A stretch of DNA of 64,000 bases from Azoarcus sp. CIB (lineage in GTDB: Bacteria > Pseudomonadota > Gammaproteobacteria > Burkholderiales > Rhodocyclaceae), in assembly GCF_001190925.1 (NCBI RefSeq), contig NZ_CP011072.1, positions 2,790,001-2,854,000 of the forward strand, in the 5' to 3' direction. Shown one piece after another: positions 1 through 64,000 of the stretch; the stretch's first letter is position 1, and each line of letters opens with the position of its first letter. The position numbers and the translations under genes are program-made. Below the pieces are notes generated by a model that searched no databases, was not told where the DNA came from, and was given only the letters and a program-made list of their open reading frames with translations.

Positions 1-274
1 CAGCCGGGGTGAGGCCAGCGTCTCCGGCAGGACCAGGCCGTCCACTGCTTCGCGCTGCAAGGTGCGTTCCAATCCCGTCCACCGCTCCTGATCGACTTCG
101 CGTTGCATGGCGCGCTGGATCTCCAACTCGGTGCGCGGCCCCAGCCATTCAGTTGCCAGTTCGGCGGCTCGGCGGCGCATCCCCTCGGCGATGTAGTCGC
201 GGGAGATGATGAGGTCTTTGCCGGTGTCGTCCTTGCCGCGCAGGACGACGTGCGTGTGTGTGGAGCTGTCCCCG
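1..274 (-). pseudogene. C-terminal fragment of a conjugative relaxase (RlxS/VirD2-like, DUF3363 type), truncated at both visible ends
   Basis: On the minus strand an open frame reads THTHVVLRGKDDTGKDL, then an ISRDYIAEGMRRRA segment, WLGPRTELEIQ and QERWTGLERTLQRE. This is the conserved core (HTHVV histidines, GKDDxGKDL, RDYI, LGPRTE) that I recognise from the large DUF3363 relaxases of Tn4371-like ICEs and IncP-like plasmids. The frame loses relaxase character upstream of THTHVV, between about 262 and 290, exactly where the VOC gene ends, so the N-terminal part is missing. The rest runs off the left edge. It is probably a breakpoint scar of an integrated mobile element. Family assignment is by motif memory only. 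Confidence 0.72.
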
Positions 275-288
275 TTTGATGGACGCCA

Positions 289-1287
289 TCAAGGGCACTG
301 CGGACGCGCTTTCCAGTTGCCGAAAGGGTTGAAAATGAAGTCGTCGATATTGCTTGCAAAGGCTTCGGTCAATTCCATATGGAAGCCGAGCCTTGGCATC
401 AGATCAACGATCCGCTGCGGAGCGAGATGTTCCGGCAGGTTCTCGCGACCGACCAGTTTGCCGAAATCGAGGGAGAAACTGCGCAGATCCTGCACATCCT
501 GTCGCGCCAGCGCCGCCACGGTCGCGGGCATGTCGCGCACCAGCCAGGTGATGTTGTGAATGGCGCGGCCTCGGCGCGCCAGCAATTGCGCCCAGGGGGA
601 GTCCTCTGTCTTCGGGCGGCAGTATTGAAGAACCACATTGCCCAGATTCACATGGACGATATCGAGGGAACCCAGGCTACTGAGAAATTGAGCGAAGCTG
701 CTCTCGACCTTCCCGGAGCCGAACAACCGCTGCAACAGCGCGCAGGGATCGTCCAGATCATCGACGGCGAGTTCGACATGCAAAAGGGGGGACAAATTAC
801 CGAACAGCGCATCGCCCGGCGGCTCATCGTCGCCCGCAACCTTCGAACTGCCGCTGGCGCCCTCGATCAGCTCGATGTTGAAGCCGAGACGCTCCATCGT
901 CGCAAACACACAGACCGGCGCCTCGACTGGACCTGTGGCGGCCTGCAACACAATGTCCGAGCGTTCGAGGATGGCGATGCCCTCCTGCGCAAGTTCAGTC
1001 ACCGCGGACGCCAGGTCCTCGACGAAAAACGCCAAGCCATCAACCTGCGGCCCCTGATCCTTGAGTTGCCGATGAAGTCGTGTGCCCGCCGGCCCCGGCT
1101 GGATGAACTGCAGCCGGACGTCACCGAGCCCCGCATGCAATATCCGCGTCGCACTCTCCTGTTGCAAAGATGAAGATACCCGTTTCAACACCGGGGCGTC
1201 GAAAACATCGCCGAGCAAGCGCACCGCGGCATCGGCGTCATCCACAATGGCTCTGATATGGCTCAGGGCCGAGAGTCGTACCGACAT
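289..1287 (-). CDS. Double-domain VOC (glyoxalase/dioxygenase superfamily) protein
   Basis: A 332-residue protein with two vicinal-oxygen-chelate units: residues about 5-145 (starts LSALSHIRAIVDDADAAVRLL, ends GFNIELIEG) and about 165-320 (starts LLHVELAVDDLDD, ends GFHMELTE). The GF(N/H)xEL(I/T)E strand ending each half carries the usual C-terminal metal-ligand glutamate. VOC enzymes include methylmalonyl-CoA epimerases, glyoxalases and extradiol dioxygenases; which one this is cannot be told. The start is supported by AGGAGGG five bases upstream. It is the last gene of the long minus-strand catabolic operon, 39 bp after a crotonase, and its stop sits at the relaxase junction, so the C-terminus might be altered by the rearrangement. 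Confidence 0.85.
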   Translation of the reverse strand: MSVRLSALSHIRAIVDDADAAVRLLGDVFDAPVLKRVSSSLQQESATRILHAGLGDVRLQFIQPGPAGTRLHRQLKDQGPQVDGLAFFVEDLASAVTELAQEGIAILERSDIVLQAATGPVEAPVCVFATMERLGFNIELIEGASGSSKVAGDDEPPGDALFGNLSPLLHVELAVDDLDDPCALLQRLFGSGKVESSFAQFLSSLGSLDIVHVNLGNVVLQYCRPKTEDSPWAQLLARRGRAIHNITWLVRDMPATVAALARQDVQDLRSFSLDFGKLVGRENLPEHLAPQRIVDLMPRLGFHMELTEAFASNIDDFIFNPFGNWKARPQCP

Positions 1288-1326
1288 GTACCCTCCTTTT
1301 TCAATCCAGGCCAGCCCGGTGTTCGC

Positions 1327-2127
1327 CTACCCTGTCGTAGCGTAACGGGGCTGGCGTTTTTCGATGAACGCCATCATGGCTTCGCGGAAATCCTCGCCAT
1401 GGGCGCACAGGGTCTGGTTGCGGTCTTCCATGGCGATCACCGCTTCCAGGCTCTGGCCGTCGATGGCGTGGCCCAGCGCCTCCTTGGTCAGGCGCAGACC
1501 GAGCGGCGAAGCCCTCAACATGTCTTCTATCAGGGCATTGGCTTCCCCATCGAGTTGTTCCGACTCGACCACACGGCTAACCAGCCCCAGTTCGTAAGCG
1601 CGCTGCGCATCGATGAAGCGCCCGGTCAGCATGTATTCTGCGGCAACCGAGCTGCCCACCATGCGCGGCAGGAAATAGCTGAGCCCCATGTCGCAGGCGC
1701 TGAAGCCGATGCGGATAAACGCAGCGTTCATGCGCAGGCTGGGTGTGGCGATACGCACATCCGTCGCCAGGGCCAGGGCGAATCCACCGCCGCAAGCTGG
1801 CCCGTTGAGCAGGCCGATGATCGGTTGCGGGCAGCGGCGCATGGCGATGGCGATGTCGCGGTAGCGGCGGGTCGCCGCCAAGCCCTCCGACACCGAAAGG
1901 GTGCCGGCCTGCTCGCCATGCTCGGTCAGATCGAGCCCGGCACAGAAGGCCCGGCCCGCGCCACGCATGACCACGACGCGAATATCCTCGCGGGTGTACA
2001 GGCCGATGAACAAGGATCCCAGTTCATCGACCAGTTCGAGGTTCAGTGCATTCAGTACCTGTGGCCGGTTCAGCGTGACCCAGAGTACCGGCCCCCGCTG
2101 CTCCAAATCGAGACAGTTGTAGTTCAT
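1327..2127 (-). CDS. Enoyl-CoA hydratase/isomerase family protein (crotonase)
   Basis: A 266-residue crotonase, the usual family length. The oxyanion-hole segments are visible: GRAFCAGLDL (about residues 58-67) and LNGPACGGGFALALATDVRI (about 105-124). In the catalytic region the first hydratase glutamate (PE in classical ECH) is replaced in AAFIRIGFSACDMGLSYFLP, whereas the second is kept in AAEYMLTG. This is the pattern of EchA12-like crotonases rather than a textbook enoyl-CoA hydratase, so isomerase or hydrolase activity is possible. GGAGG lies 9 bases before the ATG. It sits between the DECR-like SDR and the VOC gene in one minus-strand operon. Substrate unknown. Confidence 0.9.
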   Translation of the reverse strand: MNYNCLDLEQRGPVLWVTLNRPQVLNALNLELVDELGSLFIGLYTREDIRVVVMRGAGRAFCAGLDLTEHGEQAGTLSVSEGLAATRRYRDIAIAMRRCPQPIIGLLNGPACGGGFALALATDVRIATPSLRMNAAFIRIGFSACDMGLSYFLPRMVGSSVAAEYMLTGRFIDAQRAYELGLVSRVVESEQLDGEANALIEDMLRASPLGLRLTKEALGHAIDGQSLEAVIAMEDRNQTLCAHGEDFREAMMAFIEKRQPRYATTG

Positions 2128-2157
2128 ATCTGTCAGCCTCCATAGCCGGTTTGCTGC

Positions 2158-3048
2158 TCAAATCGTGCGCCTGGCCTTGTCGGCGGCATTGCGTTCGTCG
2201 ATCAACTGGCGGGTGCGGCGCCAATCCTCGTCGGTCAAGCTGGTCAGCTTGGCGAAGTTGCCGCCGGTCGCCGGATACAGCCCGCCGTCGATCACGATGG
2301 TTTCGCCATTGATGTAGTCGGAGCCCGGCGCCATCAGGTAGACCGCCAGATTCGCCAGTTCGGACATCTGCCCGACGCGCCGCATGGGCACATCGTCGCC
2401 GGGTTTGGCCGCCCCGGTGGGATCGAGCCTGGCGGCGGCGCTCTCGGTGGGGAAAACGCCCGGCGCGATGGCGTTGATGCGTATGCCGCGGCCGCCCCAT
2501 TCGACCGCCAGGGATTGCGTCATCGCATTCAGGCCGGCCTTCGACATGGCGGACGGAACCGTGAACGCCGAACCGTTCCAGACCCAGGTGACCACCATGG
2601 ACAGGACATTGCCGCGCCGTCCCGCCGCCAGCCAGCGTTTGCCGCATTCCAGCGTGACGTAGAAGGAACCGTGGAAGACGATATTGGCGATCGCGTCGAA
2701 GGCCCGCGGAGACAAATCCTCGGTGCGGCTGACGAAGTTCCCGGCGGCGTTGTTGATCAGGCCAGTCAACGGTCCGCCGCCGTCCCAGATGCTGTCGAGC
2801 ATGGCGGCGATGGCCTCGGGCTGGCGAATGTCGCAGGCCAGGCCCACCACCTTGCCGCCATGCTGCGCCATCAGTTCGGCAGCGGTCTGTTCGACCACGG
2901 CGCCACGACGTCCGCAGAGGTAGACCTCGCTGCCCAGCAGCAGAAAGGCTTCGGCCATCACCCGCCCCAGCCCCGTCCCGCCACCGGTGACCAGGATGCG
3001 TTGCCCGCGCATCAGCCCCGGTTTGAACATCAAGTCGTCAAGCAACAT
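2158..3048 (-). CDS. SDR oxidoreductase of the 2,4-dienoyl-CoA reductase (DECR) type
   Basis: A 296-residue short-chain dehydrogenase. The Rossmann motif TGGGTGLG is near residue 21 and the NNAAG motif near residue 100. The normal YxxxK catalytic pair is absent: the segment reads TVPSAMSKAG, with serine where tyrosine is expected and the lysine retained. The same substitution is known in DECR1-type 2,4-dienoyl-CoA reductases (PSAxxKAG), which use NADPH to remove conjugated double bonds. The C-terminal extension after IDGGLYPA (about 45 residues) also fits that branch. AGGAAG precedes the ATG. The DECR role is a motif-based inference; flanking crotonases support an auxiliary beta-oxidation job. 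Confidence 0.87.
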   Translation of the reverse strand: MLLDDLMFKPGLMRGQRILVTGGGTGLGRVMAEAFLLLGSEVYLCGRRGAVVEQTAAELMAQHGGKVVGLACDIRQPEAIAAMLDSIWDGGGPLTGLINNAAGNFVSRTEDLSPRAFDAIANIVFHGSFYVTLECGKRWLAAGRRGNVLSMVVTWVWNGSAFTVPSAMSKAGLNAMTQSLAVEWGGRGIRINAIAPGVFPTESAAARLDPTGAAKPGDDVPMRRVGQMSELANLAVYLMAPGSDYINGETIVIDGGLYPATGGNFAKLTSLTDEDWRRTRQLIDERNAADKARRTI

Positions 3049-3072
3049 CGCTACTTCCTTTCATCGCCTGGA

Positions 3073-3873
3073 TCAACGCACGAAGACGGGCGCACGCTTC
3101 TCGAAGAACGCCTTCACGCCCTCCCTGAAGGCGGGTGCGTCCAGCAGTTCGCGCTGCCGGTCACGTTCGTAGCCGAGCTGGGCCCCCAGGCCCTGGCCGT
3201 CAGCCGCGTCCAGTGCGCGACGCGCTTCGAGGGCTCTATGCGGCGGCGCCTGGGCCAGCCGTCCTGCAATATTCCTCGCCTCACCCATCAGCTCAGCGTC
3301 GTCTACACAGGCCCAGACCAATCCCCACTCCTGTGCTTTCTCGGCTGGCAATCGGTCGCCCAGCAGCAGCAGGCCAAGACTGCGCGCCCGCCCGACCTGG
3401 CGCGGCAGGAACCAAGTGGCGCCCATGTCCGGCACAATGCCCAGACGCGGCAGAAACGGCGTAAGGAAATAGGCCGAGCGCGCGGCAATCACGATGTCCG
3501 CCGCCAGCGCCAGCGCCAATCCCCCGCCCGCGGCGACGCCATTCACGGCGGCTACCACCGGTAGAGGAAACTGCTGCAATGCCAGAATGAGCGGATTGGC
3601 GACCGCGTCCATGGTCGCCGCGGCACGCTCGCCGAGGGACATGCCATCGACATCGACTGCATCCATTTTCCCGAGATCGGCGCCGGAGCAGAACGCCTGC
3701 CCCGCTCCGGTGAGAATCAATGCCCGCACCTCATCGTGCGCGCGCAGCCGATCCAGCGCCTCGACCATTTCCCGCAGGGTCGCCTCCGACAGGCTGTTCC
3801 GGCTGCCGGGGTGGTTCAGCGTCAGCGTTGCGACATGACCGGAAACATCCACATTGATCGTCGCAAAGCTCAT
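3073..3873 (-). CDS. PaaG-like enoyl-CoA isomerase/hydratase (crotonase)
   Basis: A 266-residue crotonase with oxyanion segments GQAFCSGADLGKMD and VNGVAAGGGLALALAADI. The active-site stretch FLPRLGIVPDMGATWFLPRQ, followed by GRARSLGLLLLGDRL, closely resembles PaaG, the ring 1,2-epoxyphenylacetyl-CoA isomerase, in which the aspartate of VPD is the single catalytic acid/base; neither ECH glutamate is present. PaaG-type enzymes shift double bonds or isomerise oxepins, so a delta3-delta2 isomerase role is likely here. The ATG overlaps the stop of the upstream MmgE/PrpD gene in an ATGA, with AGGAGG in that gene's last codons, indicating translational coupling. Confidence 0.88.
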   Translation of the reverse strand: MSFATINVDVSGHVATLTLNHPGSRNSLSEATLREMVEALDRLRAHDEVRALILTGAGQAFCSGADLGKMDAVDVDGMSLGERAAATMDAVANPLILALQQFPLPVVAAVNGVAAGGGLALALAADIVIAARSAYFLTPFLPRLGIVPDMGATWFLPRQVGRARSLGLLLLGDRLPAEKAQEWGLVWACVDDAELMGEARNIAGRLAQAPPHRALEARRALDAADGQGLGAQLGYERDRQRELLDAPAFREGVKAFFEKRAPVFVR

Positions 3874-5318
3874 GGCTGCGCCTCCTCAGGATGGCGATCA
3901 GGATTCGAGGGGGTGAGCGCGTTCAGCAGCTCCGACACGTCCCCGACCTGGTCGAGATCCGTGCACAGCTCGACGAGCCTGTTCAGCTTCGCCTCCGTCA
4001 GCGGCACCGCGGCATAGGCCGCGCATTTCGATAGCTTGCGGCCCAGGTCGTCCCAGCTCATCGGATTCCTGGTGTGGCCGAGCACATAGGGCGTGCGCTG
4101 CCGGAACACCTGCCCGTCCTGCAGCGTGATCTCGACGGTGAAGCCCTCGAACTGCTCCTTGATCCCGGGATCGAACTCGACGGCGATCTTCTGCATCAGG
4201 GCCCGCTTGTCTGGCCGATTGACTTCCTCGATCGTGAAATCGCCGAGGAAAACGTCGCCACCGATGATCGCCGTCGCCACCGTGTAAGGCGTGCTGTACA
4301 GCGCCTCGCCCACGGTTTTCGGGTTCCATTTCGCTTCCCGAGGCTCGACGGTCATCCGCGCCCCTTCGCTGCCGATGCACAGGACGCTGGCGATGTCCCG
4401 GTAATCGAGCCGGTTGAGCCGCATGACCTCGATGGCGCCGGCGATGAACGAATGGGTGAACTTGCAGGCCGAATAGGGCTTCATCGACAAGCCTTCGGCA
4501 TAGATCCAGCGCTTACCGAGATCTTCGGTCAGGACTTCCGGACGGACGTCGCTCCAGCCGATATGCCGGAACGAGCCGCCGGGCACGCCGAGGAAAATCC
4601 CCTTCGGCCCGGTCACGCCCTTGCGCGACAGCAGCGCCGCCTTGATCGCGGTCTCGCCAGCAAAGGAATGCTGGACCCGCGCCATCTGCGTGCCCTCGGC
4701 GTACTTCTGCATTTCCGACATGCCGTGATTCGAATAGGCGATCCCCAGGGCATTCCAGGTTTCCTCGACGCTCAGGCCGAGCAGCCGCGATACCGAGGCC
4801 GTGGCGCAGAGAGGGCCCATGTACTCGCCCGGCACGCCAAAAGAAGCATGAGCAGTGCCGTTCATTGCCGTATTGACCCGGACGCTCAATTCACCGCCGG
4901 TAATATAGGCGGTGAGAAATTCCCGGCCAGTGACCGGCTTGCCGGCGATGCCCAGCGCGGCCAGCATGGCGGGGACGTTCCATTCGGTGACGTGGCCGCC
5001 GGTTTCATGCACGTCGCCCATGTCGATGCCACGGGCCATGACGCCGTTGGCGAACGCCGCCAGCGGCGCCGGCACCCGCTGGCCATGGACGAGGATCGGG
5101 CTTTGCGGCGCGCCGCTCCACTCCACCACCTGACGCACGATCTGTGGGCTGACTTCCCAGTTGGAGCCGGCGATGGTGACGGCCAGGGTGTCGAGAATGG
5201 CCCTTTTCGCCAGTTCGACCACCGCCGTGGGGATATCCTCGAATGCCGTGGTGACCACCATCTCGGCCAGCTTACCGGCGGGGTCCTGTTCAGGCCTGAT
5301 CGGTTCGAATGCGTTCAT
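3870..5318 (-). CDS. MmgE/PrpD family protein (2-methylcitrate dehydratase / cis-aconitate decarboxylase fold)
   Basis: A 482-residue protein. The start chosen, MNAFEPIRPEQD, has GGAGAG about 7 bases upstream; the frame extends 14 codons further without a ribosome site. MmgE/PrpD landmarks are ILDTLAVTIAGS (about residues 45-56), LAAFANGVMARGIDMGDVHE (about 90-110, the D..H active-site region), FGVPGEYMGPLCATA and KPYSACKFTHSFI. Known members dehydrate 2-methylcitrate or decarboxylate cis-aconitate, but many catabolic-cluster members are uncharacterised. Here it lies between a PaaG-like isomerase and two MDR reductases, so an unusual hydration/dehydration or C-C step on a CoA intermediate is possible. 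It ends in a 4-bp overlap with the next gene. Confidence 0.88.
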   Translation of the reverse strand: MNAFEPIRPEQDPAGKLAEMVVTTAFEDIPTAVVELAKRAILDTLAVTIAGSNWEVSPQIVRQVVEWSGAPQSPILVHGQRVPAPLAAFANGVMARGIDMGDVHETGGHVTEWNVPAMLAALGIAGKPVTGREFLTAYITGGELSVRVNTAMNGTAHASFGVPGEYMGPLCATASVSRLLGLSVEETWNALGIAYSNHGMSEMQKYAEGTQMARVQHSFAGETAIKAALLSRKGVTGPKGIFLGVPGGSFRHIGWSDVRPEVLTEDLGKRWIYAEGLSMKPYSACKFTHSFIAGAIEVMRLNRLDYRDIASVLCIGSEGARMTVEPREAKWNPKTVGEALYSTPYTVATAIIGGDVFLGDFTIEEVNRPDKRALMQKIAVEFDPGIKEQFEGFTVEITLQDGQVFRQRTPYVLGHTRNPMSWDDLGRKLSKCAAYAAVPLTEAKLNRLVELCTDLDQVGDVSELLNALTPSNPDRHPEEAQP

Positions 5319-5366
5319 CGGCTTCTCTCCATAGCTGTGTTTGCAGCGGGCCGGCGGCACCCGCGA

Positions 5367-6392
5367 CTAGCGGGGTTGTCGCGGGGAGGCGACGCTGACC
5401 ATCATTTTTCCGCGATTGCGCCCTTCGAGCAGATCGATCAAGGCCTGGGGCGCGTTCTCCAACCCATCCACGGTCTGCACCGGTGCTTTCAATTTGCCGC
5501 TGCGAAGCAGTTCCAGGAATCCGGACTCCACGTTCGGGCGCCGATGCAGATGGTCGAAAACGACGAAACCCTGCATCCGGATGCGCTTGGCCACCAACAC
5601 GCCAGGAACGCCGCGGGGTCCTTCACCCCAATCGTCCTGGTTGTACTGGGAAACCGAGCCGCAACAGGCCACGCGGCCGTGGGCATTCATGCGGGCAAGC
5701 ACCGCAGCGAGGATCTCGCCACCGGTGTTGTCGAAATAGACGTCGATGCCTTCGGGGCACGCCGCCTGCAACTGCCCGTCCAGATCGCCCGATTTGTAAT
5801 CGACGGCCGCGTCCGCGCCCAACTCCTCGACCAGCCACTGGCCCTTGGCGGCACCGCCAGCGATCGCCACGACACGGCAGCCGGCCAGCTTCGCCAGTTG
5901 CACGGCGACGCAGCCGGTCGCTCCTCCGGCGCCGGACACCACCACGGTCTCGCCGGGCCGCGGCCTTGCCACCTCAAACAGGCCCACATGCGCCGCGAAG
6001 CCGGTCAGGTTCAGTACCCCCACCAGCCATTCAAGTGGTATCCCGGCCTGCCGCCGGCGAACCGCCCCGGGCGCGACAACGGCATAATCCTGCCAGCCGA
6101 AGTCACCATCCACGATGTCGCCGGGCGTGAAGCCCTCGCTGCGCGATTCCACTACCTCGGCGAGCCCGTAGGAAGCCATCACCTCGCCCGGCTGCAAGCG
6201 CGGCCGGTAGGTATCGGTCATCATCCAGGCACGTTGCCCCGGCGACACCGAAGCAACCAGTACGCGCACCAGAAGCTGGCCGGCCCCGGCTGTGGGTAGC
6301 GCAACCTCCCGCATTTCGAAATGTTCGACGCCCACGGCATCTTGCGGGCGCTGCTTGTAGATCCACTGCCGATTGACGCCGGTCGGAGCCAT
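5367..6392 (-). CDS. Zinc-free MDR NADPH-dependent enone/alkenal reductase (CurA/PTGR1-like), copy 2
   Basis: A 341-residue medium-chain reductase without zinc-ligand cysteines. Features: NRQWIYKQRP N-terminus typical of the leukotriene-B4 dehydrogenase/CurA group, QRAWMMTDTYRPRLQPGEVM (about residues 53-72), cofactor loop VVSGAGGATGCVAVQLAKLA (about 148-167), YFDNTGGEIL, and C-terminal LIDLLEGRNRGKMMV. The family reduces alpha,beta-unsaturated ketones or aldehydes with NADPH. It is a clear paralogue of the gene immediately upstream: the upstream TGA is followed by one base and this ATG, so the pair looks like a tandem duplication within the operon. Substrate not predictable. Confidence 0.9.
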   Translation of the reverse strand: MAPTGVNRQWIYKQRPQDAVGVEHFEMREVALPTAGAGQLLVRVLVASVSPGQRAWMMTDTYRPRLQPGEVMASYGLAEVVESRSEGFTPGDIVDGDFGWQDYAVVAPGAVRRRQAGIPLEWLVGVLNLTGFAAHVGLFEVARPRPGETVVVSGAGGATGCVAVQLAKLAGCRVVAIAGGAAKGQWLVEELGADAAVDYKSGDLDGQLQAACPEGIDVYFDNTGGEILAAVLARMNAHGRVACCGSVSQYNQDDWGEGPRGVPGVLVAKRIRMQGFVVFDHLHRRPNVESGFLELLRSGKLKAPVQTVDGLENAPQALIDLLEGRNRGKMMVSVASPRQPR

Positions 6393-6393
6393 C

Positions 6394-7401
6394 TCAACCT
6401 ACCCGCACCATCATCTTGCCCCGGTTCTTTCCGTGGAGCAGGTCGATCAGGGCCTGGGGCGCGTTCTCGAGTCCTTCGACGACATCCATCGGCGTCTTGA
6501 GCTGACCGCTGCGGATCCAGTTCGCCAGGACTTTCTCGGCTGCCTTGCGCTGCTTGTAGAAATCCATCACCAGGAAGCCTTCCATGCGGATGCGCTTGGC
6601 CACCAGCACGCCCGGCACGCCGCGCGGACCGCCGCCCCATTCCGCCTGGTTGTACTGCGACACCGCGCCGCAACAGGCAACGCGGCCATGGGTATTCATC
6701 AGCGCCAGCGCCATCTCGAGGATTTCGCCGCCGGTATTGTCGAAGTACACGTCCACTCCGTTCGGACACGCCGCCTTCAAGGCCTCGTACAAATTGCCGG
6801 CCTTGTAGTCGACGGCAGCATCGACACCCAGCTCTTCCTCGAGCCAGCGGCACTTCTCGGCGCCGCCGGCGATGCCGACCACGCGGCAGCCGGCGAGCCG
6901 GGCGATCTGCACCGCGATGCAGCCCACCGCACCGGCCGCGCCGGAAACCACGACGGTTTCCCCCGGCCGCGGATCGCCCACATCGAGCAGGCCGAAGAAC
7001 GCGGTGAGACCGGTGATGCCGAGAACACCAACCAGGTGCTCCAGCGTCTGATCCTTATCCCGCCGCCGGACGCTTTCCGGCGTGACGACAGCAAAATCCT
7101 GCCAGCCCAGGTCGCCGTCCACCAGATCGCCGGGGGCCAGCCCGGGGGTATTGGATTCCACGACCTCGCCGATGCCGAAAGCCGCCATGACCTCGCCGGG
7201 CTGCAATTGCGGCCGGTAGGTCCGGGTCATCATCCAGGCGCGCTGCGCCGGATCGACCGACAGCGCGCGCAGGCGGACCAAGGCCTGACCAGGGCCGAGA
7301 GTCGGGATTGCCGCCTCGCGCCACTGGAAGTGTTCAAGTCCGACAGCCCCGCTCGGGCGCTGCGCGTAAATCCATTGGCGATTGATTTCTGTTGTTGGCA
7401 T
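6394..7401 (-). CDS. Zinc-free MDR NADPH-dependent enone/alkenal reductase (CurA/PTGR1-like), copy 1
   Basis: A 335-residue protein with the same layout as its downstream twin: NRQWIYAQRPSGAVGLEHF start, QRAWMMTRTYRPQLQPGEVM, VVSGAAGAVGCIAVQIARLA cofactor loop, VYFDNTGGEILEMALALMN, and LIDLLHGKNRGKMMV end. AAGGA precedes the ATG. The two copies share long identical blocks yet differ throughout, so the duplication is not recent. Having two suggests two enone intermediates or the two faces of one ring system. It follows an acyl-CoA dehydrogenase by 42 bp on the minus strand. Confidence 0.9.
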   Translation of the reverse strand: MPTTEINRQWIYAQRPSGAVGLEHFQWREAAIPTLGPGQALVRLRALSVDPAQRAWMMTRTYRPQLQPGEVMAAFGIGEVVESNTPGLAPGDLVDGDLGWQDFAVVTPESVRRRDKDQTLEHLVGVLGITGLTAFFGLLDVGDPRPGETVVVSGAAGAVGCIAVQIARLAGCRVVGIAGGAEKCRWLEEELGVDAAVDYKAGNLYEALKAACPNGVDVYFDNTGGEILEMALALMNTHGRVACCGAVSQYNQAEWGGGPRGVPGVLVAKRIRMEGFLVMDFYKQRKAAEKVLANWIRSGQLKTPMDVVEGLENAPQALIDLLHGKNRGKMMVRVG

Positions 7402-7443
7402 CTGATGCGTCCTTGATCGTGCGGGCGTTCATGGCCCACGTGT

Positions 7444-8622
7444 TCAACCCGACAGGCCTTCCGCCTTGCCGATGATTTCCTTCATGATCTCGTTGGTGCC
7501 ACCGAAGATCCGCATGATCCGCGCATCCGCCCAGGCGCGGGCGATCGGGAATTCGGTCATGTAGCCGTAGCCGCCGAAGAGTTGCAGGCACTGGTCCATG
7601 ACCCGCCCCTGCAGATCCGTGCACCACCATTTCGCCATCGCCGCCTGCTCCGCGGTCAGTTCGTGTTTCAGGTGGAGGCCGGTGCATCGATCGATGAAGA
7701 CCTGGGCAATCTCGACTTCCGTCCGGATGCCCGCAAGCACCTGGCGCGAGTGCTGGAAGGTACCAATGGGCTTGCCGAAGGCGACGCGCTCCTTGACGTA
7801 GGCAAGCGTCCACTCCAGCGCGGCCCGGGAGGCGGCTACGGCCGAATTGGCAATACTGAGGCGTTCCTGGGGCAGGTTCGTCATCATGTGCACGAAGCCC
7901 TGGTTTTCCGTGCCGATCAGGTTGCTTCTCGGTACCCGCACATCGTTAAAGAACAACTCGGCGGTATCTTGGGAATGCTGGCCCAGCTTTTCCAGATTGC
8001 GGCCGCGCTCGAAGCCCGCCATGCCGCGTTCGATGACGAGCAGGCTGATGCCGCCATGACGATTCGAAACGTCGGTCTTGACCGCAGTCAGCACCAGGTC
8101 GGCGTTGATGCCATTGGTGATGAAGGTCTTCGAACCGTTCACCACGTAGGCATCGCCGTCGAGACGCGCCGTCGTGCGCAGGGCCGCCAGATCGGAGCCG
8201 CCGCTGGGCTCGGTCATGGCAATCGCAGTGACGAGCTTGCCGGCGACCATGCCGGGGAACCAGCGCCGCTTTTGCTCCTCATTGGTGTAATCCAGGAAGT
8301 AAGGCAGGGCGACGTCATTCACCAGGGCAATGCCCGAGGCCAGGGAGGTCATCCCAAGGGCGAGGCATTCCTCGGTGAGCACGATGCTGAAGCGGAAATC
8401 GGCCAAGCCCTGGCCACCATACGCTTCCGGAACCGCCATGCACAGATAGCCTGCCTCGCCCAAGGCTTCGAACAGGGCATGGGGGATGATGCCGTCGCGC
8501 TCCCACTGTTCATAATGCGGCTGGACTTCCTTGACAAGAAAACGGCGAAAACCATTACGAACCGCCTCGTGGTCCTCGTCGAAAAGCTCACGTTTGAAGC
8601 GGTTGTTGTTTTCCCTAGCCAT
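7444..8622 (-). CDS. Acyl-CoA dehydrogenase (FadE-like)
   Basis: A 392-residue FAD-dependent acyl-CoA dehydrogenase of normal length. FAD/substrate motifs are AMTEPSGGSDLAALRT (about residues 130-145), NGSKTFITNG, and the C-terminal arginine/FAD region GYGYMTEFPIARAWADARI followed by FGGTNEIMKEII. The EGT catalytic glutamate of MCAD-type enzymes is G here; a glutamate occurs instead in LPQERLSIA (about residue 247), the position used by isovaleryl- and long-chain-type ACADs. The ATG directly abuts the stop of the upstream CoA ligase (TGAATG) with GGGAG eight bases before it. Electrons would pass to ETF and the ETF-QO encoded at 40.9 kb. Confidence 0.93.
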   Translation of the reverse strand: MARENNNRFKRELFDEDHEAVRNGFRRFLVKEVQPHYEQWERDGIIPHALFEALGEAGYLCMAVPEAYGGQGLADFRFSIVLTEECLALGMTSLASGIALVNDVALPYFLDYTNEEQKRRWFPGMVAGKLVTAIAMTEPSGGSDLAALRTTARLDGDAYVVNGSKTFITNGINADLVLTAVKTDVSNRHGGISLLVIERGMAGFERGRNLEKLGQHSQDTAELFFNDVRVPRSNLIGTENQGFVHMMTNLPQERLSIANSAVAASRAALEWTLAYVKERVAFGKPIGTFQHSRQVLAGIRTEVEIAQVFIDRCTGLHLKHELTAEQAAMAKWWCTDLQGRVMDQCLQLFGGYGYMTEFPIARAWADARIMRIFGGTNEIMKEIIGKAEGLSG

Positions 8623-10458
8623 TCAGTCTCTCCCTTCGCCGGCGTACATCGCATCGATCTCGTCTGCATACTGCTTCAAGATGGCCCGACGCCGCAGCTT
8701 CATGGTCGCCGTCACCGCCTCGGATCCCGGCAACCATTCGCCACCGACGATATGGAACTTCTTGATCTGCTCGACACGAGCCAATTGCTCGTTGGCCCGC
8801 GCCACTTCGGCCTCGACCTCGACCAGCACTTCCGGGTTGCGGCACAGGGCGTCGATGTCCAGCCCGCCCAAGCCATGCTCCGCGGCCCAGGCGCTCAGAT
8901 AGGCGGAATCGAGGGTGAGCAGGGCAGCGTTGTAGTTGCGGCCATCCCCCACAACGATGGCTTGGGAAATGAAGTTGCCCGCACCGGTCAGCGCCCCTTC
9001 GATATTCGACGGCGACATGTTCTTGCCGAACGAATTGATGATGATGTCCTTCTTGCGATCAACGATGCGGAAATAGCCGTCGGCGTCCATGGTCCCGATG
9101 TCGCCGGTGTGCAGCCAGCCGTCGGCATCCGTGATCGCGGCGGTGGCCTCCGGTTGCTTGCGGTAGCCGCGCATGATCCCTGCGTGGCGGATAAGGATTT
9201 CGCCGTCGTCGGCGAGTTTGACCTCGACCCCTGGCTGCGCCTTGCCCACCGTACCGATGCGAACCTTGCCCTTCGGGCTGCGCGTACCGAGCGCCGCCGA
9301 CTCGGTCATGCCGTAGGCCTCATCCAGGGGCAGGCCGATGGCATGGAAGAACTCGACCAGGGCAATCGGCGCCATGGCACCGCCGGAACCGACGAACAGC
9401 CCTTCCGCATCGAGGCCCAGGGCCTTCCTCACCGGGCCGAAGAAGCGGGCGTCGTCTGCCGCGACGGCTTCGGCCAAGGCCGTCGGCACCGGCTTCTCCG
9501 CCTGCTCCAAGCGCACCTTCTCGAGCGATCGCTGCAGCGCCTCATGCACCGCCTGGCGGGCGTCCTCGGGCAGCGCGGCCCACTGCTTTTCGATGCCGAG
9601 CTTGATTTTTTCCCACAGCCGCGGCGGCGAAAAGAAGATATGGGGATGAACCTGCTTGACCGCCGCCATGATGTTCATCGGGTCGTCGCAGAAGGTGATC
9701 GTGCAACCGTTGAGCAGGGGCAGGTAGTGTCCGGCCACCCGTTCGGTGGTATGGGCGGTCGGCAGCCAGGACAGGATTCTTTGTCCGGGGAAGAAGCGCA
9801 GCCAGTGCTCGACGATGGTGGCGAAGGCGATCACGCTGGAGTGAGGCAGTTCGACGCCCTTGGCCGGCCCGGTGGTGCCCGAAGTATAGACGATGGTCGC
9901 CAGATCGTCGGGGCGCACCGCCGCGACCGATGCTTCGAAATCGAATCCCTCGGCACCGCCTTTTTCCACATCGGACCAGTCGATGATTCCCGCGCCGCCG
10001 CCGCCTTCGAGCAGGACGACGGTGGCGAGCGTCGGCCAGTCTTTCTGAGCGCCCCGGATCTGATTGAGGAAAGCCCGCTCGCAGAGAACGATCCGGGCGT
10101 CCGAATTGTCCAGCAAGGGCACGATCTGCGCTGCCGGCAAGGTGGCATAGAGCGAGAAAGGTGTCGCGCCCAAAGCCATGATGGCCAGATCGGCGAACAG
10201 GAACTCCGGCCGGTTCTTCAACATCAGTGCCACCGTATCGCCATGGCGAACACCAATACGACTCAAGCCCGCGGCCAATGCTTCGACACGCTCACGAACC
10301 TGACGCCAGGTCAGACGCGTCTTCCCGTCCAGGCTGTCGACGGCGATCAGGTCGCCGTACTGCTCGACGGTACGAAGGAAGCCCTTGATGACCGTATCCG
10401 GGTGTCGGGGTGGGATGGAGGCAGCCGCCGTCTTATGCAGATCGGGGGAATGTTCCAT
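8623..10458 (-). CDS. AMP-forming long-chain-type acyl-CoA synthetase
   Basis: A 611-residue adenylate-forming enzyme. The start MEHSPDLHK is chosen because AAAGGAGA lies five bases upstream; the frame opens 15 codons earlier without a site. Core motifs: P-loop YTSGTTGPAKGVEL (about 191-204), AYGMTESAALG (A5), HTGDIGTMDADGYFRIVDRK (A7/A8 hinge region), and KNMSPSNIEGAL. The GKNMSP form with a long C-terminal region is typical of FACS/bubblegum-type ligases for long or bulky carboxylates. It would produce the CoA thioester entering this pathway. It is embedded between the BadI-like hydrolase and an ACAD, with a 1-codon TGAATG junction downstream. Confidence 0.93.
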   Translation of the reverse strand: MEHSPDLHKTAAASIPPRHPDTVIKGFLRTVEQYGDLIAVDSLDGKTRLTWRQVRERVEALAAGLSRIGVRHGDTVALMLKNRPEFLFADLAIMALGATPFSLYATLPAAQIVPLLDNSDARIVLCERAFLNQIRGAQKDWPTLATVVLLEGGGGAGIIDWSDVEKGGAEGFDFEASVAAVRPDDLATIVYTSGTTGPAKGVELPHSSVIAFATIVEHWLRFFPGQRILSWLPTAHTTERVAGHYLPLLNGCTITFCDDPMNIMAAVKQVHPHIFFSPPRLWEKIKLGIEKQWAALPEDARQAVHEALQRSLEKVRLEQAEKPVPTALAEAVAADDARFFGPVRKALGLDAEGLFVGSGGAMAPIALVEFFHAIGLPLDEAYGMTESAALGTRSPKGKVRIGTVGKAQPGVEVKLADDGEILIRHAGIMRGYRKQPEATAAITDADGWLHTGDIGTMDADGYFRIVDRKKDIIINSFGKNMSPSNIEGALTGAGNFISQAIVVGDGRNYNAALLTLDSAYLSAWAAEHGLGGLDIDALCRNPEVLVEVEAEVARANEQLARVEQIKKFHIVGGEWLPGSEAVTATMKLRRRAILKQYADEIDAMYAGEGRD

Positions 10459-10600
10459 GACGTCTCCTTTAATTATCGTTTGCCTTTCGGCAGGCATGAA
10501 CAATCAGGCGCCCGTCATTATGGCGCCGTCGCGGCCGGCACTTCTTCAAGTCCCGGCCGCCATCGATTCGCTCAAAGCTCTTCAGCCTGCCGACGGCCCC

Positions 10601-11401
10601 TTACACCGATACTCGGTTGCGGTAGTTGCCGAAGGCGGGGGCGCGTTTCTCGGCGAATGCAACCACGCCCTCCTTGGCTTCGGCCGTGTCGCCGAAATTG
10701 ATCAGGCCGGTCGACGCGAGGCTGCCCGTGGCGACGAAGTGCTCGGTGTCGGTATTCAGCGATTGCTTGAGGAAGCGCAACGTGGTGGGCGACATGACGA
10801 GCATCTCGTCCGCCCACTTGCGCACCTCCGCCTTCAGTTGCGCCGCGGGTACGACGGCATTGACCAGACCCCAGCGCTCCGCAGTGGCGGCGTCGTATTG
10901 CCGGCACATGAACCAGATTTCCCGGGCCCGCTTCTCGCCGACGATGCGAGCCAGCAGCCCAGTGCCCCAGCCCGCGTCGAAGGATCCAACGCGCGGCCCG
11001 TTCTGGCCGAAGCGCGCATGGTCAGCGGCGATGGAGATATCGCACAGCACGTGCAGCACGTGGCCGCCGCCGATGGCCAAGCCGTTAACCGCGGCGATCA
11101 CCGGCTTGGGAATGTCGCGGATGACGCGCTGCAGGGCCAGGATTTCGAACAGCCCGCTCTCCGACTTGCCGTAGCTGCCGGTTTCAGCCCGTTCCTTCTG
11201 ATCGCCGCCGGCACAGAAGGCACGATCACCGGCACCGGTGAGGCAGACGACGCCGACTTCGGGATCGGCCCAGGCGCGCTTGAAGGATTTGACCAGTTCA
11301 TCCACCGTTTCGGCGCGGAAGGCGTTCATGCGCTTTTCGCGGTTGATGGTGATGGTGGCCAGACCGTTGTCGACTTCATAGGTGATGTCTTTGAGTTCCA
11401 T
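10601..11401 (-). CDS. MenB/BadI-type crotonase, probable 2-ketocyclohexanecarboxyl-CoA hydrolase-like ring-cleaving enzyme
   Basis: A 266-residue crotonase of the MenB/BadI branch rather than the ECH branch: DRAFCAGGDQKER, VNGLAIGGGHVLHVLCDISI, FGQNGPRVGSFDAGWGTGLL and KRAREIWFMCRQYDAATAE. MenB performs a Claisen-type ring closure; BadI runs the related ring opening of 2-ketocyclohexanecarboxyl-CoA to pimeloyl-CoA. In a catabolic operon with CoA ligase, ACADs and (at 21.8 kb) a BadH-like dehydrogenase, the ring-opening role is much more likely than menaquinone synthesis, for which no neighbours are present. AGAGGAA precedes the ATG. The exact substrate ring is unknown. Confidence 0.87.
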   Translation of the reverse strand: MELKDITYEVDNGLATITINREKRMNAFRAETVDELVKSFKRAWADPEVGVVCLTGAGDRAFCAGGDQKERAETGSYGKSESGLFEILALQRVIRDIPKPVIAAVNGLAIGGGHVLHVLCDISIAADHARFGQNGPRVGSFDAGWGTGLLARIVGEKRAREIWFMCRQYDAATAERWGLVNAVVPAAQLKAEVRKWADEMLVMSPTTLRFLKQSLNTDTEHFVATGSLASTGLINFGDTAEAKEGVVAFAEKRAPAFGNYRNRVSV

Positions 11402-11472
11402 GGTATTTCCTCTTTCATTAGACAGATTGAACGCCGTCCGGCAGGGGCAGGACGGATTGATGAGAAAGATGC

Positions 11473-12555
11473 TCAGTGCAATGCCAGTACCTCGGCCATC
11501 CGTTCCCGATAACTGCGCGGCGAACCGAACAATTCGAGATTGAGCTTGGCCCGCTTGTAGAACAGCTGCAGGTCGTGCTCCCAGGTGTAGCCAATGGCCC
11601 CGTGCAGCAACAACGCCCGATCCGCCGTGCGCACGGCGGCTTCAGTGGCGAACGCCTTGGCGATCCAGGCATGGAGCACGCCGTCAGCCTGCCCTTCCTG
11701 CAAGGCCCAGGCGGCGTAATAGACGCCGGAGTGGGCGGCTTCGATGTCGACCAAGGCCTCGGCGGCGGCATGCTTGACCGCCTGAAAGGAAGCAACCGGT
11801 ACGCCGAACTGGACCCGCTGGCCGACGTACTCCACGGTCAGGTCGAGCATGCGCCGGGCCAGCCCCAGAGACTCGGCGGCGACCAGCAGCGCGATGACCG
11901 CGTTGGCTTCCCGCGCGCCTTCGCCGCTCAGGCTGCCGATGCGGATGCCTTTCGCCTGCTGCAGGCGTACGTCACCGAAGCGGCGAGTGCGATCGATCAT
12001 CCGGCGGGGCTTGATATCGACGCCCGATTTCACATCCGGCAGGAGCCAGAGGTCCAGGCCATCGCCGGTGGGTAGCGGAAGCAAGAGATGGCTGGCCCCA
12101 GGCGCTTCCAGCACCATCGGAATCACACCCGACAGACGATCGCCGGCCACCTGCACCTGGAGCGCCCCCTGGTCGGCCGGCCGGCCGGCGGGAACGCACA
12201 GGGCCCCGCCCCCCCCGCCATCGAGCACTTCGCGCAGAAACTCGGCGCCCCCAGGAAGCCGTGCGGCAAAACCAAGTACCCCGCCGGCACCGGCCAGCAG
12301 AACGCCGCTGGGCGCAACGGCCCGCCCCAGTTCCTCGAACATCAGGGCCTGCTCGACCCGGCCGCCGCCCTGGCCGCCAAGCTCCTCGGCAACGCCGATA
12401 CCCATCCAGGCATTGCGGACCGCGAATGCGTCGAAAGGCGACAAGTCCGCCGCATCGACCCAGCGTCGAATCTTGTCCAGCCCCGCTTCACGCTGCATGG
12501 CGACGCGGATCGCGTCGCGCAGCATTTCCTGTTCTTCGTTGAAAGCGAATCGCAT
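11473..12555 (-). CDS. Acyl-CoA dehydrogenase, probable non-catalytic partner subunit
   Basis: A 360-residue ACAD-fold protein starting MRFAFNEEQEMLRD; this ATG has GGAG six bases upstream, while an in-frame ATG four codons earlier has none. The fold is recognisable (WMGIGVAEELGGQGGG, YVGQRVQFGVPVASFQAVKH, HGAIGYTWEHDLQLFYKRAK), but it lacks an obvious catalytic glutamate: neither an xxER helix start (segment ANAVIALLVAAESLG) nor an EGT at the end. Immediately upstream lies a full-length ACAD. Paired genes of this kind form heteromeric alpha2beta2 dehydrogenases in steroid side-chain and ring degradation (ChsE family), with one active and one inactive chain. The pairing is inferred from adjacency and missing residues. 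Confidence 0.87.
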   Translation of the reverse strand: MRFAFNEEQEMLRDAIRVAMQREAGLDKIRRWVDAADLSPFDAFAVRNAWMGIGVAEELGGQGGGRVEQALMFEELGRAVAPSGVLLAGAGGVLGFAARLPGGAEFLREVLDGGGGGALCVPAGRPADQGALQVQVAGDRLSGVIPMVLEAPGASHLLLPLPTGDGLDLWLLPDVKSGVDIKPRRMIDRTRRFGDVRLQQAKGIRIGSLSGEGAREANAVIALLVAAESLGLARRMLDLTVEYVGQRVQFGVPVASFQAVKHAAAEALVDIEAAHSGVYYAAWALQEGQADGVLHAWIAKAFATEAAVRTADRALLLHGAIGYTWEHDLQLFYKRAKLNLELFGSPRSYRERMAEVLALH

Positions 12556-12567
12556 CACATGCTCCAT

Positions 12568-13740
12568 TCAGTCGCGCGGCATGCCGAGGACACGTTCGGC
12601 CAGGATGTTGCGCTGGATGAAGGTGGTACCGCCGGCAATGCTGGTGCCCCGGGCCTGGTAGGCCAGGCGCAGCCATTTGGCCCGGGCCGGATCCGTATCG
12701 GCCGGTTCTTCCTGCCCTTCGATGCCGATCACCGAAAGCGCGAAATCGCAGATTTCCTCCACCAGCGGCGTCGTGAACAGCTTGGCGGTGGACGCCTCGG
12801 GGCCGGGCGCCCCGCCCTCGGCGAGGGTGCTCAAGATGCGTTTTCCGGTGAGGCGCTGCAGGGTCATCCGCGTATAGAGCTCGGCCAGGCGTTGCCGCAC
12901 GAAGGCATCCCGGCCCAGCGGCAGGCCGTCAGCACCCCGGGCGTCCCGCACCAGCGCGATCAACTCGTCGAGCAGGCGCAGCGTATTGACCCGCCCGGTG
13001 GCGATCGCCGCGCGCTCGTAGCCCAGCGTGGACATGGCAACCTTCCAGCCGCCGCCCAACTGACCGACCAGCAGATCTCCCGGCACATGGGCGCCGTCGA
13101 GAAACACTTCGTTGAACTCGGCGCCGCCCAGCATCTGGCGCAGCGGGCGCACGTCAACGCCAGGCTGGCGCATGGGCAGGATGAAAAAGCTGATGCCGCG
13201 ATGACGCTCCCCTTCGCCGGTGCGTGCCAGGAGGATGGCGTATTCGGCCACCTGGGCGGCGCTGGTCCACACCTTTTGGCCTTCGATACGCCAGCCTTCG
13301 CCATCACGCGTCGCACGGGTGGTGAGGGCCGCCAGATCGGAACCAGCCCCCGGCTCGGAGAAGAGCTGACACCAGAGATCTTCTCCGGTCAGGATGCGAT
13401 CGAGAAAACGCGTCTTCTGGGCGGCAGTGCCGTGTTCGATCAAGGTCGGTCCGGCAAAGCCGGCGCCGATCACGTCGAGCCGGTCGGGCGCGCCGGCCCG
13501 ATCGCACTCTTCGTAGAAGATGGCTTGCTGCAACACGCTCGCGCCGCGACCGCCATATTCGCGCGGCCAGGCCAGTCCCGCATAGCCGGCCTCATACAGG
13601 CGGCGCTGCCAGGGGCGCCACCATTCGACCCGCTCCTCGAGTTTGTCCGGCGCCGGCCCCAGGCGCGGCACCTCACTCTCCAGCCAGGCCCGCACCGTCT
13701 CGCGGAAAGCGGCGTCCTCCGCAGCGTCACGGAAATCCAT
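12568..13740 (-). CDS. Acyl-CoA dehydrogenase, probable catalytic subunit of a heteromeric pair
   Basis: A 390-residue ACAD. Visible features: LAWPREYGGRGASVLQQ (about residues 57-73), FSEPGAGSDLAALTTRATRD (about 128-147), QKVWTSAAQVAEY, GGAEFNEVFLDGAHVP, a GYERAAIATGR helix supplying a candidate catalytic glutamate (about residue 240), and C-terminal GTSIAGGTTFIQRNILAERV. The AGGT end in place of EGT marks the FadE26/27-like group found in steroid and terpenoid degraders. Its TGA lies 12 bp before the start chosen for the partner gene, and it follows a crotonase by 3 bp. Confidence 0.92.
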   Translation of the reverse strand: MDFRDAAEDAAFRETVRAWLESEVPRLGPAPDKLEERVEWWRPWQRRLYEAGYAGLAWPREYGGRGASVLQQAIFYEECDRAGAPDRLDVIGAGFAGPTLIEHGTAAQKTRFLDRILTGEDLWCQLFSEPGAGSDLAALTTRATRDGEGWRIEGQKVWTSAAQVAEYAILLARTGEGERHRGISFFILPMRQPGVDVRPLRQMLGGAEFNEVFLDGAHVPGDLLVGQLGGGWKVAMSTLGYERAAIATGRVNTLRLLDELIALVRDARGADGLPLGRDAFVRQRLAELYTRMTLQRLTGKRILSTLAEGGAPGPEASTAKLFTTPLVEEICDFALSVIGIEGQEEPADTDPARAKWLRLAYQARGTSIAGGTTFIQRNILAERVLGMPRD

Positions 13741-13743
13741 GCT

Positions 13744-14523
13744 TCAGCATCCTTTCCAGATTGGCGTGCGCTTTTCGGCAAAAGCCCGGGCGCCTTCGCG
13801 TGCGTCTTCGGTTTCAAGAGCTGGCAGGCCCAGTCGATCCTGCAACTCCCAACCGCCTTCTTCGTCCAGATCCTGGGCGCCGCGCACAATCGCCTTGGAT
13901 GCCTTGACCGCCAGCGGCGCGTTGCGCGCCACTCGGCGCGCCAGGGCCAGCGCCTGTTCCAGGGCCTCGCCGGGCTCGCACAGTTCATTCACCAGACCGA
14001 TCTCATAGGCGCGCTCGGCGCTGATGTAATCGCCGGTAATGGCCAAGTACATCGCCACCTGGTAGGGAATCCGCTTGGGCAGCCGGATCAACCCGCCCGC
14101 CGCCGCCACCAAGCCACGCTTGGGTTCCGGCACACCCAGCTTGGCGCCGCGCGCCGCCACGATCAGGTCGCAGGACAGGGCGATTTCCAGCCCGCCGGCG
14201 ACCGCGAAGCCCTCGATCGCCGCGATCAGCGGCTTTTCCGGCGGCTTGCGCGTCACCCCGGCAAAGCCCCGCTCCGTTGCCGGCACGTCACCGCGCAGAT
14301 AGGCCTTGAGATCCATACCCGCACAGAAGGCGTCGCGGCTACCGGTGATGACTCCGATACGCAGCGCCGGATCGGCATCAAGTTCGTCCATGGCGGCGGA
14401 AACGCCGCGCGCCAGCGCCTCGTTTACTGCGTTGCTATCCGCCGCGCGGTTTAAGCGGACGATCAGCACTCCATCGTCGCGCGTCACGCAAACCGGTGCC
14501 TCGTCAAGTACGGGAGCATTCAT
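13744..14523 (-). CDS. Enoyl-CoA hydratase/isomerase family protein (crotonase), first gene of its operon
   Basis: A 259-residue crotonase starting MNAPVLDEAP; AAAGGAA lies nine bases upstream of this ATG, whereas the in-frame ATG three codons earlier touches the ribosome site. Oxyanion loops RDAFCAGMDLKAYLRG and IEGFAVAGGLEIALSCDLIV are intact. The catalytic segment has one hydratase glutamate (LGVPEPKRGLVAAAGG) while the second position reads AMYLAITG, so only one of the two ECH glutamates is kept. It is the first gene after the 14.5-14.65 kb gap that carries a candidate operator, so it probably heads the operon running down to the left edge. Confidence 0.9.
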   Translation of the reverse strand: MNAPVLDEAPVCVTRDDGVLIVRLNRAADSNAVNEALARGVSAAMDELDADPALRIGVITGSRDAFCAGMDLKAYLRGDVPATERGFAGVTRKPPEKPLIAAIEGFAVAGGLEIALSCDLIVAARGAKLGVPEPKRGLVAAAGGLIRLPKRIPYQVAMYLAITGDYISAERAYEIGLVNELCEPGEALEQALALARRVARNAPLAVKASKAIVRGAQDLDEEGGWELQDRLGLPALETEDAREGARAFAEKRTPIWKGC

Positions 14524-14613
14524 GTTGAGCATTTCCTTTCGGTAAGATCGGGGGCTGGATGAGTTCTGATTACCTGCCTTGAAATCATTCTGCGGTAGCG
14601 CTCAGGCTCTGCA

Positions 14614-14629
14614 ATCGTCCAAAAAGACA
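14614..14629. promoter_or_regulatory. Candidate operator, ATCGTCC-type element (weaker copy)
   Basis: The element reads ATCGTCCAAAAAGACA in the 131-bp gap upstream of the crotonase operon at 14523. It matches the elements at 22636 and 39478 at 15 of 16 bases or better but has AAGA where those have ACGA, so its dyad symmetry is imperfect. See the regulon finding. No -10/-35 boxes can be assigned with confidence. Confidence 0.45.
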
Positions 14630-14654
14630 TACTTTCCTGGGTAACGGGATCCGC

Positions 14655-15221
14655 TTATTTGGCACCGGTAAAGGAATCAGGCCAGTGCACGCGGGCGATT
14701 TCGCCATCACTGCGAAAGGCGTGGCAGCTATTGATCAGCGTTTTCGGATCGCCGACCCGGATCGGCGTCGCGTCACCGCGCGCCGCGTTGCGAATCTGCG
14801 CCGCCCACAAGGTCTGCATCGCCGTCGTCGCCAAGGGACCAAGCAGATCGGTCAGATGGGTGCAGCCCAGTCGTCCGCCAAACAGCCTTTTGACCGCGGC
14901 AGAAAAACCGGCGGCGATACGCAGGCCAAGCAACTGCCGGTAGGTATCGGAGATGTCCCGGCATTCCGGCGACGGTCCGTGGGCCGTCAGCGGCTCGACC
15001 TCGCGGATGATCGAATCCCGATCCACCGTGATGCGCAATCCCATCTGGTGCAAAGGCTCGTTGGCCGCGAGGCGCCCCCCCAAGGGCAGGGGCAATTCAA
15101 AGCTGCGGGTGTCAAGCAACTGCGCCTCGATATCCCACAGGCCATCCTCGCGCTCGTAACCTTCGCAAAGAATGCGGCGGCGATGCAGCAGCGCCCTCTT
15201 CACCGGCGGACTGAAATCCAT
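14655..15221 (-). CDS. DUF2889 family protein
   Basis: A 188-residue protein starting MDFSPPVKRALLHRRRILCEGY; GGGAGAAG about eight bases upstream decides this ATG over one four codons earlier. Conserved-looking segments are GLWDIEAQLLDTRSF, LPLGGRLAANEPLHQMGLRI, TAHGPSPECRDISDTYRQLLG and a cysteine-containing CTHLTDLLGPL. I recognise these as DUF2889, a family without established biochemistry that recurs beside AtuA, ACAD and SDR genes in terpenoid/steroid-type clusters of proteobacteria. No signal peptide or membrane segment, so cytoplasmic. It is the last gene of the 15-22.6 kb operon, 41 bp after the ACAD. Confidence 0.82.
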   Translation of the reverse strand: MDFSPPVKRALLHRRRILCEGYEREDGLWDIEAQLLDTRSFELPLPLGGRLAANEPLHQMGLRITVDRDSIIREVEPLTAHGPSPECRDISDTYRQLLGLRIAAGFSAAVKRLFGGRLGCTHLTDLLGPLATTAMQTLWAAQIRNAARGDATPIRVGDPKTLINSCHAFRSDGEIARVHWPDSFTGAK

Positions 15222-15262
15222 CTCTTCTCCCATCCTGCGTCGCTCGCCCGACCCCGCCGGTA

Positions 15263-16423
15263 TCAATAGGATTTCGGCAAACCCAGCGCCCGCTCGGCGA
15301 TGTGGCACAACACCAGCTCGTGGCTGACCGGACCGATCAGGCCCATGATCGCCTCGCGGTAATAACGCTCGACGTGGAACTCCTTGGCGTAACCGAAACC
15401 GCCGTGGGTCCGCACCGCACGAGCCGCGGACTCGAAGTAGGCGTCGCCGCCCAGATACTTCGCCATGTTGGCTTCGAGGCCGCAGGGCTTGCCCTGGTCG
15501 TACAGGGTCGCCGCCTTGAACATCATGGTCTCCGCCGCCTGCAGGCGAACCCAGCAATCCGCCAGCGGATGCTGGATACCCTGGTTCATGCCGATCGGCC
15601 GGCCGAACACGATGCGTTCCTTGGCGTACTTGGCGGCCTTGTCGATCACCGCCTGGCCGGCGCCGATATTGGTCCCGGCGATCAACACCCGCTCTGGGTT
15701 CAGGCCGTGCAGCAAGTACTCGAAGCCCTTCCCCTCCTCGCCGATGCGGTCCTCGATGGGAATTTCCAGACCGTCGATGAAAAGCTCGTTGGAATCGACG
15801 GCGTTGCGGCCCATCTTGGGAATTTCCCGCACCGTGATCTTGCTGCGATCCATGTCGGTGTAAAACAGGGTCAAACCATCGGTCGGACGCGGAGAATCCT
15901 CGAATTTGGTCGTCCGGGTCACCAGCAGGATCTTGTTGGCGATCTGGGCCGTCGAAATCCATACCTTGGAGCCGTTGACCACGTAGCGGTCGCCCTTGCG
16001 CTCGGCGAAGGTCTTGATGTGGGTCGTGTCGAGGCCGACGTTAGGCTCGGTGACGCCGAAGCAGGTGCGGTCCTTGCCCTCGATCAGTGGCGGCAGGAAA
16101 CGCGCCTTTTGCTCGGGCGTGCCGAACACCACCACCGGATGCGGCCCGAACATGTTGATGTGCACCGCCGACGAGGCGTTGGCGCCAAGCCGCGAGATGC
16201 GCTTGATGATGATCGCCGCCTCGGTGATGCCCAGGCCCGCCCCGCCGTATTCCTGGGGCATGGTCACGCCCATCCAGCCGGCCTTGACCAGGTCGTCTAC
16301 AAACTCCTGCGGAAAACGCTTTTCGTTTTCTGCGCGCAGCCAGTAATTGTCATCGTAGACATCGCAGATTTCGCCGATGGCCGCTTCGATTGCCCGCTGT
16401 TCTTCATTCAACGAAAAATCCAT
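15263..16423 (-). CDS. Acyl-CoA dehydrogenase
   Basis: A 386-residue ACAD starting MDFSLNEEQRAIEAAIGE, with GAGGAG seven bases upstream; the frame is open for another 89 codons but that part is antisense to AtuA-end sequence in a shifted frame and is not real. Motifs: VTMPQEYGGAGLGITEAA (about 56-73), GVTEPNVGLDTTHIKT, NGSKVWISTAQIANK, a GLNPERVLIAG helix with the candidate catalytic glutamate (about 242), and THGGFGYAKEFHVERYYREA. The C-terminus reads GLIGPVSHELVL in place of EGTxEI. It is the neighbour of AtuA, which might suggest a citronellyl-CoA-dehydrogenase-like role (AtuD), but that is only context. Confidence 0.92.
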   Translation of the reverse strand: MDFSLNEEQRAIEAAIGEICDVYDDNYWLRAENEKRFPQEFVDDLVKAGWMGVTMPQEYGGAGLGITEAAIIIKRISRLGANASSAVHINMFGPHPVVVFGTPEQKARFLPPLIEGKDRTCFGVTEPNVGLDTTHIKTFAERKGDRYVVNGSKVWISTAQIANKILLVTRTTKFEDSPRPTDGLTLFYTDMDRSKITVREIPKMGRNAVDSNELFIDGLEIPIEDRIGEEGKGFEYLLHGLNPERVLIAGTNIGAGQAVIDKAAKYAKERIVFGRPIGMNQGIQHPLADCWVRLQAAETMMFKAATLYDQGKPCGLEANMAKYLGGDAYFESAARAVRTHGGFGYAKEFHVERYYREAIMGLIGPVSHELVLCHIAERALGLPKSY

Positions 16424-16449
16424 TTCGTACTCCTCGATAAGTGGTCTTG

Positions 16450-18237
16450 TTATTCCAGCAGCGCCGCCGGCACCCGCACCGGCATGTCCAGCAGCATCTG
16501 AGCGAAAGCCTTGCCCAACGGATCGCTGCGCGGCGACGCCATGCCGCCGCCGGCCAGCGCGCCCTGCAGCAGGAAGTTGAAGGCGCCGACGCCCGGCACG
16601 TCGAAGCGGCTCACCGCCCCTTCGACGAAGTGGCCAAAGTATTCGCGCACCCGCTCCGCGGTGAGTTCCGCGCGCAGCACCCCTATCCATTTCGGATCGC
16701 GGGCGATGACGCCGATATTCACGCTGTTGCCCTTGTCGCCGCTGCGCCCGTGGGCGATGCGCAACAGCGGCACTTCCAACGTGGCCACGTCATCCATCGA
16801 TGGCACAGGCTCGGTGTAGGTTGTGGCGACATGCGCCGTCGTCGTTTCCTGCAACTCGGCGGGAAGCTGGATCGACCAGTGTTCGCCGGCTACCGTTGCG
16901 CTTACCTTGAATTCCGTTTTCGGCGCCAGGAAGGAGAACAACTTGACGATGGGCGACGGGCGCGGACGGCCACCGCCGATGCTGGTCATGCCCGGCGCCC
17001 AGGAAACTGCACCGGGGGCGATTTCGGCGGCGAACAGTTCCAGTGCGTCGCGATTCGCATGCTCGACCACCAGCCGCAGCACCACCTCGCGGCTGACGGC
17101 AATCCGGGAGTGGGGACCGAAAGCGGCTTCGGTGCCGATCACTTCCGAATACACCAGGCGGTAGTCGCCCATCCCGCGCGCTTCGAACATGCGCCGCGTG
17201 CGCGCCAGGATGGCTTCCGCCACCCGCTGCGCCTTGCGCTCCGCGCGCCCGCCGATCAGGGTGATGTTGGCGACGCAGCGCCAGCCGTCGGCGTAGGTCG
17301 CGGAGACCTTGTAGCAGGGGCCGGGCGCGTAGCCGCGCGCGCCCTCCACCAGTACCCGGTCCGGGCCGTCGCCGTTCATGCGCACGGCCGTGAAATCGCA
17401 AATGACATCGGGCAGCAGATAGGCCGCCGGGTCGCCGATCTCGTAGACCATCTGCTCGGCGACGGTGGCCGGCGTGACCAGGCCGCCGGTGCCGGCCGGC
17501 TTGGTGACCACGAAGCTGCCGTCGGACCGGCATTCGACGATCGGATAGCCGATGTTGTCCCAGCCCTCCACCGTCTCCCAGTCGGTAAACAACCCGCCGG
17601 TGGCCTGCGGGCCGCATTCGATCAAATGCCCGGCCAGGCTGCCGGCGGCGAGCAGGTCGTAGTCCCGCGCCGACCAGCCGAACTCGTGCATCAATGCCGC
17701 CAACGGCAGGGCACTATCCACGCAGCGGCCGGTGATCACCACCTGGGCACCGTGCTTCAGGGCCTCGACGATAGGCAAGGCCCCCAGGTAGGCGTTGGCG
17801 CTCATCACCTTGGCCGGCAGCGGCTGCCCCGAGTGGAGGTCCCGGACATCCTCGGCGCGGAAATCGTCGACTCTGGAGAGCACATCGTCGCCCTCGACCA
17901 CTGCGATTCGCAGCGCCAGGCCCTCGGCTTCCGCCAGCCGCTGCAGGGCCTCGGCACAGGCGCGCGGATTGACGCCGCCCGCGTTGCTCAGCACCTTGAT
18001 GCCGCCGGCCACCACCTCGCGCAACACGCTGCGCATGGCGACATCGACAAAATCCCGAGCATACCCTGCCGCCGGATCCTGCGCCCGCGCACGGGACAGG
18101 ATCGACATGGTGAGTTCGGCCAGATAGTCGAACGTCAGATAGTCAAGCTTGCCGCTTCTTACCAACTGAGGCGCAGCCTCCGCGCTGTCGCCCCAAAAAC
18201 CCGAGGCGCCGCCGATGCGCACGATGCGATCCGTCAT
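16450..18237 (-). CDS. atuA: AtuA family protein (acyclic terpene utilisation, DUF1446)
   Basis: A 595-residue protein. N-terminal DUF1446 region (about 5-450): VRIGGASGFWGDSAEAAPQL, LSNAGGVNPRACAEAL, VITGRCVDSALPLAALMHEF, ATGGLFTDWETV, CDFTAVRMNGDGPDRVLVEG and SIGGGRPRPSPIVKLFSF. C-terminal AtuA-like ferredoxin-fold domain (about 490-580): LRIAHGRSGDKGNSVNIGVI. Named after the Pseudomonas atu citronellol/geraniol cluster, where it is required but its chemistry is not established. The other hallmark of that pathway, geranyl-CoA carboxylase (atuCF), is absent from this window. GGAGA lies about nine bases before the ATG. It is co-oriented between MaoC and ACAD genes. Confidence 0.92.
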   Translation of the reverse strand: MTDRIVRIGGASGFWGDSAEAAPQLVRSGKLDYLTFDYLAELTMSILSRARAQDPAAGYARDFVDVAMRSVLREVVAGGIKVLSNAGGVNPRACAEALQRLAEAEGLALRIAVVEGDDVLSRVDDFRAEDVRDLHSGQPLPAKVMSANAYLGALPIVEALKHGAQVVITGRCVDSALPLAALMHEFGWSARDYDLLAAGSLAGHLIECGPQATGGLFTDWETVEGWDNIGYPIVECRSDGSFVVTKPAGTGGLVTPATVAEQMVYEIGDPAAYLLPDVICDFTAVRMNGDGPDRVLVEGARGYAPGPCYKVSATYADGWRCVANITLIGGRAERKAQRVAEAILARTRRMFEARGMGDYRLVYSEVIGTEAAFGPHSRIAVSREVVLRLVVEHANRDALELFAAEIAPGAVSWAPGMTSIGGGRPRPSPIVKLFSFLAPKTEFKVSATVAGEHWSIQLPAELQETTTAHVATTYTEPVPSMDDVATLEVPLLRIAHGRSGDKGNSVNIGVIARDPKWIGVLRAELTAERVREYFGHFVEGAVSRFDVPGVGAFNFLLQGALAGGGMASPRSDPLGKAFAQMLLDMPVRVPAALLE

Positions 18238-18277
18238 TGATCCAATCTCCGTGAAATCCAGTTAGGCGCGACCGTCG

Positions 18278-19129
18278 TCAGCGCAGCAAGGCACAACCGT
18301 TGTCCAGAACCTTCACCCCCCGTTCCTTGCTCCTGGCGCGAAACGACAAGGTCTGCCCGTCGCGCCAGCTTTCGAAGACCAGCGTTTCTCCCGGATAGAC
18401 GGGCGCCGAGAAGCGGGCGCGGACACTCGCGATGCGCGTGGCGTCGTAGTCGCACCAGGTCTTGAGCAGGGCATGGACCGCCAGGCCGTAGCTGCACAGT
18501 CCGTGGAGGATGGGACGCTCGAAGCCGGCCCGGCGGGCCAGTTCGGGGTCGGCATGGAGCGGGTTGGTGTCGCCGTTCAGGCGGTACAGCAATGCAGCCT
18601 GGGGCAGCGTCGCCAGCTCGGTCGTGCGCTGGGGTTCGCCCTCCGGCACGGCGTGCGCCGGACCGGCTTCACCGTGGGACGCACCGTTGCCACCGTCGCC
18701 GCGGCACATCAGGGTCGCGTTCAGCACCGCCAGGGGCTCACCGGTCGCGTCGTCGACGATGTGGCGCTCGGTGCGCAGCAGCGTTCCCTTGTCGCGCCCC
18801 TTGTCCAGGATCGCGACGACGCGCTCCCGCGCCCGCACGGTGGCCGCCGTCGGCAGGGGACGCAGCAGCTCCAGCGCCTGTTCCCCATAGACGATCTTGC
18901 GGAAGTCGATGCCCGCAGCGGGATCGGTTACGTAGGGGCCGGGATGTCCCAGCACCACGGCCATGCTAGGCACGACCATCAGGTCCTTTTCGTATACATA
19001 GCGCAATTGGCCGGCATCGGTCGGATCGCCGCCAAAACCCACGCTGAGGGCGTACAGCAGGGTATCCCGCACCGTATAGGTCTGGACCACATCCCGGAAC
19101 GGCCATGCGAGCAGACGATCGACGTTCAT
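18278..19129 (-). CDS. MaoC-like (R)-specific 3-hydroxyacyl-CoA dehydratase, double hot-dog type
   Basis: A 283-residue protein with an N-terminal degenerate hot-dog unit (about 1-130; VRDTLLYALSVGFGGDP) and a C-terminal catalytic unit with the hydratase-2 motif YRLNGDTNPLHADPELA followed by GFERPILHGLCSYG; D and H of the motif are the catalytic pair. This is the layout of the hydratase-2 domain of multifunctional enzyme type 2 and of steroid-pathway ChsH-like hydratases. It would hydrate 2-enoyl-CoA to the (R)-3-hydroxyacyl-CoA. It lies between AtuA and an SDR that could oxidise the product. Confidence 0.92.
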   Translation of the reverse strand: MNVDRLLAWPFRDVVQTYTVRDTLLYALSVGFGGDPTDAGQLRYVYEKDLMVVPSMAVVLGHPGPYVTDPAAGIDFRKIVYGEQALELLRPLPTAATVRARERVVAILDKGRDKGTLLRTERHIVDDATGEPLAVLNATLMCRGDGGNGASHGEAGPAHAVPEGEPQRTTELATLPQAALLYRLNGDTNPLHADPELARRAGFERPILHGLCSYGLAVHALLKTWCDYDATRIASVRARFSAPVYPGETLVFESWRDGQTLSFRARSKERGVKVLDNGCALLR

Positions 19130-19147
19130 TCCGAATCCCCTTGCCGC

Positions 19148-19921
19148 TCAGGCGCTCATGAATCCGCCGCCATCGGCGGAGATCACCTGGCCGGTGATGT
19201 AGGACGAAGCCTGGGACAGGAAGAAGCAGATCGGTTGGGCGGCTTCCTCGACGGACGACCAGCGCCCCATCGGGATGCGTGCCAGCAGACCCTCGCGGAA
19301 TTTTTCTCCGCGCACCGTTTCCGTCATCGCCGTTTCGACCACCCCGAAGCAGATGGCGTTGGAACGGATGTCGTGCTTGGCCCACTCGCGGGCGGCGCTC
19401 ATGGTGATCCCGAACATTCCCGACTTGGCGGCGCTGTAGTTGATCTGCCCGATCGTCCCCATGCGCCCCGCATCGGAAGATATGTTAACTATGGAACGCC
19501 GCGCCGACTGGCCGGCCTTGATCTGCGCCAGGGCGGCGCGACCGAAAGCCTGGACGCAGTAATAGCTGCCAGTGAGATTGACGTCGACGACCTGCCGCCA
19601 TTGCTCGTCGGTCATTTTCTCGATCATCGCCGGACGGATGATGCCCGCACTGTTGACCAGCCCGTGCAAGGTGCCGAAACGCGCCGCAGCGCGGTCGAAG
19701 GCGTCATTGACGAAACCACCGTCAGCGACACTGCCGGCGCAGGTCATCACCCGCTCGGCCGCGTAGTCGCGGGCAGCCGTCCGCAGGAGTTCGTCCTGCA
19801 GGTCGATCAGCACGAGGGAGGCGCCCAGCCCGTAGGCCAGGTCCGCGACCGCCTTGCCGATACCCTGGGCGGCACCGGTGACGACGATGGTTTGACCTTC
19901 CAGGCTCATTGGATTAATCAT
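19148..19921 (-). CDS. SDR dehydrogenase (3-oxoacyl reductase/3-hydroxyacyl-CoA dehydrogenase-like)
   Basis: A 257-residue classical SDR: TGAAQGIG cofactor loop, NSAGI (about 87-91), catalytic SSDAGRMGTIGQINYSAAK with intact S-Y-K, and a C-terminus TGQVISADGGGFMSA. AGGAA precedes the first ATG; a second ATG four codons in (MSLEGQ) is possible. NAD or NADP use cannot be decided with certainty (IDLQ after the second strand favours NAD). It follows the PECR-like SDR by 39 bp and precedes MaoC, suggesting it oxidises the MaoC product. Confidence 0.9.
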   Translation of the reverse strand: MINPMSLEGQTIVVTGAAQGIGKAVADLAYGLGASLVLIDLQDELLRTAARDYAAERVMTCAGSVADGGFVNDAFDRAAARFGTLHGLVNSAGIIRPAMIEKMTDEQWRQVVDVNLTGSYYCVQAFGRAALAQIKAGQSARRSIVNISSDAGRMGTIGQINYSAAKSGMFGITMSAAREWAKHDIRSNAICFGVVETAMTETVRGEKFREGLLARIPMGRWSSVEEAAQPICFFLSQASSYITGQVISADGGGFMSA

Positions 19922-19960
19922 GATCGTTCCTGAATGTTGGGTTGCACGGATCGAAGCACA

Positions 19961-20836
19961 TCACCCCCTCGCCAGCTTGGGCGGCGTAGACAGATGGAAT
20001 CCGTCATAGACGGGCGAGGTGGTTTTCCTCGCCGGCAGGGTGTAATTGGGCGTGGCCATGGCGAAGGCACCGTCGATGCAGATCGTCGCGCCGGAAATGT
20101 AGGCGGCGCCCTCGGACAGCAGGAAGACGATGGCTGCCGACACTTCGGCCTCGGTCCCCGTACGCCCCAGCGGCACGTCGTTCTTGAAGCGCAGCAGCCG
20201 CTCCTGGATGGCCGGCGGATAGCTATCGACGCCGGACGAGAACACCAGACCCGGCGCAACCGCGTTGACGCGCACGTTGGCGGCACCCCACTCCAGCGCG
20301 GCGGTCATGGTGAAATTGACCATTCCGGCCCGGGCCGCGCCGGAATGGGCCATCTCGGGCATGCCGTTCCACATGTCGGCAGCCATATTCACGATCGCGC
20401 CGCCATGCTCCTGCATCCACTGCAGATAGCATTCCCGGGCCATCAGGAAGCCGCCAGTGAGGTTGGCGCTGATGACCGCCTCCCAGCCATTTTTCGAGAT
20501 GCGTTCCAACGGCGTCGCATATTGGCCGCCAGCGTTGTTGACCAGGTGGTCGATACGGCCGAAGCGCTTGATCACGCCGGCGACGAGTTCGCGCACACCC
20601 TCCTCGTCGCGGATGTCGCAGGCATAAATCTCGGCATCCGCCCCGCCATCCAACAGTTCGCCGCGGACTTTCTGAAGCTTCTCGGCATCGCGTCCGACAA
20701 TGGCGACCCTCGCGCCCAAGGACGCCAGTTCATGGGCCGTGCAACGGCCGATGCCGCTGCCGCCGCCGGTGACGATGGCCACCTGCCCGGCAAACAGGCC
20801 GGGACGGAAAACCGAACGATATGAATTTGTACTCAT
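19961..20836 (-). CDS. SDR of the trans-2-enoyl-CoA reductase (PECR) type
   Basis: A 291-residue SDR starting MSTNSYRSVFRPGLFAGQ, with GGAGG six bases upstream; the frame continues 52 codons upstream without support. Rossmann motif TGGGSGIG (about 23-30) and NNAGGQ (about 101). The catalytic region is atypical: MAHSGAARAGMVNFT has no YxxxK. The same HSGAARAG sequence is the signature of the mammalian peroxisomal trans-2-enoyl-CoA reductase PECR. The matching FRPGLFAGQVAIVTGG N-terminus also fits. It would reduce 2-enoyl-CoA with NADPH, an odd reaction in an oxidative operon unless it removes a ring or methyl-branched double bond. Confidence 0.87.
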   Translation of the reverse strand: MSTNSYRSVFRPGLFAGQVAIVTGGGSGIGRCTAHELASLGARVAIVGRDAEKLQKVRGELLDGGADAEIYACDIRDEEGVRELVAGVIKRFGRIDHLVNNAGGQYATPLERISKNGWEAVISANLTGGFLMARECYLQWMQEHGGAIVNMAADMWNGMPEMAHSGAARAGMVNFTMTAALEWGAANVRVNAVAPGLVFSSGVDSYPPAIQERLLRFKNDVPLGRTGTEAEVSAAIVFLLSEGAAYISGATICIDGAFAMATPNYTLPARKTTSPVYDGFHLSTPPKLARG

Positions 20837-20984
20837 CTCTTCCTCCATAATCTGCTTGACGCTGGCATCCGACTGGATGAACCGGTCCGAGATACGACCT
20901 GCAACAAGACCTTCGACCCGAGACCATGTTGCCGACAAGTTGCAAGGAACCCGTCGTCGAAAGCGACAATCTTCAACGACCTGT

Positions 20985-21794
20985 TCATGCACCGCGCCAG
21001 ACCGGCGGACGCTTTTCCATGAAGGCGGTCACGCCCTCCTTCACGTCATCCGTGCCCTGAGCCAGCGTCAGGTAGTGCTGCAACAGGACGAGCGCACTCT
21101 CCAGGGACAGATCCTGGGTTTCGAAAAGGGCCCGCTTGCCCAGCTTGAGCATCAAGGGAGATTTGGCGGCCAGCCGTTGCGACCAGTCGGTCACCGTTTC
21201 GGCGAAGCGATCAGCGGCGACCACCCGGTTAACGATGCCGAGTTCCAGCGCCTCCTCGGCGGTCAATTGATCGCCGAGGAAAACCAGCTCCGACACCCGC
21301 TTGCGCGGGATGTTGCGCAGCATCAGCGTGGAAATCATGAACGGGAAGACGCCCACGTTGATCTCCGGGGTGCCGACGCGGATGCCTTCCTTGGCGAGCA
21401 CCAGATCGCAGGCCATCGCCAGCCCCATACCTCCGGCCAGGGCATGGCCGCTCAAGGCGCACAGGATCGGCACCTTGAGCTTCATCATCGCTTCGATGAC
21501 GCCGGGGAAGCGGCCGTTGCGGGCGTGCTTGTCGAGGAGGCTTTCCTCGGCGGCGAAGCCCTTGAGATTGCCGCCGGCGGAAAAGACCTTGTCATGGGTC
21601 GAGGCGAGCACGACGCAGCGCGCCGCCGGCTCGTTCTCGACCCGCGCCAGCGCCGCGAGGAGACCATCGACCAGTTCGTCGTCGATGGCGTTGCGCGACG
21701 CCGGCCGGTTGAGCGAAACGGTCACCACCCCGTGGCTGTCCAGGGCGTACAGGACCGCATCGGCGTCAGCCGGGGAAACATGTTGTCCGAGCAT
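20985..21794 (-). CDS. Enoyl-CoA hydratase (crotonase with both catalytic glutamates)
   Basis: A 269-residue crotonase. HDKVFSAGGNLKGFA and LSGHALAGGMGLAMACDLVL form the oxyanion hole, and both hydratase glutamates are in place: GTPEINVGVFPFMIS and VSELVFLGDQL. Among the crotonases here this is the best candidate for a genuine (S)-specific enoyl-CoA hydratase. AAGGAGG lies seven bases before the ATG. It is second in the minus operon that begins with the BadH-like SDR at 22563. A 148-bp gap separates it from the PECR-like gene. Confidence 0.92.
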   Translation of the reverse strand: MLGQHVSPADADAVLYALDSHGVVTVSLNRPASRNAIDDELVDGLLAALARVENEPAARCVVLASTHDKVFSAGGNLKGFAAEESLLDKHARNGRFPGVIEAMMKLKVPILCALSGHALAGGMGLAMACDLVLAKEGIRVGTPEINVGVFPFMISTLMLRNIPRKRVSELVFLGDQLTAEEALELGIVNRVVAADRFAETVTDWSQRLAAKSPLMLKLGKRALFETQDLSLESALVLLQHYLTLAQGTDDVKEGVTAFMEKRPPVWRGA

Positions 21795-21813
21795 CGATGG
21801 CCTCCTTCGGCGC

Positions 21814-22563
21814 TCAGGCCATCGTCAGCCCGCCACTGACGGACAGCGTCTGCCCCGTCACGTAGCCGGCCCGTTCGGAAGCCAGGTAGACCACCGCGGC
21901 GGCGATGTCCTCCGGCTCGCCGAGGCGGCCGAGGGGCACGGACTTGACCATGGATTCGAGCAGCTTGGCGTTGGTCGGGTCCACCACCGACTCGAACCCC
22001 GGCGTCCGGGTCGGGCCGGGGCACACCGAATTGGCGGTCACGCCCTTGCGCGCCACTTCCCGCGCCAGCGTCTTGGTGAAGGAAATGATCGCGCCCTTGG
22101 CGCCGGAATAGACGGCCTCGAAGGAAGATCCCACCCGGGCGGCATCCGAACTGATGCTGATGATCCGCCCCCACTTGCGCTCCAGCATGCCGGGCAGGAC
22201 CGCATGGATCAGGCGCAAGGTCCCGAGGTAGTTGATATCGACCACTTTCTGCCAAAACGCCTCGTCGGTGGCGGTAAAGGGCTTCAGCTCATCCCAGCCG
22301 GCGTTGTTCACCAGCACGTCGACCGCCCCCAGTTCATCCACGGCCCGCTTCAGCGCGGCCTGCACCGACGCCGAATCGGCCACATCGAGCGGCACGAACA
22401 AGGCCTTGCCGCCGCCCTTGCGGATCAACTCGACCGTTTCGTTGCCTTCGGGCTCGCGCAGGTCGCCCACCGCGACGGCATGGCCGCTTTCCGCCAGGGC
22501 AATTGCAATCGCGCGGCCGATGCCCCGCCCGGATCCACTTACAAACGCTACTTTTTGAGTCAT
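21814..22563 (-). CDS. BadH-like SDR (2-hydroxycyclohexanecarboxyl-CoA dehydrogenase-like)
   Basis: A 249-residue SDR starting MTQKVAFVSGSGRGIG (AAAGGA about 11 bases upstream; 12 further in-frame codons lack a site). The sequence DVLVNNAGWDELKPF, then VLPGMLERKWGRIISISSDAARVGSS, VYSGAK and VTANSVCPGPTRTP resembles BadH of Rhodopseudomonas benzoate/cyclohexanecarboxylate degradation, including the NNAGWD tryptophan and the GLTM C-terminus. Catalytic S-Y-K is intact. BadH oxidises 2-hydroxycyclohexanecarboxyl-CoA to the 2-keto form cleaved by BadI; a BadI-like gene lies at 10.6 kb. It is the first gene of its operon. Confidence 0.87.
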   Translation of the reverse strand: MTQKVAFVSGSGRGIGRAIAIALAESGHAVAVGDLREPEGNETVELIRKGGGKALFVPLDVADSASVQAALKRAVDELGAVDVLVNNAGWDELKPFTATDEAFWQKVVDINYLGTLRLIHAVLPGMLERKWGRIISISSDAARVGSSFEAVYSGAKGAIISFTKTLAREVARKGVTANSVCPGPTRTPGFESVVDPTNAKLLESMVKSVPLGRLGEPEDIAAAVVYLASERAGYVTGQTLSVSGGLTMA

Positions 22564-22635
22564 TTCGGTTTTTCCTTTGGTTGATGACATGAGAACCACA
22601 CCGACGCCAGATTAGGGAGTCGGCGAGTATTTGGA

Positions 22636-22651
22636 ATCGTCCGAAACGACA
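22636..22651. promoter_or_regulatory. Candidate operator in the divergent promoter, ATCGTCC-type element
   Basis: ATCGTCCGAAACGACA lies midway in the 236-bp gap between the divergent operons starting at 22563 (minus) and 22800 (plus). It has TCGT-N5-ACGA dyad symmetry and matches the site at 39478 at 15 of 16 bases. The position suits a repressor or activator serving both directions. Confidence 0.55.
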
Positions 22652-22799
22652 GAGACGTGCGGCGACGTGTCTATGCCGTCGCCGGAAGGGATATTTCGCG
22701 CAAGCGTTCGCAAATGTCGGATCGGACGATGCGCACAAACGAAACGAAAAGGGACACTGCAAGCCAACGAAAACCAGGCAAGACGAGGATAGACAAACG

Positions 22800-24257
22800 A
22801 TGTCCACGACCCGAGCATTCGGCATCACCGGTTTTGGCGGCTATATTCCGCGTTTGCGCATGCAACGCGCGGCGATTGCCGCGGCCCACCAATGGATGGC
22901 CCCCGGCCTGCGCTCCCAGGCCAAGGGTCGACGGGCCTTTTGCAGTTGGGATGAAGACAGCATCACGCTGGCGGTCGAAGCGGCCCGCGACGCACTGGCG
23001 AACCGCCCGCGCGAGGCGATCGCCTCGCTCACCCTGGCTTCGACGACGCTGCCCTTCGCCGACCTGCAGAACAGCACCATCGTGGCCGGCGCCCTGGGGC
23101 TGGCGCCGTCGGTGCGCACCCTCGACGTGGGGCACTCGCAGCGCGCCGCCACCAGCGGACTGATCGCCGCCCTGCGCCAGTGCGACGCACCGGCGTTGTT
23201 CATCGCGAGCGATCGTCCGCGCGGCAAGCCGGCCAGCAGCCAGGAGATCGGTTTCGGTGCCGGCGCCGCCGCGTTTACGCTCGGCAGTGACGAAGTCATC
23301 GCCACCCTGCTCGCCTCCACCAGCCGCACGGCATTGTTCGTCGACCACTTCCGCAGCGAGGGCGCCCGCTACGACTATTACTGGGAAGAGCGCTGGGTCC
23401 GCGACGAGGGCTATATGAAGCTGGCCGTCGAGGCGGTAAGGGCCGCGTTGCAGCAAGCCGGGGTTGCGGCGGCCGCTGTCGATCATTTCATCCTGGCGGC
23501 GCCGTTCAAGGGCGTCGCTGCGGCGGTCATCAAGAAACTCGGCATCGTTCCGGAAGCGGAGAGCGACAGCCTCGAAACCGACTGCGGCTACAGCGGCGCA
23601 GCCCACGGCCTGCTCATGCTCGCCCATGCGCTGGAGCGGGCCAAACCCGGCCAGACCCTGGTTCTGGTCGGCTTCGGCCAGGGTGTCGACGTGCTGGTGC
23701 TACGCACCACCGAAGCCCTTGCGTCGTTCGCACCGCGCCGCGGCGTCGGCGGCGCCTTGGCCGACGGACAGAACCACGACGCCTACCTGCGCCTCGCCTC
23801 CTATGAAAATGCAATCGAGCTGGAATGGGGCATGCGTGGCGAGAAATCGATCAAGACCGCGCTCACCGAGCAATATCGCTCCGGCGATCAGCTCTCCGGC
23901 TTCGTCGCCGGACGCTGCAGCGCTTGCGGCACCATCCAGTTTCCACAATTGCCTTACTGCGTGACCCCCGGCTGCAACGCGCCGCGTGCGAACTTCGATC
24001 CGCATCCGCTGTTCGACGAGCCCGCCCAGGTCCTCACCCACACCGGCGACTGGCTCAGCTATCACCCGGCACCACCGCTGTACGTCGGTTTCGTGCAGTT
24101 CGAACAGGGCGCGCGCCTGCTCATGGAAATGGTCGATGTCGGCGCTGCCGGTCTGGAAGTGGGCACACCGCTGCGCATGGTGTTCCGCGTCAAGGATATC
24201 GACAAGACACGCGGCTATCCGCGCTATTTCTGGAAGGCCACGCCACTTCAGGCTTGA
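22800..24257 (+). CDS. HMG-CoA synthase-fold protein fused to a DUF35 Zn-ribbon/OB domain
   Basis: A 485-residue fusion. Residues about 5-350 have the KASIII/HMG-CoA synthase fold (FGITGFGGYIPRLRM start, internal duplication at about 205-300, LVGFGQGVDVL). Residues about 365-480 are a DUF35 module: Zn-ribbon cysteines at 373, 376, 387 and 392 (CSAC...YCVTPGC), then an OB fold (VLTHTGDWLS). By eye, HMGCS catalytic positions are not conserved: LDVGHSQRAAT has Q114 where the nucleophilic cysteine is expected, and AAPF occurs where HxPF carries the histidine. It directly precedes a thiolase gene, resembling the archaeal thiolase/HMGCS/DUF35 complex with two parts fused. Whether it is catalytic is open. 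Confidence 0.85.
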   Translation: MSTTRAFGITGFGGYIPRLRMQRAAIAAAHQWMAPGLRSQAKGRRAFCSWDEDSITLAVEAARDALANRPREAIASLTLASTTLPFADLQNSTIVAGALGLAPSVRTLDVGHSQRAATSGLIAALRQCDAPALFIASDRPRGKPASSQEIGFGAGAAAFTLGSDEVIATLLASTSRTALFVDHFRSEGARYDYYWEERWVRDEGYMKLAVEAVRAALQQAGVAAAAVDHFILAAPFKGVAAAVIKKLGIVPEAESDSLETDCGYSGAAHGLLMLAHALERAKPGQTLVLVGFGQGVDVLVLRTTEALASFAPRRGVGGALADGQNHDAYLRLASYENAIELEWGMRGEKSIKTALTEQYRSGDQLSGFVAGRCSACGTIQFPQLPYCVTPGCNAPRANFDPHPLFDEPAQVLTHTGDWLSYHPAPPLYVGFVQFEQGARLLMEMVDVGAAGLEVGTPLRMVFRVKDIDKTRGYPRYFWKATPLQA

Positions 24258-24271
24258 GGAGAGATCATTTC

Positions 24272-25477
24272 ATGGCAACGGGAATCAAGGACAAGGTCGC
24301 CATCATCGGCATGGGCTGCTCGAAATTCGGCGAACGCTGGGACGTCGGCCCCTCCGAATTGCTGGCGGAAGCCTTCGAGGAAGCCCTGCTCGATGCGGGC
24401 ATCGAACGTAAACAGATCGAGGCGGCCTGGTACGGCTCCTGCTCCGATCCGATCAGCGTCGGCAACTCGGCCATCCCCGCCTCGATGGCGCTGCGGCTGG
24501 ACGGCATTCCGGTGAGCCACATGGAAAACATGTGCGCCACCGGCAGCGAGGTGCTGCGCGCCGCCGCCTATGCGGTGGCCAGCGGCGCGGTGGATTTCGC
24601 CCTGGCGATCGGCGCGGAGAAGCTCAAGGACACCGGCTACGGCGGCCTGCCTTTCGTCTACAAGGGAACCTTCAACGACCTGTGGCTTCCCCTGGGCTCG
24701 ACGCCGGCCGGCTTTGCCCAACTGGCCGCCGGCTACCGGGCCAAGCACGGCACCAGCAAGGAAGATCTGAAGCGGGCGATGGCCCACGTTTCATGGAAAA
24801 GCCATCAGAACGGAATGCTCAGTCCGAAGGCCCATCTGCGCAAGGCGGTCAGCATGGAGCAGATCCTCGGCGCCCCCATGATCGCAGACCCGCTCGGCCT
24901 CTACGACTGCTGCGGGGTCAGCGACGGCGCCGCGGCAGCGATTGTCACCACCCCCGAAATCGCCCGCGCCCTGGGGCGCAAGGACATGGTCACGATCAAG
25001 TCCATCCAGTTGGCGATCGGTTCCGGCGTCGAGTCGGGCACCTCCCAGTGGGACGGCAGCTATGTGCGCACCACCCGGGCGGCGGCGCAAAAAGCCTACG
25101 CGGAAGCCGGCATCAAGGACCCTCGCTCGGAACTGAGCCTGATGGAAGTGCACGACTGCTTCTCGATCACCGAACTGTCGACGATGGAGGATCTGTTCGT
25201 GTCTCCCGACGGCGGCGCGGTGCACGACATCCTCGACGGCTTTTTCGACCGGGATGGCGGCCTGCCCTGCCAGGTGGACGGCGGGCTCAAGTGCTTCGGC
25301 CACCCGATCGCCGCCTCCGGCCTGCGCATGGCCTATGAAATCTACAACCAGTTGCAGGGACGGGCCGGCGAGCGGCAGTTGAGCAATCCGAGCATCGGCC
25401 TGACCCACAACCTGGGCGGCGTACCCTATCTCGGCATCGCCGCGATTTCCATTCTCGGCCTGCACGGCGGCAAATGA
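24272..25477 (+). CDS. SCP2-type thiolase (acetyl-CoA C-acyltransferase-like)
   Basis: A 401-residue thiolase starting MATGIKDKVAIIGMGCSKFGERW; GAGGAG lies ten bases upstream and overlaps the end of the preceding gene. Catalytic features: ENMCATGSEVLRAAAYAVAS with nucleophilic cysteine (about residue 89), HDCFSITEL, CFGHPIAASGLRMAYE with the active histidine, and THNLGGVPYLG. It belongs to the SCP2/archaeal thiolase branch that works with DUF35 partners, as in BbsAB and the archaeal acetoacetyl-CoA complexes. The DUF35 partner is fused in the neighbour 15 bp upstream. It ends in an ATGA overlap with the CoA-transferase gene. Confidence 0.9.
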   Translation: MATGIKDKVAIIGMGCSKFGERWDVGPSELLAEAFEEALLDAGIERKQIEAAWYGSCSDPISVGNSAIPASMALRLDGIPVSHMENMCATGSEVLRAAAYAVASGAVDFALAIGAEKLKDTGYGGLPFVYKGTFNDLWLPLGSTPAGFAQLAAGYRAKHGTSKEDLKRAMAHVSWKSHQNGMLSPKAHLRKAVSMEQILGAPMIADPLGLYDCCGVSDGAAAAIVTTPEIARALGRKDMVTIKSIQLAIGSGVESGTSQWDGSYVRTTRAAAQKAYAEAGIKDPRSELSLMEVHDCFSITELSTMEDLFVSPDGGAVHDILDGFFDRDGGLPCQVDGGLKCFGHPIAASGLRMAYEIYNQLQGRAGERQLSNPSIGLTHNLGGVPYLGIAAISILGLHGGK

Positions 25478-26730
25478 ACCACGCCCTCTCCGCCGATCGC
25501 CTGGCCGACATTCTGGCGCCCGGCGCATCCGTGTATGTGCCGGGCGGGATCGCGGTACCCGTCGCTTTTCTCGCCGACTTGCAGAACCGGCCGGAGCGCA
25601 GCCGCGATCTGCACATCCTGACCAGCATCGCGCCCGGCATCGACATCCCCTTCGACGTCGATAGACTCCATCCCAGTGCCGTCGTCAGCGGCCTGTTCAT
25701 GCAGCCGGCGTTGCGCGAGGCGCAACGCGCCGGGCGTTATCGCCTGCTGCCCATGAGCTACGGCGGTTTCGTGCGCCACCTGCAGGACAACGCGAACTTC
25801 GACCTGAGCGTGTTCCAGGTCACCCCCCCGGATGCGGCCGGCAATTGCTCCCTCGGACCGTCCGTGGAATTCCTGCCGCTGGCCGTGCGCCAGAGCCGCC
25901 AGTTGCTGGCCTTGATCAATCCGCGCCTGCCGCGCATCCCGGGCGCCGCCGCCTTACCTTACGATCGCTTCGATTACGTCTGCGAGATCGACTCGGCGCT
26001 GCCCGAGTACCGCACCGACACCGACGAGCCGACCCGCGCCATCGCCCGCCACATCGCGGCGCTGGTGGAGGATGGCAGCACCTTGCAGATGGGACTGGGC
26101 AAGGTGCCCACCGCACTGGCCGGCGCCTTGCGCAATCATCGGCGCCTGCGGCTGTTTTCCGGCATGCTCTCCGACGGCATGCGGGAACTCGCCGAGGCCG
26201 GAGCGCTGGACCTCGACTTCGCCCATACCGCCTGCGTCGTCGCCGGCAGCCGCGACCTCTACGCCTGGGCCACCGGGTTCGCGCCGCTACGCGTACTCGG
26301 CTGCGAAGTGACCCACGATGCACGCACCCTGCTCGCCCAGCACCGCTTCGTCGCGGTCAATTCGGCCCTCGAAGTGGATCTGTTCGGCCAATGCAACCTG
26401 GAACACGCCGAAGGCCAGGCGGTCAGCGGTGCCGGCGGCGCCCCGGACTTCGCCCGGGCGGCCCGTCTCGCAGCCAAAGGCAGCAGCATCGTCGCCCTCA
26501 ACGCCACCTACAAGCGCGGCGCCGCTTCGCGCATCGTGCCCTGCCTGGGGGACCTGTCCATTTCATCGCTGTCCCGCATCGACGTCGACCTGGTGGTCAC
26601 CGAATTCGGTGTCGCCGATCTGCGCGGCGCCAGCGTCCACCAAAGAGCGCAGGCCCTGATCGGCATCGCCGCGCCGACCTTCCGCGCCACCCTGCAAGAA
26701 GCCTGGGATGCCTTCGCGCAGCGTCTCTGA
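25474..26730 (+). CDS. Acetyl-CoA hydrolase/4-hydroxybutyrate CoA-transferase family protein
   Basis: A 418-residue class I CoA-transferase. ASVYVPGGIAVPVAFLADL opens the N-terminal half; LQMGLGKVPTALAGAL and LRLFSGMLSDGMREL follow. The active-site segment NSALEVDLFGQCNLEHAEG carries the glutamate that forms the acyl-glutamyl anhydride in this family. The C-terminus RIDVDLVVTEFGVADLRGAS is diagnostic. Its ATG overlaps the thiolase stop by four bases, so production is coupled. It would move CoA between an acid intermediate and acetyl- or succinyl-CoA, or recycle the acid released by the thiolase step. Confidence 0.92.
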   Translation: MNHALSADRLADILAPGASVYVPGGIAVPVAFLADLQNRPERSRDLHILTSIAPGIDIPFDVDRLHPSAVVSGLFMQPALREAQRAGRYRLLPMSYGGFVRHLQDNANFDLSVFQVTPPDAAGNCSLGPSVEFLPLAVRQSRQLLALINPRLPRIPGAAALPYDRFDYVCEIDSALPEYRTDTDEPTRAIARHIAALVEDGSTLQMGLGKVPTALAGALRNHRRLRLFSGMLSDGMRELAEAGALDLDFAHTACVVAGSRDLYAWATGFAPLRVLGCEVTHDARTLLAQHRFVAVNSALEVDLFGQCNLEHAEGQAVSGAGGAPDFARAARLAAKGSSIVALNATYKRGAASRIVPCLGDLSISSLSRIDVDLVVTEFGVADLRGASVHQRAQALIGIAAPTFRATLQEAWDAFAQRL

Positions 26731-26783
26731 ATCGTCGCTTCCGACGGTGAAAGTCTACGGCCCACCGCCCTAAATTGTCGTTT
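26730..26783. promoter_or_regulatory. Candidate regulatory region upstream of fadB
   Basis: Two elements lie in the 92-bp gap before fadB. AATCGTCGCTTCCGA at 26730-26744 is identical over 15 bases to a site at 40700-40714 upstream of the ETF-QO gene. TGTCGTTT at 26776-26783 is the inverted half of the ATCGTCC-type element. fadB may therefore have its own promoter inside the plus-strand cluster. Confidence 0.42.
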
Positions 26784-26822
26784 GTCCCGGCCCAAGGTCC
26801 GACCCCAACAAGGAGAATCGTT

Positions 26823-28973
<2,151 letters not shown>

Positions 28974-29013
28974 CGCCCGTGGCGGATCAGGCCCCCACCC
29001 GAAAGGATTTCCC

Positions 29014-29796
29014 ATGAAACTCGATTCCACTCTATCGGCCGTCGTCACCGGCGGCGCCTCCGGACTCGGCGCCGCCGTGGCCCGCCGGCTCGCCGCACAA
29101 GGCGTCAAAGTCGCGTTGTTCGATCTCAACGAGACCCTCGGCGAAGCCTTGGCACGGGAAATCGGCGGCCTCTTCTGCACGGTCAACGTCACCGACGAGG
29201 CACAAGTCGATACCGCCTTCGCCAAAGCCCGCGCAGCCCACGGGCAGGAACGCATCCTGGTCAACTGCGCCGGCATCGGTGGTGCGGCGAAGACCGCCAG
29301 TCGGGACAAGGCCAGTGGCGAGACCCGGCACTTTCCGCTGGATCTCTTCGAACGGGTTATCCAGGTCAACCTGATCGGCGCTTTCCGCTGCATCGCCAAG
29401 GCGTCCGCCGGCATGCTCACGTTGCCCCCGCTCGAGGACGGCGAGCGCGGCGTCATCGTCAACACCTCCTCGGTCGCGGCCCAGGACGGGCAGATCGGCC
29501 AGGCCGCCTATGCAGCCTCGAAGGCCGCCATCGTCGGCATCACCCTGCCGGTCGCGCGCGACCTGATGAACGACGGCATTCGCATCAATACCATCATGCC
29601 GGGGATTTTCGACACCCCGCTGCTACAAGGCACCCCCGACAACGTGAGGGAGGCCCTGGCCGCTTCGGTCCCCTTCCCCAAACGCTTCGGCCGCCCCGAC
29701 GAATTCGCCGCGGTCGCCGAGACCATGATCACCACCACCTACTTCAACGGCGAATCCGTTCGTCTCGACGGTGCGATCCGCATGTCGCCCCGCTGA
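29014..29796 (+). CDS. HSD10-like SDR (3-hydroxyacyl-CoA dehydrogenase type II)
   Basis: A 260-residue SDR starting MKLDSTLSAVVTGGASGLG, with AAAGGA about nine bases upstream. LFDLNET after the second strand favours NAD. NCAGIGGAAKT, HFPLDLFERVIQVNLIG, TSSVAAQDGQIGQAAYAASK (intact S-Y-K) and IMPGIFDTPLLQG match 17beta-HSD10/type II 3-hydroxyacyl-CoA dehydrogenases, which oxidise 2-methyl-3-hydroxyacyl-CoA and steroid alcohols. The C-terminus lacks the usual GG motif and reads FNGESVRLDGAIRM, also HSD10-like. It lies between fadB and a thiolase in the same operon. Confidence 0.93.
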   Translation: MKLDSTLSAVVTGGASGLGAAVARRLAAQGVKVALFDLNETLGEALAREIGGLFCTVNVTDEAQVDTAFAKARAAHGQERILVNCAGIGGAAKTASRDKASGETRHFPLDLFERVIQVNLIGAFRCIAKASAGMLTLPPLEDGERGVIVNTSSVAAQDGQIGQAAYAASKAAIVGITLPVARDLMNDGIRINTIMPGIFDTPLLQGTPDNVREALAASVPFPKRFGRPDEFAAVAETMITTTYFNGESVRLDGAIRMSPR

Positions 29797-29844
29797 ATCG
29801 GCGTTTCGCTCTTTTTCGATTGACCACTCACTGGAGAAACACAC

Positions 29845-31023
29845 ATGGCTGAAGCATATATCGTCGCCGCGGTACGCACCGCCGGCGGCCGCAGGGGAGG
29901 ACGCCTGTCCGGCTGGCACCCGGTCGAACTGGCGGCAACGGTTCTCGACGCCCTGCTCGACCGCAGCGGGATCGACCCGGCCGCGGTCGAGGACGTCATC
30001 ATGGGCTGCGTGCAGCAGGCCGGCGAGCAATCCAACAACATCGGCCGCAATGCGGTGCTCGCCTCGCGCCTGCCGGAATCCGTGCCCGGCACCACGCTGG
30101 ACCGGCAGTGCGGCTCGTCGCAGCAGGCCCTGCACTTCGCCGCGCAGGCGGTGATGTCCGGCACCATGGACGTGGTGATCGCGGCGGGCGTGGAAGCGAT
30201 GAGCCGGGTGCCGATGTTCGTGCCGCAGAAACTTGCGCTGGAGAACGGCCTCGGCGAATACATGAGCCCGGAAATCCGCCGGCGCTATCCCGAGGGCGAT
30301 TTCAGCCAGTTCATCGGCGCGGAACTCATCGCCCGCAAGCACGGATTCTCCCGCGACGACCTGGAACGCTTCGCCTACGCAACCACCCAGAAGGCAATCG
30401 ACGCCACCCGCGCGGGGCGCTTCGCCGACGAAATCCTGCCCGTCGAGGTGCGCCTCGCCGACGGCACGCGGCCCGGCGAGCAGCATACTGTCGACGAAGG
30501 CATCCGCTTCGACGCGACGCTGGAAAGCATCCACGCCGTCAAGCTGCTGACCGAGGGCGGCAGCATCTCCGCGGCGACCGCCAGCCAGGTCTGCGACGGC
30601 GCCAGCGGCGTCATGGTGGTCAGCGAACGCGCCCTCAAGACCCTCGGCCTGACGCCCCTGGCCCGGGTGCACCACATGAGCGTACTGGGCGGCGATCCGT
30701 GGATCATGCTCGAAGCCCCGCTGGCGGCCACGGAAGCAGCACTGCGCAAGGCCGGCATGAAGATCGGCGACATCGACCTGTACGAAGTCAACGAAGCCTT
30801 CGCGCCGGTGCCGCTGGCTTGGTTGAAAGCCATCGGGGCCGATCCCGAGCGCCTGAACATAAATGGCGGAGCGATCGCCCTGGGCCATCCCCTCGGGGCT
30901 TCCGGCACCAAGCTGATGACCACCCTGATCAACGCCCTCAAGCAGCGCGGCAAGCGTTACGGTCTGCAGACGATGTGCGAAGGTGGCGGCATGGCCAACG
31001 TCACCATCATCGAACGCTGCTGA
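29845..31023 (+). CDS. Acetyl-CoA acetyltransferase/3-ketoacyl-CoA thiolase (FadA-like)
   Basis: A 392-residue classical thiolase. Nucleophile Cys89 in TLDRQCGSSQQAL, NEAFAPVPLAW, His348 in ALGHPLGASG, and the second cysteine (378) in MCEGGGMANV; all three active-site blocks are complete. The position downstream of fadB and the HSD10-like SDR makes it the likely beta subunit or final thiolase of the pathway. A second, SCP2-type thiolase 5 kb upstream presumably handles a different, branched or ring-derived substrate. GGAGAAAC lies upstream of the ATG. Confidence 0.94.
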   Translation: MAEAYIVAAVRTAGGRRGGRLSGWHPVELAATVLDALLDRSGIDPAAVEDVIMGCVQQAGEQSNNIGRNAVLASRLPESVPGTTLDRQCGSSQQALHFAAQAVMSGTMDVVIAAGVEAMSRVPMFVPQKLALENGLGEYMSPEIRRRYPEGDFSQFIGAELIARKHGFSRDDLERFAYATTQKAIDATRAGRFADEILPVEVRLADGTRPGEQHTVDEGIRFDATLESIHAVKLLTEGGSISAATASQVCDGASGVMVVSERALKTLGLTPLARVHHMSVLGGDPWIMLEAPLAATEAALRKAGMKIGDIDLYEVNEAFAPVPLAWLKAIGADPERLNINGGAIALGHPLGASGTKLMTTLINALKQRGKRYGLQTMCEGGGMANVTIIERC

Positions 31024-31046
31024 CGGCATACTGGAGGAAACCCACG

Positions 31047-31496
31047 GTGGAACTCGAATATGTCTTCAGCTACAGCGCTTCGGTTATCGACCTCCAGCAC
31101 GTGGGCGGTCCTTTCGGCAAGCGCCGGATTGCGCGCTGTGGCGCTGGGATGATCAACGGCCCTAAGCTCAACGGCGAAGTGCTGGAAGGCGCGCATGACT
31201 GGATACTCGACGGCCCCGACGGCTGGGGCCGGATCGACGTGCGCGCGCAATTTCGCACCCACGACGGATGCGTGATCTATGCCCAGTATCTCGGTGTCCT
31301 CGAGTATAACGAGAAGTACTCGGCTGCGATTCGCGAAGGCGGCGAGACTGCCTTCGAGGATATATATTTTCGCAGCACACCGCGCTTCGAAACCGACGAC
31401 CCCCGCTATATCTGGCTGACGCAATCGGTATTTGTCGGACGTGGTCGAATCCTCCCTGGATACGCCGTTTGCTGGGAGATCTACCGAGTGACTTGA
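31047..31496 (+). CDS. DUF3237 (UPF0311) family protein
   Basis: A 149-residue protein with GTG start (MELEYVFSYSASVIDLQHVG), with GGAGG nine bases upstream. Segments INGPKLNGEVLEGAHDWIL, GRIDVRAQFRTHDGCVIYAQYLGVLEY, YFRSTPRFETDDPRYIWL and FVGRGRILPGYAVCWEIYRV are the DUF3237 pattern, a small beta-barrel of unknown function that recurs in catabolic gene clusters. No signal peptide. It follows the thiolase by 23 bp and ends the plus-strand operon, right before the convergent hairpin at 31509. Confidence 0.87.
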   Translation: MELEYVFSYSASVIDLQHVGGPFGKRRIARCGAGMINGPKLNGEVLEGAHDWILDGPDGWGRIDVRAQFRTHDGCVIYAQYLGVLEYNEKYSAAIREGGETAFEDIYFRSTPRFETDDPRYIWLTQSVFVGRGRILPGYAVCWEIYRVT

Positions 31497-31508
31497 GGCG
31501 CCGCGCCA

Positions 31509-31532
31509 GTAAGCCGCCCTTGGGCGGCCTAC
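31509..31532. terminator. Hairpin between convergent operons
   Basis: GTAAGCCGCCC and GGGCGGCCTAC pair over 11 positions (one wobble) around a 2-base loop, 13 bp after the DUF3237 stop. There is no clear T-run on either strand, so it is an atypical intrinsic terminator at best. Confidence 0.5.
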
Positions 31533-31714
31533 TGCTTCATCCTCAGAGGGGGGGATTCGTCGACCATCGCGGCATAACGGACTGGCATGACGTAATCGTA
31601 GAACTCGCTCATCACACCGCAATACCTGGAGCAAATCCGTAAGCCGCTGTAAATTGGGGGCTCGCGAGCACCATTCTACAGCTGCTACAAGACCAACCGG
31701 ATCGCCTCAAGCTT

Positions 31715-31740
31715 CGGGAGCCAGGCCTGAACGGCTCCCG
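31715..31740. terminator. Hairpin downstream of the minus-strand VOC gene
   Basis: CGGGAGCC and GGCTCCCG form a perfect 8-bp stem around a 10-base loop, 18 bp beyond the stop of the VOC gene. The flank has no strong T-run. It is a likely end of the DUF1302-to-VOC transcript. Confidence 0.45.
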
Positions 31741-31757
31741 CTTCGTCCTCACGAGTC

Positions 31758-32222
31758 TCAGAGCGTGAACTCCTCGACCAGTTGCACCAGATTCCCGTCA
31801 TGATCATGGAACAGGAACGACTTAAGCCGCCCGCCGCCCACCGCCCAAACGTAGCCGGTCTGTGTTTCGTAACCCGCTGCACGGATGGTCTGAAACCATT
31901 CATCGATGTTACTCACGCGCAAGGCCAGTTCCCTGATACCGGTATGGTCATAGCCTAGATACTCCCTCGGGGTCTGGCGCACCCGAGGGTTCTCGGGCTG
32001 CTGCAATTCAAGCTTGGCTCCCGTGGGGGAAGTCAGCATGACCATGCGCGACCGCGCGCCACTAACGTGAAAGATATCGTCCAGTGTGTCTTGGGAAAAG
32101 AGAGCCTCATCCTTGTCGGGAATGACCGTATCGATGTACGGCGAAAAGCCCAAGATATCCCGGTACAGCCCCAGCGCCTGGTCCATGTCACTGACCACCA
32201 AGCACATATGATGGAAATCCAT
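31758..32222 (-). CDS. VOC (glyoxalase-like) family protein
   Basis: A 154-residue single VOC module starting MDFHHMCLVVSDMDQALGLYRDILGF; a GGAG lies about ten bases upstream, and the longer frame overlaps the RND gene without support. Candidate metal ligands are H5, the E of KLELQQPENPR, the H of GYDHTGIRELALRVSN and the E of LFHDHDGNLVQLVEE, an H/E/H/E set as in glyoxalase I or epimerases. It is the last gene of the envelope cassette, 46 bp after the RND transporter. Substrate unknown. Confidence 0.88.
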   Translation of the reverse strand: MDFHHMCLVVSDMDQALGLYRDILGFSPYIDTVIPDKDEALFSQDTLDDIFHVSGARSRMVMLTSPTGAKLELQQPENPRVRQTPREYLGYDHTGIRELALRVSNIDEWFQTIRAAGYETQTGYVWAVGGGRLKSFLFHDHDGNLVQLVEEFTL

Positions 32223-32268
32223 CGCGCAATCTCCTCTGCAACGTCGAACCTGACGCAAGACCCTTTCT

Positions 32269-34719
32269 TCAGCCGCCAGCACGCTGCACTGGCGACCCTT
32301 CACGCACTGCTGCCGGCAGCAACAGGCTCAGTACCGCGGGAATAATCAGGATGGCGCCCACCATGTTCCACAGGAACATGATCGCCAGTAACAGTCCCAT
32401 GTCGGCTTGGAACTTGATGTCGGAAAACAACCACGTCGCCACGCCCAGCGCCAGCGTCACGGCGGTCACCGCGATGGCTGCGCCGGTGGTCTTGAGGGTT
32501 TCGCCATAGGCGTCTTTGAGACTCATCCCCATCCTGAGGTAGTTCTCGAGTCGGTTATAAAGATAGATACCGTAGTCGACGCCGATACCCACGCCCAGCA
32601 CGATCACTGGCAGCGTCGCCACTTTGACCCCGAGCCCGAGTTTGGCCATGATCGCCTCGCAAAGGATCGAGGTAATGAGAAGCGGCAGAATGAGTGCCGT
32701 AGTCACCTTCCACGACTTGAACTCCCACCACACCAGCAGTGCGACGACGCCGTACACCAGGAACAACATCAGGCGCTCCGCCCGCTTGACCACAATATTG
32801 GTGACCGCCTCGATGCCAGCGTTGCCGGCGGCAAGAAGAAACTCGGCATGTTCGGTGTTGTTCGCCGCGGCGAACGCCTCCGCGGCGGCCACCACCCGCG
32901 TCAAGGTATCAGCCTTGTGATCCTCCAGGAACAGCAGGATCGACAGCATCGAGCAGTCGTACTTGTAGAAGTCCTGCCGCGTCATCTTCAGCGTGCCACT
33001 GGAGATGTATTCGTCTCGTGACAACCCGTACCATTTCAAGTTACCCCCCTGGAGCGCAGCGTTCAGGCCCTTCATCTCAGTGACCAGCGACTGTATGCCG
33101 ACCACCCCTTCGACCTCGCCCATGACTGCCTGGAAGCGGTCCACCGCCGAGGTCACCGGGTAGGTGCCACAGGTGTCAGGCCGGGTCTTGACCATGACCA
33201 CGAAGACGTCGGCGCTGTTCGCGTAGTTCGCACTGAGGAAGGCGACGTCCCGGTTGTAGCGGGAGTCCGCCCGCAGTTCCGGTGCGCCAGGATCGAGATC
33301 GCCGATGCGCAGGTCGCGCGCCATATACAGCGATGCAGCAAGAATCGCCAAGCCGGTCAGCACGACACCCAGCGCCCAGCGCCGCTCGGTTAGCCGCGAC
33401 AGGAAATCTCCGGTCCCGCGCCGCACCAGGGACTTGTTTTTCTCGCCTACCTTGAGCGCGCGGTGCTGCAACCCCCGCTCCGAGATCCCGGTATAGGACA
33501 TGATCACCGGCAGCAGGAAGATCTTGGTGAAGATGATGACCAGTACCCCAACGCAGGCGCTGATTGCCAGTTCCCGGATAACGCCGATGTCGATCACCAG
33601 CAGGGTCGAGAAACCGACCACGTTGCACAGCAGGGCGACTGAACCGGGCACGAACAGCAGACGGAAGGTCGCCTTCGACGCATCGACGCTGGATAGCCCC
33701 CCCAAGCGCTCCGCCACCATCGTGTTGATATTCTGGATCGCGTGGCTAACTCCGATCGCGAAGGTCAGGAAAGGCACCAGGGTCGAATAGGGATCGAGCG
33801 CGTACCCCATCAGGCGCACGATCCCCAGTTGCCACACCACCGCCAGGCTGCAGCAGAAGATCACCGACGCGGTGCTGCGCCAGCAGCGCGAGTAAAAGTA
33901 CAGCAGGCCAACCGTGAGCACGAAGGTGACGGCGAAAAACAAGGCCATGCTGCGCACGCCCTCGATCAGGTCGCCCATGATCTTGGCGAAGCCGGTAATG
34001 TGGATGCGCACACCCTCGACGGCATACTTGTCGCGCACCAGTTGTTCCAGGCGTTCCGAGAGCAGCCCGTAGTCGAGCGACTCGCCGGTCTGGGGGTCTT
34101 TTTCGAGCAGTGGCACCAGGATCACGGTGGAACGATGATCGTTGGCCACAAGGCTGCCGACGGTGCCCGAGCGGGACACGTTGCGCCTGATCTGGTCGAC
34201 GTGGCCAGGCGTCCCGTCGAAATCGTCTGGTACCACCAGGCCGCCGACGATGCCGTCCACGGTCACTTCGCGCCAGAACACATTGGGCGTCCACAAGGAC
34301 TTCATGTTGCCGCGGTCGACACCGGGAATGTAGAACACCTCGTCGTTGATCTTCTTCAGAGTGAGGAGGAAGTTCTTGTCGTAGATGTCGCCCCCGGTAT
34401 TCTCGACGACAATGCGCAGCACATTGCCCATCTTGCGCAGATCGTCCTCGTACACGAGGTAGTTTTCGATGTATGGATGGCTGGCCGGGATCATTTTCTG
34501 GAAGCTTGCCTCCAGCCCGATCTTCGACGCATGCCAGCCAAGGAATATCGACGCAACACAGAAAACCGCCAATACCCATATCCTGCGGTGAAACAGCAGA
34601 TGCTCGGCGTAGTCCGCGATCGTGCGCGCACCGTGGTGCGCCTCCAGATCGACATCGGACAGCGGCGTGACTTCCAGCGGAGTCGATTCCTTGCGTTCGT
34701 GAGGACTCAGGTCTGTCAT
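32269..34719 (-). CDS. RND superfamily (MMPL/HpnN-like) exporter
   Basis: An 816-residue inner-membrane protein. Hydrophobic segments: one near 47-66 (WVLAVFCVASIFLGW), a block at about 260-420 (MALFFAVTFVLTVGLLYF, LVPFLTFAIGVSHAIQNINT, LLVIDIGVIRELAISACVGV), one near 455, and a second block at about 640-800 (VVALLVWWEFKSW, VIVLGVGIGVDYGIYLYNRL, FLWNMVGAILIIPAVLSLLL), with two large periplasmic loops between, i.e. 12 helices. GVGIGVDY is the MMPL signature. HpnN moves hopanoids and MmpL proteins move lipids, so a hydrophobic small molecule is the likely cargo. Only one base separates its ATG from the stop of the YCF48-like gene. Confidence 0.93.
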   Translation of the reverse strand: MTDLSPHERKESTPLEVTPLSDVDLEAHHGARTIADYAEHLLFHRRIWVLAVFCVASIFLGWHASKIGLEASFQKMIPASHPYIENYLVYEDDLRKMGNVLRIVVENTGGDIYDKNFLLTLKKINDEVFYIPGVDRGNMKSLWTPNVFWREVTVDGIVGGLVVPDDFDGTPGHVDQIRRNVSRSGTVGSLVANDHRSTVILVPLLEKDPQTGESLDYGLLSERLEQLVRDKYAVEGVRIHITGFAKIMGDLIEGVRSMALFFAVTFVLTVGLLYFYSRCWRSTASVIFCCSLAVVWQLGIVRLMGYALDPYSTLVPFLTFAIGVSHAIQNINTMVAERLGGLSSVDASKATFRLLFVPGSVALLCNVVGFSTLLVIDIGVIRELAISACVGVLVIIFTKIFLLPVIMSYTGISERGLQHRALKVGEKNKSLVRRGTGDFLSRLTERRWALGVVLTGLAILAASLYMARDLRIGDLDPGAPELRADSRYNRDVAFLSANYANSADVFVVMVKTRPDTCGTYPVTSAVDRFQAVMGEVEGVVGIQSLVTEMKGLNAALQGGNLKWYGLSRDEYISSGTLKMTRQDFYKYDCSMLSILLFLEDHKADTLTRVVAAAEAFAAANNTEHAEFLLAAGNAGIEAVTNIVVKRAERLMLFLVYGVVALLVWWEFKSWKVTTALILPLLITSILCEAIMAKLGLGVKVATLPVIVLGVGIGVDYGIYLYNRLENYLRMGMSLKDAYGETLKTTGAAIAVTAVTLALGVATWLFSDIKFQADMGLLLAIMFLWNMVGAILIIPAVLSLLLPAAVREGSPVQRAGG

Positions 34720-34720
34720 T

Positions 34721-35887
34721 TCACTTCCCGTTCGTGGAAACTAGGTGGATGCCGCCCATGCCTGCCAACACAAGCGATCCGTCGGGGAGCGAGACCCCAG
34801 CGGCGATCCTTTTCTGCACGCCCGCCCCCCCATCCGAGCCCGCCGGCACGAACGGTTTGCCGTCGCTGCCACCGCGAAAAACTTGTCCGCCGGCAGTCAG
34901 CAGCCGGACGGAGCCGTCGGCGGCGACGAAGCCGTCCACAATGTTCGTCTTCACCCCGACATCGACCTGGCTCCAACGCGAACCCCCGTCCCGCGACAGA
35001 AGGATGCGCCCGCCGAAACCGTAGGCCAGGAAAACCTCACTGCCGTCCGCGTCGCGTAAGGCCAGCATTCCGTACAACTGCCCGTCGTAGCCGGTTTCGT
35101 GCCGCTGCCAGGTCTGCCCGCCATCGGCCGACAAATGGATGCGCCCGCCTTCACCAACGATTGCGATCTTCCCTGAAGGAGTCGGTACGATAGCGTTGTA
35201 ATGGAGGGCTTCGGGGTTATCGAGCCGATCGCCGATGTAGCGCCAGTTGGCCCCACCATCCTCGGTGTGGAACAACTGACCGAAGGCGCCGGCGACGAAA
35301 CCCTGCTTCGCATCCTTGAACCATATGCCGAACAGCGGACGGGAGGGCCCGAAGCGGGCCCCGGCCTCGGCATCCGCCAGCGCATCCTCGGCCCGGTCGA
35401 GTTCGTCCTGCGCGGCCTGCGTCGCATCCGCCGTCTGGCTGCGCTCCCGCGCCTGCCTGACGCGACGCTCGGCGGCGGCGACGATTTGTTCATTGGCCGC
35501 ATTACCGTCGAACAACCGGACCCAGTTCAGCCCACCGTCCTTTGTGCCGAGGATCACTCCGTCATGGCCAACCGCCCATCCGGCTGCTGCATCGACAAAG
35601 AAGGTCGCCGTCAGATTCACCGACACGGGCACCGCAGCCTGCTGCCAGGACCGGCCGCGGTCGTCCGACAGGATAATCGTGCCCTGCTCGCCAACGGCCA
35701 CCAAGCGTCCGTCGCTCAACGTCGCGACATCGAGCATCAGTCTGGCAGCGGCCTTGACCGACTGGCGCGCCACCAGTTGCAGGGGGTCGACGAAACCGGT
35801 GCTGGCCGTCGCAAAGGCGCTGGCGGCGAGCGCCAGCACGACGGCCGCCGCGCCGATGCGTTTCGAATGCTCCATAGGAAATAACAT
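34721..35887 (-). CDS. YCF48-like/BNR-repeat periplasmic protein
   Basis: A 388-residue protein starting MLFPMEHSKRIGAAAVVLAL with AGAGG about eight bases upstream. Signal peptide (AAVVLALAASAFATAS). It then has repeated blades typical of YCF48/BNR beta-propellers: IILSDDRGRSWQQAAV, VILGTKDGGLNWVRLF, LFHTEDGGANWRYIGD, IHLSADGGQTWQRHE and ILLSRDGGSRWSQVD. A coiled, Ala/Arg/Asp-rich insert (about 135-170, AERRVRQARERSQTADATQ) interrupts the second and third blades. Homologous genes accompany DUF1329/DUF1302/RND genes in many proteobacteria; it may act as a periplasmic adaptor for the exporter. Function unproven. Confidence 0.9.
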   Translation of the reverse strand: MLFPMEHSKRIGAAAVVLALAASAFATASTGFVDPLQLVARQSVKAAARLMLDVATLSDGRLVAVGEQGTIILSDDRGRSWQQAAVPVSVNLTATFFVDAAAGWAVGHDGVILGTKDGGLNWVRLFDGNAANEQIVAAAERRVRQARERSQTADATQAAQDELDRAEDALADAEAGARFGPSRPLFGIWFKDAKQGFVAGAFGQLFHTEDGGANWRYIGDRLDNPEALHYNAIVPTPSGKIAIVGEGGRIHLSADGGQTWQRHETGYDGQLYGMLALRDADGSEVFLAYGFGGRILLSRDGGSRWSQVDVGVKTNIVDGFVAADGSVRLLTAGGQVFRGGSDGKPFVPAGSDGGAGVQKRIAAGVSLPDGSLVLAGMGGIHLVSTNGK

Positions 35888-35997
35888 TTGCACCACCTCT
35901 TGTTATCGAGGAGGCAAGCGGACAACGGCATCCACCTACCCCCTGTGATCGTTTCCGGTATCTCCTGTGAGGCACAGCGCCCGGCCGCGGCTTGGGT

Positions 35998-37341
35998 TCA
36001 ACGCGCCAGACGCTTCATGTTGTCGGGCGTAAAGTATTCGGGTCTGTAGCTCTTGCCGAAAACCGCAGGCCGCTCCTCGTTGGTCAAGGCGTAGATTGCG
36101 TAGCGCCCTGCCTGAAAGTCGTAACTCACGTCACCAGCCATGAAGGTGCACTGGCAATCGTAGGCATAAACTGCGAACACTTCGTGTGCACGCCACAATT
36201 CGCCGCGGCCGTCGTAGTTATCCACATGGGCCACCTGGAAGCTGTCCTCATCCACGAGGACTGTCCGCTTGCTGTAGATGTGGCGGGCGCCTGGCTTCAG
36301 CGTGGCTTCCAGGACATAGACTCGATGCATCTCGTAGCGAACCAAGTCCTGGTTGACGGTCTGCGCACCGGCGATGTCGGTGTATTTCAGGCTCTTGTCC
36401 GTCATCCTGAAGTTGTTGTATGGGATGATCATTTCGCGCTTGCCCACCAGTTTCCACTCGAAGCGTTCCGGCGATCCGTTCAATCCATCGAAATCGTCCT
36501 GGGTCATCAACCCGTCGGAACCGGTCAAGGGACTGTCGTTGCCGATTTGCGGCGCGCGCAGCACGCGGCGGCTTCCAGGGTTGTACGCCCATGCCCGGCG
36601 GGACTCGATGCTCTGATCGATGGGTTCGTGCACCAGCACCAGTTCCCCGGCGATGCTCGACGGCGCCGTGTACGTGATCATGCCGTAGTAATTGAGGTTC
36701 TCCGGGGGATTGTCGATGTTGCTGGAGAACAGGATTTCCTCTTTCCGCTTCGACGGAGTGAAGCGGCCGTTACCCTGCACCGGAAATCCGGTACTGACCC
36801 GGTCGTAAGTGCCGCCCCGCCAACGCATCACCATGTTGTGGTAGACCTCGTAGGCTGACTGGGGAAACGGGAAAGGCACGACGGACTTCCGGGTGCCGGT
36901 GAAACCGTTGCCATCGGCGCTCAGTTTGGCATTCGGCGCTTCCTTTGCAATCGCCTCGTACTGCTCCTTCGGCAGGGCATGCGTGCGATGGCTGGGATAG
37001 ACGTTGATCTTGTAGTTCGGGAATCGCTTCAGCAGTTGGATATGGCCCGAGGTCAATTGCGCTTCGTACTGCTGGTAGTTGGCCGCGGTGATGGTATAGA
37101 GCGGCTTTTCATCGGCAAACGGGGATACGTAGCCATTCTTCGGATCGAATCCGGCGGGCGCCTTCTGGATGCCGCCATCCCAAGCGGGAATGGTCCCAGC
37201 CTGGTTACCGCCTTTGGGCGCCCCCCAAGGCGTCAGATCCTTGCCGAGGCGGGAGAAATCGCCCGCAGCGGCGGCACTTCCGCTGGCCAGACCGGCGATC
37301 AGAAAAAATTCACACAACGTCGTCAGTTTCAGGAATTTCAT
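35998..37341 (-). CDS. DUF1329 family envelope protein
   Basis: A 447-residue protein starting MKFLKLTTLCEFFLIAGLAS; GAGGA six bases upstream fixes the start. Signal peptide with likely cleavage at AAA-AGDF; no lipobox cysteine follows. DUF1329 marks: DLTPWGAPKGGNQAGTIPAW, YPSHRTHALPKEQYEAI, WAYNPGSRRVLRAPQIGND, DGLMTQDDFDGLNGSPERFE and the tyrosine-rich tail. The fold resembles outer-membrane lipoprotein carriers (LolB/LolA-like beta half-barrels), so a periplasmic lipid-binding role is plausible. It sits between DUF1302 and YCF48-like genes of the same operon. Confidence 0.92.
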   Translation of the reverse strand: MKFLKLTTLCEFFLIAGLASGSAAAAGDFSRLGKDLTPWGAPKGGNQAGTIPAWDGGIQKAPAGFDPKNGYVSPFADEKPLYTITAANYQQYEAQLTSGHIQLLKRFPNYKINVYPSHRTHALPKEQYEAIAKEAPNAKLSADGNGFTGTRKSVVPFPFPQSAYEVYHNMVMRWRGGTYDRVSTGFPVQGNGRFTPSKRKEEILFSSNIDNPPENLNYYGMITYTAPSSIAGELVLVHEPIDQSIESRRAWAYNPGSRRVLRAPQIGNDSPLTGSDGLMTQDDFDGLNGSPERFEWKLVGKREMIIPYNNFRMTDKSLKYTDIAGAQTVNQDLVRYEMHRVYVLEATLKPGARHIYSKRTVLVDEDSFQVAHVDNYDGRGELWRAHEVFAVYAYDCQCTFMAGDVSYDFQAGRYAIYALTNEERPAVFGKSYRPEYFTPDNMKRLAR

Positions 37342-37475
37342 GGTGTCCTCGAATTGAGTGTTTGACGAATACCCTGGATTCCGCCGGCCACGGCAGCGGC
37401 CGTGCCAAAACGATCCAGTGTTTGCGCAGTACACGGCGCAGACCCATTGCGGCCTCGCGCCGACCCACGACGCTA

Positions 37476-39320
37476 TTAGAGGGTCATGCCGATCACAAGG
37501 GAGACAAAGTCGCGGTCGCGGAAGGAGTCGTACTTGGTATCGCGGGCATAGGTCGTGTAGCTGAAGTCGGCGTAATATTTTTTCAGATACTCAGCCCGCA
37601 CCCCCAGGCCAAGCGTCTTGCGTCCTTCCAGGAAGATGTTGTCGGCCGAGTATCCGCGCACGTCGTGAGCGAAGAACACGCGCGGGGTCAGGTTGACGCC
37701 GCCGACATTGTTGTATTGCAGGGAAGCCAGCAGCCGATAACCCCAGGCATTGGTCGTTGCAAAGCCGTCCGCGTCACAGCCGGCATCTTGGGAAGATGAA
37801 CCGTTGGACACGCAGTTGCGGCTTACCCCGTTGACCGACCATGGTGCAATGCCGTATTCGAAGCCCCGGCCATAGCGGGTGGATGTCAGCGGATTGCCGA
37901 TTCCGGCCCAGTGCTGGTAGGCGACCTCGCCCATCAGGGACAGGCTGTCGGCGCCGGCGACATTGGCAAACGACTTGATCGTGGACACCTGGATCTGCGT
38001 CTTGTCCTTTCGATCGTAGCCACGGAACACCGCGCCGGCCGGGATGCTGGCGAAAGGCCCCTTGGTCTGCGCCAGAACGCCGCCCTTCTGGATACCGTAG
38101 CCGCCGACCAGGTCGGCACCGTTGATCTGAACAGGGAAATCCTTGGTATGGCTGAGTTCGCCGAACACGGACCACCCACCGATTTCGGTCGCAGCACTGA
38201 GCCCGAAGACCTTGATGTCGTTGGCGCTCCAGTCCCAGAAACCCTGTACACCTAACCGAGCCCCCGATAGCGGCCCGCCTGCAGTGGACGGTGCGTTGCG
38301 GATGCTGATGCGCGGCGCAGTCGTCGTGTAATTGACAAAGTAACCGCCGATGTCGACGTCCCCGACGAGTTTCTTGACGGCGATGCCATACGAACCGGAA
38401 TCCCGCGGATATTCGTTCTTGCCGGTCATCTTGCCGAGATTGGCCGCCAAGGCCAATCGATCAGGGGTGGCAGGGGTGAGGTTCACGAACCCGAACTCCG
38501 AGTCCCGGCAATTGAGGCCGTCGCTCGCGCTCCAGTAGGTACCGCAGCCTTCCAGCACGCTTCGCTGCGTCTTCAGCTTGTAGAAGGCCTCGACGTTCAA
38601 GCCGTCGATGCCCAAGCTGGCCGAGATCTGTGGCGTCGGCAGAATGATTTCCTTCACCTGGGCACCTGGCCGCCGCGCGGCAGCCACGTCGACCGGGTTG
38701 TACTGGTTGATGCCGCCACCGATGAACAGGGTTTCGCCCCAGTTCACCGCGTGACTGCCCAGCTTGACCCCCAAGGAGGAACTATCGGACGGTGTGAAGC
38801 TGCCGAAGGCGTACCAGTCGAGCATTTCGATGCCACTGAACCGTGACAGGCGGTCGGTGAAATGGCTGTCTTCCAGAGGTCTGCCAGCAGCATAGTCGTT
38901 GGCGACGCTGCCGTGGGGAACGCCGCGGTCTTTCTGCGCATAGTCATACCACCCCTTGGCCCGCAGGAAAACGCCGAAGCCGTCCTTTTCCAGTTGGAGT
39001 TCGCCGATCACCTTGGCGATCGTCGAATAATTGTCTCCCCGTTTGCGGTAATTCAGGTTGCCGTCGTCGGTAGACTGAGAGGGCATCGAACCACCATTCT
39101 GCTTGCCGATGAGCGACGAGTCGGCGTTTCGCGTGCGCCACGACGACGCCAGTGACATATCCAGCCCCCAGCGCCCCGAAACACCATTATCGAGTTCGAA
39201 CGCATCGGCCTGCGCCACGCCGGACGCACATGCGATCCCCACGGCGACACCGTACGGCACGACACGGCAACAACCACTGATAACTTTCCCGGTGCCACTT
39301 AAGCCACTATTCAGCAACAT
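37476..39320 (-). CDS. DUF1302 family outer-membrane beta-barrel protein
   Basis: A 614-residue protein starting MLLNSGLSGTGKVISGCCRV with GAGGAGTGTG directly upstream; the frame opens 58 codons earlier without support. Signal peptide ends near ASGVAQA-DAF. The body alternates aromatic beta-strand segments (YRKRGDNYSTIAKVIGELQL, LDWYAFGSFTPSDSSSLGVKLGSHAVNWGE, YFVNYTTTAPRISIR) and ends YDSFRDRDFVSLVIGMTL, an outer-membrane barrel pattern. WGETLFIGGGINQYNPVDV is a DUF1302 landmark. Likely a pore or receptor for a hydrophobic compound and first gene of the cassette. No characterised member tells the substrate. Confidence 0.92.
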   Translation of the reverse strand: MLLNSGLSGTGKVISGCCRVVPYGVAVGIACASGVAQADAFELDNGVSGRWGLDMSLASSWRTRNADSSLIGKQNGGSMPSQSTDDGNLNYRKRGDNYSTIAKVIGELQLEKDGFGVFLRAKGWYDYAQKDRGVPHGSVANDYAAGRPLEDSHFTDRLSRFSGIEMLDWYAFGSFTPSDSSSLGVKLGSHAVNWGETLFIGGGINQYNPVDVAAARRPGAQVKEIILPTPQISASLGIDGLNVEAFYKLKTQRSVLEGCGTYWSASDGLNCRDSEFGFVNLTPATPDRLALAANLGKMTGKNEYPRDSGSYGIAVKKLVGDVDIGGYFVNYTTTAPRISIRNAPSTAGGPLSGARLGVQGFWDWSANDIKVFGLSAATEIGGWSVFGELSHTKDFPVQINGADLVGGYGIQKGGVLAQTKGPFASIPAGAVFRGYDRKDKTQIQVSTIKSFANVAGADSLSLMGEVAYQHWAGIGNPLTSTRYGRGFEYGIAPWSVNGVSRNCVSNGSSSQDAGCDADGFATTNAWGYRLLASLQYNNVGGVNLTPRVFFAHDVRGYSADNIFLEGRKTLGLGVRAEYLKKYYADFSYTTYARDTKYDSFRDRDFVSLVIGMTL

Positions 39321-39477
39321 CACACTCCTCCTCGTGGTTCGAGCCGAAGGCCCGTTCTTGCGCACAGCCCATGAATCGGCCGCATCCAACAGGTTTGACG
39401 CCGCGCTGGAGGAGCCTGAAAGGGGCATTGTTGTTTTACTGCCAGGCTGAACAGTATGGAAACCCCGGCCCGCCCGC

Positions 39478-39493
39478 ATCGTCCAAAACGACA
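39478..39493. promoter_or_regulatory. Candidate operator upstream of the DUF1302 operon, ATCGTCC-type element
   Basis: ATCGTCCAAAACGACA lies 158 bp upstream of the DUF1302 start codon, with TCGT-N5-ACGA dyad symmetry. It is the best copy of the element shared with 22636 and 14614. Confidence 0.55.
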
Positions 39494-39530
39494 CTTCCCG
39501 GAATGATGCGGCGCACCACCCGGGAGGCCT

Positions 39531-40355
39531 TCAACCGGAGCACTTTCGCTCCCCGCGGCAATCCCGCACTGCGCCGGGATCGACGAGTAGCGAGCGCCGC
39601 AATTGCCGTTTGCGCGCTGCGTCCAGGCCCGCAACCGCCGCAAGATAGTCGTCCACCGAACCGAAATCGCGCACGAGTTGGTCGATAGCCGCATCCAGGA
39701 ACTCACCCCGGACATCGCCCAGCACGGCGGCGGCATTGGCTGCCCGGGCGGGAACCTCTTCACCGAAGGCGCGCCGTAGTTCGGCCTGCATGAAACCCGT
39801 CCGGGCGAACCCTTGCGCACTCTTCAGATAGTCGTCCCGAATGGCTGCCATCGGCACCCCCAGTGCCCACAGCAGCATCGCGCAAACGAACCCGGTGCGA
39901 TCCTTGCCCGCCACGCAATGAATGAGCACCCCACCCGCACCGTGGGAAAGGTAGTGCTCGAACAAGGCCGGGAATACGCCGGCGAGCACCCGAGGCATCT
40001 TTTTGTATGCATCGACCAACATCCGGTGCGCAGCGGCGCCATCGAAATCGGGTTCGATCAGCCGCCGGGCCCAACCAACAGGCTTCGCCACCTTCAACTC
40101 GGCGCTGTCTTCGATCACTACCGAACGAATTGCGCCGGAAGCGGAAAAGATGCTGCTCCTCTCAGCACGCTCGGCAGCACTGCGCAGATCGAAAACGACA
40201 TCCACGCAGAGCACCGGCGATCCCTCCAAACCACCCCGCTCCACCTGCGAAATCAAACCGGATCGAAACAGCCGCCCATGGCGGACGACACGACCATCCG
40301 CAGCTTCAATTCCGCCCATGTCGCGGCAATTGGGTAGATCCTTGTGTATCGCCAT
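39531..40355 (-). CDS. Tyrosine/dual-specificity protein phosphatase (Tyr-phosphatase_3 type)
   Basis: A 274-residue cytoplasmic protein. The catalytic loop HCVAGKDRTGF (about residues 146-156) is the HCx5R P-loop of cysteine phosphatases; NCRDMGGIEAADGRVVRHGRLFRSG at the N-terminus is the usual opening of the bacterial PTP/Tyr-phosphatase_3 family (LipA/MptpB-like). GAGGG lies five bases before the ATG. Known members act on phosphotyrosine or phosphoinositides. Its role in this catabolic setting is unclear: it could be regulatory or act on a phosphorylated metabolite. It is co-oriented with the DUF1302 operon but separated by 210 bp that hold a candidate operator. Confidence 0.9.
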   Translation of the reverse strand: MAIHKDLPNCRDMGGIEAADGRVVRHGRLFRSGLISQVERGGLEGSPVLCVDVVFDLRSAAERAERSSIFSASGAIRSVVIEDSAELKVAKPVGWARRLIEPDFDGAAAHRMLVDAYKKMPRVLAGVFPALFEHYLSHGAGGVLIHCVAGKDRTGFVCAMLLWALGVPMAAIRDDYLKSAQGFARTGFMQAELRRAFGEEVPARAANAAAVLGDVRGEFLDAAIDQLVRDFGSVDDYLAAVAGLDAARKRQLRRSLLVDPGAVRDCRGERKCSG

Positions 40356-40889
40356 AAAGCCCTCGACCTGCTTTTTCCCTTAGCCGCGTCTCGGAAACCA
40401 CCTCTGTTCGGCAGCAAAGTGCCGTTGCGGCGGTCTTGCTCATCGCGTTAGCGGACAGCCTAGCGAAGCAAGCCGAGCAGCCCATCGTCGTAACCGACAA
40501 CAAGCGACCCCCGCGCCTCGGGTCGACGGATACCGCGGGGCTGCGGTGAGCTTCCTGAACACGAGGGCGCGAGCGCATTCTCCTTTGGCGACGCCAGCCT
40601 GGCCCCTTCAACAACCAAAGCAGACAGCCGCCCTTCTGCGGCAGGCGATCGCGGCTTCAATTCGATCTCACAGCCGCGGCTTTACCTCCCGCCCTCAAAA
40701 ATCGTCGCTTCCGATGACGACAGGCGATGCGCTCGGGCCTACAGTGACAACGGTGACGGAGCAGTGCGATGCACGCAGACGTGACACGTAAAGTACAGAG
40801 AACTGCAGATCAGCGCCCGACCAGCGCGTTCCGCGGCTTTGGGCAGTCCCCGGAAAACTATCTTGTTCATGAGAGTGAAAGAAATCTTG
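40356..40889. other. 534-bp intergenic region between divergent genes
   Basis: It holds no gene that I can support. It separates the phosphatase (minus) and the ETF-QO gene (plus), so it must contain both promoters. The only structured element seen is the 40700-40722 dyad. Short open frames on both strands lack ribosome sites and recognisable products. Confidence 0.6.
40700..40722. promoter_or_regulatory. Candidate operator upstream of the ETF-QO gene
   Basis: The site begins AATCGTCGCTTCCGA and contains TCGTC (40702-40706) and GACGA (40716-40720) as a perfect 5-bp inverted repeat spaced by 9 bases. The first 15 bases are repeated exactly upstream of fadB at 26730. It belongs to the same ATCGTC...GACGA family as the sites at 22636 and 39478. 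Confidence 0.48.
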
Positions 40890-42533
40890 ATGGAGCGCGA
40901 ATCGATGGAGTTTGACGTCCTGATCGTCGGCGGCGGCCCTGCGGGCCTGACTGCGGCGATCCGGCTCAAACAGCAGGCCGAGGCCAGGGGCCAGGACATC
41001 TCGGTGTGCCTGATCGAGAAGGGGGCCGAGATCGGCGCCCACATCCTGTCCGGTGCGGTAATGGACCCGCGCGCGCTCACCGAGCTATTCCCCGACTGGA
41101 AGGAACGCGGTGCCCCGCTCGACACCGCGGTCACCGAAGACCGCGTGATCTTCCTCAACGAAACCGGCGGGCGCACGATTCCCAACGGTCTGTTGCCGGA
41201 CTGCTTTCTCAATCAAGGCAACTACATCGTGCGCCTGGGCAACGTTGCCAAGTGGCTCGGCGAACAGGCCGAGGCGCTGGGCGTCGAGATCTATCCCGGC
41301 TTTGCCGGTGCCGAGATCCTGTACGACGAGGCGGGTGCGGTGAAGGGCGTGGCCACCGGTGACATGGGCCTGACCCGCGAGGGCGAGCCCGGTCCCCATC
41401 ATCAATTGGGCATGGAGCTGCACGCCAAGTACACGCTGTTTGCCGAAGGCTGTCGCGGCCACCTGGGCAAGATGCTCGAAGAAAAGTACCACTTGCGCGA
41501 CGGCGTCGATCCGCAGACCTACGGCCTCGGCCTCAAGGAGCTGTGGGAAGTGCCGGCCGCCAACCATACCCTCGGACTGGTGGTGCACACCGCCGGCTGG
41601 CCGCTGCCTTCCGACACCTATGGCGGAGGCTTCGTCTATCACCTCGAAGACAACTTGATCTCGGTTGGCTACGTGGTGGGCCTGAACTACACCAACCCGC
41701 ATCTGTCGCCGTTTGAAGAGTTTCAGCGCTACAAGACCCACCCCGAGATCCGCAAATTCCTCGAGGGCGGCAAACGCCTGGCCTACGGCGCGCGGGCGAT
41801 CGCCGCCGGCGGTCTGCAGAGCCAGCCGAAGCTGGTGTTCCCGGGCGGGGCGCTGATCGGCGACGATGCGGGCTTTCTCAACGCGGCCCGGATCAAGGGC
41901 AGCCACGCGGCGATCAAGTCCGGCATGCTCGCGGCCGATGCCGCGCGCGAAGCCCTTGCGGCCAACCGCCAGCGCGACGCACTGACCGCCTTCCCGGCTG
42001 CATTCGAGGCTTCCTGGCTGCACGCGGAGCTGCACAAGACGCGCAACTTCAAACCCTACATGAAGCACGGGCTGTGGATGGGCTCGCTGCTGTTCGGCAT
42101 CGACCAGAAAGTGTTCGGCGGCAAGGCGCCGTGGACCCTGCACAACACCGCCGACCACGACAAGCTCAGGCCCGCCGCCGAATGCGCGAAGATCGACTAC
42201 CCCAAGTCCGACGGCAAGCTCAGCTTCGACCGGCTCTCGTCGGTGTTCCTGTCCAACACCAACCACGAGGAAGAGCAGCCCTGTCACCTGCGGCTCAAGG
42301 ACGCCTCGGTGCCGATCGCGGTGAATCTCGCGCTCTACGACGCGCCCGAGCAGCGCTACTGCCCGGCCGGCGTGTACGAGATCGTGCGCGAGGGTGACAG
42401 CGGCGCGCCGCGCCTGCAGATCAACGCGCAGAACTGCGTCCACTGCAAGACCTGCGACATCAAGGATCCGACCCAGAACATCAACTGGGTGGTGCCTCTG
42501 GGGGGCGAGGGGCCAATTTACCAGGGGATGTAA
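40890..42533 (+). CDS. Electron transfer flavoprotein-ubiquinone oxidoreductase (ETF-QO)
   Basis: A 547-residue protein starting MERESMEFDVLIVGGGPAGL, the usual proteobacterial N-terminus; the frame also offers an ATG seven codons upstream and one five codons downstream. FAD loop GGGPAG (about 14-19), GAHILSGAVMDPRALTELF, the membrane-association/ubiquinone region HTAGWPLPSDTYGGGFVYHL, GDDAGFLNAARIKGSHAAIKSGM, and the [4Fe-4S] cysteines in YCPAGVYEI and NCVHCKTCDIKDPTQN. It takes electrons from ETF reduced by the many acyl-CoA dehydrogenases here and passes them to quinone at the inner membrane. ETF subunits are not in the window. Confidence 0.97.
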   Translation: MERESMEFDVLIVGGGPAGLTAAIRLKQQAEARGQDISVCLIEKGAEIGAHILSGAVMDPRALTELFPDWKERGAPLDTAVTEDRVIFLNETGGRTIPNGLLPDCFLNQGNYIVRLGNVAKWLGEQAEALGVEIYPGFAGAEILYDEAGAVKGVATGDMGLTREGEPGPHHQLGMELHAKYTLFAEGCRGHLGKMLEEKYHLRDGVDPQTYGLGLKELWEVPAANHTLGLVVHTAGWPLPSDTYGGGFVYHLEDNLISVGYVVGLNYTNPHLSPFEEFQRYKTHPEIRKFLEGGKRLAYGARAIAAGGLQSQPKLVFPGGALIGDDAGFLNAARIKGSHAAIKSGMLAADAAREALAANRQRDALTAFPAAFEASWLHAELHKTRNFKPYMKHGLWMGSLLFGIDQKVFGGKAPWTLHNTADHDKLRPAAECAKIDYPKSDGKLSFDRLSSVFLSNTNHEEEQPCHLRLKDASVPIAVNLALYDAPEQRYCPAGVYEIVREGDSGAPRLQINAQNCVHCKTCDIKDPTQNINWVVPLGGEGPIYQGM

Positions 42534-42625
42534 TACTTCCCCATCGTTTTCCGGGGTGTCGCAGTTCACGCATGGGGGGGTTCCTCCCTCTCCTCTTCCC
42601 CTTATTGCGCGACTCCCTTTTTTTT

Positions 42626-42660
42626 TGGCTATGTCACCGCTAAGTGTGGAAATGTGCCGA
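42626..42660 (+). repeat. Left terminal inverted repeat of the IS element
   Basis: It pairs without mismatch to 43391-43425. A 9-base T-run immediately precedes it. Confidence 0.9.
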
Positions 42661-43419
42661 TGGCGGTGATCAGATCAGTTGAGTTCGAACGCATGTTAAA
42701 ACTGTTGGGGCAGTTGTCACCCCGTCAGCGAAGCAAGGTCGTTGAAGTCTTGAGGCGACCGCATGCTGACTTCGCAGACGGTACGCAAGGCAGCCAAGAA
42801 CACCGCGGTACACCGCAACACCAGTTTCCGTTGGCGTCACCGCTTCTTGGCCTGGATTAAGAACGACCGACCCTCACATTTGCATGGCATCACCGAAACG
42901 GACGAGGCCTACTTTCTCGAGTCACAGAAATGGGCCCGGAAACCGCCTCGACCGCCCCGCAAGCGCGGCGGACCCGCAACCAAACGAGGACTGTCGAACG
43001 AACAGGTGTGTGTCCTTGTCGCGCGAGACCGGACCGGCCAAACGCTGGACTTCGTGACAGGGAAAGGGCCCGTCAGCAAAGCGCAACTGCGTCAATGCCT
43101 GCCGCCGGTCCTCGATGCGGACGTGTTGCTGGTCAGCGATGCCGATGCAAGCTACCGATACTTCGCCAAAGAAGCCGGTATCAGCCATGAATCCGTCAAT
43201 TTGTCAGCTGGCATGCGTGTCAAAGGCGCGTTCCACGTGCAGAACGTCAATGCCTACCACAGCCGACTACGCCAATGGATTGAGCGCTTCCACGGCGTTG
43301 CTACCCCCTACTTGCCCAACTATCTCGGATGACGGCACGCCCTCGACGCTCACCGCCTTCCCACGCCCCAAGCAATGCTGCTCGCCGCCATCGGCACATT
43401 TCCACACTTAGCGGTGACA
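42654..43419 (+). pseudogene. IS1595-family transposase (ISXO2-like), deleted, frameshifted and nonsense-mutated
   Basis: The N-terminal part from the GTG at 42654 reads ERMLKLLGQLSPRQRSKVVEVLRR, then near 42760 the frame jumps to TVRKAAKNTAVHRNTSFRWR, so the zinc-ribbon segment normally between these parts is gone. The DDE-like catalytic domain follows (HGITETDEAYFLESQKW, DVLLVSDADASYRYFAKEAG, FHVQNVNAYHSRLRQWIERF). At 43330-43332 TGA interrupts YLPNYLG; reading through gives RHALDAHRLPTPQAMLLAAI and a natural stop at the inverted repeat, so TGA has probably replaced TGG. At least two independent lesions make it inactive. Confidence 0.85.
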
Positions 43420-43425
43420 TAGCCA
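43391..43425 (-). repeat. Right terminal inverted repeat of the IS element
   Basis: Exact complement of 42626-42660. The transposase reading frame ends within it. Confidence 0.9.
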
Positions 43426-43517
43426 TTTGAAATTGCGGCCGTGCGCGGTGCTGCAGCCAACTTCACCGACCTAACCCGGCTGCCATAGCCACCGCAGCGC
43501 GCCTACCTACCCGACCT

Positions 43518-43952
43518 TCACGTCGTCGCCGCGCGCTTTAGCACCAGCGGCACGCCCCCCGTGCTGCGCTTGACCATCCATTGCGCCAGCGCCGAATCCA
43601 TGTAGGTCGCATGGCCCGGGAACCACTCCTCGAGCGCGACCGCGAGGCGGCGCCCGACCTCGATGTTGCCCCCCGCGACCATCTGCTGCACTTCGCGCAC
43701 CGACGCCATGACCTTCTCGTGTTCCTCGATGTGGCAGTCCCGCGCCGGGAAGTTTCCCGCGGACATCCAGGCGGCTTCCTCCGCGAAGTGGTGCTCGGCG
43801 TGGGCGGCGAAACGGTCGAGCAGCGCCGGAAAGACTTCTTCTCCGACGACCTGCATGGCGTGAACGAGCTCGACAAACTCGTGGTGGATGTCGTCCATCG
43901 GCCCATAGCCGAGGAGGAATTCGTCGCTCCAGGAGGTCGCCTGCTCGCTCAT
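43518..43952 (-). CDS. Bacteriohemerythrin (single-domain O2-binding diiron protein)
   Basis: A 144-residue hemerythrin domain with the diiron ligand set visible: H in MDDIHHEF, HAEHHFAEE (H and E), CHIEEHEKV (H, H) and HATYMD (H and D). Short bacteriohemerythrins bind O2 reversibly and can buffer or deliver it to oxygenases or sense it. The last 12 residues are a basic tail. GGAGAC lies before the ATG. It is 13 bp downstream of folE, and the P450 genes of the same strand could be its O2 customers, though this is inference. Confidence 0.93.
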   Translation of the reverse strand: MSEQATSWSDEFLLGYGPMDDIHHEFVELVHAMQVVGEEVFPALLDRFAAHAEHHFAEEAAWMSAGNFPARDCHIEEHEKVMASVREVQQMVAGGNIEVGRRLAVALEEWFPGHATYMDSALAQWMVKRSTGGVPLVLKRAATT

Positions 43953-43965
43953 TTCCGGTCTCCGT

Positions 43966-44604
43966 TCAGGTATTCGGCAGGCCGCGCGGGCCGCCCATGC
44001 CGATCATCGCGAGGAATTCGCGGCGCGTCGAGGCGTCTTCGCGAAACGCGCCGACCATCCGACTGGTGACGAGGCCTGCGCCGGGCTTGTGCACCCCGCG
44101 CGTGGTCATGCACTGGTGGGACGCCTCGATGACAACCGCGACGCCCTTGGGTTGCAGCACGGAGTGCAGCGTGTCGGCGATCTGCACCGTCATTTTCTCC
44201 TGGATCTGCAGGCGTTTTGCGTAGATCTCGACCAGCCGCGCGAGCTTGGAGATGCCGACCACGCGGTGGTTCGGCAGGTAACCGATGTGCGCCTTGCCGA
44301 TGATGGGCGCCATGTGGTGCTCGCAGTGGCTTTCGAAGCGGATGTCGTTCATGACGATCATCTCGTCGTAGCCCTCGACCTCGGAGAAGGTGCGAGCCAG
44401 GATTTCGGCCGGGTCCTGAGAATAGCCGGCGAAGAATTCTTCGTAGGCGCGCACGACCCGCGAGGGCGTATCGACGAGCCCCTCGCGGCCCGGTTCGTCG
44501 CCGGCCCAGCGGATAAGGGTGCGTACGGCGTCTTCCGCCGCCTCGCGCGATACGCCACCGCGCAGGTCCGCGTCACCGGCGTCGTCGGTTTGCCCTTCTT
44601 TCAT
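43966..44604 (-). CDS. folE: GTP cyclohydrolase I
   Basis: A 212-residue FolE. Zn and active-site segments: [40 protein letters not shown] and [16 protein letters not shown], providing the Cys-His-Cys zinc site and the catalytic histidine. It converts GTP to 7,8-dihydroneopterin triphosphate, the first step to tetrahydrofolate or tetrahydrobiopterin. GGAG lies eight bases before the ATG. No other folate or pterin gene is nearby, so it is either a housekeeping copy that happens to adjoin the cluster or supplies a pterin cofactor. Confidence 0.97.
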
Positions 44605-44636
44605 GCTGCGTTCTCCCGTTTGTCCTGCGGCGTGCG

Positions 44637-44663
44637 GGGGCGCCCGTGACGCCGGGCGTCCCC
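44637..44663. terminator. GC-rich hairpin between the ACAD operon and folE
   Basis: GGGGCGCCCG and CGGGCGTCCCC pair over 10 bp with one bulged base and a 6-base loop, in the 169-bp gap between the ACAD stop and the folE start. No T-run follows on the minus strand. It may be a terminator or an attenuating stem for the operon arriving from the right. Confidence 0.4.
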
Positions 44664-44773
44664 ACAGAAGAAAGAGCGGGACCGTGTTGCCGAGGTCCCG
44701 TAAACCGGCAGCGCACCGCGCACCGTCGGAGGAGAAGACATAATCTGCGTCACGCCCGCGCGGTCTGGTCTGC

Positions 44774-45898
44774 TCAGAGCGAGCGGGCGATGATTTCCTT
44801 CATGATCTCGGACGTGCCACCGTAGATACGCGCGACGCGTGCATCGACCCAAGCACGGCTGATCTTGTACTCGCTCATGAAGCCGTAGCCGCCGTGCAGC
44901 TGCAGAAGTTCGTCGAGCACCTTGCCCTGCATCTCGGAGCCGACCAGCTTGCACATCGCGCCGACCTCGGGCGAGAGTTCGCCGCGCATGGCCTTGCCCA
45001 GGCAGTCGTCCACAAACACCCTCAGCATGGTCGCCTGCGCCTTGCATTCGGCGAGCTTGAACTTGGTGTTCTGGAAATCGAAGACCGTCTTGCCGAACAC
45101 CTTGCGCTCGCGCACGTACTCGAGCGTGTCGTCGATCAGCGCCTCGATGGAGGCGGCAGCGCGAATGCCGATGATGGTGCGTTCCCACGCGAGCTGGTGC
45201 GTGAGATAGCCGAAGCCCTTGTTCTCGTCGCCGAGGCGATTCTCGACCGGGACACGGACGTCGTCGAAGAAGAGTTCCGAGGTGTCCTGGCCCTTCAGTC
45301 CGATCTTTTCAAGCAATCGGCCCTTGGAGAATCCGGGGCGATCGGCCTCGACGCAGATTAGCGTGAGCTCCTTCGCATTCGGGTCGAGCTTGGTCGCGGT
45401 GACCATCAGGTCCGCGTTGCCACCGTTGGTGATGAAGGTCTTCTGGCCGTTGATGACGTATTCGTCGCCGTCGCGCCGTGCGCTGGTGCGCATCGAGCGC
45501 AGGTCGGAACCGATGCCGGGTTCGCTCATCGCGATGACACCGATGATCTCGCCCGCAACCATCCGCGGCAGCCACTTCTTCTTCTGCGCCTCGCTGCCGT
45601 AGGCAACGATGTAAGGGGCGACGATCTCGGAGTGGGTCGTGAAGCCGATCGCGGTGGCATTGACCCGCGCCAACTCCTCGATCATCACCGCCGAGTGGCC
45701 GAAATCGCCGCCCGCACCGCCGTATTCCTCCGGCACCGTCGAGCACAGCAGGCCGACCTCGCCCGCCTTGCGCCAGACCGACTTCGGGACGATCCCGACC
45801 GTCTCCCACTCGTGCAGGTGGGGGACGATCTCGTTCTCGATGAAGCGCCGCGCCATCTCGCGGAACATTTCATGATCTTCACGGAATACGGTCCGCAT
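44774..45898 (-). CDS. Acyl-CoA dehydrogenase
   Basis: A 374-residue ACAD starting [20 protein letters not shown] with GGAGGTACAAGG upstream; 79 further in-frame codons overlap the crotonase gene and are spurious. Motifs: [74 protein letters not shown] (candidate catalytic glutamate), [19 protein letters not shown] and [17 protein letters not shown]. The GGT end and WER helix put it with LCAD/IVD-type enzymes. It is close in type to the ACAD at 7.4 kb. Last gene of the 45-49 kb minus group. Confidence 0.93.
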
Positions 45899-45935
45899 CC
45901 TTGTACCTCCGCCTGTTCTCGTGCAGTTTCCCGGC

Positions 45936-46736
45936 TCAGCGGCCGGTGAATTTCGGTTCGCGCTTCTCGACGAAGGCCGCGACCGCTTCCATGTGATCTT
46001 CGGTGTGATGGGCAAGCGCCTGGTAGGCCGCCGACATCTCCAGCAGCGAATCGAGACGCATGTGCTGGCCTTCACGCAGCAGGCGCTTGGTGAGGCGCAG
46101 GCCGTGGGCCGGATTTGCCGCCATACGCCGCGCAATGCCCAGCGCCGCGGTCTCGAGCTCGGCAGCGGGTACCACCTCGGTCACCAGGCCCCACGCGAGC
46201 GCGGTCTGGGCGTCGATCGTGTCGCCGGTAAACGCCATCAGGCTGGCCCTGGGCATACCGACGATGCGCGGCAGCAGCCACGCACCGCCATCACCCGGCA
46301 CGATGCCGAGCTTCACGAAGCTTTCCGCGAACTTCGCGGTGTCGGCGGCGATGCGCACGTCGCACATGCACGCCAGGTCCAGGCCCGCGCCGATCGCCGG
46401 TCCGTTCATCGCCGCGATGACGGGCACGTCCAGGTCGTAAAGGCATAGCGGGATGCGCTGGATGCCGTTGCGGTAGCTCTCGCGCACCTCGTAGGGCGAC
46501 CCGGCAAAGATGCCGCCGCGTTCGCGCATGTCCTTGACGTTGCCGCCGGCACAGAAAGCCGGTCCGTTGCCGGTGAGTACGACGACCTTGATCGAGCGGT
46601 CCGTACGGACGTTGGCGCACAGGTCGACGAACTCCTGCATCTGTGACGGGTCTGAGAGCGCGTTGCGCGTCTCCGGGCTGTCCATGCGGACGGTGAGGAT
46701 AGCGTCCTCGCGTTCGAGGATCAGAAAGGGTTTCAT
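45936..46736 (-). CDS. Enoyl-CoA hydratase/isomerase family protein (crotonase)
   Basis: A 266-residue crotonase starting MKPFLILEREDAILTVRMDS. Its ATG shares four bases (ATGA) with the stop of the upstream ACAD, so it is translationally coupled. GPAFCAGGNVKDMRERGG and MNGPAIGAGLDLACMCDVRI form the oxyanion hole. The active segment FVKLGIVPGDGGAWLLPRIV followed by ASLMAFTGDTI has neither ECH glutamate; it carries aspartate in PGDGG, a pattern common in 2-(cyclohexenyl)- or PaaG-like isomerases and unassigned hydratases. Substrate unknown. Confidence 0.9.
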   Translation of the reverse strand: MKPFLILEREDAILTVRMDSPETRNALSDPSQMQEFVDLCANVRTDRSIKVVVLTGNGPAFCAGGNVKDMRERGGIFAGSPYEVRESYRNGIQRIPLCLYDLDVPVIAAMNGPAIGAGLDLACMCDVRIAADTAKFAESFVKLGIVPGDGGAWLLPRIVGMPRASLMAFTGDTIDAQTALAWGLVTEVVPAAELETAALGIARRMAANPAHGLRLTKRLLREGQHMRLDSLLEMSAAYQALAHHTEDHMEAVAAFVEKREPKFTGR

Positions 46737-47788
46737 GCTGCAGTCTCCTCGAATCCGGCGAGCACGCCGGCGGTAACCAATGGCCACAATGCCTGGGAGC
46801 CGGCGCCGCACAGCGCGCGACCGAGTTGCTGCGACCAGTCGGTGAGCGAGCCGAACTCGCTGCGCCACGACCACAGCCTGCGGGTCGTCAGGTGCAGGGC
46901 GTGTTCGTGGGTGAAGCCGATCGCGCCATGCACGGCGTGGGCGACACCGGCCCCGATCCCCGCGGCCTCGGAGGCGCAGATCTTGGCCGCCATCACCGGC
47001 AGGCGTGCGAGCCGATCGTCCGACTCGGCGAAGGCCGCTTCGGCGGACATCACGGAGGCCGCCGCATGTTCGGCGAGGACTGCAATCTGGTGCTGGATCG
47101 CCTGGAAACTGCCGATCGGCTTGCCGAACTGCACGCGCTCACCGGCATACGTGGTGGCCATCGCCAACACGGTTTCGAGCGCTCCCGCGATCTGCGCGGC
47201 ACGCATCATTGCGCCGCCAAGCTTGAGCACGTCGGCCGACAGTGCCGTCGGCAAAGCCGCGCTTGCGAGCGGCACCACCGCTTCGAATTTGAGCGTGTCG
47301 CGCGGTTCGGCAGCCGTATTCACGGTACGGACCACGGTCGCCGCCTCGGTCGGCAGGAGCACCACCGCGGGCGCCGCGCCCGCTGTGACGGCCACCACGT
47401 GGCGGACGTGGCGCCCCCACGGCACATCGACAGCGGCCCCGGTGACACGGCCGTTTTCAAGGCGCAGTGTGCCACGCGCGGCAACACTCAGTGTTCCCGA
47501 CACGGCGGCCAGTCCACTCGCACCCAGCAACCAGTTGGCGAGCATCGCTTCGGGCAGCGGCAGCGGGAGATTGAAGCGGCCGGCCAGACGCAGCACACCG
47601 CACACATCCGCCCACGCGGCCCCGGCACCGCCGAGCGACTCCGGCACCAGCGCCAGCGTGAAACCGGACGCTTCGACCGCCGTCCACAGCTCCGTCGGCC
47701 ATTCGCCGCCCTCGCAAGCCAACACTGCATCGGCGGTGACGAGGTCCGAGAACAGGCGCTCGACAGAGGAATCGAATAGGTCTCTCAT
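46733..47788 (-). CDS. Acyl-CoA dehydrogenase, probable non-catalytic partner subunit
   Basis: A 351-residue, Ala-rich ACAD-fold protein starting MRDLFDSSVERLFSDLVT. Recognisable parts: LALVPESLGGAGAAWADVC, TYAGERVQFGKPIGSFQAIQH and VAHAVHGAIGFTHEHALHLT. As with the 11.5 kb gene, the helix that should carry the catalytic glutamate reads MMRAAQIAGALETV and no EGT motif is present. It follows a full ACAD gene by 2 bp and precedes the crotonase with an ATGA overlap. A heteromeric ACAD (one active, one inactive chain) is the natural reading. Confidence 0.87.
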   Translation of the reverse strand: MRDLFDSSVERLFSDLVTADAVLACEGGEWPTELWTAVEASGFTLALVPESLGGAGAAWADVCGVLRLAGRFNLPLPLPEAMLANWLLGASGLAAVSGTLSVAARGTLRLENGRVTGAAVDVPWGRHVRHVVAVTAGAAPAVVLLPTEAATVVRTVNTAAEPRDTLKFEAVVPLASAALPTALSADVLKLGGAMMRAAQIAGALETVLAMATTYAGERVQFGKPIGSFQAIQHQIAVLAEHAAASVMSAEAAFAESDDRLARLPVMAAKICASEAAGIGAGVAHAVHGAIGFTHEHALHLTTRRLWSWRSEFGSLTDWSQQLGRALCGAGSQALWPLVTAGVLAGFEETAA

Positions 47789-47790
47789 GA

Positions 47791-48936
47791 TCAACGCAGC
47801 CCCAATCCGCGCGCGATGATGCCGCGGAGAATCTCCCGCGTGCCGCCGCGCAGTGAAAACGATGGCGCCATCTGGGTCAGATAGGCCAGCACCTGGGCGT
47901 GGTCGCTGCCGCCCTGAACGGTTGGCGGAAGCTCGCACAACAGCTGCGCGACTTCCGGAATCTCTTGCTCGAAAACCGCACCGAGATCCTTTACGACCGA
48001 GGCCTCCCACGCCGGGTTGTTGCCCGCCGCAAGTTGGGCCGTCACCGCCAACGACATGTTGCGCAGCGTCACCAGTCGCGCGGCGAAGCGGCCGATCTCC
48101 TTGGACTGCAGGGCATCCGGACTACGGCCCACCGCGTCGATGAGCGTGTGGAGCAACGCGATCGAGCTGAGGAAGCGCTCGGGACCGCTGCGCTCGAAGG
48201 CGAGTTCGGCGGTGACCTGCCCCCAGCCCTGCCCTTCGGTACCGATGAGGGCGTCGGCATCGAGTACGAGTTCGTCGAAGAAGACCTCGTTGAAATGCTC
48301 GGCGCCCGTCAGGTCCTTGATCGGCCGGATGGTGATACCTGGCAGACTGAGGTCGATGATGAACTGCGAGAGTCCTTCCTGGCGCTTGCTGTTCTCGCCG
48401 GTGCGTACCAGCGCGATCATGTAGTGCGAGCGGTGGGCGTTGGTGGTCCACACCTTCTGCCCATTCACCACCCACTTGTCCCCTTCACGGCGTGCGCGCG
48501 TCTTGATCGAAGCGAGGTCGGAGCCCGAATTGGGCTCGCTCATGCCGATGCAGAAAAACTGTTCGCCGCGGCAGATTGCCGGCAGGTGGCGTTCTTTCTG
48601 CGCATCGGTGCCGTAGTGCAGGATCTGCGGGCCGCTCTGGCGATCGGCGAACCAGTGCGCAGACACCGGCGCGCCGGCGGCGAGCAGCTCCTCGATCACG
48701 ACGTAGCGCGCGAAGGGACTCGCCTCGCCGCCACCATGGCGCTTGGGCAGGGCCATGCCGACCCAGCCCTTCGCTCCCAGGCGACGGCTGAATTCGGCGT
48801 CGAATCCCATCCAGGAATCCGCCCGGCGGACCGCCGGGTAGTCCTTCAGGGCTTCGGCGAGGAAGGCGCGCACTTCCACACGAAGTGCTTCGGCCTCCGG
48901 CGGAATGCGACTGTACTTGAACTGGTCTATGGACAT
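47791..48936 (-). CDS. Acyl-CoA dehydrogenase, probable catalytic subunit of a heteromeric pair
   Basis: A 381-residue ACAD: GMALPKRHGGGEASPFARYV, GMSEPNSGSDLASIKTRARR, NGQKVWTTNAHRSHYMIALV, GAEHFNEVFFDELVLDADAL, an ELAFERSGPERFL helix with candidate catalytic glutamates (about residue 245-250), and SFSLRGGTREILRGIIARGL. It belongs to the same FadE branch as the 12.6 kb ACAD and likewise is followed directly by a glutamate-poor partner. It heads the 45-49 kb group; no strong ribosome site is seen before its ATG. Confidence 0.92.
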   Translation of the reverse strand: MSIDQFKYSRIPPEAEALRVEVRAFLAEALKDYPAVRRADSWMGFDAEFSRRLGAKGWVGMALPKRHGGGEASPFARYVVIEELLAAGAPVSAHWFADRQSGPQILHYGTDAQKERHLPAICRGEQFFCIGMSEPNSGSDLASIKTRARREGDKWVVNGQKVWTTNAHRSHYMIALVRTGENSKRQEGLSQFIIDLSLPGITIRPIKDLTGAEHFNEVFFDELVLDADALIGTEGQGWGQVTAELAFERSGPERFLSSIALLHTLIDAVGRSPDALQSKEIGRFAARLVTLRNMSLAVTAQLAAGNNPAWEASVVKDLGAVFEQEIPEVAQLLCELPPTVQGGSDHAQVLAYLTQMAPSFSLRGGTREILRGIIARGLGLR

Positions 48937-49069
48937 GGCGCGTTCGATAGTGGGCCGTCGGCTTGAGCAACGGCGTGGATGACCCGGGTCGCGTCGCCCG
49001 CGAACGGCACGGACGACCGTCGGCCGGCGGACACGCCCCGCGTGCCCGCCAACCGCACTGCAACCGGAC

Positions 49070-50377
49070 TCAGAGCGCGGTCTGCGCGTCTGCCGAGGCG
49101 AACATCTTGTTGATGTCGCCCGACGTCACCGGTTTGCTGGGATCGCGTTGCGGAGCTGCGCCGCCGAGGCCCAGCGCCGGCTCGATGCTGACATGCGTCG
49201 CCTGCGCGCGCAGCGCACCGACGGTGCAGTTCTCGCGCCCCAGGATGGCGAACGGGTCGTAAGAGAATTCGCGCATCGCGTTGAGGTGGCTGATCTTGTT
49301 GATGATCTCGTCGGGCAGGTTCTTCGCCTGCTGCCAGAACACGTCCGCGGAGTTCGGCCAGGTGCAGTCCGAGTGCGGGTAGTCGCACTCCCACGTGACC
49401 ATATCGACGTTGATCGAATCGAGGTTCCTGAGCCCGAACGCATCCTCGATGAAGCAGGTGATGAAGTGCTCGTTGAAGATGTCGCTGGGCTTCTTGCCGC
49501 CGAAGTTCGAGTTCGTCCAGGCGTGGTGGTGGTTGTGCGTGAAGTCGGCGCGCTCCAGCAGATACGGGATCCAGCCGATGCCGCCTTCCGACAGGGCCAT
49601 GCGCAGCTTGGGGTACTTCTTCCACATCGGTGCCCAGATCCAGTCCGCCGCCGAGTTGGAGATCGAGATCGGCATGGAAGTGATCCACGCGTCGATCGGC
49701 GATTCATCCGAGGCGTGAGCCGCCTTCACGCCGGTGCCGATGTGGCAGCAGATCACGACATTGTTCTCTTCGCACGCCTTCCACAGGGGATCCCAGTGCG
49801 GGTTGTGGATCGACGGGTAGCCATGCACGGTCGGGTTGTCGGACAGCGTGATGGCATGCACACCCTGATCGGCCATGCGCTTCACCTCGGCCGCGGCCGC
49901 CTGCATGTCCCACCATGGCACCATCATCAAGGGGATGAAGCGACCCGGGGCGGCGTTGCACCAGTCATGCAGGTGCCAGTCGTTGTAGGCCTGGATGGCT
50001 GCAAGGCTGACGTTCTTGTCCGGCATGACCTGGAAGCGCTGGCCGGCGAAACCGGGGAAGGTCGGGAAACACAGCGAGCCGAGCACGCCGTTCGCATTCA
50101 TGTCGTCGACCCGCGCCTGGATGTCCCAGGTACCACGGCGCATCTGTTCGTAGGAGAGCGGCTCCATGCCGTACTCCTCCTTCGGACGCCCGACCACCGA
50201 GTTCAGCCCCATGTAGCCCGTTGCCTGCTCCTCGAACACCCAGATGTCGCGGCCGTTGCGGTTCTCAACGCGCGGTTGGCGGCCCTTGTACTTGGCGGGC
50301 ATGTGGCGGTCGAAGGCGCCACGCGGTTCGATCGCATGGTCATCGACGCTGACAAGGATGAGATCTTCGAGCTTCAT
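49070..50377 (-). CDS. Amidohydrolase-2 (ACMSD-like TIM-barrel) family metal-dependent hydrolase/decarboxylase
   Basis: A 435-residue protein. SVDDHAIEPRGAFDRHMP at the N-terminus takes the place of the HxH metal motif (DDH form), then CFPTFPGFAGQRF, ITLSDNPTVHGYPSIHNPHW, VVICCHIGTG (metal histidine), LALSEGGIGWIP-like strand with ERADFTHNHHHAW and the acid WECDYPHSDCTWPNSAD. This DDH...CHxGTG...CDYPHSD architecture is common in uncharacterised amidohydrolases of steroid/terpenoid clusters. Reactions in the family include decarboxylation and C-C or ring hydrolysis. It lies downstream of a P450 and just after a strong palindrome. Confidence 0.88.
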   Translation of the reverse strand: MKLEDLILVSVDDHAIEPRGAFDRHMPAKYKGRQPRVENRNGRDIWVFEEQATGYMGLNSVVGRPKEEYGMEPLSYEQMRRGTWDIQARVDDMNANGVLGSLCFPTFPGFAGQRFQVMPDKNVSLAAIQAYNDWHLHDWCNAAPGRFIPLMMVPWWDMQAAAAEVKRMADQGVHAITLSDNPTVHGYPSIHNPHWDPLWKACEENNVVICCHIGTGVKAAHASDESPIDAWITSMPISISNSAADWIWAPMWKKYPKLRMALSEGGIGWIPYLLERADFTHNHHHAWTNSNFGGKKPSDIFNEHFITCFIEDAFGLRNLDSINVDMVTWECDYPHSDCTWPNSADVFWQQAKNLPDEIINKISHLNAMREFSYDPFAILGRENCTVGALRAQATHVSIEPALGLGGAAPQRDPSKPVTSGDINKMFASADAQTAL

Positions 50378-50448
50378 GTGTGTGTCCCCTGTTGGAGTGG
50401 CGTCCGCGGTGGGCGCGAACCGGTTATGAGCCTCTATCTTAGAGCAAG

Positions 50449-50500
50449 AATTTCGTTTTGTTAAACACTTTTTTGTTTTGTGTTCATGTTTAACGAAATT
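50449..50500. promoter_or_regulatory. Nested A/T-rich palindrome upstream of the amidohydrolase gene
   Basis: Two exact inverted repeats are nested: AATTTCGTT (50449-50457) with AACGAAATT (50492-50500), and GTTAAACA (50460-50467) with TGTTTAAC (50487-50494). The 162-bp gap otherwise lacks structure. The centre is 102 bp from the amidohydrolase ATG. Likely an operator for a TetR-type or other dimeric regulator; the TetR gene at 63.2 kb is a candidate. Confidence 0.55.
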
Positions 50501-50539
50501 TCCAGTTCGGCCACTGGCTCAGCCGGTCCGCGCGCCACC

Positions 50540-51814
50540 TCAATCCCAGATGACCGGGACGGAGTGAGGGCCACGAAGCTGTGCGCCCGTAATCCGCGGC
50601 TTCGGCTGATCCGGGTCGAGGCGGATGTTGGGGAACAGGTCGAGAATGGCGTTCAGCGCCACCTGGAGCTCGGTCTTGGCGATGAACTGTCCGATGCACA
50701 TGTGAGGGCCGAAGCCGAAGCCGAATGAAGGCTTGAGCTTGCGATCGATGTCGAACTCTTCGCTGTTCTCGAACGCTTCCTCGTCGCGGTTGGCGGAGGA
50801 AACGATGCACTGGACCATGGCACCCTTCGGGATCCGGACGCCGCCGAGTTCGAGGTCCTGTGCCGCCTGACGCACCTTGAAGGTCGCCACGGGCTCGAAC
50901 CGAATCGCCTCGTCAATGGCCTTGCCGACCAGACTGCGATCCTTGCGGACCCTGTCGAGCACGTCCGGACGCTCGAGCAGCAACACCATCAGCGAGCCGA
51001 AGGTTCGCGTCGTGGTCTCACCGGCGGCCGGGAGCAGCGAACGCACGAAGGTCGTGATCTCGTGGTCATCGAGCTTGCGCCCTTCGTATTCGGCACGGAT
51101 CAGGCGGCTGATGAGGTCGTTTCCTTCGGCGCCGCGTTGGCGCACGGCGACGACGGCTTCCTTCACCGCGTCGTAGAGCGCCTGAGCGGCTTCCATTGCA
51201 GCCTTGCGCGCAATCGCGGCCTTTTCGGCGTCCACCTGCGGGCCGGCAAGGATCGCCAGCGCCCACGCCGCGTACTGTTCGACCTTCTCGGGTTCGTCGT
51301 CGGGAAAGCCGATCAGCGCGTAGATCAGTCGAATCGGGAAGTGGAGGCCGAAGTCCATCAGATCTGCCTTCTTCTTCGGCACCAGCGGCAACAGGTACTC
51401 GTTGCGCACGATCGGATCCATCTTGCTGTCGCGCCACGTGTTGACCACGTCGGGCATGAAGATGGGCTGCAGCAGGCCGCGTGCCTTCTTGTGCGCCTCG
51501 CCGTCCATGCCGGTAAGGATCAGGCCGTCGAAGAAGGCTCCCAGCCCTTCGGCGATGAAGCCGCTGGTGTAGTTTGCGGCATCGCGCAGGACGGTCATCA
51601 CGTCCTTGTATTTGAACACCGTGTAGGTCGGGCGGTTCGGATCCAGCCCTGCGATGTTCGGCACCCCGAGCTTGCCCATGAAGTTCTCGGCAATGATCGG
51701 CGAGTTCTTCCGCATCTCGCGGTAGATCGCATGCAGATCGACATCCTCACCGCGGTAGTTGTCGGCCACTCCGGCGAACGCGCTCTCCAGCGTAACGTCC
51801 TTGACACTGCTCAT
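50540..51814 (-). CDS. Cytochrome P450 (copy 1)
   Basis: A 424-residue bacterial class I P450. Start MSSVKDVTLESAFAG with GGAGGAAG upstream. I-helix LLPAAGETTTRTFGSL (about 247-262), K-helix ExxR in DEAIRFEP, and heme loop FGFGFGPHMCIGQ with the proximal Cys373. SSANRDEEAFENSEEFDIDR precedes the heme loop as usual. No membrane anchor. It would hydroxylate a hydrophobic substrate using electrons from a ferredoxin; no ferredoxin or reductase gene is in the window. The gene at 61.7 kb is a paralogue of identical length and cysteine position. Confidence 0.95.
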   Translation of the reverse strand: MSSVKDVTLESAFAGVADNYRGEDVDLHAIYREMRKNSPIIAENFMGKLGVPNIAGLDPNRPTYTVFKYKDVMTVLRDAANYTSGFIAEGLGAFFDGLILTGMDGEAHKKARGLLQPIFMPDVVNTWRDSKMDPIVRNEYLLPLVPKKKADLMDFGLHFPIRLIYALIGFPDDEPEKVEQYAAWALAILAGPQVDAEKAAIARKAAMEAAQALYDAVKEAVVAVRQRGAEGNDLISRLIRAEYEGRKLDDHEITTFVRSLLPAAGETTTRTFGSLMVLLLERPDVLDRVRKDRSLVGKAIDEAIRFEPVATFKVRQAAQDLELGGVRIPKGAMVQCIVSSANRDEEAFENSEEFDIDRKLKPSFGFGFGPHMCIGQFIAKTELQVALNAILDLFPNIRLDPDQPKPRITGAQLRGPHSVPVIWD

Positions 51815-51924
51815 TTCATCTTCCTCCGTTGGCGCACCGCCCGGTTGTGATGGAACACGCTGTGCCGGCCATGTGCAATGGCCTCGACACGGTGCCTTCA
51901 CGCCGGATAAGGCGGCGCTGTTTA

Positions 51925-51975
51925 TGAACACTTTTGCGCATAGTGCTCCCTTTAATGCGTACTGCCAAGTGTTCA
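51925..51975. promoter_or_regulatory. Inverted repeat upstream of P450 copy 1
   Basis: TGAACACTT (51925-51933) and AAGTGTTCA (51967-51975) are exact inverted 9-mers. Between them TGCGCAT and AATGCGTA form a weaker inner dyad. The centre is 136 bp upstream of the P450 start in a 264-bp gap without genes. Related TGTTCA/TGAACA words occur in the palindromes at 50449 and 60072. Confidence 0.5.
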
Positions 51976-52078
51976 AGGAGGGACCGGACAGGCCGGAAGA
52001 CACCTGCCCTGCCTGGGCGGGAATGCTGACGTGCCGCGCGTTAGTGCAGCCGACAGTGCAACGGGTCCCGCTCCTGCA

Positions 52079-52849
52079 TCACGGAATCATGAGTCCACCG
52101 TCGACGGCCAGCGTCTGGCCGGTGATGAAGCGGGCCCCGTCGCTCATCATGAACACCACGAAAGGCGTCATGTCGCGATCGGGGTCGCCGAGCTTGCCGC
52201 CGAGCGGGATCAACCCGGCCATCATCGCGTCGTGCGCCCGCAGGGCATCCGCGTCCATTCGTGCGCGGTGGGCGTCGTACATGGGCGTCCACATGCCCGG
52301 CGCAGCGGCATTCACGCTGATGCCGTGTCGCCCCCACTCCTTCGCCACCGTTCGGGTCCAGCCGAGGACCGCCGCCTTGGCCGCCGAATAGTGGGCACAT
52401 CCGGGCAGCCCCATGACCCCAGCCGCGGAGCCGAAGTTGAGGATGCGACCGCCCTTCTCCCGCAGATGCGGAAAGACGGCCTGGTTAGTGTTCAGGGTGC
52501 CGCGCGCATTGACGTCGAATATGAGGTCCCAGTCGGCGTCGACGATCGCTTCGGCCGGCGCCGCGCGCTCGACCCCAGCGATGTTCACCAGTCCGTCGAG
52601 GCCACCCAGCCAGGCGACGGCCTGCGCGACGACCCTATCGACTTCGGCACGCTCGCGAATGTCGCAGTGGAAATACCTCGCCTCGCCCGAGGCTCCCACA
52701 TTGGCGCGCGCCACTTCCGCGCTGCCAGCCTCGTCATTCACATCCAGCGCCGCCAGCCGCGCACCGGCCGCCACCAGTCCGCGCAGTGCACTCGCACCGA
52801 TGCCCCCTGCGGTGCCGGTCACGATGAGGCGTTTTCCGCTCAGCTGCAT
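52079..52849 (-). CDS. SDR dehydrogenase
   Basis: A 256-residue classical SDR starting MQLSGKRLIVTGTAGGIGAS with GAGGAGAGG just upstream. LDVNDE after the second strand suggests NAD. NIAGVERA takes the NNAG position; FGSAAGVMGLPGCAHYSAAK gives intact S-Y-K; the end is TGQTLAVDGGLMIP. The gene overlaps the end of the MFS gene by 10 bp. It is the last gene of the 52-59.9 kb minus group before the P450 promoter region. Likely oxidises a hydroxy-CoA or ring alcohol. Confidence 0.92.
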   Translation of the reverse strand: MQLSGKRLIVTGTAGGIGASALRGLVAAGARLAALDVNDEAGSAEVARANVGASGEARYFHCDIRERAEVDRVVAQAVAWLGGLDGLVNIAGVERAAPAEAIVDADWDLIFDVNARGTLNTNQAVFPHLREKGGRILNFGSAAGVMGLPGCAHYSAAKAAVLGWTRTVAKEWGRHGISVNAAAPGMWTPMYDAHRARMDADALRAHDAMMAGLIPLGGKLGDPDRDMTPFVVFMMSDGARFITGQTLAVDGGLMIP

Positions 52850-54069
52850 GTCCTCTCCTCCTGTTGTGGATGTTCCTCGCGGCGCGCGGGAGCCCCGTCG
52901 TCCGCCTCGATCCGCCGGGCCTGCAGGCCCCCGAGACCGAGCGCCGCGGCCATCACCCAGAACAGCACGGCCGCGCCGGCACTCGCCCCGATGGCGCCAA
53001 AAAGGAGGGGCATCGCGGTCATCGAGGTGTGCACCGTCATCGAGCGGAAAGCCAGCGCCTCGCCGTGCCGCTCGCGTGGCGTGACCTGATGCAGCGTCGC
53101 GAGAATCGTCGGTTGGATCGCGCCCAGCGCAAGGCCGAGGGTCGCGGCGCACAGCGCCATGGCCCATGCACTCTGGAGCAGTGGATACAGCACGAACACC
53201 AGACACGTGATGGAAAGCGCCCCCGCAAGCAAATGGCGTCGTGGCAGGCGTTCGGCCACAAACGGGATCAGGACGCGCACCGACATCGACGCGACCGCAT
53301 AAGCCGCCAGCACCGCCCCCAGCGCCGATGCGCTGAAGCCGCGTTCGACCCCGAGAATCGGCAACGCGAAGCCATGCACATCCCAACTGGCCGACACCAG
53401 CCAATTGACGAGGAGCAGGCGCCGGAACGACGGCAGGCGGAGCAGGCCCCACGCGGACGGCTGCTTGCGGTCCAATGCGGAGACCGGCGCCCGGCTTTCA
53501 TGCGGGACCGCCTGGGCGATCACCAGGGTCGCGAACGGAAGCAGCGCGAGCGCGGCGAACGCCGCCGAAAAACCGAGATGATCGATCAGCACGCCGGCCA
53601 TCATCGGCCCGAAGAGTCCCGCCACGGCCGGAGCAAGCGCGATCCAGCTGAACACGCGAAGCCGGTCCGCCTCGTCCCGCGCGAATCGGCTGGCCGTGCG
53701 CTGAATCGCGATCATGCCGAAGCCCGAGCCCGCGCCGCACAACGCAGCGGCCGCACACAGGGCAATGAGATGGGGCACCGAAGCTGCGAGCAGCGCACCC
53801 GCGAGCGACAGGCCGGCCGCAATGCGCACCGGCAGATGGTAGCCGTGCCGATCAGCAAGCCGTCCGGCCGGGATCGCGAAGATCGCGGGAAAGAGCGCGA
53901 ACATCGTCATCACGAGCCCCACGGCCCACTCGGAATGCCCCAGCCGCAGGACGCTCAGCGGCGCCGCCAGGCGAGCCCCCTGCACGCAGGCATGCAGTCC
54001 GACCTGGCATGCGACCAGCGCCACCAGGGCGCTGCGCATGGATGCAGGGGAAACCCCGTGCCCATTCAC
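52840..54069 (-). CDS. MFS transporter
   Basis: A 409-residue major facilitator with 12 predicted helices. The GTG start (MNGHGVSPASMRSALVALV) shares GTGA with the stop of the kinase gene and has GAGG about eight bases upstream. The loop 2-3 signature is GRLADRHGYHLPVRI (about 69-83); the second half repeats it loosely at ERLPRRHLLAG. C-terminal tail is hydrophilic (RREEHPQQEERTCS). The family cannot be narrowed to a substrate; import of the growth substrate or export of an intermediate are both possible. Confidence 0.92.
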   Translation of the reverse strand: MNGHGVSPASMRSALVALVACQVGLHACVQGARLAAPLSVLRLGHSEWAVGLVMTMFALFPAIFAIPAGRLADRHGYHLPVRIAAGLSLAGALLAASVPHLIALCAAAALCGAGSGFGMIAIQRTASRFARDEADRLRVFSWIALAPAVAGLFGPMMAGVLIDHLGFSAAFAALALLPFATLVIAQAVPHESRAPVSALDRKQPSAWGLLRLPSFRRLLLVNWLVSASWDVHGFALPILGVERGFSASALGAVLAAYAVASMSVRVLIPFVAERLPRRHLLAGALSITCLVFVLYPLLQSAWAMALCAATLGLALGAIQPTILATLHQVTPRERHGEALAFRSMTVHTSMTAMPLLFGAIGASAGAAVLFWVMAAALGLGGLQARRIEADDGAPARREEHPQQEERTCS

Positions 54070-55121
54070 GCCCGCACCTCGATCCCCGCGATCGCCGCTT
54101 CGAGCAGGCGCACCGCGGACGCATGATGCTGCGCGCCGGTTTCCGCCGGAGCCTTGCCTGCGCAGGATCGCGCATGGCTGGCCTCGAGCATGATGCCGAG
54201 CTTGAAGCGTGCCATCGCGACGTACCAATTGATCGCCGACAGATCGCGCCCGCTGCCATGGCGATAGTGTTCGACGAGTTCGGCGGTCGAGGGAAGACCG
54301 TCGGCGGGCGCGATGCGGATGGTGCCGGCGCCCCGCCCGTCGCGGTCGGGCCAGGTCGCGACGAGCCAGCCGAGATCAAGCAGCGGATCCCCCAGCGTCG
54401 CTAGCTCCCAGTCGATGATCGCTGCAAGCGCGGGCCGGTCATGCCGGAACATCACGTTACCAAAGTGATAATCGCCGTGCATCAACCCCGGAACGTTGGC
54501 CGCTGGCACGTGCGCTTCGAGCCAGTCGGCCACCTCGCGCACGCCAGGCAGCGCCTGCGGCCCCGGCCAACCGGGCTGCTCCGCGCAGCGCTCGAGATGC
54601 GTGAGCCAGCGCGGCACTTGCCGCTCAAGAAACCCTTCCGGCCGCCCGAAGTCCGCCAGTCCGACCGCGCCGGGCGCGACCTCGCCCAGGCGCAGCAAGG
54701 CATCGACCATCGACAGCCCCATCGCATGGCGCCACGCCGGGTCGGTGACATAGGCCCCCCGGAGCGGCGTCGGCGTCGCTGTGAACCCATCCACCGGAGC
54801 CATCAGGTAGAACGGCGCACCGAGCACCGACGCATCCGTGCAGGCAGCAATCAGGCGCGGGTGTGGTACCGCCGTGCCGGCAAGTGCTCCGAGCAGCCGC
54901 GCCTCACGGAGAAAGGTCGCGTGGATCTCGGGCTTTGCGCCCGGCGGCGGGCAGCGCAGGACATAGTCGGCGCCGTCGCGAAAAAAGCGCAGCAGGATGT
55001 TCTGCGTGCCCCCGGTGAGCGGCGTGACCGAGTCGATCGCCCCACTACCCAGCCCCTGCGCATCCATCCATTCGGCGAGTCGTCCGAGATCGACCTCCGC
55101 CGCCCACCCGTGAGCGCTCAT
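54066..55121 (-). CDS. APH-family kinase (ACAD10/11 N-terminal-domain-like; LvaA-like hydroxyacyl-CoA kinase candidate)
   Basis: A 351-residue aminoglycoside-phosphotransferase-fold protein starting MSAHGWAAEVDLGRLAEWM. Nucleotide-binding part LTGGTQNILLRFFRDGADYV; Brenner catalytic loop LMHGDYHFGNVMF (about 223-235); metal motif IIDWELATLGDPLLDLGWL. Its ATG overlaps the ACAD stop in ATGA. In animals this kinase domain is fused to an ACAD in ACAD10/11, and in Pseudomonas levulinate catabolism LvaA phosphorylates 4-hydroxyacyl-CoA beside the ACAD-like LvaC. The same pairing here supports a hydroxyacyl-CoA kinase rather than antibiotic resistance. Confidence 0.87.
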   Translation of the reverse strand: MSAHGWAAEVDLGRLAEWMDAQGLGSGAIDSVTPLTGGTQNILLRFFRDGADYVLRCPPPGAKPEIHATFLREARLLGALAGTAVPHPRLIAACTDASVLGAPFYLMAPVDGFTATPTPLRGAYVTDPAWRHAMGLSMVDALLRLGEVAPGAVGLADFGRPEGFLERQVPRWLTHLERCAEQPGWPGPQALPGVREVADWLEAHVPAANVPGLMHGDYHFGNVMFRHDRPALAAIIDWELATLGDPLLDLGWLVATWPDRDGRGAGTIRIAPADGLPSTAELVEHYRHGSGRDLSAINWYVAMARFKLGIMLEASHARSCAGKAPAETGAQHHASAVRLLEAAIAGIEVRA

Positions 55122-56392
55122 CCCAGCACCGCGCTGAACTTCGCCCGTGCAGCGGCCTCGGCCGTCGGCCGGTGATAGTCGGGGAACAAGTCCTCGCAAC
55201 CGGTGTACTCGCGCAGCAACTGTTTGGCGACGGTGATCTTGTGCACCTCGGTCGGACCGTCTGCGAGCCCCATCTGGTAGGCGCGCACGATCAGGCCGAC
55301 GAAGGGCATCTCGGACGACACCCCTATCGATCCATGCACCTGCAATGCACTCGACGCGATGTCGTGCAGCACCTTGGGCATCGTCGCCTTCACCGCGGCG
55401 ATGTCCTTGCGCACCTTCATGTAGTCCTGGTACTTGTCGATGCGCCAGGCAGTGCGCATGACCAGCAGGCGGAACTGCTCGAGCTGGATCCACGCATCGG
55501 CGATCCTCTCCTGCACCATCTGCTTGTCCGCGAGCAGCGCGCCCTGGGTGCTGCGCGACAAGGCCCGCTCGCACAGCGCGTCGAGTGCCTTCTGCGACTG
55601 GCCGATGACGCGCATCGCGTGGTGCACGCGCCCCCCGCCAAGGCGCACCTGCGCGACGACGAAGGCCTCGCCGGGCGCGCCGAGCATGTTCTCCGCCGAC
55701 ACCCGCACCCGGTCGAAATTCAGGTAGCCATGAGTCGCCTCGGGATCGTCAGGGACGCCGACGTTACGGACGATCTCGATTCCCGGCGTGTCGGCAGGCA
55801 CGATGAACATGCTCATGCCTTTGTAGGGCGACACGGTCGGGTCGGTGATCGCCATGACGATGTAGAACGCGGCATAGCGAGCGTTCGACGCGAACCACTT
55901 CTGCCCCGAAATCAGCCAATCGTTGCCATCCTGTTCGGCTCGCGTCGTGAACACTTTCGGATCGGCGCCCCCCTGCGGCTCGGTCATCGCAAAACAGGAC
56001 ACGATGCGGTTGTCGAGAAGCGGCTCGAGGTAGCGCGCCTTCTGTTCGGGCGTGCCGTAGTGCGCGAGGATCTCGCAGTTTCCCGAATCGGGCGCGTGCG
56101 CGCCGAACACGATGGGCGCGAACAGCGCGCGACCGAGGATCTCGTTCATCAACGCCAGCTTGACCTGGCCATAGCCCGCCCCGCCAAGTTCCGGTCCGAG
56201 GTGGCAAGCCCACAGATTCCTGGCCTTCACCTCGCGCTGCAGCGGGCGGACCAGCGCCTCGAAGCGCGGATCGTGGATATTCCAGGGGCTGCCGAGGACA
56301 TGCTCGAGCGGCTCGACCTCCTCGCGCACAAAGCGGTCGATCCAGTCGAGTTCCTGCTGGAATTCCGGGTCGGTCTCAAAATCCCATGCCAT
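55118..56392 (-). CDS. Acyl-CoA dehydrogenase of the ACAD10/11 (LvaC-like) type
   Basis: A 424-residue ACAD, longer than the others here by a 30-50 residue N-terminal region (FETDPEFQQELDWIDRFVRE). LGPELGGAGYGQVKLALMNE, AMTEPQGGADPKVFTTRAEQ, GQKWFASNARYAAFYIVMAI, GGGRVHHAMRVIGQSQKALD and the C-terminal MGLADGPTEVHKITVAKQLL are hallmarks of the ACAD10/11 branch. In that branch the enzyme acts on 4-phospho-acyl-CoA and eliminates phosphate. Adjacent coupled kinase and SDR genes fit. GGAG precedes the ATG. Confidence 0.92.
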   Translation of the reverse strand: MAWDFETDPEFQQELDWIDRFVREEVEPLEHVLGSPWNIHDPRFEALVRPLQREVKARNLWACHLGPELGGAGYGQVKLALMNEILGRALFAPIVFGAHAPDSGNCEILAHYGTPEQKARYLEPLLDNRIVSCFAMTEPQGGADPKVFTTRAEQDGNDWLISGQKWFASNARYAAFYIVMAITDPTVSPYKGMSMFIVPADTPGIEIVRNVGVPDDPEATHGYLNFDRVRVSAENMLGAPGEAFVVAQVRLGGGRVHHAMRVIGQSQKALDALCERALSRSTQGALLADKQMVQERIADAWIQLEQFRLLVMRTAWRIDKYQDYMKVRKDIAAVKATMPKVLHDIASSALQVHGSIGVSSEMPFVGLIVRAYQMGLADGPTEVHKITVAKQLLREYTGCEDLFPDYHRPTAEAAARAKFSAVLG

Positions 56393-56404
56393 CTTCGATC
56401 TCCA

Positions 56405-57142
56405 TCAGGCGAGCAGCAGGCCGCCATCGACCAGCAGGGTCTGGCCGAGCATGTAGGACGCCAGCGGCGAAGCGAGGAAGAGCGCCGCACCGGCCATCTC
56501 TTCCGGCGTGCCGAGGCGGCCGAGGGGAATATTCTTGAGCGATGCCTCCAGGCGCTTGGGGTGATCCGTCGTGATGCGGGTAAGCTTGGTCGCGACGAGT
56601 CCGGGGGCGATGCCGTTTACGCGGATGCCGTCGCGTGCCCACGCTTCGCCCAGCGTGCGGGTAAGGCCGTAGGCCCCCGTCTTGGAAGCGTTGTAGGCCG
56701 GGGTGCCGACCGTGGAATGGAAGGCCGCGGCCGAACTCACGATGATCATCGATCCGCGGCTCTCGGCGAGCATGTCGTGGAACTTGTCGCCGCAGGCCAT
56801 GAGGCTCACGAGGTTCACGTTCACGACCTCCCGAAAGGCCGGCACCTTGAACTCCTCGCGGTTGTAGCGCACCGTGCCTTGCGCGCAGATCAGCACGTCG
56901 AGCCGCTCGAACGGCACCGGCGCGCTCGCCACCGCATCGGCGTCGGCCACATCCACTTGCACATACGCGAGTCCCTCGAGGTTCGAGTCGGACGAATCGG
57001 CGTAATCGGCGACGGTCGGTCGCGTGCCCCAGACATGGACGCTCGCCCCGCGCCGACGGAAGGCCTGCGCCATGCCGTTGCCGATCCCGCTCGATCCTCC
57101 CACCACGAGTACCGTCTTGCCGCTGAAGTCCAGTTCGTTCAC
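56405..57142 (-). CDS. SDR dehydrogenase/reductase
   Basis: A 245-residue SDR with GTG start (MNELDFSGKTVLVVGGSSGI), GGAG ten bases upstream. GGSSGIG cofactor loop, an RRRGASVHVWG second strand, CAQGTV in place of NNAG, and VSSAAAFHSTVGTPAYNASK with intact S-Y-K. It is followed 12 bp later by the ACAD10/11-type gene and then the kinase, the gene set that in the levulinate pathway performs keto reduction, phosphorylation and phosphate elimination. It could therefore interconvert 4-oxo- and 4-hydroxyacyl-CoA; alternatively a plain 3-hydroxyacyl-CoA dehydrogenase. Confidence 0.9.
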   Translation of the reverse strand: MNELDFSGKTVLVVGGSSGIGNGMAQAFRRRGASVHVWGTRPTVADYADSSDSNLEGLAYVQVDVADADAVASAPVPFERLDVLICAQGTVRYNREEFKVPAFREVVNVNLVSLMACGDKFHDMLAESRGSMIIVSSAAAFHSTVGTPAYNASKTGAYGLTRTLGEAWARDGIRVNGIAPGLVATKLTRITTDHPKRLEASLKNIPLGRLGTPEEMAGAALFLASPLASYMLGQTLLVDGGLLLA

Positions 57143-57168
57143 GTGTTCGTTTCTCCTTCGTCCATGCG

Positions 57169-59400
57169 TCAGGGATTGGTCACGGCCGCGGCGACCATGC
57201 TTTGAATCTGCCCTTCGTCGAGCCCGACCGATCGCCACACCCTGTGGCTGTGCTCGCCCAGCGCCGGCGGTGCCCGGTCAAGGGCGAGGGGCAGGTCGCA
57301 AAAGTTCCAGTACGCGCCGACCTGTTCGAGGTGCCCATACACCGCGTGCGGATAGGCGGCGTGCAGCCCCGCCCGTCGGCAGCCGTCGTCGTCGAGAAAG
57401 CTCAGACCGGGGTTTTCGAGCGCGGGCTCGCAAGGCACCCCCGCCGAGGTCAGACACTCGCAGGCCGTCTCGCGGCTGAACGCCGCAAACCAGGCCTCGC
57501 GATCGTTCCCGGCCAAGGCGGCGAGCGCCCGCGCTTCCTCCGGCCGCAGCGCGGCGACAGCCAGCCAGCCGTCCGCGCAGCGATACAGACGGTGATCCGG
57601 CGACACGCCGGTCTGCGCCGCGTCGAGGTGATCGATCGGGGACAGACTGCCGTCGGCGCGCATCACGGCCTCGCCCACGGTCAGTAGCGTCGCGCCGAGG
57701 AGCGATGCCGCCACCGCCTGTCCGTCGCCCGTTATCTGGCGCTGAAAATGCGCGAGCAGGAGTGCGAACACTGACGACAGCGCGGCGAAGTAGTCCCCGA
57801 CGCCGAAGCGCAACCACATCGGCGGCCTCCCCTCGCCGCCGCATTCCACTTCCCAGCCGCAGGCCGCCTGCATCAGCTGATCGAACCCGGGCCAGTCCTT
57901 GCGCGGTCCCAGCGGACCGTAGGAGCTGATGTGGCAATACACGAGCGCCGGATTGATCGCCTTCAGCGTTTCGTAGTCGATACCCAGCTTGTGCGCGGCC
58001 GGCAGGCGGACGTTGTGATGAACCACGTCGGCCCAGCGCACCAGCGCCGCGAGTGCCGGTTGTGCGGTCGGATCCCCGAGCTTGAGCGTCGCACCGAGCT
58101 TGCCACGCTGCGTGCCGGCGAAGATCCGTTCCAGACGGCGCATCGCATCGCCACCGGGGGGTTCCACCTTGATGACTTCGGCGCCGAGGTCGGCGAGGAG
58201 CTGCGTCGCGAAGGGCCCAGCAAGGTAGGCGCCCAGGTCGAGCACCCTGAGGCCAGTGAGGGGTGCGCTCCCCGACTGCCCCTTCGGCACGCCGTCGAAT
58301 GCTTGCGCGCGCGGGACGCTCCAAGCCGGGTCCGATTCAAGCGGCAGCAACCCGCCGCGCAGGCGCGGGGGAGGGTCGGTGGTGTACGCCGGCCCGGGTT
58401 CGAACACGTGACCGAGGACGGGATCGTCCACCATCACGACAAATCCGTTGGCACGCGCCTGTTCGTCGCGGTATATCTCACCGAAAGGGGCCGCAACCTG
58501 TGCGGCCACGTCGTGCTGCCAGAAGTGTTCGACCCATTCCTGCGCAGGGCGCGTGGCAATGATTGCCCTATTCGCGCCGAAGTTTGGCGCAACGTGGCTG
58601 GGTGGATATTTCGCGTTCTCGGCCGCGACCGCCTCGGGCCCCATCGCTGCGAGCGCCTCTGCCATCCAAGGCGCCTTGTCCGGCGAGTAGTGCACATGGA
58701 TCCAGCGCCCGTCGAAGCATCGGTGCAGCGGAATAGGCGTCGTCTTGTCGAGCCCTTTCGCGAATACCGGTGTCGGCGTCTCGGCGCGTGACCAGTGCAT
58801 GCTCATCGGTGCGAGCGCGGCCTGGGCGAGGCTGGTGTGAGCCGCCCCGCCGCGCCCGTCGCGTCGACGTGCGATCAAACGCGCCATCACCCCGATGACG
58901 CAGAACCAGGCGGCGAGCCAACTCGCGAATGGCATGCGGACGAAGATCGGGCCCGGCCGATGACCAGGCTGCTCGTCGAGCAGACCCAAGCGCGCGAGCA
59001 CGAGCGATTCCCGCGGCAAGGCTTCGGCGAGTGGATGCCGGGATGGCCAGCCGGTGATTGCCGACACAACAAGCTGCGGGCATGCTGCAGCAAGCGCGTC
59101 TTCCGCCAGCCCCAACGCTGCCGCACGGCTGGGTATGATGTCGTGGATCAACACGTCGGCGTCGGCCAGCAAGGCATGCAGACGCCTGCGCCCATCATCG
59201 CGATCCAGGTCGAGCTCGACCCGACGCTTTCCCCTGTTGAGAACGGAGAACAAGGCCGTGCCCTGCTCCGCATCGCTGCCCGGCGCTTCGATGCGGATGA
59301 CTTCCGCACCCGCCTCCGAGAGCAGCAACCCGGCCGCCGGACCGGGGATGCCGCATGCGATCTCGACGACGCGGATACCGGCGAGGATGCCTTCGTGCAT
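57169..59400 (-). CDS. Double-domain CaiB/BaiF (class III) CoA-transferase
   Basis: A 743-residue fusion of two class III CoA-transferase units. First unit about 1-375 (GIRVVEIACGIPGPAAGLLL, AEVIRIEAPGSD). Second unit about 390-743 (GLRVLDLGAYLAGPFATQLL, AEVIKVEPPGGDAMRR, YCHISSYGPLGPRKDWPGFD). In the second unit an aspartate is present at the expected catalytic position (RFGVGDYFAALSS); the matching part of the first reads VRMPFASWLAAWF without it, so only the C-terminal site may be active. These enzymes move CoA between acids. Start ATG at 59400 has GGAGTAGGG upstream; 10 more codons are open. It begins 4 bp after the AhpD-like gene. Confidence 0.92.
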   Translation of the reverse strand: MHEGILAGIRVVEIACGIPGPAAGLLLSEAGAEVIRIEAPGSDAEQGTALFSVLNRGKRRVELDLDRDDGRRRLHALLADADVLIHDIIPSRAAALGLAEDALAAACPQLVVSAITGWPSRHPLAEALPRESLVLARLGLLDEQPGHRPGPIFVRMPFASWLAAWFCVIGVMARLIARRRDGRGGAAHTSLAQAALAPMSMHWSRAETPTPVFAKGLDKTTPIPLHRCFDGRWIHVHYSPDKAPWMAEALAAMGPEAVAAENAKYPPSHVAPNFGANRAIIATRPAQEWVEHFWQHDVAAQVAAPFGEIYRDEQARANGFVVMVDDPVLGHVFEPGPAYTTDPPPRLRGGLLPLESDPAWSVPRAQAFDGVPKGQSGSAPLTGLRVLDLGAYLAGPFATQLLADLGAEVIKVEPPGGDAMRRLERIFAGTQRGKLGATLKLGDPTAQPALAALVRWADVVHHNVRLPAAHKLGIDYETLKAINPALVYCHISSYGPLGPRKDWPGFDQLMQAACGWEVECGGEGRPPMWLRFGVGDYFAALSSVFALLLAHFQRQITGDGQAVAASLLGATLLTVGEAVMRADGSLSPIDHLDAAQTGVSPDHRLYRCADGWLAVAALRPEEARALAALAGNDREAWFAAFSRETACECLTSAGVPCEPALENPGLSFLDDDGCRRAGLHAAYPHAVYGHLEQVGAYWNFCDLPLALDRAPPALGEHSHRVWRSVGLDEGQIQSMVAAAVTNP

Positions 59401-59404
59401 CGCC

Positions 59405-59914
59405 CTACTCCGCGTACGCCTGCTGCACATAGGTCATGCGCCCACCCGCTAGCATCAGCGCGCAGAACATGTTCAGCTCGACGATCTGGGCGGTGGAAAA
59501 ATGGCGGCCGAGCTCGGCGAATACCGCGTCGTCGATGGCCATGTAGTCGGCCGCAAAGAGCTCGGCGTATCGCAGCGCCGCCTTCTCGTGCGGCGAAAAA
59601 CGAGCATCGTCCGCGCTCAGGCAGGCGATATCCTCCTCGCTCACCGCGTCGTCCTTGCGCGCGAGCTGACACGCCTTGCAGGTCGTGATCGAGGCGATCC
59701 TGAGCCGCACCAGCTCGCGGAGGCGGCCGTCGAGCACCCCACTCACGTGCATCGTTTCCAGGGTCGCGAGCCAGGCTTGGGCAAGCTCGGGGCGATGTGC
59801 CCAGACCTGCACCGGGACGGTGGAACTCAACATGCGGTTGGCGCACCCCCGCGCCACTGCGTCGGCAAGCGGTGCAGGCAACGCATCGAGGGGAATGGGC
59901 TGGATTCTCGCCAT
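59405..59914 (-). CDS. Carboxymuconolactone decarboxylase/AhpD-like protein
   Basis: A 169-residue alpha-helical protein starting MARIQPIPLDALPAPLADAV, with GAGGA upstream. The AhpD-type redox motif is TTCKACQLARKDDAVS: both cysteines are present, but arginine stands where AhpD has the proton-relay histidine. RELVRLRIASITTCKACQ is the diagnostic block and HFSTAQIVELNMFCALML the C-terminal helix. The family includes peroxidase partners and lactone decarboxylases. It is the first gene of the unit running toward 52 kb and is preceded by a palindromic A/T-rich region. Confidence 0.9.
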   Translation of the reverse strand: MARIQPIPLDALPAPLADAVARGCANRMLSSTVPVQVWAHRPELAQAWLATLETMHVSGVLDGRLRELVRLRIASITTCKACQLARKDDAVSEEDIACLSADDARFSPHEKAALRYAELFAADYMAIDDAVFAELGRHFSTAQIVELNMFCALMLAGGRMTYVQQAYAE

Positions 59915-60230
59915 GGTGGGTCCTCGGTTGGGATGAACGGATTGCCCGGCGAGACGTCGGTCAGAACGCTCAGGCAAGGCTGCAGAACTTCGACGAGCCA
60001 CCCGACCCTGCATGAAGCGCTCGATCGCGGGGTCGAGCGGCCTCACCGATGCACAGCCTCTCGTAGTTATATGTTCAGTTTTTGCATTTTTGTTCAAATA
60101 TACGACTGAATCCCCTCCGAAACAAGAACGGCGTGATCTGACCGGGTGTCAGAACACGCCGCACCTGCCTCAGGATGTAGAGAGGACGTTCGCAATCGCG
60201 GTTTTTCCCGACCGCGCCGTTACTGCCCGT
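59915..60230. promoter_or_regulatory. 316-bp gene-free promoter region with A/T-rich dyad
   Basis: Between the SnoaL-like gene and the AhpD-like gene there is no supportable ORF. An unusually A/T-rich patch at 60062-60108 has TCGTA...ATAT (60061-60071) opposed by ATATACGA (60098-60105) and two direct TGTTCA words (60072-60077, 60091-60096) spaced 19 bp apart, like the repeats at 50449 and 51925. It is likely the control region of the 52-59.9 kb operon. Confidence 0.5.
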
Positions 60231-60587
60231 TCAGGGCTGACGAATGAAGTAGCGCACGTGGAGCTTGCCGCCCTCGTCGAAGCGATAGAGCTCGATGGTT
60301 TCGATCGTCACATCGGTCCCCTTCACCCTGTTGCGGTTGTGACAGGCCGCCTCGCAGCCATTGATGATCATCGCGACCTCCTCGATGTCGATCTTGGCGT
60401 TCTGCGCGGTCCACATCGCTTCAAGCACCGGCCACCCGTCAGCGGGCGGTCGGCCGACGTATTCGATTGAGAGACCGCCGGGCGCGACCTCGCGGTAAGC
60501 AGCCAGCAAACCTTCCTTGTCGGAGGCGTTCCATCGGGCAAGCTGTGTGTGCAGGAAATGCTCGATGGCCTTCGCGTCGATGCTCAT
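60231..60587 (-). CDS. SnoaL-like (NTF2-fold) small protein
   Basis: A 118-residue protein starting MSIDAKAIEHFLHTQLARWN, with AAAAAGGAG upstream. The pattern of an N-terminal amphipathic helix (FLHTQLARWNASDKEGLLAAY), a WPVLEAMW helix and a beta sheet ending IETIELYRFDEGGKLHVRYF fits SnoaL/ketosteroid-isomerase-like NTF2 folds. Such proteins often act as isomerases, cyclases or hydrolases on ring ketones. No catalytic residue can be assigned with confidence. It follows the unassigned 343-residue gene in the P450-copy-2 operon. Confidence 0.82.
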   Translation of the reverse strand: MSIDAKAIEHFLHTQLARWNASDKEGLLAAYREVAPGGLSIEYVGRPPADGWPVLEAMWTAQNAKIDIEEVAMIINGCEAACHNRNRVKGTDVTIETIELYRFDEGGKLHVRYFIRQP

Positions 60588-60625
60588 GGGAGCTCCTTTT
60601 TCGTGTCTCGTGTTGATTGGGCGCG

Positions 60626-61657
60626 TCAGAGTTCGCTGCCGCGCACATTGCGCGCGCTGCCGTTGCGGCGGTCCGATTCGCCCCAGGCCATCCAGCGATC
60701 CGGCTCGCGCGTATCACCCACACGCCTCCAGCGGCCTTCCTGTTGCGCGGTGATCGGGAATCCGCCGACAAAGTCCATCATTTCGCCTTTCGGATCAGGC
60801 AGGAACTCCCACTCCTCCCGGCCATCGACCACGATGCGGGCAGTTTCGGCGAAATAACTTCCCTCCTTGTGTCGCACCTCGCCCTCGATATCCGTCGTGC
60901 AATAGATCTCGCCCTTGTGGTTCTGGAAGATCGCGTAGCCCAGATTCTCGTGACCGACCATAAACGAGCCCGCATCCCAGGTCCCGTCCTTGTAGATCGT
61001 CGCGAACGACCACCAGATGACGTGCATCTTGTTGTTTACGACGAGGTCCTTCTGGAAGTGAATGGCGCCGCCGTCGGCCATCCACGCCTGGTCGAGCGCG
61101 ATGACGCCCTTCACCGGACGCCCCTCGCAGATGCCGGACACGTCGTAGAGTTGCGACACGTAGAAGGTGCCCCAATCCTCGCCGGGCAGGTACCACTGCA
61201 TGCCGTTGCCGATAAGCGGCCCGCCGATGTCGAGAAGCCCCTCCTCCTTCCAGCTGAAGCGCTCACCCGACGCGGTGATCAGCCACGGCTCGCCGGGTTC
61301 GCCGTCCAGGCTGGACCAGCAGGCGGTATCTCCTTCCAGCCAGCGTTTAGGGAACATCGTCATCGCGCGAGGCAGGATCCTTTCCTTGTCGACCCGAATG
61401 TGGCGCTCGTCAATCCGGGTGGACTGATAGATGAACTTTGTCGGATTGGGGGAGCTGCCAGGCGCATTTACGGCACGGACGAAGGAATAGATGTGCCCTT
61501 CTTCGTCGCGCACACTGCCGAAGGGCATGTGCTTGGTGAGCTTGAGCCCAAAATGATCACGCAGGTCCGCGAGCTTGGCGCCGCTGACTTTCTGCGGTCC
61601 GACCAGGCATTGATAGGCGAAATCGCCCCGTTGAGGAACGGTCTGGAAGATTCTCAT
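60626..61657 (-). CDS. Unassigned protein, possibly lipocalin/CrtC-like (AttH family)
   Basis: A 343-residue soluble protein starting MRIFQTVPQRGDFAYQCLVG. I do not recognise it firmly. It has no signal peptide or membrane segment and is rich in tryptophan and beta-strand pattern: DTACWSSLDGEPGEPWLITA, GNGMQWYLPGEDWGTFYVSQ, VVNNKMHVIWWSFATIYKDG, GYAIFQNHKGEIYCTTDIEG and REEWEFLPDPKGEMMDFVGG. Two related halves and the WYLPG/GxxW segments recall AttH/CrtC hydroxyneurosporene-synthase lipocalins, which bind or hydrate isoprenoids. That link is tentative. It sits between P450 copy 2 and the SnoaL-like gene; weak ribosome site only. Confidence 0.8.
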   Translation of the reverse strand: MRIFQTVPQRGDFAYQCLVGPQKVSGAKLADLRDHFGLKLTKHMPFGSVRDEEGHIYSFVRAVNAPGSSPNPTKFIYQSTRIDERHIRVDKERILPRAMTMFPKRWLEGDTACWSSLDGEPGEPWLITASGERFSWKEEGLLDIGGPLIGNGMQWYLPGEDWGTFYVSQLYDVSGICEGRPVKGVIALDQAWMADGGAIHFQKDLVVNNKMHVIWWSFATIYKDGTWDAGSFMVGHENLGYAIFQNHKGEIYCTTDIEGEVRHKEGSYFAETARIVVDGREEWEFLPDPKGEMMDFVGGFPITAQQEGRWRRVGDTREPDRWMAWGESDRRNGSARNVRGSEL

Positions 61658-61722
61658 CGTTGAATTCCGGAAGAGGTCGGGAAGCCGCCCGTGCGCGCGA
61701 CGGGCGGGAACGGTGCCCGGGT

Positions 61723-62997
61723 TCAGTCCCAGATCACATGCACGTGGGACGCGCCGCGCAGCTGGGCACCTTCGATGACCGGTGCGGGCTTGTCCGGGTC
61801 CAGCCGCAGGTTCGGAAAGAGATCGAGGATCGCGTTGATCGCGCAATTGAGCTCCACCTTGGCAACGAACTGTCCGATGCACATGTGCGGGCCGAACCCG
61901 AAACCGAAGGAGGGCTTGAGCTTGCGGTCGATGTCGAACTGGTCCGGGTTCTCGAACACCTCCTCGTCCCGGTTCGCCGATACCACCATGCACTGCACGA
62001 ACGACCCCTTGGGGATCGTCACGCCGTGCAGTTCCACCTCCTTGGCCGTCTCGCGCACCTTGAAGGTCGCCACCGGCTCATAGCGGACGGCTTCGTCGAT
62101 CAGCTTGGGCACCAGCGAGCGGTCGGCCCTGACGCGATCGACCAGCCCCGGCGTCGTCAGCAACAGGGTCATGACGGAACTGAACGTGCGCGTGGTCGTC
62201 TCGCCCGCCGCCGGCAACAGCGAGCGCACAAAGGTGATGACCTGGTGGTCGTCGAGCCTCTCGCCCTCATATTCGGCACGCAGCAGGCGCCCAATGATGT
62301 CGTCGCCGTGGGAGCCCTCGGCGCGGCGCTTGACCACCACCTCCTGAATGGCGTCATAGAGCAGTTTGACCGCAACCCCGGCATCGCGGCGCGCCTCATC
62401 GATCTTCTCGGGGTCGACCTGGTTGCCTCCGACCATCGCCAGGGTCCATGCCGCGTACTTCTTGTACTTCTCGGTGTCGTCCGTCGGGAAACCCATCAGC
62501 GCGTACATTTCACGGATCGGGAAGTACAAGCCGAAGTCCATCAGATCCGCCTTCCTCTGCGACACCATCGGCTCGAGGAAGTCCTTGCGGATCACGTGGT
62601 CGATCTGGCCCCGCCACTTGTTGACCGTATCCGGCATGAAGGCCGGTTGCAGCAAGGCCCGCACGCGCCGGTGTTGCTCGCCGTCCATCGCGAGAATGAT
62701 CAGGCCATCGAAGAATGCCCCCAGTCCCTCGGCAATGAATCCGTTGGTGTAAGTGTCGGCATCACGCAGCACGTTCATCACGTCCTTGTAGTCGAACAGC
62801 GCGAACGTGGGCCGAGTGCCCTGTTTGAGGCCGGCGTTCGTCGGCACGCCGAACTGCTTGATGAAGTCCCCGACGTAGATCGGGGACTTGCCGCGCATCT
62901 CCCGGCACGCGGCGTGAATGTCGCCTTTGCCCTTGTAGGTTTCCGATACGGCCGTGTATGCGGTTTCGAGGTCGAGGTTGAGGATATCGGTGCTCAC
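61723..62997 (-). CDS. Cytochrome P450 (copy 2)
   Basis: A 424-residue P450 with GTG start (MSTDILNLDLETAYTAVSET) chosen for AGGAG seven bases upstream; 28 upstream codons are open but unsupported. I-helix LLPAAGETTTRTFSSV, ExxR in DEAVRYEP, heme loop FGFGFGPHMCIGQ with Cys373. It parallels copy 1 throughout (GADFFDGLI-type segment, LMDFGLYFPIRE, C-terminal VIWD), so the two arose by duplication and have diverged in the substrate-facing parts. First gene of the minus operon facing the TetR gene. Confidence 0.95.
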   Translation of the reverse strand: MSTDILNLDLETAYTAVSETYKGKGDIHAACREMRGKSPIYVGDFIKQFGVPTNAGLKQGTRPTFALFDYKDVMNVLRDADTYTNGFIAEGLGAFFDGLIILAMDGEQHRRVRALLQPAFMPDTVNKWRGQIDHVIRKDFLEPMVSQRKADLMDFGLYFPIREMYALMGFPTDDTEKYKKYAAWTLAMVGGNQVDPEKIDEARRDAGVAVKLLYDAIQEVVVKRRAEGSHGDDIIGRLLRAEYEGERLDDHQVITFVRSLLPAAGETTTRTFSSVMTLLLTTPGLVDRVRADRSLVPKLIDEAVRYEPVATFKVRETAKEVELHGVTIPKGSFVQCMVVSANRDEEVFENPDQFDIDRKLKPSFGFGFGPHMCIGQFVAKVELNCAINAILDLFPNLRLDPDKPAPVIEGAQLRGASHVHVIWD

Positions 62998-63191
62998 GGT
63001 TGTCTCCTGTGTGGCGCCCGTTGCTGCGGTTATCGAGAAACAACCGCCAGACACATGCGCATTTTTTGCAAAAGCGTCCACATCCTAACCATCAAATCGA
63101 AGCGGTGGCCGATTCGGCAGCGACTGTCGTTTGACCTCGAGTCAACTGCGCTAAGCTTCGCGGACAACAAGCGGAAACGAAATCTTCCAAC
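62998..63191. promoter_or_regulatory. Divergent promoter region of P450 copy 2 and the TetR gene
   Basis: The 194-bp gap contains TTGAC (63131-63135) and GTCAA (63141-63145), a perfect dyad with a 5-base centre suited to a TetR dimer, 46 bp before the TetR ATG. An A/T-rich ATTTTTTGCAAAAGCG patch lies at 63061-63076. TetR regulators usually act on their own divergent promoter. Confidence 0.5.
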
Positions 63192-63911
63192 ATGCCCAGC
63201 TCTTCCCGAAACCCGAGCAAGTCGACCGAACGCGCGGCCCCCGATAAGAGGGAGACCTTGCGCCGCATCAGCGCTGCGGCGCGACGGGAATTCGCCGCCA
63301 AGGGACTGGCGGACGCCCGCATCGACGATATCGCCCATGCCGCCGGCGTCACAAAACAGCTCGTTTATCACTACTTCCGGAGCAAGGAGGAACTCTTCGC
63401 CTGCGTGCTGGAAGACTCGTCCGCGACGACCATGGGCGAACTCGTCGCGGTAGAACTGGATCACCTGGCGCCGCGTGACGCGCTGCGGGCACTCCTCAAC
63501 CACATGATCCGGCCCTATTGCGACCCCATGCTGAGCGCGCTCGCACAGGAAGGGATCCGCTACCACGAGAGCCATGCCACGCCGCGCAACAGCTTTGTCG
63601 ACCTCGCTCCCGAGCTCAAGCGCAAGATGCGCAGCGTGCTCGCACGCGGGGCCCAAAGTGGCGATTTTTGTGCGAACGTCGACCCGGACCTGTTCCTCGC
63701 CGCAGCCGCGCAGGTGACCACCAGCGCCTTCGTCAGCCGCTACACCGTCGTCACCCTGTGCGGCCTGGACGTGGCGAACGCCGACGACGCGGACACATGG
63801 CGACGCTTCGCGGTCGACTTCGTGCTGGCTGCCGTCGAGCGCGAGCGCAGCGACCAACATCCGCTCATGCGGCCCGACGCCCCGCCGAAGACGCCGCCCG
63901 AAGCGGCCTGA
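63192..63911 (+). CDS. TetR/AcrR family transcriptional regulator
   Basis: A 239-residue regulator. The DNA-binding domain is at about 20-68: ETLRRISAAARREFAAKGLA, IDDIAHAAGVTKQLVYHYFR and SKEELFACVLE. The remainder is a helical ligand domain (HMIRPYCDPMLSALAQEGIR) with a TetR_C-like LFLAAAAQVTTSAFVSRY segment. The tail is proline-rich. It is divergent from P450 copy 2, so the most direct target is that promoter. CoA thioesters or the P450 substrate are the likely inducers by analogy with KstR-type TetR proteins. Confidence 0.94.
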   Translation: MPSSSRNPSKSTERAAPDKRETLRRISAAARREFAAKGLADARIDDIAHAAGVTKQLVYHYFRSKEELFACVLEDSSATTMGELVAVELDHLAPRDALRALLNHMIRPYCDPMLSALAQEGIRYHESHATPRNSFVDLAPELKRKMRSVLARGAQSGDFCANVDPDLFLAAAAQVTTSAFVSRYTVVTLCGLDVANADDADTWRRFAVDFVLAAVERERSDQHPLMRPDAPPKTPPEAA

Positions 63912-63944
63912 CAGCTACGGCCACCTTGCGCGACGCGCGCCACA

Positions 63945-64000
63945 TCAGCGTGCGAGGAAACGCTTCACCCGACTGGCGGCGATCCGTCCCGGCAAGCCGT
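63945..64000 (-). CDS. C-terminal end of an unidentified minus-strand gene (partial)
   Basis: The minus strand reads GLPGRIAASRVKRFLAR and then TGA at 63947-63945; the rest lies beyond the right edge. Basic C-termini of this style occur in SDR proteins, but 17 residues are too few for a family call. It would converge with the TetR gene. Confidence 0.35.
   Translation of the reverse strand, partial: GLPGRIAASRVKRFLAR

Follow-up and report, generated by a model that had tools for sequence, protein, structure and literature searches.

An HMG-CoA synthase-fold/DUF35 fusion in Azoarcus sp. CIB as a likely non-catalytic partner of the adjacent thiolase

Results

The window, which is the whole 64,000-nucleotide stretch of Azoarcus sp. 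CIB DNA analysed here, encodes a fusion of an HMG-CoA synthase (HMGCS) fold with a DUF35 domain, a thiolase and further genes of the same cluster, next to a block of genes on the opposite strand. The features are as follows:

18278..22599, reverse strand: divergent block of five genes, conserved in loci L005, L006, L015 and L022
18278..19129, reverse strand: MaoC-type hydratase of this block
19148..19921 and 19961..20866, reverse strand: two short-chain dehydrogenases of this block
20985..21794, reverse strand: enoyl-CoA hydratase of this block
21814..22599, reverse strand: short-chain dehydrogenase of this block
22800..24257, forward strand: HMGCS-fold/DUF35 fusion, 485 aa (ORF, family and PDB matches, 52 relatives)
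22815..23729, forward strand: HMGCS-fold part, about residues 6-310 (pairwise matches; the profile match to 6esq_I extends to profile position 340)
23043..23045, forward strand: Thr82 at the HMGCS Glu82 site, Cys83 in PhlA (alignment to 6esq_I)
23139..23141, forward strand: Gln114 at the site of the HMGCS nucleophile Cys114, Gly115 in PhlA (alignment)
23343..23411, forward strand: segment 182-204 (DHFR...DYYWEERWVRDEG), signature of the close fusion family (alignment)
23496..23498, forward strand: Ala233 at the HMGCS His238 site, Gln242 in PhlA (alignment)
23868..24248, forward strand: DUF35 domain, about residues 357-483 (family and profile matches)
23916..23975, forward strand: zinc-ribbon cysteines C373, C376, C387 and C392 (sequence)
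24272..25477, forward strand: SCP2-type thiolase of the PRK06157 family, 401 aa (NF004810, 623 bits, cut-off 403)
25474..26730, forward strand: 4-hydroxybutyrate-CoA-transferase-like protein with Gly230 (family match; present in a minority of loci)
26775..28973, forward strand: FadB-like hydratase/3-hydroxyacyl-CoA dehydrogenase of the same cluster (family matches)
29014..29796, forward strand: short-chain dehydrogenase of the same cluster (family match)
29845..31023, forward strand: conventional thiolase of the PRK06504 family, same cluster (family match)

The fusion ORF is a genuine gene, with a gene-like pattern of codon-position GC (0.68/0.52/0.81), and relatives are encoded at 52 other loci (39-97% identity over the best segment). 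As the first-pass annotation had proposed, both parts lie in a single reading frame, and each finds family and PDB matches. The HMGCS part matched NF003274 (E 2.2e-46, 158.5 bits) and TIGR00748 (E 3.2e-32, 112.1 bits), well under their curated cut-offs of 244 and 353, respectively. When the single window sequence was compared with the PDB, the archaeal HMGCS 6esq_I (E 1.6e-23) scored slightly higher than PhlA (5m3k_A, E 1.4e-22). A profile search with the fusion gave the opposite order, with the PhlA-type structures 5M3K and its homologue 9skh best (6e-50, 6e-49), followed by archaeal HMGCS (1.5e-41), and the tree gave no settled placing of the fusion family between PhlA-like descent and archaeal HMGCS. 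As a single sequence, the DUF35 part scored 22.7 against Pfam zf-ChsH2 (cut-off 23.2) and 22.9 against OB_ChsH2_C (cut-off 27.1); a 47-row profile of it matched 6esq_E of the archaeal complex (1.4e-11) and PhlB (9.8e-9). The window fusion has the four-cysteine zinc ribbon and the OB fold that define DUF35. At least four cysteines occur in the ribbon stretch in 39 of the 53 rows of the family alignment, and the zinc cysteines are missing in 13 of the 52 rows that read it (11 Caulobacter-type sequences, L038 and L052).

The catalytic residues of HMGCS have been lost. In the 53-row alignment, which has gaps in 2-3 rows at the Glu82 and Cys114 sites, Glu is found in 0/50 rows with a residue, Cys in 0/51 and His in 0/53. 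A wider set of 25 fusions has Glu in 0/25, Cys in 0/24 with a residue and His in 2/25, and the four true HMGCS compared possess all three (4/4). The loss had been proposed earlier from Gln114 and Ala233, read by eye at the nucleophile and histidine positions; this reading was exact, with Cys114 and His238 of 6esq_I aligning there. Judged by these positions, the HMGCS fold of the fusion is a pseudo-synthase without the HMGCS catalytic set. Cys262 had been named as a residue whose placement in the HMGCS active site would overturn the claim. The alignment does not put it there, and it was rejected as a replacement; its column holds 25 Cys, 12 Met, 11 Val, 3 Ile, 1 Gly and 1 gap.

Conservation in the old active-site region is nevertheless high. 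Thr82, Gln114 and Arg115 are strongly conserved across the fusion family, and ten residues of segment 182-204 (D182, D192, Y193, W195, E196, E197, R198, W199, R201 and E203) are invariant in all 52 rows with a residue. This suggests that the region may do more than hold a complex together. Part of the motif is ancestral, since D182, R198 and an aromatic residue at 199 are common to HMGCS and the fusion; nothing in the archaeal HMGCS chain corresponds to D192, Y193, W195, E196, E197, R201 and E203. Across 25 distant, more varied fusions, 21 retain E196, 20 retain E197, and 17 each retain Y193 and E203.

The thiolase begins 14 nt after the fusion stop and has the full thiolase residue set of Cys88, His294, Cys296 and His344. 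We take Cys88 to be the nucleophile, His294 and Cys296 to be the His and Cys of the HDCF motif, and His344 to be the GHP histidine of thiolases. Cys88 is present in 53/53 rows, His294 and Cys296 in 52/52 with a residue, and His344 in all 50 rows reading through. The enzyme resembles SCP2/archaeal thiolases (1e-44) more closely than PhlC (4e-14), and it matches BbsB at 1.6e-36. Both genes are under purifying selection: dN/dS is 0.02-0.03 for the thiolase (4 pairs), and 0.13-0.20 for the HMGCS part and 0.07-0.17 for DUF35 (5 pairs), the HMGCS part thus evolving several times faster than the thiolase.

The proposed coupling to the SCP2-type thiolase was borne out by comparison across genomes. A thiolase lies directly downstream of the fusion in 51/52 loci (gap -4 to 186 nt); in the exception, L054, it is 1,730 nt away. 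Among 398 genomes of the window's phylum, the window's own included, the thiolase family was found above cut-off in 10, and a full-length fusion in the same 10. These genomes carry 11 full-length fusion genes, of which that of G186 has no thiolase inside 1.5 kb and that of G323 lies close to contig ends. In the plasmid records examined, a thiolase relative adjoins the fusion in 14/14 by annotation or tblastn, including the unannotated L100 (tblastn) and L063, where tblastn found the relative in two pieces in different frames. The architecture is no oddity of one genome: it occurs in several phyla, with versions also in actinobacteria and haloarchaea. In Natrinema the HMGCS-like, DUF35 and thiolase proteins are encoded by three genes with 1-base overlaps; Pfam recognised the latter two, and the HMGCS-like gene was placed by alignment, tree and tblastn. 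Other haloarchaea have a thiolase plus the fusion. Order and adjacency hold while other neighbours vary, and fusion and thiolase are thus a stable unit across several phyla, in many bacteria and some archaea.

The CoA-transferase-like gene is an optional accessory. Its coupling to the pair had been proposed from the ATGA overlap with the thiolase end, which is present in the window; however, it is not a constant partner, being found right behind the thiolase in 6/52 loci, while two further loci have it at another position. A seventh locus (L011) has a partial CoA-transferase match behind the thiolase, cut by a contig end. Gly230 stands where family I CoA-transferases have the catalytic Glu of the HTEM motif. 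Gly is found there in the window and in 11/11 relatives reading the site, and the CoA-transferase name is doubtful because the family Glu is absent.

Discussion

In many cases a DUF35 domain binds a thiolase with no HMGCS domain present, and we know of no HMGCS-fold partner of the benzoylsuccinyl-CoA thiolase BbsAB. That enzyme (PDB 7PXP) resembles the window pair as a DUF35-dependent catabolic thiolase. The window encodes thiolase, HMGCS fold and DUF35 together, as do PhlABC and the archaeal acetoacetyl-CoA thiolase/HMGCS/DUF35 complex (PDB 6ESQ). PhlABC (PpATase of Pseudomonas protegens) likewise combines an HMGCS-fold subunit lacking Cys and Glu with DUF35 and a catalytic thiolase-fold subunit, but it has three separate chains, where the window has HMGCS fold and DUF35 in one, and it C-acylates phloroglucinols. 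According to the available text on this enzyme, PhlA is a non-catalytic HMGCS fold with Gly115 and Cys83 in place of the HMGCS Cys and Glu; PhlA and PhlB stand outside the acyl-transfer step yet are required for the complex, all three proteins line one cavity, and the Phl proteins are inactive when expressed separately (PMC6392133). The 6ESQ complex has the same three components by homology, but its HMGCS is described as active (Glu82, Cys114), separate from DUF35 and biosynthetic (PMC6392133, PMC12329534). In ChsH1-ChsH2-Ltp2 and Shy-Sal, a DUF35 fused to another domain is reported to tether a thiolase-fold enzyme, the domain fused in ChsH2 being catalytically inert (PMC11321319, PMC12329534). 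ChsH2 is described as an inactive MaoC domain plus DUF35, the former binding the steroid rings and the latter the aldolase (PMC11321319). The fused domain of ChsH2 and Shy is a MaoC hot-dog rather than an HMGCS fold, and retro-aldol cleavage by Sal relies on changed residues (Tyr302, Cys304); the window thiolase, by contrast, keeps Cys/His/Cys/His.

The first-pass annotation knew of no described function for such a fusion. This has to be qualified: an inactive HMGCS fold in a complex is already known from PhlA (PMC6392133), and so are DUF35/thiolase-superfamily fusions in general, noted in 2010 in the SSO2064 paper (PMC2954200). In that paper, thiolase-superfamily members, short-chain dehydrogenases, SCP2 and hot-dog dehydratases are reported as fusion partners of DUF35 homologues, and PhlA is termed an inactive thiolase-superfamily member; its available text mentions no fusion of the HMGCS type, nor that such a fusion pairs with a further, active thiolase.

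We consider it likely that the two genes together encode a heteromeric catabolic thiolase, in which the 485-residue chain serves as non-catalytic subunit and the thiolase alone does the chemistry. The pair is probably one two-part degradative enzyme. We infer a physical complex in which the DUF35 domain would dock on the thiolase, as in the archaeal complex, PhlABC, Ltp2-ChsH2 and Sal-Shy, and the pseudo-synthase would hold the assembly together. It may also supply part of a shared CoA/acyl cavity, in the way that PhlA does and the inactive MaoC of ChsH2 does for steroid rings. The reaction would most likely be a CoA-dependent (retro-Claisen) cleavage whose substrate is a bulky or branched 3-oxoacyl-CoA supplied by enzymes encoded nearby: a ligase, acyl-CoA dehydrogenases, hydratases and dehydrogenases. 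Earlier, a scaffold or other chemistry had been offered as alternatives. The scaffold is supported, and since the thiolase has its full residue set, there is no need to assume that the HMGCS fold performs new chemistry.

A stronger form of this explanation, overlapping with it, is that the pseudo-synthase serves chiefly to set specificity: its emptied active site would take up the bulky acyl part, with cleavage at the CoA end left to the thiolase. We regard this as possible but tentative: it is consistent with the ring-binding MaoC domain of ChsH2, the contiguous Phl cavity, the occurrence of fusions in bulky-substrate clusters such as the estradiol-type one of L070, and an old pocket with conserved non-catalytic residues. 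The invariant residues, including the seven lacking an archaeal counterpart, could alternatively mark a re-equipped enzyme, with a new catalytic set in DHxR...DYxWEERWxRDEG carrying out a second step (decarboxylation, C-C hydrolysis or acyl transfer) beside the thiolase. If so, the pair would be a two-reaction C-C-cleaving machine with a shared cavity, spread across bacteria. This appears unlikely, as D182, R198 and the aromatic at 199 also occur in HMGCS, the segment is looser in the 25 varied fusions while the pairing persists regardless, and the HMGCS part is the faster-evolving one.

That the two proteins act separately in one pathway, as coincidental neighbours, is quite improbable. Large catabolic clusters do place unrelated steps side by side, and fusion and thiolase are apart in G186; however, adjacency and order persist as other genes change, the two co-occur one-to-one in the 398 genomes, fused and split forms both exist, and there are the structural precedents. 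A true HMG-CoA synthase/acetoacetyl-CoA channelling complex, as in archaea, would account for the homology of all three components to 6ESQ. It is very hard to reconcile with the loss of Glu, Cys and His and with scores under the HMGCS family cut-offs, and we give it hardly any weight. Moreover, the window's genome has no match to HMG-CoA reductase, so that a mevalonate setting is lacking, and none to HMG_CoA_synt_N.

Plasmid records label the fusions 'OB-fold domain-containing protein', 'zinc ribbon domain-containing protein', 'hypothetical protein', '3-oxoacyl-ACP synthase III C-terminal' or 'HMG-CoA synthase'. Naming them as the non-catalytic partner of the adjacent thiolase would correct these annotations. 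Inert domains taken on as carriers of bulky substrates are a known theme, to which an inactive HMGCS fold with DUF35 would be added. We predict that, like the separately expressed Phl proteins, thiolases of fusion pairs may show no activity on their own. The role of the HMG-CoA synthase in the estradiol-degradation (edc) cluster is a question left open in print (PMC7793797). In the edc cluster of Novosphingobium (Caenibius) tardaugens, the 'HMG-CoA synthase' gene EGO55_13555 adjoins the thiolase gene EGO55_13550, like the window pair. Going by gene order, EGO55_13555 is probably a member of the fusion family, which would offer an answer to that question. Novosphingobium sp. ES2-1 (L070), with the same gene order as edc, encodes a fusion relative without the Cys, Glu and His.

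Results

An HMG-CoA synthase (HMGCS) fold and a DUF35 domain had been described in the first-pass annotation as one chain, beside a thiolase and a CoA-transferase. The genes concerned are as follows.

22800-24257 (+), HMGCS-fold/DUF35 fusion, 485 residues
24272-25477 (+), SCP2-type thiolase (PRK06157 family), 401 residues
25474-26730 (+), CoA-transferase-like third gene, 418 residues

The single-chain description was confirmed, as the 22800-24257 (+) ORF matches both archaeal HMGCS and DUF35 proteins. The HMGCS match covers residues 7-309 (NF003274, E 2.2e-46; chain I of the archaeal thiolase/HMGCS/DUF35 complex, PDB 6esq, E 1.6e-23). When a 47-row family profile was used, this match extended to position 335-340 and a DUF35-protein match appeared at positions 357-483 (6esq chain E, 1.4e-11; PhlB, the DUF35 subunit of the Pseudomonas protegens acyltransferase PhlABC, 9.8e-9), so there is little linker between the two domains. 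The 47-row alignment (A1) was drawn from 53 fusion rows (the window and 52 other loci) by omitting L015 and L022, which barely differ from the window, as well as L051, L052, L054 and L055, which are only partial; L049 and L050 were trimmed to their first part. The window's genome is a single contig of 5.26 Mb, and the nearest named relative of the region is Aromatoleum toluvorans (L022), whose fusion is 97% identical. The thiolase starts 14 bases 3' of the fusion, and in-frame fusion-thiolase gaps are present in 12 loci. Three of the four zinc-ribbon cysteines of DUF35 are missing from Caulobacter-type fusions and from Haliea sp. (L038), and all four from L052; at the loci with cysteine loss (L038-L043, L045-L048, L052, L053 and L056), the fold partner and the thiolase remain.

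Pairwise PDB alignments placed the archaeal residues Glu82, Cys114 and His238 at Thr82, Gln114 and Ala233 of the fusion, and at Cys83, Gly115 and Gln242 of PhlA, the HMGCS-fold subunit of PhlABC. Gln114 at the nucleophile and Ala233 at the histidine position, previously assigned by eye, are thus borne out. Neither Cys at 114, Glu at 82 nor His at 233 was found in any of the 53 rows (Table). In a wider set of 25 fusions, Glu was found in none, Cys in none of the 24 with a residue at the site (one gap) and His in two, from Haladaptatus (L092) and Sphingopyxis (L069). This set combines 13 of the 53 rows with 12 plasmid fusions (L063 and L104 are absent) and spans Pseudomonadota, Actinomycetota, haloarchaea and records titled Desulfobacterales, Gemmatimonadetes and Labilithrix. 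All four true HMGCS in the same alignment keep all three residues.

Table. Residues at the three HMGCS catalytic positions in 53 fusion rows
Position 82 (archaeal Glu82): Thr 48, Val 1, Asp 1, gap 3
Position 114 (archaeal Cys114): Gln 41, Leu 5, Thr 4, Ala 1, gap 2
Position 233 (archaeal His238): Pro 28, Ala 21, Gly 2, Ser 2

HMG-CoA synthesis by the fusion was rejected, since the catalytic residues are replaced and the genome has no HMG-CoA reductase match. Cys262 is likewise ruled out as a substitute nucleophile, because this position varies across the family rows. A catalytic role of the HMGCS fold may still be considered, mainly on account of segment 182-204, where ten positions are invariant within the close family. 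The adjoining thiolase has its own residues in place: Cys88 is present in 53/53 rows, His294 and Cys296 in all 52 with a residue, and His344 in all 50 rows that read through. His344 is not covered in L020 and L046, which end before it, or in L015, which is cut at a contig end and gives a misaligned Tyr. One of the thiolase residue comparisons leaves out L063, which has no annotated thiolase gene; tblastn located its thiolase.

The thiolase is present in 52/52 loci and lies directly downstream of the fusion, at no more than 186 nt, in 51. The exception is L054, where 1,730 nt separate the two genes and contain a dehydrogenase match. Pairing was also seen across 398 genomes drawn evenly from the window's phylum (Pseudomonadota, judged by named relatives), own genome included. 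The fusion profile matched 11 of these at E 1e-20, one match (G376) being partial and weak. With up to four candidates scored per genome among the rows listed, the thiolase family was above cut-off in 10/398, the same ten that carry a full-length fusion. The draw contains 11 full-length fusion genes, nine of which adjoin a thiolase; in genome G186 no thiolase lies closer than 1.5 kb to the fusion, and in G323 the two genes lie near the ends of different contigs. Among 41 closer relatives (own genome included), 12 match, ten nearly full-length and two in the DUF35 part only. A thiolase relative also adjoins the fusion in 14/14 fetched plasmid records with a fusion, where the L097 fusion was identified by HMGCS-domain alignment and tree and the L063 thiolase reads in two frames. 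Plasmid pairs occur in mixed gene settings in Sphingobium, Novosphingobium, Paraburkholderia, Diaphorobacter, Azoarcus, Sphingopyxis, Rhodococcus, Streptomyces and four haloarchaea; in the haloarchaeal records the thiolase precedes the fusion.

The product of the third gene belongs to the 4-hydroxybutyrate-CoA-transferase family. Its position behind the thiolase with an ATGA overlap holds in the window, but the linkage is not constant: it is directly behind the thiolase in 6/52 loci and elsewhere in the locus in two more, and L011 shows a partial match that is cut short. The pair is likewise followed by this gene in L063, L064 and L104. This minority occurrence rules out the CoA-transferase as a constant third partner. 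Gly230 (window 26161-26163) stands at the position of the family's HTEM glutamate, which we take to be catalytic in 4-hydroxybutyrate CoA-transferases, and Gly is found in 11/11 relatives reading the site. Judged by these residues, the third gene is a branch of the family lacking the presumed catalytic residue, and we call its product a putative CoA-transferase.

Discussion

Our analyses describe a pseudo-synthase constantly paired with a thiolase, and the forms in which its parts occur bear on how they may work together. On a Natrinema halophilum plasmid (L093:4992-7539), the HMGCS-like protein, DUF35 and thiolase are three separate, overlapping genes; the HMGCS-like nucleophile motif there, SQRA, is shared with many proteobacterial fusions. 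Haloarchaeal split and fused forms are neighbours in a poorly resolved HMGCS-domain tree. Since the parts are fused in one genome and separate in another, their arrangement points to a physical assembly of HMGCS fold, DUF35 and thiolase. A Priestia megaterium plasmid (L094:2492-5270) carries a triplet of a PhlA-like protein without the Cys, a thiolase and DUF35, possibly a PhlABC-type acylase beyond the pseudomonads. In two Desulfobacterota (L049:7998-10745 and L050:5183-7933), a short-chain dehydrogenase and an SCP2 domain are appended to the chain, which reaches 915-916 residues in total; the thiolase lies downstream of it and a MaoC hydratase upstream. This places the fusion among the closing steps of a beta-oxidation-like cycle.

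Based on homology to PhlABC, Shy/Sal and ChsH2/Ltp2, we propose that the DUF35 domain would dock the fusion onto the thiolase, which would cleave a 3-oxoacyl-CoA, and that the pseudo-synthase would stabilise the assembly and perhaps extend its cavity. PhlA also lacks the Cys and Glu; acyl transfer uses PhlC residues only, activity needs expression of the whole operon, and PhlA, PhlB and PhlC together line one cavity (PMC6392133). In Shy/Sal and ChsH2/Ltp2, the partner with the thiolase fold is bound by a DUF35 domain that is fused to a hydratase domain; the hydratase domain of ChsH2 performs no catalysis and houses the steroid rings (PMC12329534, PMC11321319). Selection is compatible with this mechanism: the HMGCS domain is maintained and changes faster than the thiolase, with dN/dS over five pairs of 0.13-0.20 in its own case and 0.07-0.17 in that of DUF35, against 0.02-0.03 in the thiolase (four pairs; a fifth, L015 at 0.34, was excluded because the gene is cut and misread at a contig end).

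Inactive HMGCS folds next to thiolases are already known from PhlA, and DUF35 fused to thiolase-superfamily members was reported in 2010 (PMC2954200). Among the openly licensed literature matches listed, none describes the HMGCS-fold/DUF35 chain by name as a family, reports that an active thiolase is its constant partner, or gives it the proposed role.

The edc cluster for 17beta-estradiol degradation of Caenibius tardaugens NBRC 16725 contains EGO55_13555, annotated as an HMG-CoA synthase and given no step (PMC7793797). Plasmid p3 of Novosphingobium sp. ES2-1 has the edc gene order: on the divergent side an EdcC-type oxidoreductase and two VOC proteins; then an acyl-CoA dehydrogenase, short-chain dehydrogenase, fusion relative, thiolase and two hydratase-type genes, followed by a hypothetical gene, a lipid-transfer protein, an OB-fold protein and a P450. 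The ES2-1 protein at the place of EGO55_13555 is the fusion relative (32% identical); it lacks all three HMGCS residues, and its DUF35 OB domain scores above the Pfam cut-off. Because the same gene order holds this residue-less relative, EGO55_13555 is likely a pseudo-synthase and thiolase partner. The available sections of a paper on estrogen pathways add nothing further on the fusion protein (PMC12507874), and in those of a tomatine paper the terms sought around the Sphingobium fusion genes do not occur (PMC10653915).

Among the literature matches listed, none gives a substrate for the window cluster. The family scan covered thirty window proteins between 3073 and 42533. Among these are an AMP-dependent ligase, a number of acyl-CoA dehydrogenases, enoyl-CoA hydratases, short-chain dehydrogenases, a MaoC protein whose N-terminal hydratase domain is of the MFE-2 type, AtuA-family, MmgE/PrpD and FadB proteins, a DUF1302/DUF1329/MMPL block and a second thiolase. 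Oxygenases were not found among the thirty, apart from a glyoxalase-family protein at 31758-32303, a superfamily that includes dioxygenases. In combining MaoC, short-chain dehydrogenase and SCP2-type thiolase, the set is similar to the peroxisomal pathway that handles 2-methyl-branched and bile-acid acyl-CoAs, and from this resemblance we would guess at a bulky or methyl-branched acid, possibly terpenoid or alicyclic, as the substrate. Two neighbouring gene sets also recur elsewhere.

14655-18237 (-), DUF2889 and AtuA-family genes adjoining the cluster; L005 and A. toluvorans also keep the two together
32269-40355, MMPL transporter, YCF48-like, DUF1329 and DUF1302 genes, then a tyrosine-phosphatase gene; some members of the set are found again close to the fusion on Azoarcus KH32C, Diaphorobacter and Paraburkholderia plasmids
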